Of a DNA stretch of 46,870 bases, positions 1 to 46,870 are shown in pieces. Every line of letters starts with the position of its first letter. Within the stretch, counting starts at the first letter, position 1. The stretch is from the NCBI GenBank assembly GCA_929200405.1, contig CAKMZF010000001.1, forward strand, positions 1 through 46,870, given 5' to 3'. This DNA is from an uncultured Gammaproteobacteria bacterium (GTDB taxonomy: Bacteria; Pseudomonadota; Gammaproteobacteria; Cardiobacteriales; CAKMZF01). Below the pieces are notes generated by a model. That model saw only the letters and a program-made list of their open reading frames with translations. It ran no database searches and had not been told where the DNA came from. A program made the position numbers and the translations under genes.

Positions 1-242
1 AATCTGAGACTCATTTTATGGAGACGATGTTGATGGCAGAGTGATTGGAGAATGACGATATCTATCCGGCTTTAATAACGTGAAGGGTGTTAGGGTAGTG
101 ACTCGCTTATCATCAGGAGTTTCTTTATCAAATGAGGCGCCAACTTTTGAGCGTGAGAATTACATCTATGTTGAAATCAGTAGGGAATATAGAGCAATAT
201 TTATATGAATCAGACGAATGCAAGTATTTCTTCGGTCACTAG
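1..242. other. Unassigned degraded DNA at the window edge
   Basis: No intact gene is visible here. One forward frame gives protein-like stretches broken by stops, for example a segment with VKGVRVVTRLSSGVSLSNEA around 80-145, so this may be decayed coding sequence. I cannot assign it to a family. It may belong to the same remnant as the pseudogene that follows or to a gene that extends off the window. Confidence 0.35.
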
Positions 243-700
243 GGTTATTTAATAGATACAAGTGATGCTCCAAGAGAAGCAAACGCAACATACAATGGAA
301 GCAACGTCAGCTATATGATATTTAACTCAGCAACTGGTGGAGCAAATGCACCAACTCTTGTAATTGGAAGCAACACAATAAGTTTTTCTGCTGACTATTG
401 AAAATTGCACAGTAAGTGTCAGCTCAATTGATATTGATCATGGACCCTATACAACCGATGTGGAATTCTCTGTAGCATCTATTTCTGATGCAACTTTCTC
501 AGGAGATGCGAAAATTTTCATTACTAGCCCAATCGCACCGCACGTTAGTGTCAATACATGGATAAACTATGCGCTCCACAAGTCTACGAACTAATCGGCA
601 GTTTGAGGCTGCAGGTCTGTTCAACAGTCAAGGATCTGATTTTTCAATTTTTGGCGCCAATATAGTTAATTGTGACGTCAGTACTTTTTATTTTTTATAA
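243..700 (+). pseudogene. Frameshifted remnant of a TbpB-like (transferrin-binding-protein-like) surface lipoprotein
   Basis: Three consecutive forward-frame fragments read as one protein. Positions 243-401 give GYLIDTSDAPREANATYNGS onward to FSADY and a stop. Positions 400-594 continue one base out of frame with ENCTVSVSSID and ISDATFSGDA. Positions 596-700, again out of frame, give RQFEAAGLFNSQGSDFSIFG. The order (Y-x-T-x-SD-P, then ATY-x-G, then an F-x-ADF/Y-x-x-x-TVSVS strand, then FSG-x-A, then E-A-A-G-x-F) resembles the C-terminal beta-barrel of TbpB-like or Slam-dependent lipoproteins. At least two frameshifts separate the pieces, and no start, signal peptide or lipobox is visible. Family assignment is from memory of the motif pattern; that the DNA is decayed is seen directly. 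Confidence 0.45.
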
Positions 701-785
701 GCGAAGTTGTTTTCAAAATGTAATAATGGACGAGTAGTTTCAGGATTCCCAAACTTTTTAGTTAAGAAGGTAAAGTAGACGCTTT

Positions 786-2516
786 GTGATTAAAAAAAAT
801 CATAATACAGAACGTAATGTAAGAGTATTCCCATCGGAGCTGTTGAATGGGAGTTGGTTATTTGGCAGGTTTGAGGGGCATTTTGAAAGAGCCGGAGACC
901 AAATAAGGGTTGTTAGAGGGGTTATTCATTCGTCTCACTTTACCAAACAGCCTCCAATTGCGACTGCAGATGACATTATTCAAAGTACTCTTCCTTTAGC
1001 ATGGGTTGAATTTGCTGCTGATGCTTCTATGCGAACTAAGGAAAATAAAGTTCAATCGGTTGTTTTGCATGATTTGGTTTTCAGCGAATGCCAATTAGAA
1101 GATTTAAAAGTTGTTAGTGGTGTATCTTATGGCCATATTCATGCCGTTGTGTGGGCCAAATGCCAGCCATCTAGTGGTAGTAAGGCAAGTTTTTCGGCAA
1201 CTGTTGATGAGAAGAATTCTCCAGTAAACTCTAGAGCTGTGGGGAAGTTAAAACAACTACTCTCTAATAAACAAAGTAGTCCATGGTTGTTGTTACCTTT
1301 ACTTTTATTTCTGTTGTTAGCTAATTTGTTTAGCTCTGATAGTGCTCTTAACTTTAACCCAAAAGACGATTTGCGCCGAGTCTTTTCGCCTTTGCTACCA
1401 GTCAATGATGGATTGGTTCAGAGTAAAGAAAATGATAAATCAAATAGCGATATAAGCATTGATGAGAATAAAAATAGCCTAGCAAATTTGGCAGATATTC
1501 CTGTGAATGGTTGGCTGCTAAGTTGTGATCAGAGTTTAAAGCTAAAATCTGAAGTCTTGTTTGAGTTTGGTCGAGCGAATTTACTGCCTGAAGCATCTGA
1601 GACATTAAAGAGTACAGGGTCAGTCTTTGAAAAAATAAGGTTAGATGGCACAATCGTCAAAATTACTGGTCATACCGATTCTTATGGGGAGCAAGATTAC
1701 AATTTGAAGCTCAGTTGGCGGCGAGCAGAAGCAATTGCAGATTGGTATATTCAACAAGGTCTGATGACCAAAAGTCAGGTGCTAATTCAAGGCAAAGGCG
1801 AGTTCGAGTTGATCATCAATGGTTCAAAATCTAAAGATGAGCAGTCTGAAAACAGACGAGTGGAAATATCACTGGTTTGCGACCGAAACAAACCTATTAC
1901 TGTGACGGAACGTCCTATTGCTTATTTTGCATTATTAGAGGAGATAAGGCGTCAATACGATATTGTGTTCTTGTCAGAAATTACTCCAACGCAAGATCCT
2001 GAGTTAGTGAGCGATCTTGACTCTAAACTAATGTTGTTAAGCCCGTTTAAGGGCATTGTGTTGGAAGAGGCTTTAGTAGAGCCGGAAATATTTTTCAATT
2101 CCTGCGGTAGGCCATTATTGTTGAGCTCAGATCTGCTGTTTGATTATAGTCGTGCAGGTTTGAAGGTTAGCGCATTGAAAGAGCTAAACCTTATCGCACA
2201 ATTACTCAAAGAATCTACTGACTCTAGCTTACGATTAAAAATAATTGGTCATACGGACTCGCATGGTAATGATCAATTTAATTTGCGACTGAGTTATAGA
2301 CGGGCGAACCGAGTCGCTAGATGGTTAGTAGAAAATGATTTGATCAAGAAAGATCATCTGGTTATTGAAGGCAGAGGAGAAAAGGATTTGATGGCGCCTG
2401 CCACTGGCTCTATTGAGGAGCAGAATATTAATCGAAGGGTAGAGATTACGGTGATATGTTCTTCTAAAAAGTTAGAGCTAAAAAGGATGAAAAATGCATC
2501 GACAGAAACTGAATAA
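786..2516 (+). CDS. Tandem OmpA-like (peptidoglycan-binding) domain protein with one internal membrane segment
   Basis: A 576-residue protein starting at GTG. It has no N-terminal signal peptide. Residues 1-163 are soluble and unrecognised. A hydrophobic Leu-rich segment lies at about 164-182. Two OmpA/MotB C-terminal domains follow. The first spans about 254-365, with TGHTDSYG near 294, then LSWRRA and NRRVEIS. The second spans about 447-555, with IGHTDSHG near 486, then LSYRRA and NRRVEIT. Both copies keep the Asp and Arg that bind diaminopimelate in this family. The likely topology is a cytoplasmic N-terminus, one membrane pass and a periplasmic pair of wall-anchoring domains. It overlaps the next gene by 23 bases and leads a four-gene cassette. 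Tandem OmpA domains behind an internal membrane helix are unusual; OmpA and MotB-type proteins normally carry one. Function unknown; anchoring an inner-membrane complex to the wall is inference. Confidence 0.85.
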   Translation: MIKKNHNTERNVRVFPSELLNGSWLFGRFEGHFERAGDQIRVVRGVIHSSHFTKQPPIATADDIIQSTLPLAWVEFAADASMRTKENKVQSVVLHDLVFSECQLEDLKVVSGVSYGHIHAVVWAKCQPSSGSKASFSATVDEKNSPVNSRAVGKLKQLLSNKQSSPWLLLPLLLFLLLANLFSSDSALNFNPKDDLRRVFSPLLPVNDGLVQSKENDKSNSDISIDENKNSLANLADIPVNGWLLSCDQSLKLKSEVLFEFGRANLLPEASETLKSTGSVFEKIRLDGTIVKITGHTDSYGEQDYNLKLSWRRAEAIADWYIQQGLMTKSQVLIQGKGEFELIINGSKSKDEQSENRRVEISLVCDRNKPITVTERPIAYFALLEEIRRQYDIVFLSEITPTQDPELVSDLDSKLMLLSPFKGIVLEEALVEPEIFFNSCGRPLLLSSDLLFDYSRAGLKVSALKELNLIAQLLKESTDSSLRLKIIGHTDSHGNDQFNLRLSYRRANRVARWLVENDLIKKDHLVIEGRGEKDLMAPATGSIEEQNINRRVEITVICSSKKLELKRMKNASTETE

Positions 2517-2985
2517 GATTAGGCAGACGTTCTTACCTGGCTTAAACGTGCATCAAATCACCTCTACAAAGCAGCGCTTTAATGGTGGGTATTTGGTGTT
2601 GGTACATTGTTATTTGACTGGTCTGGGTTATATAAAACTGCAAGATGTTAGACGTTTTATCATTGGCACAAAGCAGGTCTCGTTATTGGTGAAAGATCAG
2701 CAGTCGGAATTACACGTTTATTCATTGACCGGTAAAGAAATATATTCGATTGGGAAAATAGGCGATAGTTTTATTGACAGTTTACATGAGGTATCTACTC
2801 CTCAAATGAAATTGTCAGTTGATATTATAGAGGTTGTAATACCAAAAATTAGCGTAGGGCATCTAAGTCAGTTTTCCGGTGAAAAGTTGGTGGTGCCGAA
2901 TTTTTGTCGTTTTAATATCCAGACTAAGTTAAGCCAAGCAAAGCCTAAGCTTATTCGAATAAACCCCATTGAATTTAAAATTTAA
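2494..2985 (+). CDS. Hypothetical protein of the envelope cassette
   Basis: A 163-residue protein that I do not recognise. The ATG lies inside the end of the tandem-OmpA gene in another frame, preceded by GGATGAAAA as a weak ribosome site, so the two genes are probably translationally coupled. There is no signal peptide or clear membrane helix; a mildly hydrophobic stretch GGYLVLVHCYLTGLGYI sits at about 31-47. The composition suggests a mostly beta, basic, probably cytoplasmic protein. The next gene starts about 30 bases downstream. Its position between a wall-binding protein and a DUF4407 membrane protein suggests a part or accessory of the same assembly, but nothing in the sequence proves this. 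Confidence 0.7.
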   Translation: MHRQKLNKIRQTFLPGLNVHQITSTKQRFNGGYLVLVHCYLTGLGYIKLQDVRRFIIGTKQVSLLVKDQQSELHVYSLTGKEIYSIGKIGDSFIDSLHEVSTPQMKLSVDIIEVVIPKISVGHLSQFSGEKLVVPNFCRFNIQTKLSQAKPKLIRINPIEFKI

Positions 2986-3017
2986 GAGATGAGAAGTAAG
3001 TGAGTGTGGAGAAAAAT

Positions 3018-4337
3018 ATGCCGAATACACAAAATGAAGTGAAAACACAAAAGAGTAAACATGATGCCGGTGATAATTATGACTATGGCTCCCTAAAAGA
3101 CGTTTCCTGGTTTAGCCGGTTATTATGGTTTTCTGCTGGTGCAGATGCACAGTTACTGATGCGATGCCCTATGTCCGATAGAGTCAAATATCAAGGTCTA
3201 GGTGGCGTGGTTTTATCGGTTGGCATGCTAGCTTTTTTCTCTGGCTCATATGCGTTTTATGCTGTATTTTCACCCAAGGATGCTACGGTTTTGGGCGATT
3301 CATCTACTGATATATCAACAGTCGTACTATCGATTATATTCGGTATATTCTGGGCGATGATTATCTATAATCTAGACCGTTTTATTGTCTCTAGTACTGG
3401 TAAAGGTGATGGCACTGATCGTATAACCCTTACTGAATTTTTAAATGCTTTGCCGCGATTGCTTATGGCTCTGATTATTGGCCTCTGCTTAAGTAAGCCG
3501 TTAGAGATTAAGATTTTAGAATCAGAAATTAAAGCACAATTAGAACTAGAGCAGAATACTTATCTGCAAGAGCTAAATGAGCAAAGTGAGCAACTGGTTA
3601 CATCGCAACGCGCTCAGTTAAGAGAGAAGATGGATGAGCTGCAAAGCAGGATTGATGAAAGTGACAAGTTACTGGAAGATCGCCGTTTAGAAATCAACCA
3701 ACAGCGAAAAAATTTAGAGCTAGAAGCCGAGGGTAAAATAGGCTCTGGTTTTGCTGGTAGAGGCCCAGCTTGGCAAGATAAAAAAGATAACCTAGATAGA
3801 ATGCAGAGTGAGCTAGACCGAGACAGGTCTGCTATCCAGAAAACTAATCAATTAGTAATGGATGAGTTTAACGAGACCAAGCAGCAATTATCTGAACTAG
3901 ATCAAAAATTGTTAAACAAACAAGAGTCGAATAAACAATCCGCTAGGCACTTAGATGGCTTACTTAAAAGAATTCAAATTTCACATGAGATTGGTGGCTG
4001 GGTACCTTACGCCATCATGCTTTTGTTGCTGTGTATTGAGGCGGGCCCTATCTTCTTTAAGCTCATGCTGACTAAAGGCGCATATGACTATTTAGAAGAG
4101 AATCAGAAAAAGCTAGCTTGTGCTTCTATGGGTATAGAACCCAATGCGCATATTGTCTCAGATGACAAGGGTAATCCTTCTTTTGTCGACGAATATCACT
4201 CAGTAAAACATGCCCTATATGAGACAAAACTCAAGGTAGAAACCGAGCAAATGCTGGCAAATCAAGTTCATAATTCGTATCGGCAAAAGGTAAGCGAAGA
4301 TATCAGTGCTAACCCAGAAAAATATATAGAGTCATAG
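3018..4337 (+). CDS. DUF4407 family membrane protein with long coiled coil
   Basis: A 439-residue protein. Start chosen at ATG 3018 because GGAG sits six bases upstream; an in-frame GTG at 3000 is the alternative. The N-terminus is hydrophilic. Three hydrophobic segments follow at about 60-84, 101-119 and 143-162, including SGSYAFYAVF and YNLDRFIVSS, which fit DUF4407. Residues about 165-320 form a highly charged heptad-rich coiled coil full of Glu, Gln and Lys. A fourth membrane segment (YAIMLLLLCIEAGPIFFKLM) and a soluble tail close the protein. If the N-terminus is cytoplasmic, the coil lies in the periplasm, beside the wall-binding domains of the first cassette gene. DUF4407 has no established function that I know. 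The family call rests on this architecture and remembered motifs. Confidence 0.75.
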   Translation: MPNTQNEVKTQKSKHDAGDNYDYGSLKDVSWFSRLLWFSAGADAQLLMRCPMSDRVKYQGLGGVVLSVGMLAFFSGSYAFYAVFSPKDATVLGDSSTDISTVVLSIIFGIFWAMIIYNLDRFIVSSTGKGDGTDRITLTEFLNALPRLLMALIIGLCLSKPLEIKILESEIKAQLELEQNTYLQELNEQSEQLVTSQRAQLREKMDELQSRIDESDKLLEDRRLEINQQRKNLELEAEGKIGSGFAGRGPAWQDKKDNLDRMQSELDRDRSAIQKTNQLVMDEFNETKQQLSELDQKLLNKQESNKQSARHLDGLLKRIQISHEIGGWVPYAIMLLLLCIEAGPIFFKLMLTKGAYDYLEENQKKLACASMGIEPNAHIVSDDKGNPSFVDEYHSVKHALYETKLKVETEQMLANQVHNSYRQKVSEDISANPEKYIES

Positions 4338-4379
4338 CGTGTATAGCTGAGGAGAGCTTGAGATATAGAGCTGCTTGTA

Positions 4380-6632
4380 ATGAAGAAAAATGACAAGTCG
4401 AACAAGAGACAGAGTGATCAGTTGGATTTTTATGACTACTTAGTTCTCTGCTCCGGCTTTGATCGGAAGATTATCGCTCAGTTGCCGGAAAAGGGACAGA
4501 GAAGAATTAAGTATATAGTAGTGGCGACAATGCTCTCTGCTATTTATGGGGGGAGCTCTATTGTCTATGGTGCAGTTATTATCAAAGCGCCGATCTATGT
4601 TTGTTTTCTTTTGCTAATTCCCTGTTGTCTGTTTTGTTTAAATATCTTCCGGATGTTGAATGCGGGTAGTGGCTTCCATATGGGCCTAGATGGTGACTTA
4701 CTGCAAACATGGAAGCCCTCTCTATCCTCACAAATCTTTCTTTATATTCTAGGGTTGTTACTAACCGTCCCTGGGTCAATCTTTATCTTCTCAATTGTTC
4801 ATTTAGATATCGGACTAGGCTTAATAGAGCAAATGCAAGAGATGTGGCAGCACAAAATACAAGCGGTTGCAGTCACTCTGTTTAGCACATCGTTATTTTG
4901 TGCTTTTTCTTGGCTCAGAGCCTTCTTTATTTGGGAGATGAGAGACTATGAGTTGCTTCGTTGGTTTGAGGCTCGTGATCTAGTGGGAGCAGCATCGGAT
5001 CAGTCGAAAAAGTATTTAGCCGAATCGATAAAGCAATTTGGTCAATCTAAACCACAAGCAAAACGTCATTATCTCGATGAACCCTATAATTATCGTTTGA
5101 TGCTTTTTGGACATGAGGCAGGCAAAGTTGAAAAGAGCGAATTTGTTAGCATAGAGTCGGTTAAAGAAGAGTCAGTAAAAGAGGCGATATTTATTGAAAC
5201 GACCGAACATTATTATCGTAATTTTTTCAAGGCTCCAAGCAGTAACGAAGTGACGGACCTGCAAGTAGAAACGCTATTTGATCGAACTGTTGAAGCATTT
5301 TTGTTAGACCCAGCATTTACTCACAATGTAAAAAGCGTGGCTGGATATATAGGTCTGCAACAGCAGTCAATTGAGAAAAAGCTTTTTTATTCCGATTGCA
5401 GTGTAATTGTAAAAGACCTCTTTAAATTTGACCTAGAGAACAGGTCAATATTTCAAAGTGTGACTTTATTGGGAAAAAACCAACGCCCAGATAAAGTTCC
5501 AATTCAAATTTCTGCCAGAAAATTTACTTTACACACACCTGAATTATTGAGTTGCTATAACTGTGATCAATCTCTTTCGATAATCAACTCAAGTGTAGGA
5601 GAAGTTGGCTTTTGCGCGAGTTGTCATGGATATCTATTCTCAGAAACTAGCCTTCAAGCGCTCTATGGTCAGCGTATATTGAAAAAGAATTGGCAAGATA
5701 AGCAATTCACGTTTTACAAAGGTTATATTGAGCAACACTGTTTCAACGATTGCAAGTCACCGATGAATCAATATCAACTGAATTCATCGAATCCGAACTT
5801 TACCCCGAGCCGAAATAATATCTCTATTTTGCGCTGTCCTCAATGTTCGCTGTACTGGTTTGATGAAGGCCAGATTAAAGGGCTACTTGAGCTAACGCAG
5901 TATGAAAATTTGGCCCAACAAGAGGCCAATCAAAACGCCGGAGGCACAACCACTTATATTGCTCAATTGCTGACAGGTTTGCCTTTTAAGGTATACAATC
6001 CAGTAAAAAAAATTCCAACGGTATTGGTTAGTTTACTCCTCGTTATGGGCGTTATTTTCTTGCTACAACAAAGTGTAGATAAAGGGGTAAGTTTTGTTTT
6101 TCTACTATACCCAGACCAAGTTCTCTATAAACCGTGGGCATTAATAAGCAGTGCATTTATGCATGCCAATCTTTTTCACCTAGCCGGTAATGGCATTATG
6201 TTATGGCTATTTGGTGACAATATAGAAGATAAATATGGTTGGAAAACATTTCTACTGATCTTCTTGCTTTCTGCCATTGTTGGAAACCTTGTTCATGTCG
6301 CTGCAAATTTTGGCTCTAGTATAGGCTGCTTAGGCGCTTCTGGAGGTGTGTATGGAATTATGGCGGCCTACCTTGTATTTTTCAAATCCAGCAAAGTTTG
6401 GTGGGTGGTATTATTTGTTAGAGTCAAAGTTAGCCTTGTCTTGTTTTTACTATTTAGGATAGGAGTGGATATTTATGGACTACTATTTAGTATCGAGAAT
6501 ATTGCATGGTTTGCCCACATTGGAGGTTTTTTGACAGGGTTATGCATTGGTTATTTAGTTAAAAATCAGACTCTAAAAAATTGGCAAACTCTGGCAAGAA
6601 TCGCAAAAACTAAAAAGATTATATCGAAATAA
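4380..6632 (+). CDS. Rhomboid intramembrane serine protease fused to zinc-ribbon and N-terminal membrane regions
   Basis: A 750-residue protein. Two to four hydrophobic segments lie between about 45 and 185, followed by a soluble region. A zinc-ribbon region of the TFIIB-like zf type has CYNC near 391, CASC near 415 and CPQC near 486, followed by WFDEGQIKGLLEL. The C-terminal 200 residues are a rhomboid domain: HANLFHLAGNGIMLWLFGD near 590-610, GASGGVYG with the nucleophile Ser654, and AHIGG with His713. The catalytic pair is intact, so active cleavage within or next to membranes is expected. Rhomboids are usually much shorter (roughly 200-300 residues). The gap to the DUF4407 gene is 42 bases and the ribosome site is weak. 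A cassette membrane protein could be its substrate; this is inference. Confidence 0.85.
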   Translation: MKKNDKSNKRQSDQLDFYDYLVLCSGFDRKIIAQLPEKGQRRIKYIVVATMLSAIYGGSSIVYGAVIIKAPIYVCFLLLIPCCLFCLNIFRMLNAGSGFHMGLDGDLLQTWKPSLSSQIFLYILGLLLTVPGSIFIFSIVHLDIGLGLIEQMQEMWQHKIQAVAVTLFSTSLFCAFSWLRAFFIWEMRDYELLRWFEARDLVGAASDQSKKYLAESIKQFGQSKPQAKRHYLDEPYNYRLMLFGHEAGKVEKSEFVSIESVKEESVKEAIFIETTEHYYRNFFKAPSSNEVTDLQVETLFDRTVEAFLLDPAFTHNVKSVAGYIGLQQQSIEKKLFYSDCSVIVKDLFKFDLENRSIFQSVTLLGKNQRPDKVPIQISARKFTLHTPELLSCYNCDQSLSIINSSVGEVGFCASCHGYLFSETSLQALYGQRILKKNWQDKQFTFYKGYIEQHCFNDCKSPMNQYQLNSSNPNFTPSRNNISILRCPQCSLYWFDEGQIKGLLELTQYENLAQQEANQNAGGTTTYIAQLLTGLPFKVYNPVKKIPTVLVSLLLVMGVIFLLQQSVDKGVSFVFLLYPDQVLYKPWALISSAFMHANLFHLAGNGIMLWLFGDNIEDKYGWKTFLLIFLLSAIVGNLVHVAANFGSSIGCLGASGGVYGIMAAYLVFFKSSKVWWVVLFVRVKVSLVLFLLFRIGVDIYGLLFSIENIAWFAHIGGFLTGLCIGYLVKNQTLKNWQTLARIAKTKKIISK

Positions 6633-6754
6633 AAAGTTGAGATTGTCACTTGAAAGTTTAGTGATATATCTATCTTTTTTATTGCCTACTGTTATGACAT
6701 AAGTCGAGATTTGACAGTGTAGACCTTAATTGGATTTGCTGGTAATTACACTAC

Positions 6755-7723
6755 CTAACCTGCACTAGTGTTATTTGATTTGCTTGCGGTGGTGTCTCCA
6801 TGTTGCACTTCGGGCAATACACCGTCTGGCTTATAGCGCAGTACCAGTTGTAAGATAAATCCTATTAGGAAGATGCGTAGATATTTTGCTTTGATCGCCA
6901 TTTCTTCGGGGAGTGTATCAGTAACGAACTCCGACATTGACCAGATAACCCAAACGATAAGTGTGCCAATAATAGCGCCTCTGTTATTGCCAGATCCGCC
7001 TAATATTAACATGATCCAAATTAAGAAAGTGGCGACCATAGGGTCGATGGCTTCGGGAAATATTGAACGATTAAAGTGGGCATAGAGTGCGCCAGAGAGG
7101 CCCATTAACGCAGCGCCAAATAAGAATGCTTGCTGTCTACGAGCTTCGATATCTTTTCCCATTGCTCTGGCGGCAAGTTCGTTGTCGCGAATTGCGCGCA
7201 TCATTCTGCCCCAAGGAGATTGTTGTTGCCGCTCAACGAGTAGGTAAACGCAGAGCAAAATGCCTGCGACTATTGCAAGAAAGGCTAGTTGTGATTCGGT
7301 ATAGGCTAAATCTCCAAAAGGTCTGGGAATATTAGTGATTCCGTAGGAGCCGTTGGTTAACCATTGTTCTGATTTAATGACTAGTCGCATGATCTCAGCA
7401 ATGCCAATGGTAGCGATAGCTAGGTAGTCTGAGCGGAAGCGTAAACAGATTTTGCCAATAGGCCAGGCTATCACTACTGCCATGAGCATGGCGCACAGAA
7501 GTCCAATTGGAACAGGTAGGTCGAAGCCACCGATATAGTTATCACTATGTGGAGAGGTGAGTATCGCAGTGGTGTAGGCACCAATGGCAAAAAAACCTGC
7601 GATACCTGCGTTAAATAAACCTGCTACGCCCCATTGGATATTCAAACCGATGGTGAGCAAAGCGTATATGCTGATAAAAATCAGCATATAACTGCCATAG
7701 TTGAGCATGCCAAATAAATCCAT
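6755..7723 (-). CDS. livM: Branched-chain amino-acid-type ABC transporter permease LivM
   Basis: A 322-residue polytopic inner-membrane permease of the HAAT (Liv) family. The start has AGGAG at good spacing. Family features visible are GLNIQWGVAGLFNAGIAGFFAIGAY at the N-terminus, LAIATIGIAEIMRLV, an EAA-like cytoplasmic loop around MRAIRDNELAARAMGKD, and GGSGNNRGAIIGTLIVWVI near the C-terminus. It is the last gene of livG-livF-livH-livM and follows livH by 17 bases. With LivH it would form the channel for branched-chain amino acids, amides or similar small ligands. Homologues transport many substrates, including urea and short-chain amides, so the substrate is not fixed. The C-terminal tail after about residue 300 is hydrophilic and probably unstructured. 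Confidence 0.93.
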   Translation of the reverse strand: MDLFGMLNYGSYMLIFISIYALLTIGLNIQWGVAGLFNAGIAGFFAIGAYTTAILTSPHSDNYIGGFDLPVPIGLLCAMLMAVVIAWPIGKICLRFRSDYLAIATIGIAEIMRLVIKSEQWLTNGSYGITNIPRPFGDLAYTESQLAFLAIVAGILLCVYLLVERQQQSPWGRMMRAIRDNELAARAMGKDIEARRQQAFLFGAALMGLSGALYAHFNRSIFPEAIDPMVATFLIWIMLILGGSGNNRGAIIGTLIVWVIWSMSEFVTDTLPEEMAIKAKYLRIFLIGFILQLVLRYKPDGVLPEVQHGDTTASKSNNTSAG

Positions 7724-7740
7724 GATGTTCTCCTATGGGG

Positions 7741-8604
7741 TTAAAGGACTTTGCCGCGCAAAATGCCAGTGGGGCGCAGTAATAATATGAGTAATAAAAT
7801 CACAAAAGCCATTGCTGATTTGTATTCTGAGGGAATAATCATGACCGAAAGCTCTTCTGCAATACCAACGATTAGACCACCTAAAACAGCACCATCGATG
7901 CGGCCAACGCCGCCGAGTATGGCGGCAGCAAACATTGGCAATAGCATATGCCAACCCATCATTGATTTGACTTCGGTATTTAGCCCTAATAGCACGCCAG
8001 CTGCTGCACAGAGCATGCCGACAATCGCCCATGTCAGCATAGTGACTTGGCGGTTGTTTACACCGCAAAGTTTGGCAAGGTCTGGGTTGTCTGACATGGC
8101 TCTCATGGCTTTGCCCCATTTGCTTTTGGCGAGAAAGAGTTGTAGGGCTATCATTAAGCTAATCATAGTCAGTACGGTGAAAATCTCGCGATCTTTCAAG
8201 CGGAGCCCCCAGTAGTTAGTAGGCCTGACAATGCCTTGTGTATAGCTCTCGGTATCTACTCCCCAAATTACTTGAACGATTGAGCGTACCATCAAGGCAA
8301 TGCCAAGTGAGGACATAACGGTGACAATTTTAGGGCGCTGTAAAAAGGCCTCATAAAAGAATCGGTCAATCAATATACAGACCAGTGCTGAGATTAGCAT
8401 AGCTGGCACCAAAGCTACCCAGGGATTTACACCCAATGTGGAGACTATTGCTAAGGCAATAAAGGCGCCTAAGGTGGCGATATCGCCGTGGGCAAAATGG
8501 GCAAATCGAAGTATGCCAAAAACTAAGGTAATGCCAACCGCGCCTAGCGCATAAATAGAGCCGAGTACAACGCCGGGGATTAGATAGAAGTTGATAAAGT
8601 CCAT
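7741..8604 (-). CDS. livH: Branched-chain amino-acid-type ABC transporter permease LivH
   Basis: A 287-residue permease. I start it at the ATG giving MDFINFYLIPGVVLGS because GGGAGG lies eight bases upstream; the longer frame runs into livF and would add 28 unlikely hydrophilic residues. Family motifs are GVVLGSIYALGAVGITLVFGILRFAHFAHGD, the EAA-like loop MRAMSDNPDLAKLCGVN, and AAILGGVGRIDGAVLGGLIVG. The ribosome site lies inside the last codons of livF and the gap is four bases, so translation is probably coupled. It forms the membrane channel with LivM, powered by LivG and LivF. Confidence 0.93.
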   Translation of the reverse strand: MDFINFYLIPGVVLGSIYALGAVGITLVFGILRFAHFAHGDIATLGAFIALAIVSTLGVNPWVALVPAMLISALVCILIDRFFYEAFLQRPKIVTVMSSLGIALMVRSIVQVIWGVDTESYTQGIVRPTNYWGLRLKDREIFTVLTMISLMIALQLFLAKSKWGKAMRAMSDNPDLAKLCGVNNRQVTMLTWAIVGMLCAAAGVLLGLNTEVKSMMGWHMLLPMFAAAILGGVGRIDGAVLGGLIVGIAEELSVMIIPSEYKSAMAFVILLLILLLRPTGILRGKVL

Positions 8605-8608
8605 CGAT

Positions 8609-9313
8609 TTAACCTCCCAAAAACATTTGTGCAACTTCTCTGTCTGCCAACAGGTCTTTCCCTGTGCCTTGGCGGCGATTTTTACCACTAGCTAAGACAT
8701 AACCTTTATCTGCAAAAGCCAATGCTTGTTTGGCATGTTGCTCCACTAACAATATGGCCACTCCGCTATCTCGAACATCTCTGGTGATGGTGAATATCTG
8801 CTCCATATATTTTGGGGATAGCCCTGCTGTGGGTTCATCTAGCAACAGTAATTTGGGTTCAAGCATCAATGCTCGACCCATGGCAACCATTTGTCGTTGA
8901 CCGCCAGAGAGATTGCCTGCTGCTACTTTGGCCTTGGTTTTCAGGTCTGGGAATAGCGTAAATATTTTCTCAATGCTATCATCAAAATTATCTTGGCGAA
9001 TAAAAGCTCCCATCTCTAGGTTTTCCAGTACGGTCATATCGCGAAATATATTATCTACCTGTGGAACATAGCAAATGCCACGTTTGACGATTTTATCTGG
9101 TGACCAATTGGTGATCTCTTCGCCATCAAAGTTGACACTGCCGTTTCTAATTTGCAGTAGTCCAAAAATCGCTTTCATTGCGGTGGATTTTCCTGCGCCA
9201 TTTGGGCCAACAATCACAGCGATTTCATCTTGCCCAACGTTCATATCAATGCCGTGGAGAATGTCTACTGGACCGTAGCCACCGCTGATAGACTTCATTT
9301 CTAATAAACTCAT
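8609..9313 (-). CDS. livF: ABC transporter ATP-binding protein LivF
   Basis: A 234-residue ATPase. Walker A is GPNGAGKS near 36-43, the signature is LSGGQRQM, and Walker B is LLLLDEPTAGLSP, with the switch His in VEQHAKQAL. The start ATG overlaps the livG stop as ATGA, a classic coupled junction. Length and motifs fit LivF rather than LivG, which has a longer helical insertion and the VNRT-type segment after Walker B. It energises uptake through LivHM from the cytoplasmic face. Confidence 0.93.
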   Translation of the reverse strand: MSLLEMKSISGGYGPVDILHGIDMNVGQDEIAVIVGPNGAGKSTAMKAIFGLLQIRNGSVNFDGEEITNWSPDKIVKRGICYVPQVDNIFRDMTVLENLEMGAFIRQDNFDDSIEKIFTLFPDLKTKAKVAAGNLSGGQRQMVAMGRALMLEPKLLLLDEPTAGLSPKYMEQIFTITRDVRDSGVAILLVEQHAKQALAFADKGYVLASGKNRRQGTGKDLLADREVAQMFLGG

Positions 9314-10104
9314 GCTATCTCTCCTACCGCAGAAGTATTGCTCTCGGGCGTGGCTTCTCCTAAATAGGCTTCTAGTACGCGAGGGTCTGACTTTACGGTT
9401 TGAAAGTCGCCTTGGATCACTACTTTACCTTCGGCCATGCAGACGACGTGATTACAGAGTTTTTCGATCATTTCCATGTCGTGTTCAATCAGTAAAAAAG
9501 TATAGCCGCGCTCTTGATTGAGAATTTGAATTTTTTGCTCGAGTTTACGCAGTAGAGTACGATTGACGCCTGCTGCTGGCTCGTCTAGTAAAACCAACTT
9601 GGCATCGGTCATCATAGTTCTACCCAGCTCTAATAGTTTTTTTTGACCGCCTGAAAGATTACTGGCTCTGACGTCCTTAACATGGATTAATTCCAAGAAC
9701 TCTAGGGTTTCTAATGCTTGCTTTTGCACCTGCTGTTCTTCGGATTTTATAGTTCTCCAATTAAACCAGTTATGCCAGAGACTCTCGCCTTTTTGCGTCG
9801 GTGGAACCATCATCAGGTTTTCCAAGGTTGTTAAACCACTAAACTCATGAGGGATTTGAAAAGTTCTAACCAAGCCTTCGTGAAACAAGCTATCAGCGGT
9901 AAGTGGGGTGACATCTTTTTCGCAAAAGGCAATGCGACCATGAGTAGGCTGTAAAGCTCCTGCGGCAAGATTAAATAAGGTGGTTTTTCCTGCGCCATTA
10001 GGACCGATAAGCCCGGTTATGCTGTCTTTTGCAACAGAAAAAGTACAACCATCTACGGCTTTGAAGTCACCAAAATGGATAGAGAGATTATTAAAACTCA
10101 GCAT
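9310..10104 (-). CDS. livG: ABC transporter ATP-binding protein LivG
   Basis: A 264-residue ATPase and the first gene of the liv run. It has Walker A GPNGAGKT near 34-41, the LivG-type region LVRTFQIPHEFSGLTTLENLMM, signature LSGGQKKLLELGR and Walker B LVLLDEPAAGVN. The tail EAYLGEA is typical. No periplasmic binding protein gene accompanies the four transporter genes in this window; upstream on this strand are only about 280 bases of noncoding sequence and a tRNA. The cognate binding protein must be elsewhere, or the complex shares one. Confidence 0.93.
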   Translation of the reverse strand: MLSFNNLSIHFGDFKAVDGCTFSVAKDSITGLIGPNGAGKTTLFNLAAGALQPTHGRIAFCEKDVTPLTADSLFHEGLVRTFQIPHEFSGLTTLENLMMVPPTQKGESLWHNWFNWRTIKSEEQQVQKQALETLEFLELIHVKDVRASNLSGGQKKLLELGRTMMTDAKLVLLDEPAAGVNRTLLRKLEQKIQILNQERGYTFLLIEHDMEMIEKLCNHVVCMAEGKVVIQGDFQTVKSDPRVLEAYLGEATPESNTSAVGEIA

Positions 10105-10341
10105 TTTTCACCATCGGTGAGTTAGAGGGCATAGTTCTATAGCATAGGGTGGAGAGATTTCGCATATAGTTAGGTTTTTTATTTTTAGGGGTATTGTACC
10201 TGTAAAAGTGTTATATCGTCTTCTTAAGGTGTTGCTGGAAATAACATCGTTACTTTCTGCAACTCTGCGACGGTTCTGCGCGCTAGGCTGGTTATGGTAA
10301 GTGTCGTAGTGGGAAAACTGCAGAATAAAATGTAATTGTGA

Positions 10342-10370
10342 TTGAGAATAAAAGTTGACTAAGGTATGCT
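10342..10370 (+). promoter_or_regulatory. Likely sigma70 promoter for tRNA-Arg
   Basis: A -35 box TTGAGA at 10342-10347 and a -10 box TATGCT at 10365-10370 are separated by 17 bases, placing transcription start about ten bases before the tRNA. Five of six -35 and four of six -10 positions match consensus. The spacing and location make this a credible tRNA promoter. A second TTGACT at 10354 is too close to the -10 box. Confidence 0.55.
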
Positions 10371-10386
10371 TTGCATCCTTCCAAAA

Positions 10387-10463
10387 CCACCCGTAGCTCA
10401 GCTGGATAGAGCGTTGCCCTCCGGAGGCAAAGGTCAGGGGTTCGAATCCCTTCGGGTGGGCCA
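10387..10463 (+). tRNA. tRNA-Arg (anticodon CCG)
   Basis: A full 77-base cloverleaf can be drawn. The acceptor strands CCACCCG and CGGGTGG pair over seven bases, with discriminator G and encoded CCA. The D-arm contains GCTCAGCTGGATAGAGC. The anticodon stem TTGCC/GGCAA encloses loop CTCCGGA, with anticodon CCG at 10421-10423. The T-arm is AGGGG-TTCGAAT-CCCTT. It reads CGG codons. The gene stands alone with no neighbouring tRNA, and I see no integrase or duplicated 3' end to suggest that it has been an integration site. Confidence 0.97.
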
Positions 10464-10548
10464 GTTCTACAATATCATTCTCTGCTAAAGCACTCTCTTG
10501 CACACTGTGCTATTGAGTCTCTATAGTCTTCGTTAGGTAGCGAAAAGA

Positions 10549-10581
10549 GTGTAAAGAGAGAAGCATATGTTCTCTCTACAC
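10549..10581. terminator. Hairpin between tRNA-Arg and the autotransporter gene
   Basis: GTGTA plus GAGAGAA on the left pair with TTCTCTC plus TACAC on the right around the loop GCATATG, with a two-base AA bulge. No run of T follows on either strand, so it is not a textbook intrinsic terminator. It lies between two convergent transcripts and may protect or end one of them. A shorter hairpin (AAGCAGA/TCTGCTT, 10622-10643) touches the autotransporter stop codon. Confidence 0.35.
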
Positions 10582-10642
10582 TATGTTTATGACTTATCTA
10601 TAATTTCTATACTCCGATGACAAGCAGATTACATGCTCTGCT

Positions 10643-12682
10643 TTAGTATTTATACTCAATCTGCAAGCCACCGCCAATGGTTGAATCATCACTGCGCAAA
10701 TCTGTGGTGATAAAACCGCCGATAGTGGTGTTGTTCTTGGCATAACTCAATCCAGCTGAGAGTACAATGCTGTCATCTTTGTTAGAGTTAGGGGTTACTG
10801 TGAAGCCGCCAACACCATTGCTTGGGGTGATTCTCAAACTGCCGTTATCAGCTATAAGATCTCTTTCGTACTTAGCTTCGCCCCAAAGGTTCACACCGTG
10901 ACCTTTGATTTCGGTGTCAATGGATGAGCGAACACCAATAGCAGCTTGTGCAGAAGTATGTTCAATATCTCCATAGCTAACTCCAGTATAATCAGTGCCA
11001 GACTCTGCGTATCCATCCACAGTGGTCTTGTGGTAATCAACCTGTGCGAAAGGCGTTATTTCCCAGTTGGAGCTATTCTTAACGTTAGTCCCTACCTCGA
11101 TAGTAACTCCTAAGTCTTTGCCTTTGGTGTTACCTTTATTTGACTTAACTGCCGATAAAATTTCAACCTTTCTTTCAACTGAGTCATAATCTTGGAAGTT
11201 AGCACTAGCTATACCACTAATATAAACTTTGCCAACATTGGTTTTTGCAAATACATTCAGTGAGAGGTTATTGCCTTCGAAGCTTGTACCAGTGCGACCT
11301 GCTGTTGAGACGTCAACGCTGTTATAACCTAGTGCTGCACCAGCTTCTAGTTTGTCAGAGAAAACTTTTACGGCACCAATCGTAGCACCGAGTATTTTCT
11401 GATTAGAAGTTTCACTTTGCTCATAGCGCAAGTCTGAGATTATTGCATCGCTGCGATTACCTTTGTGATGACGCTCTCTAAGTTCTTGGGTAATAACATC
11501 CGCTTGCATGCGCGCAGGTGTCGCGGCAAATTCGGCAACTTGAGTCGCTGAATCGCTAGCTTCTATGGTGCTTTGGATGAGCTGTGCCGCTGCGGTGGAG
11601 CCTGCAATGGTGGGATGGATGCCATCATTGAATAAAAGTGAAAACGGGCTAGGGGTGCCAGTAGTGGTGTTGAAACCTCGATCAGCGTCTTCAACACAAT
11701 AGATCTGAGGTAGATCTTGAGCGTTATAGCATGCCGCTGACTGATCAATATTTGCCAAACCAAATTCAGTTGGATTGGCAACCATATCAGCAAAAAAAGA
11801 ATTGAAATCGGGCATAATCACATTGCCGCCGATAGCATTTAATTTCTCTGCCAGCGAGGCATTGTAAGCATTAGTAGCATTGGTTCTTGCGGCGATAAAA
11901 TCAGCAGCACTGCCACCTGCCGCTTGTACTATTCCTGCTTGCAAAGAGGTTTCAGGAATATCTCCAATATCGGGCAGGTTGGGTACAATTACCAGTCCTG
12001 CACCCGCATCTGTCATTGCTGCGGCTCCTCGTGAAGTGAAGTCAGCAGCAGTGATCATATTTGTATTTATTGTATCAGTATCCATGATAGTGAATCCCGT
12101 TGGAACTGGAGCTGTGGGGTCAGTTCTATCGAAATCAACGATTGCTGAAGCTCGGATATCATTGCCACCCGAGCTAATTACAACAATAGCATTGGTCGCT
12201 TGGGAAGCATTGTCTCCCGCTAAGAAACCATCATTAACAACTGCGGGTACTGTAGTATCTGCGTTTAAAGCAACTGGAGGGGTTACTGCACCACCTGGAG
12301 CAACAATAGAGTTATAAACATTCTCAGCTAGGTAACCTCCAACGGCATAGTTGTATCCAGATGTTGGTCCAGGAATGGCACCAAAAGTGGCTGGCTGAGA
12401 GGGGCCTAAATTACTAAAACCTAAATTGGTTCCCAAAATTGTTGGGTAAGGATTCATATAATAACCATCGGAGCTACGATTGGTAAATCTTAGACGAGAA
12501 TCAGTTGGTACGCCCTCTATCCCGAGTAATGCGCCGGGGTCTATAAACTGCCCACCGTCTGCCAAGCTATCGCCAAATATGATCATATTGCTATAAGCTT
12601 GTGCTGAACTATGAGTGGCGGCTGTGCCGGCCAGTAGCGCACCTATGCTTAGAGTGAGTATTTTTTTCGTGAACACTTTCAT
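10643..12682 (-). CDS. GDSL-type esterase autotransporter (EstA-like)
   Basis: A 679-residue secreted enzyme. The signal peptide covers about residues 1-29 (ending SSAQA) and an AGGAG ribosome site precedes the ATG. The passenger is an SGNH/GDSL hydrolase: FGDSLADGG with nucleophile Ser39, an oxyanion Gly in YAVGGY, GGND at 172-175, and DGIHPT with Asp353 and His356. From about residue 400 to the end the sequence has the alternating pattern of an autotransporter beta-barrel and finishes in LQIEYKY, with the aromatic last residue needed for outer-membrane insertion. The predicted role is a lipase or esterase displayed on the cell surface, as for EstA of Pseudomonas. It is transcribed away from the LacI regulator and is probably an independent unit. 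Confidence 0.92.
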   Translation of the reverse strand: MKVFTKKILTLSIGALLAGTAATHSSAQAYSNMIIFGDSLADGGQFIDPGALLGIEGVPTDSRLRFTNRSSDGYYMNPYPTILGTNLGFSNLGPSQPATFGAIPGPTSGYNYAVGGYLAENVYNSIVAPGGAVTPPVALNADTTVPAVVNDGFLAGDNASQATNAIVVISSGGNDIRASAIVDFDRTDPTAPVPTGFTIMDTDTINTNMITAADFTSRGAAAMTDAGAGLVIVPNLPDIGDIPETSLQAGIVQAAGGSAADFIAARTNATNAYNASLAEKLNAIGGNVIMPDFNSFFADMVANPTEFGLANIDQSAACYNAQDLPQIYCVEDADRGFNTTTGTPSPFSLLFNDGIHPTIAGSTAAAQLIQSTIEASDSATQVAEFAATPARMQADVITQELRERHHKGNRSDAIISDLRYEQSETSNQKILGATIGAVKVFSDKLEAGAALGYNSVDVSTAGRTGTSFEGNNLSLNVFAKTNVGKVYISGIASANFQDYDSVERKVEILSAVKSNKGNTKGKDLGVTIEVGTNVKNSSNWEITPFAQVDYHKTTVDGYAESGTDYTGVSYGDIEHTSAQAAIGVRSSIDTEIKGHGVNLWGEAKYERDLIADNGSLRITPSNGVGGFTVTPNSNKDDSIVLSAGLSYAKNNTTIGGFITTDLRSDDSTIGGGLQIEYKY

Positions 12683-12951
12683 TGATTCTCCTGAGTATTG
12701 AACTAGCTGGGGCTTAAATAAATATTATTAATTGCTCCAGATGTTTTTTTGTCGCGAGCTTATAGCTTATCTTAAACTTGCAGACAGAATACTATGATAT
12801 AAAAGATTAGTGATTCATGTCAAATTTATCTTAGCACTGTCTAGTTGTGAGATTTTTGTAGTAATCTTATATAGGTTGCTGTGCAACTGTGGTTTATTTT
12901 TTAGAGGTATTAAGAAGTAAACTTTCGTTAAATCTGTGGTATTTTATATTC

Positions 12952-13962
12952 ATGGAAAAAAAGAAAAAAAATCCAGTAACCTCTATACAAGTGGCGAAAT
13001 TGGCAAATGTTTCCCAATCTGCGGTTAGTCGAACTTTTACAGCAGGGGCAAGCGTTGCTCCTGCGACAAAAGCACGAGTATTGGCAGCTGCCAAGGCGTT
13101 GGGTTATCGACCAAATGTGATCGCAAGGTCATTAATTAGTGGTCAATCGAAAACCGTGGGGTTGGTCGTGGCATATCTTGAGAATCATTTTTATCCCCTG
13201 ATGATTCAGCAGCTATCTCATGCCTTGCAGGCGGATGGCTATCATGTGCTGTTGTTTATGGCAGAGTCTGGTCAACAAGATGCTGTTATTGAACAAATAC
13301 TGCAATATCAGATAGATGGTGTGGTATTGGCTTCGGTTACACTGTCTTCGCACATCGCTGAGGAGTGTGCCAACATCGGGGTGCCGGTAGTGCTATTTAA
13401 TCGATATGTCCCTGATGAGGTACAAGCCAGCACAGTAACTTCGAATAACGAAGCTGGCGGCAGGTTAGTGGCACAAAGGTTAGTTCAAGCAGGGCATAAG
13501 CGCATCAGCTTTGTGGCGGGCAATGTGAACTCGTCGACCAATCAGGATAGAGAGCGGGGGTTTATCGCCAGTTTGAATGCAGAAGGTATCGAGCTTTGGT
13601 CTACAGCCATTGGTAAATATCGTTTCTTGGCTGCTGCCGAAGCTACTCGCGAGATTTTGGCTAAAAAACCGTACCCCGATGCAATCTTTGTAGCCAATGA
13701 TCACATGGCATTTGCGGTGATGGATGTTATTCGCGATGAGTATAAGCTGCGCATCCCCGAGGATATTGCAGTAGTTGGCTTTGACAATGTGCCGGAGTCT
13801 AATTGGGGAGCTTATAGTTTGACAACGGTTGAGCAGCCACTAACGGAAATGGTTGCAGCAACTGCCGAGATATTACTACAACAAATGAAAGATAAAAAAG
13901 TTACGCCGACCCATAAAGTATTCGATACTCAGCTGATTGTGCGTAAATCCGCAGAAATTTAG
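12952..13962 (+). CDS. LacI family transcriptional regulator
   Basis: A 336-residue regulator. I start at ATG 12952; the longer frame from GTG 12889 adds a hydrophobic leader foreign to the family. The helix-turn-helix lies at about 11-30 (SIQVAKLANVSQSAVSRTFT), the hinge helix follows GYRPNVIARSL, and a periplasmic-binding-protein-like sensor fills the rest, with NNEAGGRLVAQRL and VVGFDNVPESNWGAYSLTTV. The hinge region has VIARSL, in which the family's minor-groove Leu is present. LacI proteins mostly sense sugars, polyols or their phosphates. It ends 19 bases from the convergent amidohydrolase gene. The operator at 16032-16051 is the likely binding site, so it probably represses both arms of the island. 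Confidence 0.93.
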   Translation: MEKKKKNPVTSIQVAKLANVSQSAVSRTFTAGASVAPATKARVLAAAKALGYRPNVIARSLISGQSKTVGLVVAYLENHFYPLMIQQLSHALQADGYHVLLFMAESGQQDAVIEQILQYQIDGVVLASVTLSSHIAEECANIGVPVVLFNRYVPDEVQASTVTSNNEAGGRLVAQRLVQAGHKRISFVAGNVNSSTNQDRERGFIASLNAEGIELWSTAIGKYRFLAAAEATREILAKKPYPDAIFVANDHMAFAVMDVIRDEYKLRIPEDIAVVGFDNVPESNWGAYSLTTVEQPLTEMVAATAEILLQQMKDKKVTPTHKVFDTQLIVRKSAEI

Positions 13963-13981
13963 AGACAGTAATTTATGTGGT

Positions 13982-14902
13982 TTAATGCCGATCTAAGTGA
14001 TAAAAACGTTTGGCATTTTCTGCGAACAGCAAGGTAATTTGATCGTCATTCAGACCGCTTGTTTTGGCACATTGCAATAGTTCGTCGACGACCTCATCAT
14101 AGCTTTTCATTAGCTTATCAACTGGATAATTACTGCCAAACATCATTCTCTCTACGCCAAATTGTGCTAATAAAGTATCAAATAGCGTTTGAATGCTATT
14201 GGCTGACCAGTTCGTATCAAACATGCCAAATCCTGAGAGTTTGACGTGGCAGTTTGGTAAAGCAGCGAGGTGTTGCATAGCTGTTGTCCAGCCTTGTAAT
14301 CCCTGCTCAGTTTGGTCATAAGGGCTGCCAGCATGGTCTATAGCGATTGGCACGGTGGGATACTGTGCCAGAAAGTTAGCAGCTGACTGCATTTGCTCAG
14401 GGTATAGCTGTAAATCAAAACTCAGTCGATGTTTGGCTAATAAAGTAAAGTTCTCGCGCCATTGCGGATTTTCTAGGTATTTTTCTTTGGTAAAACTGAT
14501 GCTAGGGTTATCGCTGAGTTTGCTGAGGATTTGACGGACACCTCTGAAGTTTGGCAATGCAAGGTAGCGATGTAGCGTTTTCTCAACTATGGTAGTGTTG
14601 GCACTAAGGTCTAAAAAACCGATATGTACTAGTGGCAATTGATTAGCTAGGGAGTGTTCCTCAAGCCAGAGAGATTCGATGACAGGGTCTGCAATAGCGC
14701 CGTCAGCTTGCACATGAATAGAGCCAATGATCTGATGGTGCTGAGACTCGTCCTGAAACTCAGGCGCCAAATAATCTCGTTGTATTGCAGTGGGGTCTCC
14801 AAATGGTTTGATCGCACCAATATTTTTTAACCAGACATATTCTATGCCAAGAGAATCAGAATCAGGACACCAGAGATGGTGATGAGCATCAATAATTTCC
14901 AT
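13982..14902 (-). CDS. Amidohydrolase family protein, lactonase type (COG3618-like)
   Basis: About 306 residues. I start at the ATG giving MEIIDAHHHLW because GGAGAG lies upstream and the family begins there; an ATG 18 bases earlier overlaps the upstream gene. The fold is a TIM-barrel amidohydrolase of the group with 2-pyrone-4,6-dicarboxylate hydrolase and L-rhamnono/L-fuconolactonases. Visible features are the HHH motif at strand one, SIHVQAD, FRGVRQIL, AIDHAGSP and MFGSNYPVDKL. In many relatives the last motif carries a catalytic Asp (GSDWP); here it is Asn, as I recall for one subgroup. A lactone ring-opening step in the island's pathway is the likeliest role. It is translated after the double-SnoaL gene from the divergent promoter. 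Confidence 0.8.
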   Translation of the reverse strand: MEIIDAHHHLWCPDSDSLGIEYVWLKNIGAIKPFGDPTAIQRDYLAPEFQDESQHHQIIGSIHVQADGAIADPVIESLWLEEHSLANQLPLVHIGFLDLSANTTIVEKTLHRYLALPNFRGVRQILSKLSDNPSISFTKEKYLENPQWRENFTLLAKHRLSFDLQLYPEQMQSAANFLAQYPTVPIAIDHAGSPYDQTEQGLQGWTTAMQHLAALPNCHVKLSGFGMFDTNWSANSIQTLFDTLLAQFGVERMMFGSNYPVDKLMKSYDEVVDELLQCAKTSGLNDDQITLLFAENAKRFYHLDRH

Positions 14903-14909
14903 AATATTT

Positions 14910-15944
14910 TTACTCTCCATATCCCTCTGGTAAGTTCAGCGCAGGCTGACCACGCAGATGTTTGAGTCTGGCAAATACATCAAAACCCATTTGTTTTAAC
15001 ATGTGAATAATATCAATTGGCACCCAGTTTTCGGCGATTCTTCCATCTACGAGATGGTAAAAGTCCATTACGCGCATTTGTATAACTTTGCCAGTCGCTG
15101 GCATGCCAAGCCATTCGCCTAGATGTGTGCCTGTCACAGAGGGCCAGCCCCCTGTGACAACGTAATCACCGTCACCAATTCTGACATAGTGGCCGCTGCC
15201 TTGACGATCAGGAAAGCCTACTAAGAAGGGGATTTGATGGTGGGCACGAAATCCGGACATGCTGCGTGTGGTACCAATTCCTGCCGGACCATACCAAAGG
15301 AAATTGTCTGTCCAATATTGTTGGTGTTGCATGCTATTTAAATCTTTGCCATCGAAGCTGAGAAGGGCATTGTGCATGGCAATCACGGTATTAAATGCGC
15401 TATCGCCTTGTGCTGGTTCACTGCTGTTGAGTCTAACGCCATCATGAGTAGCAGGGTGCTGCCACATGCCTTCGGCACCTAGAGAGGGCATTAATGGCCA
15501 GACGTTGGCTTGTCGCATTAAATCTAGTAGATCAAAAAGCACATATGAGTGTGCGATTTTGCCATCCACTATTGAATGTACTTCACAACTACGCAAGGTG
15601 ACTACGCCTTTTGTTGCTGGAATGCCACAGAGATCTTGCTGAAAAGTGCCTTGGTAACAGCCCATACTGGCAACTAAGATTCTACCAGTTAATGCTTCTG
15701 ATACGCGGTTATCGGCTTTGCTTTCGCCTACGACAAATATGCTATCTCGGCGCTCCATATCGGGTAGGGCTGTTCTGAGTTGCTGCCAGATTGCAGAAAT
15801 GTCAGTATGGCCTTGCACTTCATTAAAAGGGTGGCAGCCCCACCATTGAGCATCGCTATGGTAGCAGTTACTGACGTCGCCATCTTTGCTAAGCTGGTGT
15901 AGTTGTTGGTAAGTTTGTTGCTTTATTTGAGTGAAATCAGTCAC
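14910..15944 (-). CDS. Double SnoaL-like (NTF2-fold) protein A
   Basis: A 344-residue protein with two SnoaL/NTF2-fold domains, about 5-150 and 185-330. The second contains WYGPAGIGT, GFRAHHQIPFL, MPATGKVIQMRVMDFYHLVDGRIAENWV and a closing DVFARLKH. These motifs recur in the protein at 22803-23879, so the two are paralogues. The fold covers polyketide cyclases, ketosteroid-isomerase-like enzymes, dehydratases and dehydrohalogenases, and also non-enzymes. No signal peptide is present, so it is cytoplasmic. It is first in the minus-strand pair and faces the ABC importer operon across the operator region. Isomerase, dehydratase or aldol-type chemistry on the imported compound is plausible, but the reaction is unknown. 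Confidence 0.8.
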   Translation of the reverse strand: MTDFTQIKQQTYQQLHQLSKDGDVSNCYHSDAQWWGCHPFNEVQGHTDISAIWQQLRTALPDMERRDSIFVVGESKADNRVSEALTGRILVASMGCYQGTFQQDLCGIPATKGVVTLRSCEVHSIVDGKIAHSYVLFDLLDLMRQANVWPLMPSLGAEGMWQHPATHDGVRLNSSEPAQGDSAFNTVIAMHNALLSFDGKDLNSMQHQQYWTDNFLWYGPAGIGTTRSMSGFRAHHQIPFLVGFPDRQGSGHYVRIGDGDYVVTGGWPSVTGTHLGEWLGMPATGKVIQMRVMDFYHLVDGRIAENWVPIDIIHMLKQMGFDVFARLKHLRGQPALNLPEGYGE

Positions 15945-16031
15945 GATATTGAGTGCTCCATAGCTCTGGGGTTACTAAAAATCCCGCTTTTTTGATGCGC
16001 GGCATTCTATCTCAAAAAATTTTGAGAAACA

Positions 16032-16051
16032 GTTTGCATTCGTATGCAAAC
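16032..16051. promoter_or_regulatory. LacI-type operator in the divergent promoter
   Basis: Perfect arms GTTTGCAT and ATGCAAAC flank the centre TCGT, giving a 20-base site with a central CG, the usual form of LacI/GalR-family operators. It lies in the 317-base region (15945-16261) between the double-SnoaL gene on minus and the ABC ATPase gene on plus, and the LacI gene is nearby. Another perfect palindrome, AAAGATATCTTT, lies at 16109-16120 in the same region. The rest is AT-rich, and I did not fix -10 and -35 boxes with confidence. Confidence 0.65.
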
Positions 16052-16261
16052 GATGGCAAGATATTTCTACTCGTTTTTTAATTGCAATATTATAAAGATT
16101 GATTTACGAAAGATATCTTTTATAAATATTCATAAACACTAAAAATAAGCGTGGACTTTTTATAAGGTAGATTTTAGAGGCTATTTGGCGCTAATCATCT
16201 GAATAGCCTTATCATTGAATTGCAAAGAGTTACGTAATGAAAAGCAGGAATTGGGAGTAGT

Positions 16262-17317
16262 ATGGCTGAGATCAATCTAAAAGGTATCTGTAAACGCTGG
16301 GGAAGTTTTGTCGGCGTACATGACTTTAATCTCAAGATTGCTGATCGAGAATTTTTGGTATTGCTTGGACCGTCTGGCTGTGGCAAAACCACCACAATGC
16401 GCATGATTGCTGGCCTTGAAGATATAACCGAGGGTGAGATAACGATTGACGGTAAAGTTGTGAATAACTTAGAGCCTAAAGATCGCGATATAGCTATGGT
16501 GTTTCAGTCCTATGGTTTATATCCGAATATGAATGTTTATGAAAATATTCGGTTTCCGCTCAAAGTTCGCAAAATAGACCCTGCTACCCATGATGAGAAA
16601 GTAATGAAAGCTGCGGAGCGCTCTGAGCTTGTTGACTTCTTACACCGCAAACCAGCTGAGTTATCCGGTGGACAGCGCCAAAGAGTGGCACTTGCCAGAG
16701 CGATTGTTCGCGAGCCGAGTGTGTTTTTGATGGATGAGCCGCTATCTAACCTGGATGCTAAGTTAAGGGTCTCCACTCGTGCACAGATTAAGAATCTTCA
16801 GCATGAGCTAAAAGTAACCACTATTTACGTCACCCATGATCAAATTGAGGCCATGACTTTGGCAGATCGTGTTGTGGTGATGAAAAAAGGTTTAATACAA
16901 CAGGTTGGTGTGCCAACAGAAATATATGACAAACCTGCCAATGCGTTTGTGGCAAGTTTTATCGGTTCTCCGGCTATGAATTTGTTGGAGGGGGAAATAT
17001 CTGATGGCACTTTTACTGGCAAGAATGTATCGGTGTCGGGTTTCCCCAAAACGCTTAGCGGCAAAATTACTTTAGGTTTCCGTGCTGAGGATGCCACAAT
17101 TAATGCAACGGAGTCTGCGGAAGTGAATTCAGCTGTGTATAGTTTTGAGCTACTGGGGGATGCTACCATGGTAAATGTAAAAGCAGGTGGCGCGTTAATT
17201 TCAGTAAAAGCGGAAAAAACCTTTAGGGCGGGGATTGGAGAGAATGTTTCTATTTCAGTTCCTGTAGATATCTGCCATTTATTCTCAGCGGAGGATGGCA
17301 TGAGAGTTGAGTTCTAA
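16262..17317 (+). CDS. CUT1-type sugar ABC transporter ATP-binding protein (UgpC/MalK-like)
   Basis: A 351-residue ATPase, the first gene of the importer operon, with GGGAG before the ATG. Walker A is GPSGCGKT near 36-43, the Q-loop is MVFQSYGLYPNMNVYENI, the signature LSGGQRQRVALARAIVR, and Walker B VFLMDEPLSNLDAKLR, followed by YVTHDQIEAMTLADR. The C-terminal 110 residues form the TOBE/OB regulatory domain typical of MalK/UgpC. This architecture is specific to carbohydrate, polyol and glycerol-phosphate importers. It pairs with the two permeases and the binding protein downstream and drives uptake of the island's substrate. Confidence 0.93.
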   Translation: MAEINLKGICKRWGSFVGVHDFNLKIADREFLVLLGPSGCGKTTTMRMIAGLEDITEGEITIDGKVVNNLEPKDRDIAMVFQSYGLYPNMNVYENIRFPLKVRKIDPATHDEKVMKAAERSELVDFLHRKPAELSGGQRQRVALARAIVREPSVFLMDEPLSNLDAKLRVSTRAQIKNLQHELKVTTIYVTHDQIEAMTLADRVVVMKKGLIQQVGVPTEIYDKPANAFVASFIGSPAMNLLEGEISDGTFTGKNVSVSGFPKTLSGKITLGFRAEDATINATESAEVNSAVYSFELLGDATMVNVKAGGALISVKAEKTFRAGIGENVSISVPVDICHLFSAEDGMRVEF

Positions 17318-17345
17318 GACTCAATTTCCACTCGGCTTTAGCCGA
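17307..17345 (+). promoter_or_regulatory. Two small hairpins between importer ATPase and binding-protein genes
   Basis: TTGAGT (17307-17312) and ACTCAA (17319-17324) pair around the ATPase stop codon, and TCGGC (17332-17336) pairs with GCCGA (17341-17345) around TTTA. No T-run follows, so they are not classic terminators. They may stabilise the ends of processed transcripts and help raise the level of the binding-protein mRNA. Confidence 0.3.
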
Positions 17346-17401
17346 TAATAATAGAGTGTCGTAAGGCAATTGTAATACTAGCAAAAACTAGGGAGAGAAT
17401 A

Positions 17402-18631
17402 ATGATTTTTAAAAAAGCGCTATTGGCTGGTGCCGTAATGATGGCTTCCACGCTTACTTATGCAGAATGTAAGGTTGATGGTGGTAGAGTGAGCATTGTC
17501 GGCAATGAATTTCCAGCCATTCATACAGTAGCGAATGTAGCAGTAGCTTGTGAAGGTATTGATGGAAAATCTAACCTAACAGCAGACCATCAGAAAATAA
17601 ATGTTGCGGGTATGCAAGGCAATCCTGCGGAATATACATCGGCAATTATCGCTAACTCATCTATCGTTGCTTTGATGAACGAAGATGTGATTCGTCCACT
17701 AAACGATTTGGTGGAAAAATATGGGCAGGATATTCCTAAGAAACAGTTGATTACTATCGATGGCGATGTCATGGCAGTTGCCTTTATGGCGAATGCACAG
17801 CACCTAGTATACCGAGCTGATGTACTAGAGCAGATTGGCGTTGAAGTGCCAAAAACTTATGAAGACTTATTGGCTGCCGCAAAGCTTATTCGTGAGAAAG
17901 GCATTATGGACAACCCCGTAGGCGGCGCTTACAAAGCAGGTTGGAATCTAGGTGAAGAGTTTGTCAATATGTATTTAGGATTTGGCGGACAGTTCTATAA
18001 AGCAGGCAGTGCAGAAGTCTCTGTGAATAATGAGCAGGGTGTTGCGACACTGGAAATGTTGAAGTCATTAACCGAGTACATGAATCCAGATTATTTAACC
18101 CATGACTCAAATGCGACCAATGCTGAGTGGGAAGCAGGTAATGTTGCGCTAATGAATATGTGGGGTTCACGTGTAGGCTCAATATTGGATGATGAAGGTT
18201 CTACACCAGAGATTGTTGCTGCTACTAAAGTAGCTGGGCCTATGGCAGTAGGTGGCGGAAGCCAGCCAGCCTCTACACTATGGTGGGATGGATGGACTGT
18301 TGCGAAAAATATCTCTGATGAAGATGCCGCAGCAACATTCCAAGCTCTGGCACATGCAACTAGTGCTGCTATCTTAAATGATGAAACCATGGGGCAAGCT
18401 GTTTGGATGATAGATGGTTATAAGCCAGCAGCTGTCAACGAAGGGGTGTTTGCTGCTATTGATGCGAAAACCACGCCTTATCCAATGCTGCCTTATCAAG
18501 GCTTATTGCACACAGTTTTGGGTGACAATGTTGCAGACTTCCTACAGGGGAAAGAGAGTGCTGAGCAAACCCTCAAAGATATTGAGGCAGCTTACACAGC
18601 AGCAGCTAAAGAAAAAGGCTTCTTAAAGTAA
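17402..18631 (+). CDS. CUT1-type extracellular solute-binding protein (family 1)
   Basis: A 409-residue periplasmic binding protein with GGGAGAG before the ATG. The signal peptide is MIFKKALLAGAVMMASTLTYA, cleaved before ECK. Family-1 features are an N-lobe segment SAIIANSSIVALMNEDVIRPLNDLVEKYG, YRADVLEQIGVEVPKTYEDLLAAAKLI, WEAGNVALMNMWGSR, and a C-lobe with WWDGWTVAKN. Trp and other aromatics in the cleft (WNLGEEF, WGSR, WWDGW) fit a carbohydrate or polyol ligand but do not identify it. A strong hairpin follows the gene, as often seen when binding protein is made in excess over the permeases. Confidence 0.92.
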   Translation: MIFKKALLAGAVMMASTLTYAECKVDGGRVSIVGNEFPAIHTVANVAVACEGIDGKSNLTADHQKINVAGMQGNPAEYTSAIIANSSIVALMNEDVIRPLNDLVEKYGQDIPKKQLITIDGDVMAVAFMANAQHLVYRADVLEQIGVEVPKTYEDLLAAAKLIREKGIMDNPVGGAYKAGWNLGEEFVNMYLGFGGQFYKAGSAEVSVNNEQGVATLEMLKSLTEYMNPDYLTHDSNATNAEWEAGNVALMNMWGSRVGSILDDEGSTPEIVAATKVAGPMAVGGGSQPASTLWWDGWTVAKNISDEDAAATFQALAHATSAAILNDETMGQAVWMIDGYKPAAVNEGVFAAIDAKTTPYPMLPYQGLLHTVLGDNVADFLQGKESAEQTLKDIEAAYTAAAKEKGFLK

Positions 18632-18642
18632 GTCAATTTCAA

Positions 18643-18667
18643 GGACGTTAAATTAACTTTAACGTCC
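18643..18667 (+). promoter_or_regulatory. Perfect 10-bp hairpin after the binding-protein gene
   Basis: GGACGTTAAA and TTTAACGTCC are perfectly complementary around the loop TTAAC, just 11 bases past the stop codon. The following bases (CTCGATT) lack a T-run. Such intercistronic hairpins, as after malE, stabilise the upstream mRNA and lower expression of the permeases. That role here is inference from position. Confidence 0.6.
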
Positions 18668-18748
18668 CTCGATTATGAAATGTTGACTGCGTAATGTTTT
18701 GTCAGATGCTGAAATTTTCCTTCACACACTAATTGGTTAGATAGCGAT

Positions 18749-19771
18749 ATGACTCATAAATCTTTTTTCTGGTTTGTTCTACCATCCAGCTTAGCCATGC
18801 TATTGTTTATTTTCTTTCCGATTGTATCCGTCATTGTACAATCGCTGCATGTTGACCATGAGCAGGTGATTGTTAGTGTTGAAAACTGCGACTTATTTGG
18901 TTGCACTGAGTCGACTAAAATAGATCAAGAAGCAACAGAAGCGCTAAGAGCAGAGCAACCACTGGGGAGATTTGCAGGATTAACGACCTATTTTGACCGT
19001 AATCATTTAGCCACAGCAGAACTGAAAGAGAGTTGGGAAACCGCAGATAATTGGCGAGATTTCGGTAGCCAATTATTAAATCTTCCGTTTTATAAAGCGA
19101 TTGGCTTTACCTTAGCCTTTACTTTTGTCGTCACCCCACTGGTAATTATGTTGGGCTTTGCGATAGCGGTAGCAGTCAACAGTGCAGCCAAGGTGTTGCG
19201 TGGACCACTGATATTTTTCTCATTATTGCCAATGATGGTAACTCCTTTAATTGGTTCACTGATTTTATTTTGGATGATTGATGCTCGAGGGGTGATTGGC
19301 ACCCTGCTGCAATACCTAGCAGGGGACCCTGAGTTATCGATAAAAGCCTCAACTCCATTGATGTGGATTATGTTGATGGTTTATGGGGTTTGGCATGCAG
19401 CACCTTTTGCGTTCATTGTTTATTACGCAGGTCTTCAAACAGTGAATAGTGAAACACTAGAGGCCGCACAGATTGATGGTGCGAGCCGTTGGGAGCAGAT
19501 TCGTTATGTTGTGATTCCACATTTACTGCCATTGACAACTTTTATTGCATTGATGCAACTAATGGATAACTTCCGAGTGTTTGAACCCATTGTCAGTTTT
19601 GCGGCGAGTGCACACGCCACCTCTTTGTCATGGGCTATATATAACGATCTAGGCGGAGAGACCCGACAATTATCCTCAGCGGCAGCGACCTCAGTGCTAA
19701 CAATCCTAGGGGTGGCAATATTACTATTCCCAGTGCTGGTTCGGACTTGGCGTGACTTCAATAAAAAGTAA
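18749..19771 (+). CDS. CUT1-type ABC transporter permease (MalF/UgpA-like)
   Basis: A 340-residue inner-membrane permease. The first membrane helix (residues about 8-30) is followed by a hydrophilic periplasmic insertion of about 80 residues with a Cys pair (NCDLFGC) before the core of five further helices. The cytoplasmic EAA loop, EAAQIDGASRWEQIRYVVIPHLLP, contacts the ATPase. The insertion is like the P2 region of MalF, though much shorter. It is co-transcribed with the second permease, whose start lies 18 bases beyond its stop. Confidence 0.92.
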   Translation: MTHKSFFWFVLPSSLAMLLFIFFPIVSVIVQSLHVDHEQVIVSVENCDLFGCTESTKIDQEATEALRAEQPLGRFAGLTTYFDRNHLATAELKESWETADNWRDFGSQLLNLPFYKAIGFTLAFTFVVTPLVIMLGFAIAVAVNSAAKVLRGPLIFFSLLPMMVTPLIGSLILFWMIDARGVIGTLLQYLAGDPELSIKASTPLMWIMLMVYGVWHAAPFAFIVYYAGLQTVNSETLEAAQIDGASRWEQIRYVVIPHLLPLTTFIALMQLMDNFRVFEPIVSFAASAHATSLSWAIYNDLGGETRQLSSAAATSVLTILGVAILLFPVLVRTWRDFNKK

Positions 19772-19789
19772 TTAGAGAGTAGAAATGGT

Positions 19790-20671
19790 ATGAATACACA
19801 ACCCACAAAAAAGCCTTTTCTGATTCAAACCTTAGTTTTTTCAGTGTTGGTTATCTGGATGGTGCTGGCAGCATTTCCATTTCTATGGACGCTGTGGGGA
19901 TCATTTAAAGTAGAAGGCGATTTTTTCTCCAAAGCAGATTGGCTAAATGTGATATCAGGTAAGCTTACCGAAGTAGAAACAGGTGGCAAGTTTACCGGTG
20001 CTGGTTATGAAGGGGCGTGGATTCAAGAAGAATTTTGGCGTGCCGCGCTAAAGTCCGCCATTGTCTGCGTTTTTGTTGTTACCATCTCCCTGACCTTTGG
20101 CACGCTAGGCGGCTATGCCTTGGCGCGTTCTGGTTATCGCTATGCTTTTTGGTTTCTTATTATTGCCTTGATCTTCCGCGCTATGCCGCCGATTACTTTA
20201 GTTTCAGGCTATCTGCCGGTATTCTTTACCTGGAATTTATGGGGTCACTTAACTACCGCGATTATCGTGTTGGTTGCGATCAACCAGCCATTTACTTTAT
20301 GGATGTTGCATTCTTTCTTTAAAAACATACCTCAAGATCTTGATGAGAGTGCGATGGTAGACGGCTGCACCCGATTTCAAGCATTTAGACATGTCATTAT
20401 CCCAGTAATGTGGCCAGGTGTAGTGACCACTGGACTATTCTCATTTTTATTAGCGTATAACGACTTTGCCGTGACCGCGGTCATTTTGTCTAAAGAAAAC
20501 CAAACGATGATTCCTAAAATTGCCAGCTTTTTAGGTACAACGCAAACTAAAGGGAATGTGATGTTTGCAGTGTCGGCAGTTGTGTCAGCCACAGCGCCAT
20601 TGTTTGTGATGGTAATGGTTTTTCAACGACAGATTGTTTCTGGTCTTACCGCTGGAGCTGTTAAAGGCTAG
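19790..20671 (+). CDS. CUT1-type ABC transporter permease (MalG/UgpE-like)
   Basis: A 293-residue permease with six hydrophobic segments. The EAA-type loop is ESAMVDGCTRFQAFRHVIIPVMWP, and the C-terminal sequence VFQRQIVSGLTAGAVKG is the classic MalG-like tail. A periplasmic loop between the first two helices holds an insertion including VISGKLTEVETGGKF. It completes the four-part importer with the ATPase, binding protein and the MalF-like subunit. A 180-base gap follows before the enzyme genes, in which I saw no convincing terminator. Confidence 0.92.
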   Translation: MNTQPTKKPFLIQTLVFSVLVIWMVLAAFPFLWTLWGSFKVEGDFFSKADWLNVISGKLTEVETGGKFTGAGYEGAWIQEEFWRAALKSAIVCVFVVTISLTFGTLGGYALARSGYRYAFWFLIIALIFRAMPPITLVSGYLPVFFTWNLWGHLTTAIIVLVAINQPFTLWMLHSFFKNIPQDLDESAMVDGCTRFQAFRHVIIPVMWPGVVTTGLFSFLLAYNDFAVTAVILSKENQTMIPKIASFLGTTQTKGNVMFAVSAVVSATAPLFVMVMVFQRQIVSGLTAGAVKG

Positions 20672-20851
20672 TCAATAGAGCTATAGAACAGCCGCAAGAT
20701 TTTCAAGCGATGCAGTTTGGTCTAAATGGTTCAACTGTATAACAACAGACAACTAGAAAACGCACCGATTTAAGCTCTGCTAATTGGTGGGATATCTACT
20801 GCCTAGAACGGCTATTTATTAGCGTAGTATTGTAAACATTGGAGTCTATTT

Positions 20852-21394
20852 ATGAAAGGTTCGCGCCCTGAGCAGGCATATCTCTCTAAAGATACGGATA
20901 TATCAAAAACTGAGGATACTCGACGAGTTATTGAGAGCATGGTTGATGGGTTAAATGACCATCGTATTACAGATATTGGTGAATTTTTTTCTGAGCAGTT
21001 TCGTTGGATGGGAAACCAAGGCTGCGGGACTAAAAATGGTTTGCGAGAATTTCAAGATAATTGGCAAAGGCCTTTTCAGGCAGCTTTCTCAGATAAGGTT
21101 TGCATAGATGAAGCGCGATTATATATGGGGGAGTGGGCGGCTGCATTTGGTCGTCAAGAAGCCATACACAGTGGTGAGTTTATGGGGGTTTCCGCTACCG
21201 GTAAAAAAGTGGAAATTCGCTATATGGATTTTTGGAAGGTGGTTGATGGGAAAATTGTTGATAATTGGGTCTCGGTCGATTTTCCGCATGTGCTCTCGCA
21301 GCTAGGAGTGGATGTGTTTAATGGGAAGGGCTGGGAAACCTATGACTGTGGAGATGCCATTGCGCCCGAACCTCAGACTAACGTGCCTGAATAG
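20852..21394 (+). CDS. Single-domain SnoaL-like (NTF2-fold) protein C
   Basis: A 180-residue protein with GGAGTC before the ATG. One SnoaL-like domain covers about residues 25-155. The core [20 protein letters not shown] then [20 protein letters not shown] and GVDVF closely matches the second domains of the double-SnoaL proteins at 14910-15944 and 22803-23879, so it is the same subfamily in single-copy form. No signal peptide. The first enzyme gene after the importer. Function unknown beyond the fold. Confidence 0.8.
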
Positions 21395-21444
21395 GACGAT
21401 ACAAAACAGATGTAATAGAATTTCAGGTTTTTCAGGAGTTTCCT

Positions 21445-22782
21445 ATGATTAGATATTTAAAGACCGCAAAGAGTGCGGCCGAAAGAAATGAAGATGATGC
21501 CAAAGTACGGGCAATCGTTGAGAGCACGTTGGCTGAGATTGAGCAGCAGGGCGATCAAAAAGTAAGAGCACTTTCTGAGCAGTTTGATGGCTTGAGCAGA
21601 GAGTCTTACCGACTGAGTGAAGAGGAGATAGCACAGGCTATGTCTGAGGTATCTGAGCAGGAACTGGCTGATATCAAATTTGCTCAGGATCAAATTCGTA
21701 ACTTCGCAGAGCATCAAAAAGCGTCGATGTTAGATGTAGAGGTCGAGACTTTGCCTGGAGTGATTTTAGGCCACAAAAATATTCCTGTGAACTCGGTGGG
21801 CTGCTATGTTCCTGGAGGAAAATTCCCGATGGTTGCCTCTGCGCATATGAGCGTCTTAACAGCAAAGGTGGCAGGAGTGAAACGAATTATTGCTGCGGCA
21901 CCACCGTATAAAGGCAAGCCCCATCCGGCCATTGTCACTGCCATGCATTTGGCTGGAGCAGATGAGATTTATGTACTGGGTGGAATGCAGGCAGTAGGCG
22001 CTATGGCGCTTGGAACCGAAACTATAGAGTCTGTGGACATGTTGGTCGGACCGGGAAATGCTTTTGTAGCTGAGGCAAAACGTCAACTCTATGGCCGTGT
22101 GGGCATTGATCTTTTCGCTGGACCAACTGAAACTATGGTGATCGCAGATCCCGAAGCAGAGGGTGTTGATGGTGAACTCTGTGCCACCGATTTGTTGGGG
22201 CAGGCTGAGCATGGTTATAACTCTCCAGCAGTTTTACTGACTAATTCTGAGCAGCTAGCGCAGGATACGATGGCTGAGATTGAGCGACTATTGCAGATAT
22301 TGCCAACCGCAGAAACCGCAGCTAAGTCTTGGCAGGAATATGGCGAGGTGATTGTTTGTGATACTTATGAGGAGATGCTAGAGCAGGCAGATTTTTATGC
22401 TTCTGAGCATGTTCAGGTAATGACGACGAGAGATGACTGGTTTCTTGAGAATATGACCAGTTACGGAGCGTTGTTTTTAGGCGCTCGCACCAATGTTTCC
22501 TATGGCGATAAAGTGATTGGTACAAATCACACTTTGCCGACCAAAAAAGCAGGGCGTTATACTGGCGGACTGTGGGTGGGCAAATTTATTAAAACCCATT
22601 CATATCAAAAAATAATGACCGATGAGGCGTCTGCTTTGGTGGGGGAATATTGTTCTAGGCTTTGTGCCTTAGAGCACTTTGCAGGGCATGGTGAACAGGC
22701 CAATATAAGAGTTCGTCGCTATGGTGGGGTAGATGTGCCTTATGCAGGTGCTGCGGCAGTTTCTGATGCTTCGAAGCGATAG
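21445..22782 (+). CDS. Histidinol-dehydrogenase-like NAD-dependent alcohol dehydrogenase (HpsN-type)
   Basis: A 445-residue HisD-family enzyme with AGGAG before the ATG. Residues matching the HisD zinc and catalytic sites are present: Gln253 and His256 in GQAEHG, Glu321-His322 in SEHVQVMT, Asp355 in [15 protein letters not shown], and His411 in [10 protein letters not shown]. Histidinol dehydrogenase oxidises an alcohol to a carboxylate in two NAD-dependent steps. The N-terminal [17 protein letters not shown] and the [16 protein letters not shown] segment recall HpsN, which oxidises sulfopropanediol, rather than biosynthetic HisD. No other his gene is nearby. A four-electron oxidation of a primary alcohol in the island's pathway is likely; the substrate is not known. 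Confidence 0.88.
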
Positions 22783-22802
22783 CTTTGCTTTAGGAATATG
22801 CC

Positions 22803-23879
22803 ATGGATGCTAGCACTACCGAAGCCAATGATATACATAGTCATCATAAAAGACTGCTGCAACCGCTGCGTGAAGCGCTGTATAACTTTACCCCAGAGAC
22901 AGTGCAACAACAGTTAACAGAGATATTTTCAGAAAATGCCGTAGTGCATTTGTGCTATCCCTTTGAAGACTTAACTGGAGCCACAGACTTATATGAGCAG
23001 GCGTTACAGCCTTTACATGCGGCATGGCCAGATCTGGAGCGGCGAGATACCATAGTCATTGCAGGCACAACAGAGCACGGTGGTCATTGGGTTGGCTGCT
23101 GTGGTTTTTATAGCGGTACTTTTTTGAATCCGTGGCTGGATATTCCGCCCACGGGACACGTTGTTAGTATGCGTTTTCATGAATTTTATCAATTTGAAAA
23201 TGATAGAGTTGTGCAAATGCAGGCACTCTGGGATATTCCCGAAGTAATGATGCAGGCAAAGGCTTGGCCATTAGCACCTAGTCTAGGTAGAGAGTGGCAA
23301 GTTCCGGGGCCAGCGACACAAGATGGTTTGCAGATAAATAGCCATGATAAAGCGCAAAGTCAGGCGAGCTATCAACATGTTATCGCTATGTTGGATGCAC
23401 TAAAGAAGCACCCCTCGCAAGGGGGGCCTGAGGTGATGGAGCCAAAAAAATATTGGCACCCCAAGATGAACTGGTATGGCCCCGCTGGTATTGGTACAGG
23501 ACGAGGTGTCGCTGGGTTTCGTCACTGGCATCAAATCCCCTTTCTAAATGCCATGCCAGACCGAGGTCAATACCCCGAAGAAGTGAGTTATCATTTTTTT
23601 GGTGATGGACAATATGTTGGAGTAACGGGTTGGCCAAATATGGCGCAGACCTTAACCGATGATGGCTGGCTAGGTATAGCGGCATCGGGTAAAAAAATCA
23701 CTCTTCGAAGTTTAGATTTCTGGCGACTAGAATCAGGGCTTATTCGTGAAAATTGGGTTTTGGTTGATTTGCTATCTGTCTATAAGCAGTTGGGTATTGA
23801 TGTCTTTGCCAGACTTCGTGAGTTTAATAAAGCCAGAAATATGGGGCCGATTGTTTTGCCACCAGAGAACTATGGTTAA
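22803..23879 (+). CDS. Double SnoaL-like (NTF2-fold) protein B
   Basis: A 358-residue protein, 20 bases after the HisD-like gene. Two SnoaL-like domains span about 15-160 and 195-340. Shared motifs with the 14910-15944 protein include WPDLERRD (its PDMERRD), WYGPAGIGTGRG, GFRHWHQIPFL and PDRG, and a closing IDVFARLREF. They are clear paralogues in one cluster. Conserved His, Trp and Asp residues in the second domain could form a catalytic site, but I cannot assign a reaction. Cytoplasmic. Confidence 0.82.
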   Translation: MDASTTEANDIHSHHKRLLQPLREALYNFTPETVQQQLTEIFSENAVVHLCYPFEDLTGATDLYEQALQPLHAAWPDLERRDTIVIAGTTEHGGHWVGCCGFYSGTFLNPWLDIPPTGHVVSMRFHEFYQFENDRVVQMQALWDIPEVMMQAKAWPLAPSLGREWQVPGPATQDGLQINSHDKAQSQASYQHVIAMLDALKKHPSQGGPEVMEPKKYWHPKMNWYGPAGIGTGRGVAGFRHWHQIPFLNAMPDRGQYPEEVSYHFFGDGQYVGVTGWPNMAQTLTDDGWLGIAASGKKITLRSLDFWRLESGLIRENWVLVDLLSVYKQLGIDVFARLREFNKARNMGPIVLPPENYG

Positions 23880-23917
23880 ATATCTACATTATTGATTAAT
23901 GAGGCGATGGTACAGAC

Positions 23918-24712
23918 ATGATGGATATGACAGATGCTACAGAGATGGTGGGTTTACCTAAGACACCTTCTTTTCGCTTAGATGGTCGTAGAGCTATAGT
24001 CGCTGGTGCAACCAGTGGGATAGGACTGGGGTGTGCGGTCGCATTAGCCGAGGCAGGTGCCGCGACGACGTTGGTGGCTAGGTCTGAGGATAAACTGTTG
24101 GATATTGTTGAGCAATTAACAGTTGCAGGTTATCAGGCTGATCATTTGGCGTTAGATATTAGCGACGTTGAGTCAGTGCAGACGGCATTGGCTCAGTTGC
24201 CTGCATTTCATGTCTTGGTAAACAGTGCAGGCTTGGCAAGACACAGTCCAGCACTGGACACAGTGGCAGATGATTTTGATGCGGTGATGAACCTAAATGT
24301 TCGTGGCGCTTATTTCCTAACCACCGCGGTGGCAAAAGGCATGAAAGCACAAAATATTGCTGGAAGTATTGTTAATATCTCTAGCCAAATGGCGCATGTC
24401 GGGGGTATTGATAGGGCGGTTTATGCGGCGAGTAAACATGCGGTAGAAGGCATGACTAAATCCATGGCGATTGAGTGGGGGCAGGATAATATTCGGGTAA
24501 ACACCATCTGCCCTACATTTGTACGCACGCCTTTGACGGCAGCAACATTCGAAAATCCCGAGAGATTGGCGTGGATAGAATCCAAAATTAAATTGCCGAG
24601 AGTCGCAGAAGTAGAGGATTTAATGGGGGCGGTGACTTTTATGGCATCTGATGCAGCAGCTATGATTACGGGCACTTCATTATTGGTAGATGGTGGTTGG
24701 ACGGCCGATTGA
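23918..24712 (+). CDS. Short-chain dehydrogenase/reductase (SDR)
   Basis: A 264-residue classical SDR. The cofactor motif GATSGIGLG lies at about 31-39, NSAG near 107, and the catalytic Ser-Tyr-Lys is in NISSQ and YAASKHA. The C-terminus (ITGTSLLVDGGWT) is typical. The residue after the second beta strand is Arg (ARSEDK), which often favours NADP but does not prove it. It probably oxidises a secondary alcohol of the imported compound or one of its intermediates. It lies between the double-SnoaL genes of the operon. Confidence 0.92.
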   Translation: MMDMTDATEMVGLPKTPSFRLDGRRAIVAGATSGIGLGCAVALAEAGAATTLVARSEDKLLDIVEQLTVAGYQADHLALDISDVESVQTALAQLPAFHVLVNSAGLARHSPALDTVADDFDAVMNLNVRGAYFLTTAVAKGMKAQNIAGSIVNISSQMAHVGGIDRAVYAASKHAVEGMTKSMAIEWGQDNIRVNTICPTFVRTPLTAATFENPERLAWIESKIKLPRVAEVEDLMGAVTFMASDAAAMITGTSLLVDGGWTAD

Positions 24713-24822
24713 TATCTACCGAGATTTTACGAACGAGCGAATCAACGAATAAACCACTACACAAGCAAAGAGAGCCAATCTCTATTGGTTGGTATAGCGG
24801 AAGAATATTAAGGAAACTTGAG

Positions 24823-25797
24823 ATGACAATGAAAGGCTTTGATCCGAAATGGAAAGATTTTCCAGACTATATCTTGGGAATAACTAAAGAGATTTGGGAA
24901 GATCGCGGGATTGCGACATTAGATCATTATTATTCAGAAGATATTGTTGTTCGCTCACCTAGCTCGGTTGTTATTGGAAACAAAGGAGTTATCGCAGCCA
25001 CTATGGCAACTTTAGCGGAGTTTCCAGATCGAACTTTGCTTGGTGAAGATGTAATTTGGTGCGGCACACCAGAAGATGGCATGCTGTCTTCGCATCGTCT
25101 GCTTTCAACGGCAACACACTTGGGTGATGGTGCCTACGGCGCAGCTACCGGTAAAAATCTAACTTATAGAATTATTGCAGATTGTCATGCGATTAATAAT
25201 CAAATTAATGATGAATGGCTAATCCGAGATCAAGGCGCTATTGTTAAGCAAATGGGTTGGGATTCAAAAGGATTTGCTGTTGATCAGATTGCCAGAGAAG
25301 GTGGGACAGAACACTGTTCAAGACCATTTCATTCGTCTATAGACAGGGTAGGTCCTTATCAGAGCAAGGGCAATGACAACCAATGGGGTCAGCAATATGC
25401 GGATATTCTTAATCGCATTATGAATGCTGATATGGCGGTGATACCTGAGGTCTATGATCGAGCTTGTCAATTGGAATATCCCGGTGGTATAACGGGGCAC
25501 TCTTATGATGCGGCAGACCGGATGTGGATGGGACTGCGATCGGCATTTCCCAGCGCTAAGTTTACTATTCACCACCAGATGGGCAATGAAGATCCAATGA
25601 TGTCACCTAGAGCATCAGTGCGATGGTCTTTGGAAGGCAATCATGATGGATGGGGGGCTTTTGGAGAGCCAACCGGTGCTGAGGTGCATGTTATGGGTAT
25701 ATCCCATGCAGAGTTTGGGCCATGGGGGCTTCGCAAAGAATATGTGTTGTTTGATGAGGTAGCTATTTGGAAGCAAATTGCGCTAAAAACAGGTTAG
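24823..25797 (+). CDS. Double SnoaL-like (NTF2-fold) protein D
   Basis: A 324-residue protein starting MTMKGFDPKWKDFPDYILG, with AGGAA seven bases before the ATG; a longer frame reaching back into the SDR gene is unlikely. Two SnoaL/NTF2-like halves span about 5-150 and 180-320. The first has YYSEDIVVRSP and EFPDRTLLGEDVIWCG; the second SYDAADRMWMGLRSAFPSAK and IHHQMG. It lacks the WYGPAGIGT signature of proteins A and B and forms a separate branch, nearer to the ester-cyclase-like subgroup. Function unknown; part of the same operon. Confidence 0.78.
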   Translation: MTMKGFDPKWKDFPDYILGITKEIWEDRGIATLDHYYSEDIVVRSPSSVVIGNKGVIAATMATLAEFPDRTLLGEDVIWCGTPEDGMLSSHRLLSTATHLGDGAYGAATGKNLTYRIIADCHAINNQINDEWLIRDQGAIVKQMGWDSKGFAVDQIAREGGTEHCSRPFHSSIDRVGPYQSKGNDNQWGQQYADILNRIMNADMAVIPEVYDRACQLEYPGGITGHSYDAADRMWMGLRSAFPSAKFTIHHQMGNEDPMMSPRASVRWSLEGNHDGWGAFGEPTGAEVHVMGISHAEFGPWGLRKEYVLFDEVAIWKQIALKTG

Positions 25798-25842
25798 TTT
25801 ACCGACCTTCACTGACTCAATATATTCTATGGAAAATCAAAG

Positions 25843-26832
25843 ATGACTTTATCAATACAAGAAATGGAAAAGCGAATCGTTCGCTATGGTGATTTACAGC
25901 CTTGTAAAACAGCGTTTATAGATGCGCATACACCGGGCAGTGATCAGAAAGAGAACTTCACTATTATCGGTTGTGGAGTGTCAGAAAGCCCAGATCAACA
26001 TGTTCACATTTCTGAAACACCGGGTTTTAATATCGGTGCCGCAGGTCAACCACCTAAGTGCTGTAATAGCCTGCATACTCATCGAACGGCGGAGGTGTTT
26101 TTTGTATTATCAGGGCGTTGGCGATTCTTTTGGGGTCAGCACGGTGACGCAGGTGAGGTTGTATTAGAGCCGGGAGATTTAATAGATATTCCGACTCAGG
26201 TGTTCCGTGGTTTCGAGAATATTGGTACAGATTATGGCATGATAATGGCAGTACTGGGCGGAGATGATGCTGGCGGTGGCGTGTTGTGGGCGCCTCATGT
26301 GATTGAAGCAGCTAAAGCGCATGGCCTAATTTTGGCGGAAAATGGGCAGCTATATGACACCAAGAAAGGTCAAGTATTGCCGGACGGTTTACAGTCGATG
26401 CCGTTACTAACTGATGAGCAGTTGCTTGAATTACCGGAGTTGCCTGCATCGGCGGTGGTACCAAGATTTATCGCCAGAAATTTGGATATGCGCGCTAGAG
26501 CGGATGCAAAACCTACTAAAGTGCTTTCTGGGGATCCTGAGGCTCTGATTATTGATAAGCCGGGTTTTACTATTGATTTTGTGACAGAAAAAACAATATC
26601 GACTGTAGACGCTCAGTTGCAAGGGCGGCACCAGATTTTGATGATCAGTCAAGGTCACTGGAAGGTAACGTGGCAGCACGATGGTGAGACCGTGCAAGTG
26701 GTATTAGCAGTAGGGGATACTTGTGCGATACCTCCTGAGTTGGTCTATCAGATCAAGCCTGCTATGACAGGAGAGGCTGGTTTATTTCGTGTCTGCAATA
26801 CAGATGATCCAGCAGGGCCAACCTTACTTTAA
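25843..26832 (+). CDS. Bicupin protein
   Basis: A 329-residue protein with two cupin barrels. In the first (about 85-145) LHTHRTAEVFFVLSGRWRFF carries His, His and Glu in the metal-binding arrangement, followed by EPGDLIDIPTQVFRGFEN. In the second (about 240-310) HQILMISQGHWKVTW and AVGDTCAIPPELVYQI keep the barrel strands but not the full His-His-Glu set. So one metal site and one structural barrel are likely. Bicupins of this type are dioxygenases, isomerases or lyases; none is indicated specifically. In the operon between the D protein and the MetE-like gene. Confidence 0.82.
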   Translation: MTLSIQEMEKRIVRYGDLQPCKTAFIDAHTPGSDQKENFTIIGCGVSESPDQHVHISETPGFNIGAAGQPPKCCNSLHTHRTAEVFFVLSGRWRFFWGQHGDAGEVVLEPGDLIDIPTQVFRGFENIGTDYGMIMAVLGGDDAGGGVLWAPHVIEAAKAHGLILAENGQLYDTKKGQVLPDGLQSMPLLTDEQLLELPELPASAVVPRFIARNLDMRARADAKPTKVLSGDPEALIIDKPGFTIDFVTEKTISTVDAQLQGRHQILMISQGHWKVTWQHDGETVQVVLAVGDTCAIPPELVYQIKPAMTGEAGLFRVCNTDDPAGPTLL

Positions 26833-26873
26833 TTAATGACATTATCACGAGCTAAATGTAAATGGAGACAGCA

Positions 26874-28013
26874 ATGAGCAGCGCGACCACCAAACACCCT
26901 ATTCTAACAACGCATGTCGGCTCATTGCCTAGAACACAACAGGTGGTAGATTTCATTTTTGCCAGAGAGCATAACCAGCCCTATGACGAAGCTGGGTTTA
27001 GAGAGTGCATGAAGCAGGCTTGTGTAGAGACTGTGAGACAGCAAGTTGAGGCTGGGGTAGACATCGTTTCTGATGGCGAGACTTCGAAAATTTCCTATGC
27101 GACCTATGTCAAAGATCGATATACCGGTTTTAGTGGAGATAGCCCAAGAAATGCGCCTGCAGACTTAAAGCAGTTTCCGAGTTTTTTACAGCGTTTGGCA
27201 GATGATGGTGGCACACCACAATATGCTCGGCCGATGTGCACAGGAGAAATTCAAGCAAAAGATGATATGGATTTACTGGCAGATATCGATAATCTGAAAT
27301 TTGCGATGGGCGCCAATGGTGCAAAAAGAGGGTTTATGAATGCGGCATCACCGGGGGTAATCTCGTTATTTCTGCAAAACCAGCATTATCCTACTAGAGA
27401 GGCCTATTTGGCAGCACTGGCAGAGGTGATGAAGCATGAATACGAAACCATCGTTGCTGCAGGGCTTGATTTACAGTTGGATTGCCCGGACTTGGCATTA
27501 TCACGACATATGCTATTTAGTGATTTGACTGACGCTGAGTTTGTGAAAATAGCGGAGATGCATGTTGAGGCGTTAAATCACGCCTTAGCTAATATCCCCG
27601 CAGAGAAGGTTCGCATACATATTTGTTGGGGGAACTATGAAGGCCCTCATGTCTGCGATATCGGTATGGATAAAGTGTTTACGACTTTGATGAAAGCCAA
27701 AGCCGATTATGTGTTATTTGAAACTTCTAACCCTAGACATGCCCATGAATGGACGGTTTTTTCAGAAAGACGTGCAGAGATACCGGAGCACAAAATATTA
27801 GTCCCCGGTGTGCTTGATACCACAACAAATTTTGTTGAGCATCCACAGTTAATTACACAGCGAATACAGCGGTTTGTTGATATCGTTGGTGCAGAGCGTG
27901 TGATTGCAGGGACTGATTGTGGCTTTGGCACGTTTGCAGGCTTCGGTGCAGTAGACCCTGAGATTGCTTATGCCAAGTTAGCTGCATTATCTGAAGGTGC
28001 TAAGGCCGTATAG
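26874..28013 (+). CDS. MetE C-terminal-like (cobalamin-independent methionine synthase family) zinc methyltransferase
   Basis: A 379-residue protein corresponding to the catalytic C-terminal barrel of MetE without the N-terminal domain. ATG 26874 has GGAG six bases upstream; an ATG 12 bases earlier is less likely. The N-terminus TTHVGSLPRTQQV, then DIVSDGETSK, is typical. The zinc ligands are present: His249 and Cys251 in HICWG, Glu283 in FETSNPRH and Cys349 in TDCGFGTF. This set binds zinc and activates a thiol acceptor. Relatives include demethylases and epoxyalkane-coenzyme M transferase. In a catabolic island it more likely removes a methyl or alkyl group from the substrate than makes methionine. 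Donor and acceptor are unknown. Confidence 0.85.
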   Translation: MSSATTKHPILTTHVGSLPRTQQVVDFIFAREHNQPYDEAGFRECMKQACVETVRQQVEAGVDIVSDGETSKISYATYVKDRYTGFSGDSPRNAPADLKQFPSFLQRLADDGGTPQYARPMCTGEIQAKDDMDLLADIDNLKFAMGANGAKRGFMNAASPGVISLFLQNQHYPTREAYLAALAEVMKHEYETIVAAGLDLQLDCPDLALSRHMLFSDLTDAEFVKIAEMHVEALNHALANIPAEKVRIHICWGNYEGPHVCDIGMDKVFTTLMKAKADYVLFETSNPRHAHEWTVFSERRAEIPEHKILVPGVLDTTTNFVEHPQLITQRIQRFVDIVGAERVIAGTDCGFGTFAGFGAVDPEIAYAKLAALSEGAKAV

Positions 28014-28054
28014 CTCGCCTAAGACAACTAATAGGTAGCTGAAATGGAAAGTAA

Positions 28055-28756
28055 ATGGAACTAATATTGCTGCCAGGGATGATGTGCGATGATCGCTTAT
28101 TTACCGCACAGTTATCGGCGCTGAGAGATCGTGCTTCGGTAAAAGTCGCCTCGATTAGTGGTTATAACCAAATCGAGCGGATTGCTGAAGATGTGCTCTC
28201 TCAAGTGAGAGATGAACAATTTGCATTGGCTGGTTTATCTATGGGGGGAATTGTAGCCATGGAAGTTGTTCGACAAGCACCAGAGAGAGTTTTGCAGCTT
28301 GCCTTGTTGAACACCAATCATTTATCTGACACTACCGAAAAGCGGGAGATTCGCAGCAAGCAAATAGCTCGCGTACTCTCAGGCGGCCTTGCAAAAGTCT
28401 TGATTGAGGAGATGAAACCTCTGTACTTAGCTCCGCAAAATAGTAGCAGAGATGATATATTGCAAACGGTCGTGAATATGGCATTAGATCTAGGAGAAAG
28501 TGTTTTTATTCGACAATCTGAGGCATTGGCGAACCGTCGAGACTACTCTGAAACCTTGCAGAATTATTTTGGTAAAACGTTGGTGTTAGCAGGTGAGCAT
28601 GATGCGCTCTGTCCACCTGAACGTCATCAAGCCATTGCTGATTTATTGCCAAATGCCACTTTAAAGATAGTGCCTAAGTGTGGTCATCTCAGCACGATGG
28701 AAAGCCCCGATAGTGTAAATACATCACTATTTAATTGGCTGAATAAGAGTGTTTGA
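28055..28756 (+). CDS. Alpha/beta hydrolase
   Basis: A 233-residue alpha/beta-fold hydrolase. The nucleophile elbow is GLSMGG with Ser62, the acid Asp lies in GEHDALCPP, and the catalytic His in CGHLSTMESPD. The oxyanion region LLPGMMCDD precedes. There is no signal peptide, so it acts in the cytoplasm on an ester, lactone or C-C bond. It follows the MetE-like gene by 41 bases and probably belongs to the operon. Confidence 0.9.
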   Translation: MELILLPGMMCDDRLFTAQLSALRDRASVKVASISGYNQIERIAEDVLSQVRDEQFALAGLSMGGIVAMEVVRQAPERVLQLALLNTNHLSDTTEKREIRSKQIARVLSGGLAKVLIEEMKPLYLAPQNSSRDDILQTVVNMALDLGESVFIRQSEALANRRDYSETLQNYFGKTLVLAGEHDALCPPERHQAIADLLPNATLKIVPKCGHLSTMESPDSVNTSLFNWLNKSV

Positions 28757-28823
28757 GACAGTCTCATTTATCTAATTCCCGTGTGTTTTACATAACTTTA
28801 TAACCTGTTTAAAAGGAAGCTTT

Positions 28824-29555
28824 ATGTCCTCTATATCTGACAATAAACCGCAATTTCTACCGGATGATCATTTTTGGGAAAAGCTAAAAAGTGTCGATAC
28901 GCCAACAATCTGCAACGCCATTGAAGTGGCTGAGGGCCAACGCGGATTTAATAATTTCACGCATCAAACAATGCTCTGTGCTGATGTGAAATTGCCAGCT
29001 ATATGTGGCTATGCGCGCACAGCACGCATAAAAGCAGTAACACCTCCAGAGGAGTCAAAAGAAGTGATTCAGGCTAGGCGTATGGACTATTATAAATATA
29101 TGGCCGATGCAGCAGAGCATTCTGTGGTGGTGATAGAAGATGTTGATTATCCTCATGCAATAGGCGCATTCTGGGGAGAGATTAATACAGCCGTACATTC
29201 TGGCTTTGGTTTAGATGGAGTGCTTACGAATGGGGTAATGCGTGATCTCGGTGACATGCAACCGGGCTTTCAAGTGATCGCGGGTTCGGTAGGCCCCTCG
29301 CATGGGTTTGTGCATGTCTTAGATTTTGGCCAGCCTGTATCGTTCTTTGGTTTGAAAGTACAGCCTAATGATATTGTACATGCTGATCGTCATGGTGCAG
29401 TGGTTATACCAGAAGCAGTGTTACCTAAATTAGTACAAGCTATTGATACTCTGTTGGAGAGTGAACATTTGGTATTAGGACCAGCCAGAGAGCCAGGTTT
29501 TAATTTTGAAAAGTTCCAAGCCGCTTGGTCGGCATTTGAAAAGGCGAGAACCTGA
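28824..29555 (+). CDS. RraA / 4-hydroxy-4-methyl-2-oxoglutarate aldolase family protein
   Basis: A 243-residue RraA-like protein with GGAAGC before the ATG, the last gene before the terminator. It has VDTPTICNAIEV, GYARTARIKAV, then GVLTNGVMRDLGDM with the Arg-Asp pair used to bind substrate and metal, and HADRHGAVVIP. Family members are metal-dependent pyruvate aldolases, oxaloacetate decarboxylases or the RNase E inhibitor RraA. In a catabolic operon a retro-aldol cleavage yielding pyruvate or a related keto acid is the likeliest role, and would fit the final step of the pathway. The residue beyond GVMRD and the flanks differ from RraA sensu stricto, so I do not use that name. Confidence 0.85.
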   Translation: MSSISDNKPQFLPDDHFWEKLKSVDTPTICNAIEVAEGQRGFNNFTHQTMLCADVKLPAICGYARTARIKAVTPPEESKEVIQARRMDYYKYMADAAEHSVVVIEDVDYPHAIGAFWGEINTAVHSGFGLDGVLTNGVMRDLGDMQPGFQVIAGSVGPSHGFVHVLDFGQPVSFFGLKVQPNDIVHADRHGAVVIPEAVLPKLVQAIDTLLESEHLVLGPAREPGFNFEKFQAAWSAFEKART

Positions 29556-29584
29556 GCAATAATTTCTGGATTTATTGCCGCTAG

Positions 29585-29617
29585 CCTCACTCAGCTATTT
29601 AGGCTGAGCGAGGTTTT
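29585..29617 (+). terminator. Intrinsic terminator of the catabolic operon
   Basis: CCTCACTCAGC and GCTGAGCGAGG form an 11-bp stem with a single A-C mismatch around a seven-base loop, followed by TTTT. It lies 30 bases after the RraA-like stop codon and just before the oppositely oriented DUF1499 gene, and ends the plus-strand run that begins at 16262. Confidence 0.8.
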
Positions 29618-29631
29618 AAGATATCCAAGTA

Positions 29632-30087
29632 TTAGCTTGCGTTGATTAAACTGCGTAGCTGTTCAATGCGCTTAGCATTGGCGCCGAGGTCAGAATGACC
29701 TACTCTTGAAGCGGAGCGCACTTCTACTTGGTTATCCTCTGTGTTCTTTCGCAGCTCAAAGTCATCGGTAAAGCCGAAAAATTTACTGGTAAAAGTGGCA
29801 TGTAAATAATCTACTTCCTGAGACACAATTTTTCCTCCCGCTGTCGCAACGGCAGAGATTAGGTCTTGCCAAAGTTGATTGACGTCATTTTCTTTAGCTT
29901 TATAAGCAGAAATTTGGGTCTTATCTGGATATATTTCAGAACATTCGCAGTTTGGTTTCTCACCACAAGGCTGTAGTTTGTGAGCAACCAAGCCTAAAAT
30001 TGGCTGCTCACTGTTCCACCAGACCAGTGATTTAAAGTAAATGCCAACGAGACAAATTAAAAAAACAACAAGCCACAAAAATTTCAT
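29632..30087 (-). CDS. DUF1499 family protein
   Basis: A 151-residue protein with an N-terminal hydrophobic helix (about 3-22, FLWLVVFLICLVGIYF) that anchors it to the membrane or acts as a signal. AGGTG precedes the ATG. Motifs PCGEKPNCECSEI near 41-53 and RSASRVGHSDLGANAKRIEQLR near the end are the hallmarks of DUF1499, a family of unknown function. It is a single gene, convergent with the catabolic operon. Confidence 0.82.
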   Translation of the reverse strand: MKFLWLVVFLICLVGIYFKSLVWWNSEQPILGLVAHKLQPCGEKPNCECSEIYPDKTQISAYKAKENDVNQLWQDLISAVATAGGKIVSQEVDYLHATFTSKFFGFTDDFELRKNTEDNQVEVRSASRVGHSDLGANAKRIEQLRSLINAS

Positions 30088-30207
30088 ATTACACCTAAAT
30101 TTTGAGTAGAAACTCCTGCTATTTTCTCAGGAGTGTAAAAAGTGCAGCAGTGTACAGTCATTAGATTAACTAACAATAAATCAATTTTTAATAAATTATA
30201 GATTATA

Positions 30208-30237
30208 AGTTGCAGGTTTGAATGAAAAGCTGCAACT
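30208..30237. repeat. Inverted repeat in the divergent 30088-30395 intergenic region
   Basis: AGTTGCAG and CTGCAACT, eight bases each and perfectly complementary, are separated by 14 bases. The whole 30088-30395 spacer is very AT-rich and holds the promoters of the divergent DUF1499 and solute-binding genes. The repeat could be an operator or an mRNA hairpin; neither is proven. Confidence 0.4.
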
Positions 30238-30337
30238 AATATAAATTAATTTTACAATGATTTGTACATAGAGCAATAACAATGTATCGTGAATATTAAT
30301 GTTAATTTTTTGTTATTAATTAAGATTTCAAATGTAG

Positions 30338-30352
30338 TCTACCATTGGTAGA
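30338..30352. promoter_or_regulatory. Palindromic operator candidate upstream of the family-5 solute-binding gene
   Basis: TCTACCATTGGTAGA has seven-base perfect arms around a single centre base. It lies 43 bases before the start codon of the solute-binding protein gene, where a repressor site would sit. No regulator gene is adjacent. Confidence 0.4.
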
Positions 30353-30395
30353 TTAGGTAAGTGAACATCGATAGATAACAATTTTAGGAGTGGTT

Positions 30396-32069
30396 ATGTG
30401 TTGGTTGAAGAGAGCGAAAACAGATGCTTTAACAGGAATTCTGGCTTCGCTTTTGAAGCTTATGAAATCAGTCTGTTTGTCGGCATTATGTCTGCTCTCA
30501 TTTGCGCAAGCGGAGCAGCCAGAATCAGCGGACTGTCATATTGTCACCAGCATTCATATATCGGAATTTGACCTAGTTTTTAGCCCTTTCGATATGGGTT
30601 TCTCGCCAATTAACTTTATTGGTGATATGACTTTTTTGACGTTATTTGATTTGAATGGCGCAGGTGGCATTGAGCCGAGATTTGCGAAACACTGGGAGAG
30701 TGAGAATAACAAATTAGTTATTGAGTTAGATGATCGCTGCCGTTGGTCTGATGGTGCGAAAATAACAGCCAGAGATATGGTCGATGGTATTCGTTTGATG
30801 TTCACAAATGCTGACTCATATGTGGCTGGCAGAGCGCTTTTTAAGTTTGGTATTGAGGTGCTTAATGGGACTATGCCATTAAGTAATCTAGGCGTTAGGG
30901 TGGTAGGGGATAATCACATAGAGATAGAGTATGTTGGGGCTCAAAAGCTGATGTTGAATGCTTTGGCACAACCATTTTATACACCGGTTCCAAATCATTT
31001 GCTTGACGCAGGTGAGGTCAAATGGCCAACACAGGAATTGCTTCCGATAACGAGTGGCGTTTATATAGGAAAGCATCTAAGCAGCGCTGATAATAGGTTG
31101 ATGTTATCAAAAAATCCGTATTATTGTTCTCATCTTCCCATCGCTATTTCAACAGCGGAGATATTAACCAATATCTCAGACAGGGCATCGGTAAGAGAAT
31201 TTATTTTCAAGAAGCTAGATGCCATTTCAAGAGTCACTTCCAGATTTATGCAGACATTGGTTAACCGCAGCAAGAGCGATGATAGTTATACTATAGGGGC
31301 GCACTCGGTGCTAGATAATAAAACGGTTTATTATCTTTTTATTAATCAGCTATTACCGGAGCTAACTGACTCGCGGGTTAAGTCGGCAATTCGTTTGGCG
31401 ATTGACCATGACTTGTATTTAAGTTCTGCAATGTTGGGCAGGCTGGCCAAGCGATTGAGTTCTTATACTCCAAACTATGAGAGATATAACCCACCAGCTT
31501 ATGATTATGGATCTTCTGATTATCAGCAAAGAATTGAGCAAGCCAAGGCATTAATGAGATCGGCTGGATATTCAGATGAGAATCCTTTACTACTAGATCT
31601 TCCAGTCAGGCAAAACCATTATCTAAAGCAAATGGCAGAAGCTTTAGGTGGAATGCTTAGCCAAGTCTATATAAAGCCGGTGTACCGAAATGCGGGGGAA
31701 GGTTCGGACTATTACTATGAGATGGACAAGGGCAATTTTGGTGCTGGTTTTTTTATTTGGGTAGGTGACTTTCCCGATCCCAGTAATTTTTTAGCGGGAA
31801 TCCTAGCAAAGAGATTTATTGATGAAAAAGTACATGCCAGACTAAAACAGAAGTTAATTGATAGCAATCATGCTGTTAATTCAGAAGAGAGTTACCGCCT
31901 ATTGGCAGAGTTAGAGAGCGATTTGGCTGAATTGGGGCATGTTATTCCGCTCTATATTATTAATCGTGGTTGGGCAGTGCGAAAGCCTTATCAGTTTGGA
32001 GGTCTGGATACATTGACTGTTAGAAATATTCAGAGTCCAGAATGTTTAGAAAAAGCATTGGCAAACTAA
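30396..32069 (+). CDS. Orphan ABC transporter family-5 solute-binding protein (oligopeptide type)
   Basis: About 557 residues. ATG 30396 has TAGGAG at ideal distance; a frame start six bases earlier and an ATG at 30462 are alternatives. The hydrophobic core and AQA of the signal peptide lie at about 27-39, so the leader is unusually long. The SBP_bac_5 fold is shown by FAKHWESENNKLVIELDD, RWSDGAKITARDMVDGIRLMF, and VKSAIRLAIDHDLYL. Such proteins bind peptides, nickel or other ligands and hand them to an ABC permease, but no permease or ATPase gene is adjacent, so it must serve a remote transporter or act as a sensor. Some C-terminal motifs diverge from peptide-binding relatives. Confidence 0.82.
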   Translation: MCWLKRAKTDALTGILASLLKLMKSVCLSALCLLSFAQAEQPESADCHIVTSIHISEFDLVFSPFDMGFSPINFIGDMTFLTLFDLNGAGGIEPRFAKHWESENNKLVIELDDRCRWSDGAKITARDMVDGIRLMFTNADSYVAGRALFKFGIEVLNGTMPLSNLGVRVVGDNHIEIEYVGAQKLMLNALAQPFYTPVPNHLLDAGEVKWPTQELLPITSGVYIGKHLSSADNRLMLSKNPYYCSHLPIAISTAEILTNISDRASVREFIFKKLDAISRVTSRFMQTLVNRSKSDDSYTIGAHSVLDNKTVYYLFINQLLPELTDSRVKSAIRLAIDHDLYLSSAMLGRLAKRLSSYTPNYERYNPPAYDYGSSDYQQRIEQAKALMRSAGYSDENPLLLDLPVRQNHYLKQMAEALGGMLSQVYIKPVYRNAGEGSDYYYEMDKGNFGAGFFIWVGDFPDPSNFLAGILAKRFIDEKVHARLKQKLIDSNHAVNSEESYRLLAELESDLAELGHVIPLYIINRGWAVRKPYQFGGLDTLTVRNIQSPECLEKALAN

Positions 32070-32444
32070 ATAGGTGCAATTCTTTAGTATTTTTTCATCT
32101 AATAACTAATTTCTTGATTGTTTCATCAGGTTGATATGCAAATAGTTATAGATATGACTCTATAAAGCACCAATTTTTCAGTGCTTTTTGGTCTTGATTG
32201 ATTTCCCCTTGAGCATTACTGTTTTCATTCATGCAATATTATACTGATTTTTTGATGTTAATTCTTAAGGTGGTTATTTCTACTATGTTTTGCTTTGAGA
32301 TAGTGAGAATTATTGCAAGACAGGCAGAAACCACGAGAACTCGTAGAGTTATAGCTATAAAAAATAACATTCTTGTCATATGACGGCTAAATATCATAAT
32401 GGTATTTTTTATTCATATTCATTAATAATTTAATTTATCAAATT
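32070..32444. other. Intergenic region with one weak terminator
   Basis: The 375-base spacer is AT-rich and I found no gene in it. A hairpin AAAGCAC/GTGCTTT around a ten-base loop at 32164-32187, followed by TT, could end the solute-binding gene. Further downstream there is presumably the promoter for the diguanylate cyclase, but I could not choose boxes with confidence. Confidence 0.4.
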
Positions 32445-34412
32445 ATGAAATTAAGAGAAAAAATATCTGTCTTCGTTTTATTTACAGGGCTGTTGGGGAT
32501 GCTGGTCTCTTATGCAATAGCGCATTCTAGTGCTTCTAAGTTGTCTCAGAAGTACTATGAGGATACGCTTCATGCAGTTAGAGAAGCGAAATCTACCCAG
32601 ATCAGAACTTATTTCAAAAGAATGCGTGATGAGACTTCTATGTTGTCTCAAAACTTGCTGACAGTTGAAGCGACAAAAGATTTTATTCAAGCCTTCAAAA
32701 AAGTAAAAGATTTCATGCCAGAATTAGATTCTGAGGTGTCTGAAACGACAATAAATCAGCTCAAGCGGATGACTGCAGCTGGCGACAATAAGTCGGCTAT
32801 TGAGTCGGTGATGTACCAAATGTCAGCTGAAGAGAGATTTTCTGAAAAAATCTCAGCATTTAATGAATATAGTAAGACTTATTTTAAATACAATCCTTCT
32901 TTATCTTTGACATCTGATAAATTTAATTATCACAATATACTGATTGTAGATGCAGAGACGGGTGATTTGGTTTATTCAGTCAAACAAGAGTATGAGTTTG
33001 GCAGGAGTTTGTTAAATCACACAGGGGAGGTTTGCAATCTGTGCAAGGCATTTCTCTCAGCTAAAAATGCTTATTACAAAGATTTTGTCAGATTGATTGA
33101 TTTTGATTTTTACTCTAGCACTAGCAAAATTCCTGCGTCATTTGTTTCTGCCCCGATTTATGATGGCGATAAATTGATTGCTACGATGATTGTGCATCTC
33201 TCGGTTGACGAGATTATCAATATTATGAATGGCAGTGAAAACTGGGAAGGTGAGGGCTTAGGGATGAGCGGCGAAACTTTTATTGTGGGTGCGGATTTTA
33301 AGATGCGCAGTCATTCACGCTTTTTTACTGAAGATAAAGAAAGCTATTTAGAAAGCTTGGATGAAGCAGGAGCATCGCAGAGTACGATCGAGAAAATCAG
33401 ACAGAATGACACTACAGTTTTGTATCAGAAAGTAGATACTGATGCCGTGCAAGATGCCTTACTTGGTAAATCTGGGGAGCAATATAATATTGATTATAGA
33501 GGTGTGAAGGTGCTTTCCTCATATAGTCCACTGAACATTCCTGATGTGAACTGGGCAGTAATTTCGGAAATTGACTATGAAGAGATTGTTGCACCTGTTA
33601 AAGCGCTGCAAAGAAATACCTTTATTCAGATCTGTGGATTTTCCTCTTTGCTATTATTGTTAAGTACTTTCTTTTCTAGAAAGATAACTGGACCATTAAG
33701 TAGTTTAACAGTGGCATTAGAGCAATTAGGTGAGGGTAATTTTAACCAGAAACTCGCCATTAAAAGCGACGATGAAATTGGTGTTTTAACGCGTTATTTT
33801 AACCATACCTCAGCAGAGTTGGAGTCTATGACAAAATCAGTTGATGCTTTCCGCAGTAAGTCTGATAATCTAGAAAAAGAGATAGAAGAGGTGGTTAAGT
33901 TATCACAATATGATTTTTTGACGGGTGCCTATAACCGAAATATGATTTCAATGGAAATTAATCAGCTCTTGTCCGATCGACGTAATCTCAGTAAAAGGAA
34001 CACTGTCCTAATGTTTGATCTGGATAACTTTAAGTATATCAATGATACCTTTGGCCATGATAAAGGTGATGAAATTCTTAAGATAATCGCCGATTTGGTG
34101 CAGGATAGAAAAAGAGATCAAGACATCTTCGCGCGTTGGGGCGGGGATGAGTTTATGATGCTTTTGCCATCAACAAACCTGCGTCAAGCAAATTTCTTTG
34201 CTGAGAAAATGCGTCAGAGAATTGAGGCGCATCCGGTGCTACGTCGAAATAATATTACTTGTAGTTTTGGTATTACCCAGATTGATACTCAAAAATCTGA
34301 GGAAGAGATATTTAAACAGGTAGATATCGCGCTGTATGAGGCAAAGAACCAAGGTCGAAATTGCGTTAAAAACTTTGGGGAAGAAACGACATTGGCTGTA
34401 AAAGTACATTAA
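32445..34412 (+). CDS. Diguanylate cyclase with periplasmic dCache sensor, HAMP and GGDEF domains
   Basis: A 655-residue membrane enzyme that makes cyclic di-GMP. A transmembrane helix lies at about 10-27. The periplasmic sensor spans about 30-385 and looks like a double-Cache domain (VDAETGDLVYSVKQEYEFGRS, APIYDGDKLIATMIVHLS). A second helix at about 390-408 is followed by HAMP (about 410-460) and a short coil. The C-terminal GGDEF domain has the intact active site GGDEF at 566-570 and an inhibitory site RDQD at 557-560, so product inhibition is expected. The sensed ligand is unknown. The ribosome site is weak. The dCache region includes a CNLCKAF segment with two Cys. Confidence 0.92.
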   Translation: MKLREKISVFVLFTGLLGMLVSYAIAHSSASKLSQKYYEDTLHAVREAKSTQIRTYFKRMRDETSMLSQNLLTVEATKDFIQAFKKVKDFMPELDSEVSETTINQLKRMTAAGDNKSAIESVMYQMSAEERFSEKISAFNEYSKTYFKYNPSLSLTSDKFNYHNILIVDAETGDLVYSVKQEYEFGRSLLNHTGEVCNLCKAFLSAKNAYYKDFVRLIDFDFYSSTSKIPASFVSAPIYDGDKLIATMIVHLSVDEIINIMNGSENWEGEGLGMSGETFIVGADFKMRSHSRFFTEDKESYLESLDEAGASQSTIEKIRQNDTTVLYQKVDTDAVQDALLGKSGEQYNIDYRGVKVLSSYSPLNIPDVNWAVISEIDYEEIVAPVKALQRNTFIQICGFSSLLLLLSTFFSRKITGPLSSLTVALEQLGEGNFNQKLAIKSDDEIGVLTRYFNHTSAELESMTKSVDAFRSKSDNLEKEIEEVVKLSQYDFLTGAYNRNMISMEINQLLSDRRNLSKRNTVLMFDLDNFKYINDTFGHDKGDEILKIIADLVQDRKRDQDIFARWGGDEFMMLLPSTNLRQANFFAEKMRQRIEAHPVLRRNNITCSFGITQIDTQKSEEEIFKQVDIALYEAKNQGRNCVKNFGEETTLAVKVH

Positions 34413-34451
34413 GAGCCGTAGTTGCTCCTACCACCCCTGACATCCTTATTG

Positions 34452-34488
34452 CTGTGCTAAATGTCGTTACTATCGATATTTAGCACAG
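34452..34488 (+). terminator. Terminator after the diguanylate cyclase gene
   Basis: A 15-bp stem, CTGTGCTAAATGTCG with CGATATTTAGCACAG, holds one G-U pair and a TTACTAT loop. It is followed by GTTTGTTTGAGTTTT rather than a clean T-run. It lies between the cyclase and the lactonase gene, so it probably ends the first transcript. Confidence 0.6.
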
Positions 34489-34595
34489 GTTTGTTTGAGT
34501 TTTCTCACAATCGATATTGGTAGTGTTATTATTGCCGTGAAATTTAGCTCGGTAATTGGGCCGGTAATTTGAAAAATTTGGTTCAGGAGATTGCG

Positions 34596-35720
34596 ATGCA
34601 GAATTATTATATGTTTGTTGGTCAAGCCAATCGAGATATTCCCTACGTTCGGCAAGTGAGTGGCTGCGGAATAAGTGTTTATACTTTCAATCCGGAAACT
34701 GCTAGGGTTGAATTTATTACCGAGAGTAATCAATCAGACAATCCTACTTATCTTACCTATTCGACTCAAAATAACGCACTATACGTTACCAATGAAGTTA
34801 TTCAGTGGCCAGAGGGTGCTATCACCTGTTATTCATTTGCACCTAAACAGCAGACTTTGCGCTATGTAAAGAAACAACTGATTTCAGGTACTATGACCGC
34901 TTATGTGGCCTTAGATAGCCAGGATAAAAATATTCTCGTGGCAAACTATGGGCATGCTGAAGACGCGGATTATTCTGGTGGTTCAGTGGCAGCTGTTCCC
35001 TGTGATGGTAGTCATTTGCAAACAATGACCGGACAAGTTTCCTTTGCTGGGGGAGGGATAGATGCCGAGCGCCAAGGTGGTTCTCATCCACATTGCATTA
35101 TTTCCAGTGCTGACAATCATTTTGTGATTATTGCTGATTTGGGGCTGGATGTATTATCAGTGCATCATTTTAATGCGGCAACTGGTGAGATTTCATCATC
35201 AGCAGTGTCGCAATATAGAACAGTTGCTGGTGCTGGTCCTAGGCAGGTGATTCGCAATGCTAGAGGTGATCGCTTGTATCTGCTAAATGAGCTTGATGGT
35301 ACGGCAAGTGCTTTGAGTTTTGATAGAGAGACAGGAGAAATTTTGCCGATTAATACCTTATCGACAATGCCAGATAATCTTGAAATTGTGCCTTTAAGTG
35401 CAGATATACAAATTCATCCCAATGAGAAATTTATTTATGTTAGCAACAGGATCACTAACACTCTATCGACTCTGTCGGTGGATGCTGCAACAGGTGCTAT
35501 CGCTTTAATAGATTGCATCCCCAGTGGTGGTGAAACACCACGCAGTATTTGCGTAGATCCTACAGGGGCTTTTTTGGTAGTTGCCAATCAAGATAGTGAT
35601 AATTTGCAGAGCTTTGCAATTAATGCAGAGACAGGTGCACTGGCCTTGATAGGTGAACCCCTGAGCGTTGGTAGTCCTACCTGCGTGAAAATTTGTCCCG
35701 TAACCACAACAGAGGACTAA
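34596..35720 (+). CDS. Beta-propeller lactonase family protein (6-phosphogluconolactonase Pgl-like)
   Basis: A 374-residue seven-bladed beta-propeller of the COG2706 lactonase family. I start at ATG 34596 because AGGAG sits six bases upstream; the TTG-start frame would add nine residues. Repeated blade signatures are visible: GISVYTFNPETARVEF, YLTYSTQNNALYVTNE, RQVIRNARGDRLYLLNE, IQIHPNEKFIYVSNR and PRSICVDPTGAFLVVANQDSD. HPHCI near 169 and the conserved His, Arg and Glu residues of the family are present. Activity on a sugar lactone is likely, but not specifically on 6-phosphogluconolactone. It stands alone and could act with the lactone-forming steps of the catabolic island upstream. Confidence 0.85.
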   Translation: MQNYYMFVGQANRDIPYVRQVSGCGISVYTFNPETARVEFITESNQSDNPTYLTYSTQNNALYVTNEVIQWPEGAITCYSFAPKQQTLRYVKKQLISGTMTAYVALDSQDKNILVANYGHAEDADYSGGSVAAVPCDGSHLQTMTGQVSFAGGGIDAERQGGSHPHCIISSADNHFVIIADLGLDVLSVHHFNAATGEISSSAVSQYRTVAGAGPRQVIRNARGDRLYLLNELDGTASALSFDRETGEILPINTLSTMPDNLEIVPLSADIQIHPNEKFIYVSNRITNTLSTLSVDAATGAIALIDCIPSGGETPRSICVDPTGAFLVVANQDSDNLQSFAINAETGALALIGEPLSVGSPTCVKICPVTTTED

Positions 35721-35750
35721 AAAGCAGAGAGTTAAAACTTTTGGAGAATT

Positions 35751-35951
35751 TTATTCTGAAAAAGTTGACTTTTTAGTACGCTTTGAATCTGTGCTCACGG
35801 GCTGTAGCGGCGACTCTTCATCCATCAAAATATCTTGACCGTGGCGCTCAATATCTTCGAACTGATTGCTTTGAATAGCGTAGATAAAGACGGCGATAAT
35901 AATCGCCACTAAGATCATGGCGATGGGAATAAGTATGTAGAGTATCTCCAT
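35751..35951 (-). CDS. ccoS: Cytochrome oxidase maturation protein CcoS, cbb3-type
   Basis: A 66-residue protein with one N-terminal transmembrane helix (EILYILIPIAMILVAIIIAVFIYAI) and the family motif AIQSNQFEDIERHGQDILMDEE. CcoS is needed for cofactor insertion into cbb3 oxidase. It lies 14 bases downstream of ccoI on the minus strand, so both come from one transcript divergent from the main oxidase operon. Confidence 0.9.
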   Translation of the reverse strand: MEILYILIPIAMILVAIIIAVFIYAIQSNQFEDIERHGQDILMDEESPLQPVSTDSKRTKKSTFSE

Positions 35952-35965
35952 AATTTGATCTATGG

Positions 35966-38452
35966 TTAGGATTTAAGTCTGCGAGCGTTAAGTAGCACAA
36001 CTAGTGAGCTGAGTGACATGCCGATGGCTGCAAATAATGGTTGAATATAACCAGAGGCAGCAAAGGGGATAGCCAATAGATTATAACCCAAAGCCCAGCT
36101 AAGATTTTGTTTGATAATGCGCTGCGTTTTTATAGAGAGTTTGTGTAACTCGGTTATTTCGGCTAAATCTGCACCTACCATCACTATATCGGCACCTGAA
36201 ACGGCTAAAGGGGCAGCGCCTTCTACTGCGACTGAGACGTCACAATGCGCCAGCACTGGCGAGTCGTTAATGCCATCGCCGACCATCAATAGGCTATTGT
36301 CTTTCTTTACCTGTAACTGCGACACTATTTCTAGTTTTTTCTCAGGTTTGCAATTTGCATATACCATGTCAATCCCCAGCTGCTTTGCTAAATGTCTGGC
36401 CGGAAGTTCAGCATCTCCAGTGAGCATGATGACCTGTTTTTGTTGCGATAAAAAGTAATCAATGGTTTCTTGGACTCCGGTTCGCAAAGTGTTCTCAAAT
36501 TCAAAAATTACCAATACAGCTTGTTTTGTGGCCAGTATAGTATGAGCAGTATCAGGCAACTTAATTGCAATATCGGTGCCTAGTTTTTTGCGAATAAAGT
36601 CAGCAGAGCCAAGAAAATAATTCTTTCCATCAATTACCCCAGACAAACCAGCACCCACTGTGTTGTGCCAATCTGTAGTGGTTAGCAGGGCGCGCTGGTT
36701 GTGCGCTGTGATAGCAGATGCTAATGGATGTTCTGAATTGACTGTTAGGGATGCTGCGATTTGCAATAAATCATCGCTGCTTTCTGGCACGTTAGTCTTC
36801 GTGATCAGTCTACTGTTGCTGACTGTCAAGTTGCTTTGAGTCAGAGTGCCAGTTTTATCAAAAATCACATGAGTTACTTTTGGCAACTGCTCTATGGCGG
36901 CGCTATTTGCAAGTAATAAGCCTTTGCTGATCAGGCGATTATTCGCGATAGCGAGGGCAGTCGGAGAAGCAAGAGACAAAGCACAAGGACAGGAAACCAC
37001 TAATACTGAGATAGTGATATCAAGCCATAGGGTAGGGTCGTAAATCCACCAATAAATCGCCACCAAAGAAGCCAGTGATAACACACCAATAGCAAACCAT
37101 CTGGCGATATAATGTAACAGTATAGAGGGTTCGTTTTTGTTCATCATGCTTTGCTGAGCTAAAGCTTCTATACCCGAGAGCACCGTTTGCTCATTGCTGG
37201 CAGTAACCTCTATAACCAGAGGCTGCTCTATATTAATGCTGCCTGCAATCACGCTATCGCCTGCCATTATTGCTATAGGCTTGCTCTCACCACTGATAAC
37301 TGCTTGATTGAGTTTGGAGTTGCCAGCTCGAATAATGCCATCTGCTGGCAGAGTATGACCGGGCAATACTCGCACCCAATCCTTTGGCACTAGCTCTTTA
37401 GCGCTGATAATTTCGTGTTCCGCATGATGACTTTTTTGCTGCATCCGCATAGCGGTTAGCGGGATATGCTGCGCCAGTCGCTCGATGCTTTGTGCTGCTA
37501 ATAATCTAGAGTTATGTACGGTGTAGCGAGCTAACAGAAGGAATAGTACAAACATGGCGATGGAGTCAAAATATACTTCCCCTCTGTTGCTAATGACCGC
37601 CCAAATACTGGCCAAGAAAGCTAGCGATAGTCCTAATGTGACGGGCGTATCCATGCCCAGACGGTGGGTTTTGAGCTGTTGCATGCTTGCGCTAAAAAAA
37701 GGTCTAGCGCTGTAAAGCATTATAGGTAAGCAAAATAACAGCCCAGCTTTGTGTAATAGCTCTTGCCATTGTGGGTCAATCCCTGAGAATGCTGCAAAAT
37801 AAAGCCCTACAGAAATGACCATAATCTGCATGCCCAAGGCGGCGGTAATACCGAGCCTTTTGAGTTGTTGCTTACGCTGACTTAGCAATTTCTGATATTG
37901 CACTCTTGGCTCGTAAGGGCTGGCGCCATAACCGATACTATGTATTTGCGTTAAAATCTCACTGACTGTTATCAGCGCAGGATTCCAGCGAATAACCGTG
38001 GTGAGGTTGCTTAGATTGGTATCTATATCGACAATGCCATCTTGCTTTAACAGGTGATGATCTATTAGCCAAACGCACGCCGCACAAGTTAGTCCATCTA
38101 ACATTAGCGTTATTTCATCTAGGTCATCACCTAGATTCCGCACATATTGCTGGCGTATCGAGGAATTATCATAAATAGCCGTGTTTCTTAGAGCTTCAGG
38201 TATAAGGTCTTCTGGGGAGGTACCAATTTTCTTATCGGCATCGCGATATGCGTAATAGTTTTGCAGTCCTGCATCAATAATGACTTTGGCGACTGCGACG
38301 CAGCCTGGGCAGCAGAATTGTTTAGGTGTTTTATCAGTAATGCAGCTGATAGTCAGTTGATAATTAGTGCCAGCAGGGTTAGGTAATCCGCAGTGAAAAC
38401 AATCGGATTCATTGAGATCAACTGAGGCTTTGGGCATGAGTGATTCTGGCAT
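35966..38452 (-). CDS. ccoI: Copper-translocating P-type ATPase CcoI (cbb3 oxidase assembly)
   Basis: About 828 residues. I start at ATG 38452 (MPESLMPKAS); a TTG frame 45 bases upstream and ATG 38437 are alternatives, and no ribosome site is convincing. N-terminal CFHC and CCPGC form a metal-binding region typical of CcoI/FixI. A CxxC heavy-metal-associated site follows in TCAACVW near 123-126. The ATPase core has SCPCALS (CPC metal path), DKTGTLT phosphorylation site and GDGINDSP, with HP in SEHPLAS. It exports copper towards the periplasm for oxidase maturation. Its gene and ccoS are divergent from ccoNOQP. Confidence 0.93.
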   Translation of the reverse strand: MPESLMPKASVDLNESDCFHCGLPNPAGTNYQLTISCITDKTPKQFCCPGCVAVAKVIIDAGLQNYYAYRDADKKIGTSPEDLIPEALRNTAIYDNSSIRQQYVRNLGDDLDEITLMLDGLTCAACVWLIDHHLLKQDGIVDIDTNLSNLTTVIRWNPALITVSEILTQIHSIGYGASPYEPRVQYQKLLSQRKQQLKRLGITAALGMQIMVISVGLYFAAFSGIDPQWQELLHKAGLLFCLPIMLYSARPFFSASMQQLKTHRLGMDTPVTLGLSLAFLASIWAVISNRGEVYFDSIAMFVLFLLLARYTVHNSRLLAAQSIERLAQHIPLTAMRMQQKSHHAEHEIISAKELVPKDWVRVLPGHTLPADGIIRAGNSKLNQAVISGESKPIAIMAGDSVIAGSINIEQPLVIEVTASNEQTVLSGIEALAQQSMMNKNEPSILLHYIARWFAIGVLSLASLVAIYWWIYDPTLWLDITISVLVVSCPCALSLASPTALAIANNRLISKGLLLANSAAIEQLPKVTHVIFDKTGTLTQSNLTVSNSRLITKTNVPESSDDLLQIAASLTVNSEHPLASAITAHNQRALLTTTDWHNTVGAGLSGVIDGKNYFLGSADFIRKKLGTDIAIKLPDTAHTILATKQAVLVIFEFENTLRTGVQETIDYFLSQQKQVIMLTGDAELPARHLAKQLGIDMVYANCKPEKKLEIVSQLQVKKDNSLLMVGDGINDSPVLAHCDVSVAVEGAAPLAVSGADIVMVGADLAEITELHKLSIKTQRIIKQNLSWALGYNLLAIPFAASGYIQPLFAAIGMSLSSLVVLLNARRLKS

Positions 38453-38764
38453 GAAATGTAGAGCTGAGAATTTTGCAGGTTTTCTAAATGATAACAATAA
38501 CCATAACAGTTGTTGGTGATTTCAATGCCCTTGGTTAGATCTGGCCATTGTCAGGTTTGGGTGTGAAAGAGTTTAACTTAGCTCAGAATACTCCTAAATT
38601 GACTAAAATCCTACTGCTCAAAATACTTAGGTATAAGCCCTGATTAAACCCCTAGGGTTAAAGAATATAATGAAGTTAAGCTGAATAAAAATCGACTATC
38701 CCTAGTGAAAATAGAGTAGTATCAAAAGTGTAGGGATGCATAAATGGCGGTAAAGGGAGAGAGT

Positions 38765-39367
38765 ATGCTATTGAAACATGTATTTGGGATTATTCTCAAT
38801 CCAGCAAAAGAGTGGCAGGTGATACGAGATGCGAGGCCGAATATAAAAAGCATCTATTTAAGCTTTGTGGTTTTGTTGGGAGCGATAGCACCGATCTGTG
38901 GTTATATCGGCACCACTATGGTGGGCTGGAGTGTTGGCGATAGTGCAGTGACTAAGCTGACACCATCTAGTGCTGGAGTGATTTCTATTTTATTTTACCT
39001 AGCGATTCTTATCGCGGTCGTAATGATCGGTTGGATGATCCGTTGGATGGGCGAAACCTATGGCTTTCCAAATGATTTAGATCGTTGCGTCGCGTTATCT
39101 GCTTTCACAGTAACACCGTTGTTTTTGATAGGTGTTTTTTTACTGTTTTCAAGAATATGGGTTATTTATCTTATCGGGCTGCCTGCCACTATATATACCG
39201 TCTATCTGCTCTACCTTGGGGTGCCTATTATGCTTGACCTGCCAAAAGAGAAAGGCTTTTTACTGTCTAGCTCTATTTTAGCAGTCGGTCTGGTGGCACT
39301 TGTTGGTATGTTGGGCTTCACTGTGATTTTGTGGGGTATGAATATAGCACCAAACTTTACCAGTTAG
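38765..39367 (+). CDS. Yip1 family (DUF1282-like) membrane protein
   Basis: A 200-residue protein with GGGAG before ATG 38765, which is better than the longer frame's start. It has MLLKHVFGIILNPAKEWQ at the N-terminus, typical of Yip1 domain proteins, then five hydrophobic segments from about 35 to 195 including LSFVVLLGAIAPICGYIG. The function of bacterial Yip1 proteins is not established. It lies between divergent ccoI and ccoN and is 48 bases before ccoN, so it may lead the oxidase operon. Confidence 0.82.
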   Translation: MLLKHVFGIILNPAKEWQVIRDARPNIKSIYLSFVVLLGAIAPICGYIGTTMVGWSVGDSAVTKLTPSSAGVISILFYLAILIAVVMIGWMIRWMGETYGFPNDLDRCVALSAFTVTPLFLIGVFLLFSRIWVIYLIGLPATIYTVYLLYLGVPIMLDLPKEKGFLLSSSILAVGLVALVGMLGFTVILWGMNIAPNFTS

Positions 39368-39415
39368 GCAGGTGAGTGCTGATGTTGATACAGTTTTATT
39401 TTTAGAGGGTCAACT

Positions 39416-40846
39416 ATGACTACGGAAAATCTCCAAAATACTTACAACTACGATGTGGTTCGTAAATTCGCCATTATGACCATTGTCTGGGGGATAGTTG
39501 GCATGTTAGTTGGCGTTATTATCGCCGCACAATTAGCATGGCCGATGCTTAACTTTGATACCCCTTGGTTCACTTTTGGCCGGTTGAGACCACTACACAC
39601 TAATGCGGTGGTTTTTGCCTTTGGCGGCAGTGCTTTGATGGCGACATCTTTATTTGTAGTTCAGCGAACCTGTCATGTCAGAATTTTTAGTGACAAATTG
39701 GCCAATTTTGTTTTCTGGGGTTGGCAGACCGTTATCGTTCTGGCAGCAATTACTTTGCCACTAGGGATTACTTCTACAAAAGAATATGCCGAGTTAGAGT
39801 GGCCGATTGATATCTTAATTACCGTTGTCTGGGTTTCCTATGCCATCGTGTTTTTTGGCACGATTGTAAAGCGAAAGATTAAGCATATTTACGTAGCGAA
39901 CTGGTTCTTTGGTGCTTTTATCATCGCGGTAGCGATATTGCATATCTTTAATAATTTGGAATACCCCATCAGTTTTACCAAGTCGTACTCTATCTATGCT
40001 GGGGTGCAAGATGCGATGATTCAGTGGTGGTATGGACACAATGCAGTGGGCTTTTTCTTAACCGCTGGTTTCTTGGGGATTATGTATTACTTCATTCCTA
40101 AGCAAGCAGAGAAGCCAGTGTATTCTTATCGATTATCGGTGGTGCATTTCTGGGCATTGTCATTTACTTATATCTGGGCAGGGCCTCACCACTTGCACTA
40201 TACCGCATTGCCAGATTGGGCGCAGTCAGTTGGTATGGTGTTTTCGCTAATTTTATTGGCACCCTCTTGGGGCGGCATGATTAATGGCATGATGACCTTA
40301 TCGGGGGCATGGCATAAGTTGAGAACAGACCCGATTTTAAAATTCCTAGTGGTCTCGGTGTCGTTTTATGGTATGTCGACATTTGAAGGGCCGATGATGG
40401 CTATTAAGACAGTGAATGCCCTATCGCATTATACCGATTGGACTATTGGTCATGTGCATTCCGGCGCTCTAGGTTGGGTTGGCATGATAAGCATTGGTGC
40501 CATGTACTATATGATTCCCAGACTTTTCGGCCGAGAAATCTTTAGCGTGCGCTTGATTGAGTGGCACTTCTGGATGGCAACATTGGGAATAGTGCTGTAT
40601 ATCACGGCGATGTGGGTTTCAGGGATTACCCAAGGTTTAATGTGGCGTGCCGTGCATGAAGATGGCACCTTAGTTTACAGCTTTGTAGAAACAGTACAGG
40701 CGATGCATCCGTATTACATCATACGTTTCTTGGGTGGGTTGGTTTATCTCGCAGGCATGATCGTGATGGCTTATAACTTAATTCGCACTGTGGCAGGAGC
40801 TAAGCCTATTGTCTCCGCTATTCCTCAACCCGCATCAAGTACTTAA
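39416..40846 (+). CDS. ccoN: Cytochrome c oxidase cbb3-type subunit I (CcoN)
   Basis: A 476-residue polytopic catalytic subunit. It has the low-spin haem and binuclear-centre His residues: [49 protein letters not shown], and [17 protein letters not shown]. The length is normal for CcoN. The enzyme reduces oxygen with high affinity at the end of the chain, fed by CcoO and CcoP. It is the first subunit gene of ccoNOQP. Confidence 0.97.
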
Positions 40847-40859
40847 CTGGGGGTGTTGC

Positions 40860-41471
40860 ATGTCATTACAGCATAAAATTGAACAAAATATAGGGTTAAT
40901 GGTCGTTTGCATCGTACTCTTGTTAAGTGTTGGTGGTTTGGTAGAAATATTACCATTGAGTCAAATGTCTTCTATGACTAAGCCTGTGGCTGGGTTAAAG
41001 CCTTATTCAGCATTAGAGCTTACGGGCAGAGATATCTATATACGCGAGGGCTGCGTCTCTTGCCATACCCAAATGATAAGGCCGTTTAGGGCAGAAACTG
41101 AGCGCTACGGACATTACTCGGTGGCTGGTGAGTTTGTCTATGACAGACCACACCTATGGGGTTCTAAGCGAACAGGTCCAGATTTGGCGCGTGTAGGAGG
41201 GCGGTATAGTGATGATTGGCATCGTGTACATTTGATAAATCCCAGAGATGTCGTACCAGAGTCGATTATGCCTGGCTACCCTTGGTTGGATAATCAACGT
41301 GTTGAAAGCGTGACTATACGGCGGAAGATGTGGGCATTGCGTCATATGGGGCATCCTTACACAGATGAGGAGATAGAAAATGCGCCGAACGAGCTGAGAA
41401 ACAAAACCGAAATGGAAGCTCTTATTGCCTATTTGCAGGGCATGGGAACTTTGCTCAAGCATAAGAGGTGA
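40860..41471 (+). CDS. ccoO: Cytochrome c oxidase cbb3-type subunit II (CcoO)
   Basis: A 203-residue membrane-anchored monohaem cytochrome. I start at ATG 40860 with GGGGG upstream; the longer frame runs into ccoN. One N-terminal helix (about 10-32) precedes the haem motif [10 protein letters not shown] with Cys65, Cys68 and His69, followed by [18 protein letters not shown] and SIMPGYPWL with the axial Met. It passes electrons to CcoN. Confidence 0.96.
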
Positions 41472-41474
41472 TTT

Positions 41475-41663
41475 ATGGCTAAGTGGCATTTAATTTGGAC
41501 CTTATTATTGTTTTCTAGTTTCATCGGTATCGTGATCTGGGCTTTTAGTGCTGCGCGAAAGCAGGATTTCTCTGAAGCGGCTCAGTTACCCCTAGAGGAT
41601 GAAATAGAGGTAGCGACTGATCTGCAACCCAGAGGCGTTAAGCAGGAGAACACGAATGGATAA
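41475..41663 (+). CDS. ccoQ: Cbb3 oxidase subunit CcoQ
   Basis: A 62-residue protein with one N-terminal transmembrane helix (WTLLLFSSFIGIVIWAFSA) followed by a charged tail (RKQDFSEAAQLPLEDE). This size, composition and position between ccoO and ccoP define CcoQ, which stabilises the oxidase. It overlaps ccoP by eight bases. Confidence 0.9.
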   Translation: MAKWHLIWTLLLFSSFIGIVIWAFSAARKQDFSEAAQLPLEDEIEVATDLQPRGVKQENTNG

Positions 41664-42591
41664 TTTAGTGCAGATGAATGACTTTTCCAACGGCTGGAGT
41701 TGGTTTATTGCTATCGTGGTGATCTTGGGCATTATTTATTGTGCAGCTTTGGTTTGGTTCAATAATAGCGGCTCTAAGGAAGCCAAAAACGAGGTAATGG
41801 ATACAGTCTGGGATGAAGACTTAGCTGAGTACAATAATCCGTTGCCCAGATGGTGGTTGAAGATGTATTACTTCTTTATCGTTTTTGGTCTAATTTATTT
41901 GATTTTGTATCCCGGTTTAGGGGCTTACCAAGGTCTGTTGGGCTGGACGCAGCGAGGTGCTTATGAGCAAGAGCTTGCGCAGGCTAAAGAAAAGGTAGCG
42001 CCATTATATGAAGAGTATGGCAAGTTGTCAGTCGAGGAATTAATGGACAATCCATATGCCCGTAAAACCGCATCTCGAATATTCTCAACAAACTGTGCCA
42101 TCTGCCATGGCTCAGCTGGAAAAGGCGCTAAAGGCTTTCCTGATCTCAGAGATCAAGATTGGCTCTATGGTTCTAGTTATGAACACATTGAAGAGACGAT
42201 CACTAAAGGCCGTAACGGCATGATGCCAGCTTGGATAGATATAATAGGGAGTGATGGTTCGAAAGATGTTACGGCGTATGTAATTTCACTCAGTCGGGAG
42301 TCAAATCATCCAGATTTGCTTAGCAAAGGCAAGCAAATCTATGAGGCAAGTTGCATTGCCTGCCACGGCGCTGATGCTAAGGGTGGTCAAGCAATGGGTG
42401 CGCCTAATTTAACAGATAATATTTGGTTATATGGTGGCAGTGAAGAAGATGTTTTGGAGACTATCCTTTATGGTCGCCATGGTCATATGCCAGCTCAGAA
42501 AGATGTTATGGACAAAGAGCAAATTCGTCTATTGGCTGCCTATGTTTATCGTTTTGTAAAAGAGGCTGAGGCGGCAGCAAGTTCAGAATAG
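41656..42591 (+). CDS. ccoP: Cytochrome c oxidase cbb3-type subunit III (CcoP), dihaem
   Basis: A 311-residue subunit. Two hydrophobic segments lie at about 13-35 and 70-92, the latter just before the cytochrome region. Haem motif one is CAICHG near 147-152 and motif two CIACHG near 233-238, each followed by a Met-bearing loop (GRNGMMPAW and GRHGHMPAQ). It accepts electrons from soluble or membrane cytochromes. It overlaps ccoQ and is the last structural gene. Confidence 0.96.
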   Translation: MDNLVQMNDFSNGWSWFIAIVVILGIIYCAALVWFNNSGSKEAKNEVMDTVWDEDLAEYNNPLPRWWLKMYYFFIVFGLIYLILYPGLGAYQGLLGWTQRGAYEQELAQAKEKVAPLYEEYGKLSVEELMDNPYARKTASRIFSTNCAICHGSAGKGAKGFPDLRDQDWLYGSSYEHIEETITKGRNGMMPAWIDIIGSDGSKDVTAYVISLSRESNHPDLLSKGKQIYEASCIACHGADAKGGQAMGAPNLTDNIWLYGGSEEDVLETILYGRHGHMPAQKDVMDKEQIRLLAAYVYRFVKEAEAAASSE

Positions 42592-42639
42592 TCCTAGAAC
42601 AGTGTGCTATTGTGATTGGCTGTCTATTGAGACTTAGTG

Positions 42640-42667
42640 CTGCCTTAGTGCCGTGCTAAGTTGGCAG
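42640..42667. promoter_or_regulatory. Hairpin between ccoP and ccoG
   Basis: CTGCC-TTAG pairs with CTAA-GGCAG around TGCCGTG, with a three-base bulge on the right. No T-run follows. The 149-base gap may carry a partial transcript end separating the structural subunits from the assembly genes. Confidence 0.35.
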
Positions 42668-42740
42668 TCTGCACGAACTTGCTTATTTGCAGAAGTTTGA
42701 AGTGGTTATCTCTCATTGAGAAGTATTCTGAGAAATTTAT

Positions 42741-44183
42741 ATGACAAACAAACAGGTTGCTATAGACCCTGGCAAACAGAGTTCCACAAACAGTCCAGCA
42801 GATGCCTTGAGTATTGATACTGTAGAGGGGGTTGAACTTTACGCAAAACATCAAAAAATCTACCCTCGTAAAGTCAGCGGTCTGTTTGCTAAACTGCGGG
42901 TATCGGCAGTATTGGTTTTGCTAAGTCTGTATTATTTTTTACCTTGGTTTCATTGGGGGCAACGTCAAATAGTATTATTTGATTTGCCTGAAAGGCAGTT
43001 TCATATCTTTGGCATGACATTTTGGCCACAAGATTTTTTTTACCTAACAGCGGTGTTGATTATCGCAGCTCTTTCCCTGTTTTTCTTTACCGCAATCGCC
43101 GGACGATTATGGTGTGGTTATGCTTGCCCACAAACGGTTTGGACCGAAGTGTTTCTGTGGGTTGAGCGTAAAATAGAAGGGGATCGTGGACGGCAGATGA
43201 AGCTTGATAAAGGCGGTATGTCTGTTGATAAGTTGAAAAAGAAAGCCCTCAAACATACCCTATGGATTTTATTCTCATTTTGGACTGGTGTTACCTTTGT
43301 GGGTTATTTCACACCTATCCGAGAGCTGACGTTCAGTTTGCTGTCTTTTTCCTTGGGGCCGTGGGAGCTATTTTGGATAGCATTCTTCTGCTTAGCAACC
43401 TATGCCAATGCTGGATGGATGCGAGAGCAGGTATGCATCTATATGTGTCCTTATGCCAGATTTCAAGGTGCTATGTTTGATAAAGATACCCTAGTGATTT
43501 CCTATGACACAGCACGAGGAGACCCTAAAGGCTCAAGGCAGAAATCAGAAGACCCCAAAGAAAAAGGTTTAGGAGATTGTATAAACTGCCAACTGTGTGT
43601 GCAAGTTTGTCCCACAGGTATCGACATTCGCGATGGCTTGCAATATGAGTGTATTGGCTGTGCTGCCTGTATAGATGTTTGCAATGGGGTGATGGATAAA
43701 ATGGATTACAACAGAGATTTAATTCGATATACCACTGAACACCAGCTTGAAGGTCATGTCACCAATTTTTTACGGCCCAAATTATTTATTTATATGCTAG
43801 TGCTGATCGCTATTATCACGGCTATGGGGCTGAGTATGGCGAATCGAAGTGCTGTAGAGTTGGATGTGATTCGCGATAGAAATGGACTATATCGGGAGAC
43901 GAGTAATGGTCTTATCGAAAACACTTATACATTAAAAGTGATGAACAAAGATACTCAAGTGCATAGCTTTGATGTGACTGCTAGTGGTTTGCCAAATATG
44001 AAGTTGTTGACCAGTAGCCAAGCCCTGCCTGCAGAACCTGGTGAGGTTTTAGATTTAGTTGTGAGTTTGCAGATAAAGCCAGTGGATCTAGAGCGTGCTT
44101 CTAATAAGATTGAGCTTACGGTGACCTCGCAGCAAGATTCAGATATTGCCATCAGTGAAGAGGCGAGGTTTTTAGGGCCATAG
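42741..44183 (+). CDS. ccoG: Cytochrome oxidase accessory protein CcoG (polyferredoxin)
   Basis: A 480-residue membrane protein. Hydrophobic segments alternate with cysteine motifs, beginning with CGYACPQTVWTEVFLW near 125, then a ferredoxin pair CINCQLCVQVCP and CIGCAACIDVC near 280-316 that should hold two 4Fe-4S clusters. A C-terminal Ig-like FixG domain (about 375-480) follows the last helix. CcoG/FixG reduces copper or assists cofactor delivery during cbb3 assembly. It lies downstream of ccoP, before ccoH. Confidence 0.95.
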   Translation: MTNKQVAIDPGKQSSTNSPADALSIDTVEGVELYAKHQKIYPRKVSGLFAKLRVSAVLVLLSLYYFLPWFHWGQRQIVLFDLPERQFHIFGMTFWPQDFFYLTAVLIIAALSLFFFTAIAGRLWCGYACPQTVWTEVFLWVERKIEGDRGRQMKLDKGGMSVDKLKKKALKHTLWILFSFWTGVTFVGYFTPIRELTFSLLSFSLGPWELFWIAFFCLATYANAGWMREQVCIYMCPYARFQGAMFDKDTLVISYDTARGDPKGSRQKSEDPKEKGLGDCINCQLCVQVCPTGIDIRDGLQYECIGCAACIDVCNGVMDKMDYNRDLIRYTTEHQLEGHVTNFLRPKLFIYMLVLIAIITAMGLSMANRSAVELDVIRDRNGLYRETSNGLIENTYTLKVMNKDTQVHSFDVTASGLPNMKLLTSSQALPAEPGEVLDLVVSLQIKPVDLERASNKIELTVTSQQDSDIAISEEARFLGP

Positions 44184-44261
44184 TGTCCGTGCAATGGTGC
44201 TGAGTCTCATAAGGTTTCAATAATAGAAAGATTAGATTGTTACGGTGTTTTGTAGAGAAAT

Positions 44262-44810
44262 ATGAATAAAACAGATTTTCGTGAGAATCCAGCATTGTGG
44301 ATGATGATAGGGGTGCCTCTATTTTCAATAGTTACCAGCGCTTGCCTTATTTATATGGCGATCAGTAGCTATGATGGCTTAGTCGTAGATGACTACTATA
44401 AAAAAGGCAAAGAAATAAACGTGACTTTGGATCGGGATAAGAAAGCTGCTGAGATGGGATTGAACGCAACGCTTTCGCTTGACGTGGAGAATGAGGTTTT
44501 TACGGCTATTTTAACCGCAGAAACAGATGTTTTATCGGATGATATTATCGAAACCTATCCACAGCAACTGAGCGCTAAATTTCTTCATAGAACGCTCTCT
44601 GGAAGAGATGTTGAGGTTGACTTGCAAAGAACGGTTGAGACAACAGGTATTGTCTATCAGGGTCAATATCCTATGCTAAGCCAGAGTCGCTGGTTGGTGG
44701 AGTTAGGCGTAGCAGAATGGCGCCTAACCGGTGAAATTCTCTGGCCTGAACAATCAAAGTTTGAGTTGATATATGATCCGACATTTACTCCAACGTCAGT
44801 TATAAAATAG
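44262..44810 (+). CDS. ccoH: Cbb3 oxidase assembly protein CcoH (FixH)
   Basis: A 182-residue protein. One N-terminal helix (about 13-33, ALWMMIGVPLFSIVTSACLIYMAI) is followed by VVDDYYKKGKEINVTLDRDKKA, the FixH hallmark, and a periplasmic beta domain. It follows ccoG by about 80 bases and ends six bases before the SafE-like gene. It is an assembly factor for cbb3 oxidase. Confidence 0.9.
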   Translation: MNKTDFRENPALWMMIGVPLFSIVTSACLIYMAISSYDGLVVDDYYKKGKEINVTLDRDKKAAEMGLNATLSLDVENEVFTAILTAETDVLSDDIIETYPQQLSAKFLHRTLSGRDVEVDLQRTVETTGIVYQGQYPMLSQSRWLVELGVAEWRLTGEILWPEQSKFELIYDPTFTPTSVIK

Positions 44811-44816
44811 GCATCT

Positions 44817-45626
44817 ATGTTGGCAAGCTATGCTATTGGTTTTTTACTTGGCTTCTGGGGTTCTCTGCACTGTGTTGGTATGTGCGGTGGAGTAGTGGGG
44901 ATATTGCAAAACGCCTTACCTAAAAATTCTAAGCAATCAGATCGACAGCAGTTACTTTTTTGGCTGGCATATAATGGAGGTAGGATATTCAGCTATAGCA
45001 TCGCTGGCGGCTTGGCCGCATGGCTTGGTGCTTCGGCATTGCAATGGGTGAGCGCAGAGCAAGCACATCGCATAGGGCAGCTAATCTCAGGGCTGTTTTT
45101 AATAGCGTTTGGCGCTTACCTAGCAAACTGGTGGGTAGGGCTGCAAAAGTTAGAGCGCGTTGGTGCTAAGTTTTGGCGCTATATCAGTCCGCTGACTCAA
45201 AGAGTAATTCCTGTTGTTCGAGTATATCAGGCTGCTTTATTGGGTATTCTTTGGGGCTGGTTACCTTGTGGTTTGGTATATTCTGCGCTCGCCTTGTCGT
45301 TTACCCAGTCGACAGTCACTCAGGGTGTGCTACTGATGTTATTCTTTGGTTTTGGCACTTTGCCAATGCTGATGATAATGGCGGGCATGTCAGTTAAAGT
45401 TGCGGCATTCGCTAAACATAAAGTTACCAGAAATATTCTAGGAATGGTGATTATAGCAATAGGCGTACTGACTTTCTTGGGGCTTATGCCTGGTCATGGT
45501 AATCATCATGACCATCATGGTCATAAGCAAAATGTTAATCAACAGTCTAAGAATACTGCATTAGTCATTGAGGTTCAGCAATTCAACCCAAATGCAAATC
45601 ACCAGAATCATTCGAGTCATCATTAG
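44817..45626 (+). CDS. SafE-like (UreH-domain) membrane protein with His-rich tail
   Basis: A 269-residue protein of the sulfite exporter TauE/SafE-like/DsbD_2 type often linked to cco clusters. The start of the chain (LLGFWGSLHCVGMCGGVVG) carries the paired Cys motif CVGMC, followed by about five further helices including GILWGWLPCGLVYSALALS with another Cys. The tail (about 224-269) is remarkably rich in His (HGNHHDHHGHK, ANHQNHSSHH), suggesting metal binding, plausibly copper. The assembly context supports a copper role in oxidase maturation; this is inference. Confidence 0.85.
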   Translation: MLASYAIGFLLGFWGSLHCVGMCGGVVGILQNALPKNSKQSDRQQLLFWLAYNGGRIFSYSIAGGLAAWLGASALQWVSAEQAHRIGQLISGLFLIAFGAYLANWWVGLQKLERVGAKFWRYISPLTQRVIPVVRVYQAALLGILWGWLPCGLVYSALALSFTQSTVTQGVLLMLFFGFGTLPMLMIMAGMSVKVAAFAKHKVTRNILGMVIIAIGVLTFLGLMPGHGNHHDHHGHKQNVNQQSKNTALVIEVQQFNPNANHQNHSSHH

Positions 45627-45776
45627 TTTGTTGTCTATATAATTCAATGCATGGTTTTTCTGTGCTAATCTCGGAGTTATCATTGCAATACACTGCTCGT
45701 ATAGTACATAGAACCTTGCAAATCAGAGCAACATCTCATTAACACTATTACTCATAATCTATATAGGAGAATCAAT

Positions 45777-46127
45777 ATGATCCTTTATCAGTATCCAAAA
45801 TGCAGCACTTGTAGAAAAGCTGTGAACTATTTAAAAGCGCAGGGCGTTGAGTTTGACGCTATTGATATCACTGAGCAGCCACCCACAAAAGAAGAGCTTT
45901 TGATGATGTTGGAGAATTATCAAGGAGAGATTCGTAAACTGTTTAACACCTCTGGGGTACAGTATCGGGAGTTAAATCTTAAAGCGAAACTACCAGACCT
46001 GACGACCGGTCAAGCTATTGATCTATTGTCAGGGAATGGGAAATTAATCAAACGCCCGTTTATATTAACTAGTGATAATCGTGGTTTTGTAGGATTTAAA
46101 GAGATGGAATGGAGCACTTTGCTCTAA
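45777..46127 (+). CDS. ArsC/Spx/MgsR family thioredoxin-fold protein
   Basis: A 116-residue protein with AGGAG before the ATG. It begins YQYPKCSTCRKAVNYL, with a CxxC motif at about residues 9-12, followed by the ArsC/Spx-type core (KLFNTSGVQYRELNL) and the conserved late Arg in LIKRPFI. It may be an arsenate-reductase-like enzyme or an Spx/MgsR-like redox regulator; the length and CxxC fit the latter family. No ars genes lie nearby, so an arsenic function is not supported. Confidence 0.85.
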   Translation: MILYQYPKCSTCRKAVNYLKAQGVEFDAIDITEQPPTKEELLMMLENYQGEIRKLFNTSGVQYRELNLKAKLPDLTTGQAIDLLSGNGKLIKRPFILTSDNRGFVGFKEMEWSTLL

Positions 46128-46191
46128 GTGATTTTTTAAAGCAGTTTTTGCTTGAATGGCAATATCAATACGAACAGTAGGAGTCTTAGAG

Positions 46192-46704
46192 ATGATAAGT
46201 ATGAGTAAAAAAATTTTGACTGGTGCGGCTGTCTTGCTAGTAATAGCGCAGACCAATATCTGTTTTGCGAATGAGTCGGATGCCACAGTGCATCCAGAGC
46301 TAAGGGCTTATCAAGCGCCTGAAGTAGGTATGGAGCGATTTGTAATTGCATTGCCAGAAAAGAGCAGGGCAGAGGAAGGCAATTACAAAGTGGAGATTAT
46401 ACCCGGTAAGTTGATGGAAACAGATGGGGTTAATTATAACTTTGTAAATTACCAGCTAGAGACTAGGGTGGTTCAAGGCTGGGGCTACACTTATTATCAA
46501 ATTTCGGGTGCAGGCGAGCAAGGCAGTACATTAATTGGAGTAGACCCTAATGCCCCTAAAAAAACAGAGTTTGTTGCAGGGCAGAGTCTTTTGGTGAATT
46601 ACAACAGTCGTTTGCCGTTGGTTGTTTATGGACCAACAGGCTCGGTTGTACGATATAAGATTTGGCAGACATCAGTGACTGCTCAGCAAATACCTAGAGG
46701 GTAG
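46192..46704 (+). CDS. eco: Ecotin, periplasmic serine protease inhibitor
   Basis: A 170-residue secreted inhibitor. I start at ATG 46192 with AGGAG eight bases upstream; a longer frame from 46156 and an ATG 12 bases later are alternatives. The signal peptide ends at about residue 27 (NICFA-NESD). Family motifs are MERFVIALP, VEIIPGKLMETDGVNYN, VVQGWGYTYYQIS, LVNYNSRLPLVVYGPTGSVVRYKIW. The mature protein has no Cys, so the disulfide of E. coli ecotin is missing, and the reactive loop reads STLIGVDPN with Leu where E. coli has Met84. It should inhibit chymotrypsin- or elastase-like proteases. Confidence 0.88.
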   Translation: MISMSKKILTGAAVLLVIAQTNICFANESDATVHPELRAYQAPEVGMERFVIALPEKSRAEEGNYKVEIIPGKLMETDGVNYNFVNYQLETRVVQGWGYTYYQISGAGEQGSTLIGVDPNAPKKTEFVAGQSLLVNYNSRLPLVVYGPTGSVVRYKIWQTSVTAQQIPRG

Positions 46705-46795
46705 CGTATGGCATTAGTCTTCTCACAGTGTTGGGTTATGGGAAATTTTTAATGATATAAATAATGCTATAAAAATTGTTGATACCGATGAAAAT

Positions 46796-46819
46796 AAAAG
46801 CCGACTTGTTTCGGCTTTT
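46796..46819 (+). terminator. Bidirectional intrinsic terminator after ecotin
   Basis: AAAAGCCGA and TCGGCTTTT form a nine-bp stem with a CTTGTT loop. The A-run and T-run at the ends allow termination on both strands. It lies about 92 bases past the ecotin stop. Confidence 0.75.
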
Positions 46820-46870
46820 ATTCACAAAAAATCTACCGTGCGGCTAGAATCAAAGTTATAAATTTGATAG

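What the first reader, a model, noticed from the sequence alone, without database searches (positions are those of the whole stretch)
786..6632. Four-gene envelope cassette: tandem OmpA, unknown, DUF4407, zinc-ribbon rhomboid
The genes lie on one strand with an overlap or short gaps. Wall-binding domains, a long presumably periplasmic coiled coil and an intramembrane protease suggest a single trans-envelope assembly with regulated cleavage. The layout vaguely recalls ion-channel/stator type complexes (MotAB, ZorAB), but no MotA-like protein is present, so a defence or motor role is speculation.
Basis: partly seen in the sequence, partly recalled or inferred. Interest (0 to 1): 0.65.

Follow-up and report, generated by a model that had tools for sequence, protein, structure and literature searches.

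The report
DUF4407–OmpA envelope cassette with swappable proteases
Four adjacent genes encode a membrane assembly, predicted to be fixed to the bacterial cell wall, that recurs in distantly related bacteria with different protein-cutting enzymes attached (a rhomboid here, a caspase-like enzyme in relatives), which suggests an undescribed envelope sensor that works by cutting proteins.

Summary
The four genes lie on one strand with a 23-base overlap and 14- and 42-base gaps. The rhomboid gene is a fusion: its first ~250 residues are a second, diverged DUF4407-type subunit (B), followed by two zinc ribbons and an intact rhomboid. The cassette is a conserved operon. Of 25 further loci with a close DUF4407 relative (24 distinct; Myxococcota, Burkholderiales, Methylophilus, Mariprofundus, Bacteroidota), all 22 not cut by a contig end next to that gene hold its partner gene: a cytosolic domain new to Pfam, transmembrane helices and usually OmpA. 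Most also hold a small β-type protein and B; 11 hold a third DUF4407 protein. The rhomboid belongs to this window only. In nine Burkholderiales-side loci (eight distinct), subunit B carries a caspase domain instead; Methylophilus has a degenerate one; other proteases (papain, M41-like) sit beside some cassettes. So the scaffold is old and mobile, and the protease is exchanged. Best reading: a wall-anchored, protease-loaded envelope sensor or switch. Components, operon conservation and protease exchange are shown; complex formation, sensing and cleavage are inferred. A defence role is untested; a MotA-like motor is not supported. No paper found describes the system.

The parts
786..2516 (+). 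g1, 576 aa: cytosolic β-type domain 'ND' (aa ~17-163), one TM (166-184), two periplasmic OmpA-C (peptidoglycan-binding) domains
   Evidence: Pfam OmpA in two stretches; hydropathy; ND found by a leave-one-out HMM at E=4.9e-6; ND-OmpA genes in the relatives' cassettes
2494..2985 (+). g2, 163 aa, probable member of the small β-type protein family encoded directly before DUF4407
   Evidence: position; rank 14 of 1625 ORFs with a Myxococcota-type g2 profile, E=0.045, all 13 above and the next 3 below being g2 proteins; in the full leave-one-out test it is not significant (E=3.2)
3000..4337 (+). g3 / subunit A, 445 aa: DUF4407; 4 TM and a ~10 nm periplasmic helical hairpin between TM3 and TM4; invariant E347-x2-P-x3-K in TM4; conserved hairpin tip (G253, G255)
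   Evidence: PF14362 6.9e-63; alignment A3; AF2 model, mean pLDDT 78.5; conservation by region
4380..5130 (+). g4 N-terminal part / subunit B (aa 1-~250): second DUF4407-type membrane domain with 4 TM
   Evidence: BLASTP g3 vs g4 E=0.003; phmmer vs relatives' B proteins down to 4e-19; iterated HMM links it to A and C; B profile 8e-38
5550..5900 (+). two predicted cytosolic zinc ribbons (CYNC392, CASC412; CFNDC454, CPQC486) linking B to the rhomboid
   Evidence: motifs; PF13453 E=2.6e-4, below its cut-off; the same ribbon-ribbon-rhomboid order as standalone Pseudoalteromonas and Salinivibrio genes
5970..6632 (+). rhomboid protease domain with intact GASG (Ser654), AHIGG (His713) and HxxxxHxxxN motifs
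   Evidence: PF01694 3.2e-29; motifs; the only rhomboid match at E<=1e-5 in this genome

Best explanation
The cassette encodes one inner-membrane complex anchored to the cell wall. DUF4407 subunits A and B (and C in some relatives) form the membrane core. A's hairpin reaches ~10 nm into the periplasm, where its conserved tip touches a partner. The g1 protein ties peptidoglycan (two OmpA domains) through one helix to a cytosolic domain, and the small g2 protein binds on the cytosolic side. The complex senses a disturbance of the wall or envelope and passes it to a protease built into subunit B: here a rhomboid, in Burkholderiales-side relatives a caspase placed between TM3 and TM4. The protease then cuts a membrane or periplasmic target, as signalling or cell-restricting proteolysis. 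Shown: domain content, operon conservation, homology of g4's N-terminus to DUF4407, and exchange of the protease class on the same subunit. Inferred: assembly into one complex, topology in the cell, sensing, and the cut target.
For: The ND-OmpA / g2 / A / B / (C) cassette recurs in 25 other A-type loci; absent parts mostly coincide with contig ends. Caspase PF00656 in subunit B at 4e-25 to 8e-32 in the seven intact B proteins scanned and by profile in nine loci, with His/Cys motifs present in the eight checked. A relic without the dyad in Methylophilus. Intact rhomboid in the window's B. Further proteases beside cassettes: papain PF00112 in L083 and directly after C in L091/L092, an M41-like peptidase shared by L082 and L089 and a signal-peptide caspase in L089. 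The hairpin tip is better conserved than its arms (0.65 vs 0.42/0.39) and E347-P350-K354 is present in 21/21 A proteins. The A tree puts the window with Myxococcota (100/99), against organism kinship, and no A-type gene over the Pfam cut-off was found in the relatives searched, so it is probably mobile.
Against: No experiment or complex prediction shows physical assembly. The rhomboid fusion is a single case in one metagenome-assembled contig. Myxococcota B proteins, the closest relatives, have no recognised protease. Several g1-type proteins show no OmpA match (L078, L080, L094) and two loci lack a recognised B (L081, L096). Substrate and trigger are unknown. Enrichment of proteases in the flanks was not tested statistically.
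Confidence: 0.5

Rival explanations
1. Anti-phage abortive-infection system analogous to Zorya: a wall-anchored sensor detects envelope perturbation by infecting phage and the protease kills or arrests the cell.
For: Patchy, apparently mobile distribution; exchangeable protease modules including caspase, a known effector type in bacterial immunity (own knowledge); OmpA domains of g1 match ZorB models.
Against: The ZorB match is only the shared OmpA domain. Flanks are mostly metabolic, with isolated PADLOC hits. No hits in plasmids for g3 or in viral contigs for the A family.
Confidence: 0.25
2. Regulated intramembrane proteolysis for envelope stress or wall remodelling in the host's own interest (RseP/GlpG-like quality control), with no defence role.
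For: Rhomboid and caspase placement at the membrane or periplasm; wall-binding domains; chromosomal context among metabolic genes; OmpA reported in 14 of 217 metacaspase operons (PMC3501461).
Against: No A-type gene in the relatives sampled in the same order, which is unusual for housekeeping quality control.
Confidence: 0.3
3. Ion-driven force generator: an invariant transmembrane acid in A (E347) with a wall anchor forms a stator-like motor.
For: E-x2-P-x3-K in TM4 in 21/21 A proteins and in standalone DUF4407 proteins of Bacteroidota and one cyanobacterium; OmpA-anchored partner.
Against: No MotA/ExbB family match, no ZorA match, no secure structural match in the PDB; the long stretch between TM3 and TM4 is predicted periplasmic, unlike the cytoplasmic part of MotA.
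Confidence: 0.12
4. The B-rhomboid fusion is an assembly or annotation artefact, the rest being an ordinary conserved operon.
For: Single instance in one fragmented assembly of 226 contigs.
Against: One uninterrupted 750-codon frame with like base composition in both halves (0.393/0.381); every catalytic motif intact.
Confidence: 0.07

Closest known systems
Zorya anti-phage systems (ZorA-ZorB; PMC11890865, abstract only)
   Same: Inner-membrane complex with an OmpA-type wall-binding partner; exchangeable effector genes
   Different: No MotA-like ZorA; DUF4407 core with a predicted periplasmic, not cytoplasmic, coiled coil; protease built into a core subunit; unknown cytosolic ND domain
Prokaryotic metacaspase operons with OmpA (Asplund-Samuelsson 2012, PMC3501461)
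   Same: OmpA noted in 14 of 217 metacaspase operons, possibly including this cassette
   Different: The operon section read describes no DUF4407 core and no exchange of caspase with rhomboid
DUF4407 (PF14362)
   Same: Subunit A is a clear member
   Different: Function unknown; standalone copies in Bacteroidota lack the cassette; B is a diverged paralogue below the Pfam cut-off
Zinc-ribbon rhomboids of Pseudoalteromonas/Salinivibrio
   Same: Same ribbon-ribbon-rhomboid order, 26-28% identity over g4 391-750
   Different: Standalone, paired with a ~210-aa hypothetical gene, no DUF4407 fused
GlpG rhomboid
   Same: Catalytic motifs; NCBIfam match E=9e-15
   Different: Far below the equivalog cut-off (55 vs 250 bits); fused to B and zinc ribbons

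Membership tests
DUF4407 (PF14362), subunit A | match over the curated score | tested here: met
   213 bits vs cut-off 31.3
DUF4407-type membrane domain, subunit B (g4 aa 1-250) | profile-level homology to the DUF4407 N-terminal three-TM part | tested here: met
   BLASTP 0.003; iterated profile joins A, B and C; g4 itself is not a Pfam DUF4407 hit
Rhomboid protease | Rhomboid Pfam match with GxSG serine and AHxGG histidine | tested here: met
   PF01694 102 bits; GASG652, AHIGG712
Rhomboid protease | proteolytic activity | not testable with these tools
   no assay possible
Zorya / MotAB-type stator | MotA/ExbB (ZorA) subunit | tested here: not met
   no MotA_ExbB Pfam match and no ZorA PADLOC match in any of the four proteins
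Zorya / MotAB-type stator | OmpA-domain partner with a single TM | tested here: met
   g1 topology and OmpA domains; ZorB models match through OmpA
Zorya | ZorC/D/E effectors nearby | tested here: inconclusive
   g1-g4 show no such match; the next genes downstream read as an ABC transporter but were not scanned with PADLOC; nothing upstream is visible (contig start)
Caspase-type relatives (subunit B, L083, L086-L093) | Peptidase_C14 with His/Cys dyad | tested here: met
   PF00656 4e-25 to 8e-32 in the seven intact B proteins scanned; SGHG/DACR motifs in seven of the eight checked, L090 with DGHG and EACR
Anti-phage defence system | protection against phage | not testable with these tools
   flank survey shows no defence island but says nothing about function

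The most novel reading that the evidence does not exclude
A previously undescribed class of wall-anchored bacterial machines in which a DUF4407 hetero-oligomer senses envelope damage (for instance by phage entry) and fires a swappable built-in protease, caspase or rhomboid, from the same subunit.
Probability: 0.35. Interest if true: 0.85.

Novelty: categorically new. Interest (0 to 1): 0.62.

Why it matters
It gives a first genomic and mechanistic frame for DUF4407, which only three open-access papers name, none in title or abstract. It defines a conserved cassette that can be tested as a unit, and shows different protease classes replacing one another on one subunit of a predicted wall-anchored assembly. 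If the sensing model is right, it links envelope mechanics to caspase- or rhomboid-type proteolysis in bacteria.

Tried and rejected
Homology of g4's middle part (aa 206-395) with the C-terminal helical repeats of Myxococcota B proteins: not supported. g2 by a full leave-one-out profile: E=3.2, so only probable. PDB look-alikes for subunit A (best Foldseek E 0.03, long-helix coincidences) and for the ND domain (no Foldseek match at E<=0.001; VIA Z at most 3.3, several Hcp/tail-tube folds at Z 2-3, too weak to use). Viral contigs (none) and plasmids (none for g3). Parts labelled g4M, g4Zn and g2 are stale-file artefacts and were ignored. Searches centred on Myxococcota or Burkholderiales genomes were not accepted by the tool, so frequencies there are unknown. 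A possible rhomboid cut site in g1's TM (LLLA-NLF) fits a remembered substrate motif, but so loose a match is not evidence.

Full report
Observation. They form a tight unit: 23-nt overlap, 14- and 42-nt gaps. The window is the start of contig 1 of a 2.64 Mb, 226-contig assembly. Only short frames lie before the cassette, and an opposite-strand gene set that reads as a branched-chain or urea-type ABC transporter follows (own reading of the translations).

The rhomboid gene is a fusion. The N-terminal parts of g3 and g4 align (22% identity, E=0.003) in the same three-TM region. phmmer with g4's first 210 residues finds the gene following DUF4407 in many relatives (down to 4e-19), and iterating that profile gathers the A, B and C proteins. 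A motif after TM4 (DxPYNxR-like) is shared with the Myxococcota B proteins. From residue ~390 on, g4 matches standalone zinc-ribbon rhomboids of Pseudoalteromonas and Salinivibrio. So g4 = subunit B + two zinc ribbons + intact rhomboid (catalytic motifs).

The cassette is conserved. A two-sequence DUF4407 profile scan of one genome per species gave 31 loci. With family profiles, 25 of them (L072-L096; L091 and L092 gave matching gene sets and scores and are counted once as distinct) have a close A-type DUF4407. Of the 22 whose contig is not cut next to A (L075, L082 and L086 are), all carry the ND and/or OmpA gene. g2 is detected in 22 of 25 and B in 23 of 25 (exceptions L081, L096). A third DUF4407 protein, C, is present in 11, all in the Pseudomonadota-side group. 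The ND gene lies before g2 or after B. Leave-one-out tests support the ND family (window E=4.9e-6; other Pseudomonadota and Myxococcota members 8e-9 to 1e-35; the Bacteroidota members are weak or missed) and the g2 family in most loci, the window's g2 being only probable. More distant DUF4407 genes in Bacteroidota and cyanobacteria (L097-L102) show none of the other parts.

Exchange of proteases. In nine loci on the Burkholderiales side (L083, L086-L093; eight distinct) subunit B contains a caspase domain between TM3 and TM4 (Pfam 4e-25 to 8e-32 in the seven scanned), with catalytic motifs present. Methylophilus L084 keeps a recognisable but motif-less remnant (E about 1e-6). Beside some cassettes lie a papain+DUF4384 gene (L083, L091/L092), an M41-like peptidase gene shared by L082 and L089 (5.7e-72; M41 appears among the flank families), a signal-peptide caspase (L089), and in L085 an ND protein with a weak transglutaminase-like match. 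In the window B carries a rhomboid. Different protease classes on the same subunit are the strongest hint that the output is proteolysis.

Anatomy. Hydropathy gives g1 one TM (N inside, OmpA outside by inference), A four TM with a 173-residue stretch between TM3 and TM4, and B four TM plus the rhomboid helices. AlphaFold on 21 A sequences gives mean pLDDT 78.5, pTM 0.54: four TM helices and a long helical hairpin (174-243, 256-316). Conservation is low along the arms (0.42, 0.39) and higher at the tip (0.65), as expected for a contact site. E347-x2-P350-x3-K354 in TM4 is in 21/21 A proteins and in standalone DUF4407 of Bacteroidota and one cyanobacterium. Foldseek finds no secure PDB match for A. 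The ND model (from L087, pLDDT 78.5, five long strands) matches nothing securely.

Spread. The A tree groups the window with four loci, three of them labelled Myxococcota (100/99), apart from the other Pseudomonadota. In the relatives searched only the window's own gene passes the Pfam cut-off. Cassette GC is 0.391 against 0.426 for the window. Transfer is the simplest account. Flanks of ten low-GC loci contain mostly metabolic genes with a few isolated PADLOC matches, so no defence-island signal.

Literature. DUF4407 appears in three open-access papers, in none of their titles or abstracts. OmpA was noted in 14 of 217 metacaspase operons in 2012 (PMC3501461). No description of this cassette was found; subscription journals were not searchable, so 'categorically new' means new against what could be searched here and my own knowledge.

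Verdict. Real, conserved, and not a member of a system I can name. The mechanism (wall-anchored sensor with built-in protease) is an inference with about even odds; defence is possible but unproven; a stator-type motor is unlikely.

Noticed in passing
window 1-785: AT-rich stretch with only short frames (some read like a broken surface-protein gene) at the contig start, before the cassette.
   Followed up: no
L089 12965-14431 and L082 5438-7294: Homologous M41/FtsH-like peptidase proteins near two unrelated cassettes (Polynucleobacter, Myxococcales), E=5.7e-72.
   Followed up: partly
L083 3044-4846; L091 12391-14049: Papain-family protease with DUF4384 beside the cassette; directly after subunit C in L091/L092.
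   Followed up: partly
L089 12361-12939; L091 14162-15958: SLOG/YAcAr-type proteins near the cassette in two loci, a domain linked elsewhere to ligand sensing in conflict systems (own knowledge).
   Followed up: no
L084 9291-11027: Degenerate caspase domain without the His/Cys dyad in subunit B of Methylophilus: a possible pseudo-protease.
   Followed up: partly
L084 5425-7410, L087 5615-7402, L088 5629-7392, L090 5576-7339, L091 5439-7376: Zinc-ribbon-like cysteine clusters precede the ND domain in these g1 proteins, so zinc ribbons recur on the presumed cytosolic side of this system.
   Followed up: partly
window 13982-29555: Probable catabolic cluster: ABC transporter, several SnoaL-like proteins, histidinol-dehydrogenase-like and MetE-like proteins (by eye); substrate unknown.
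   Followed up: no
window 4380-6632 (own genome G000): Only one rhomboid match at E<=1e-5 in this genome, the fused one in g4; no separate GlpG seen (genome 91.5% complete).
   Followed up: partly
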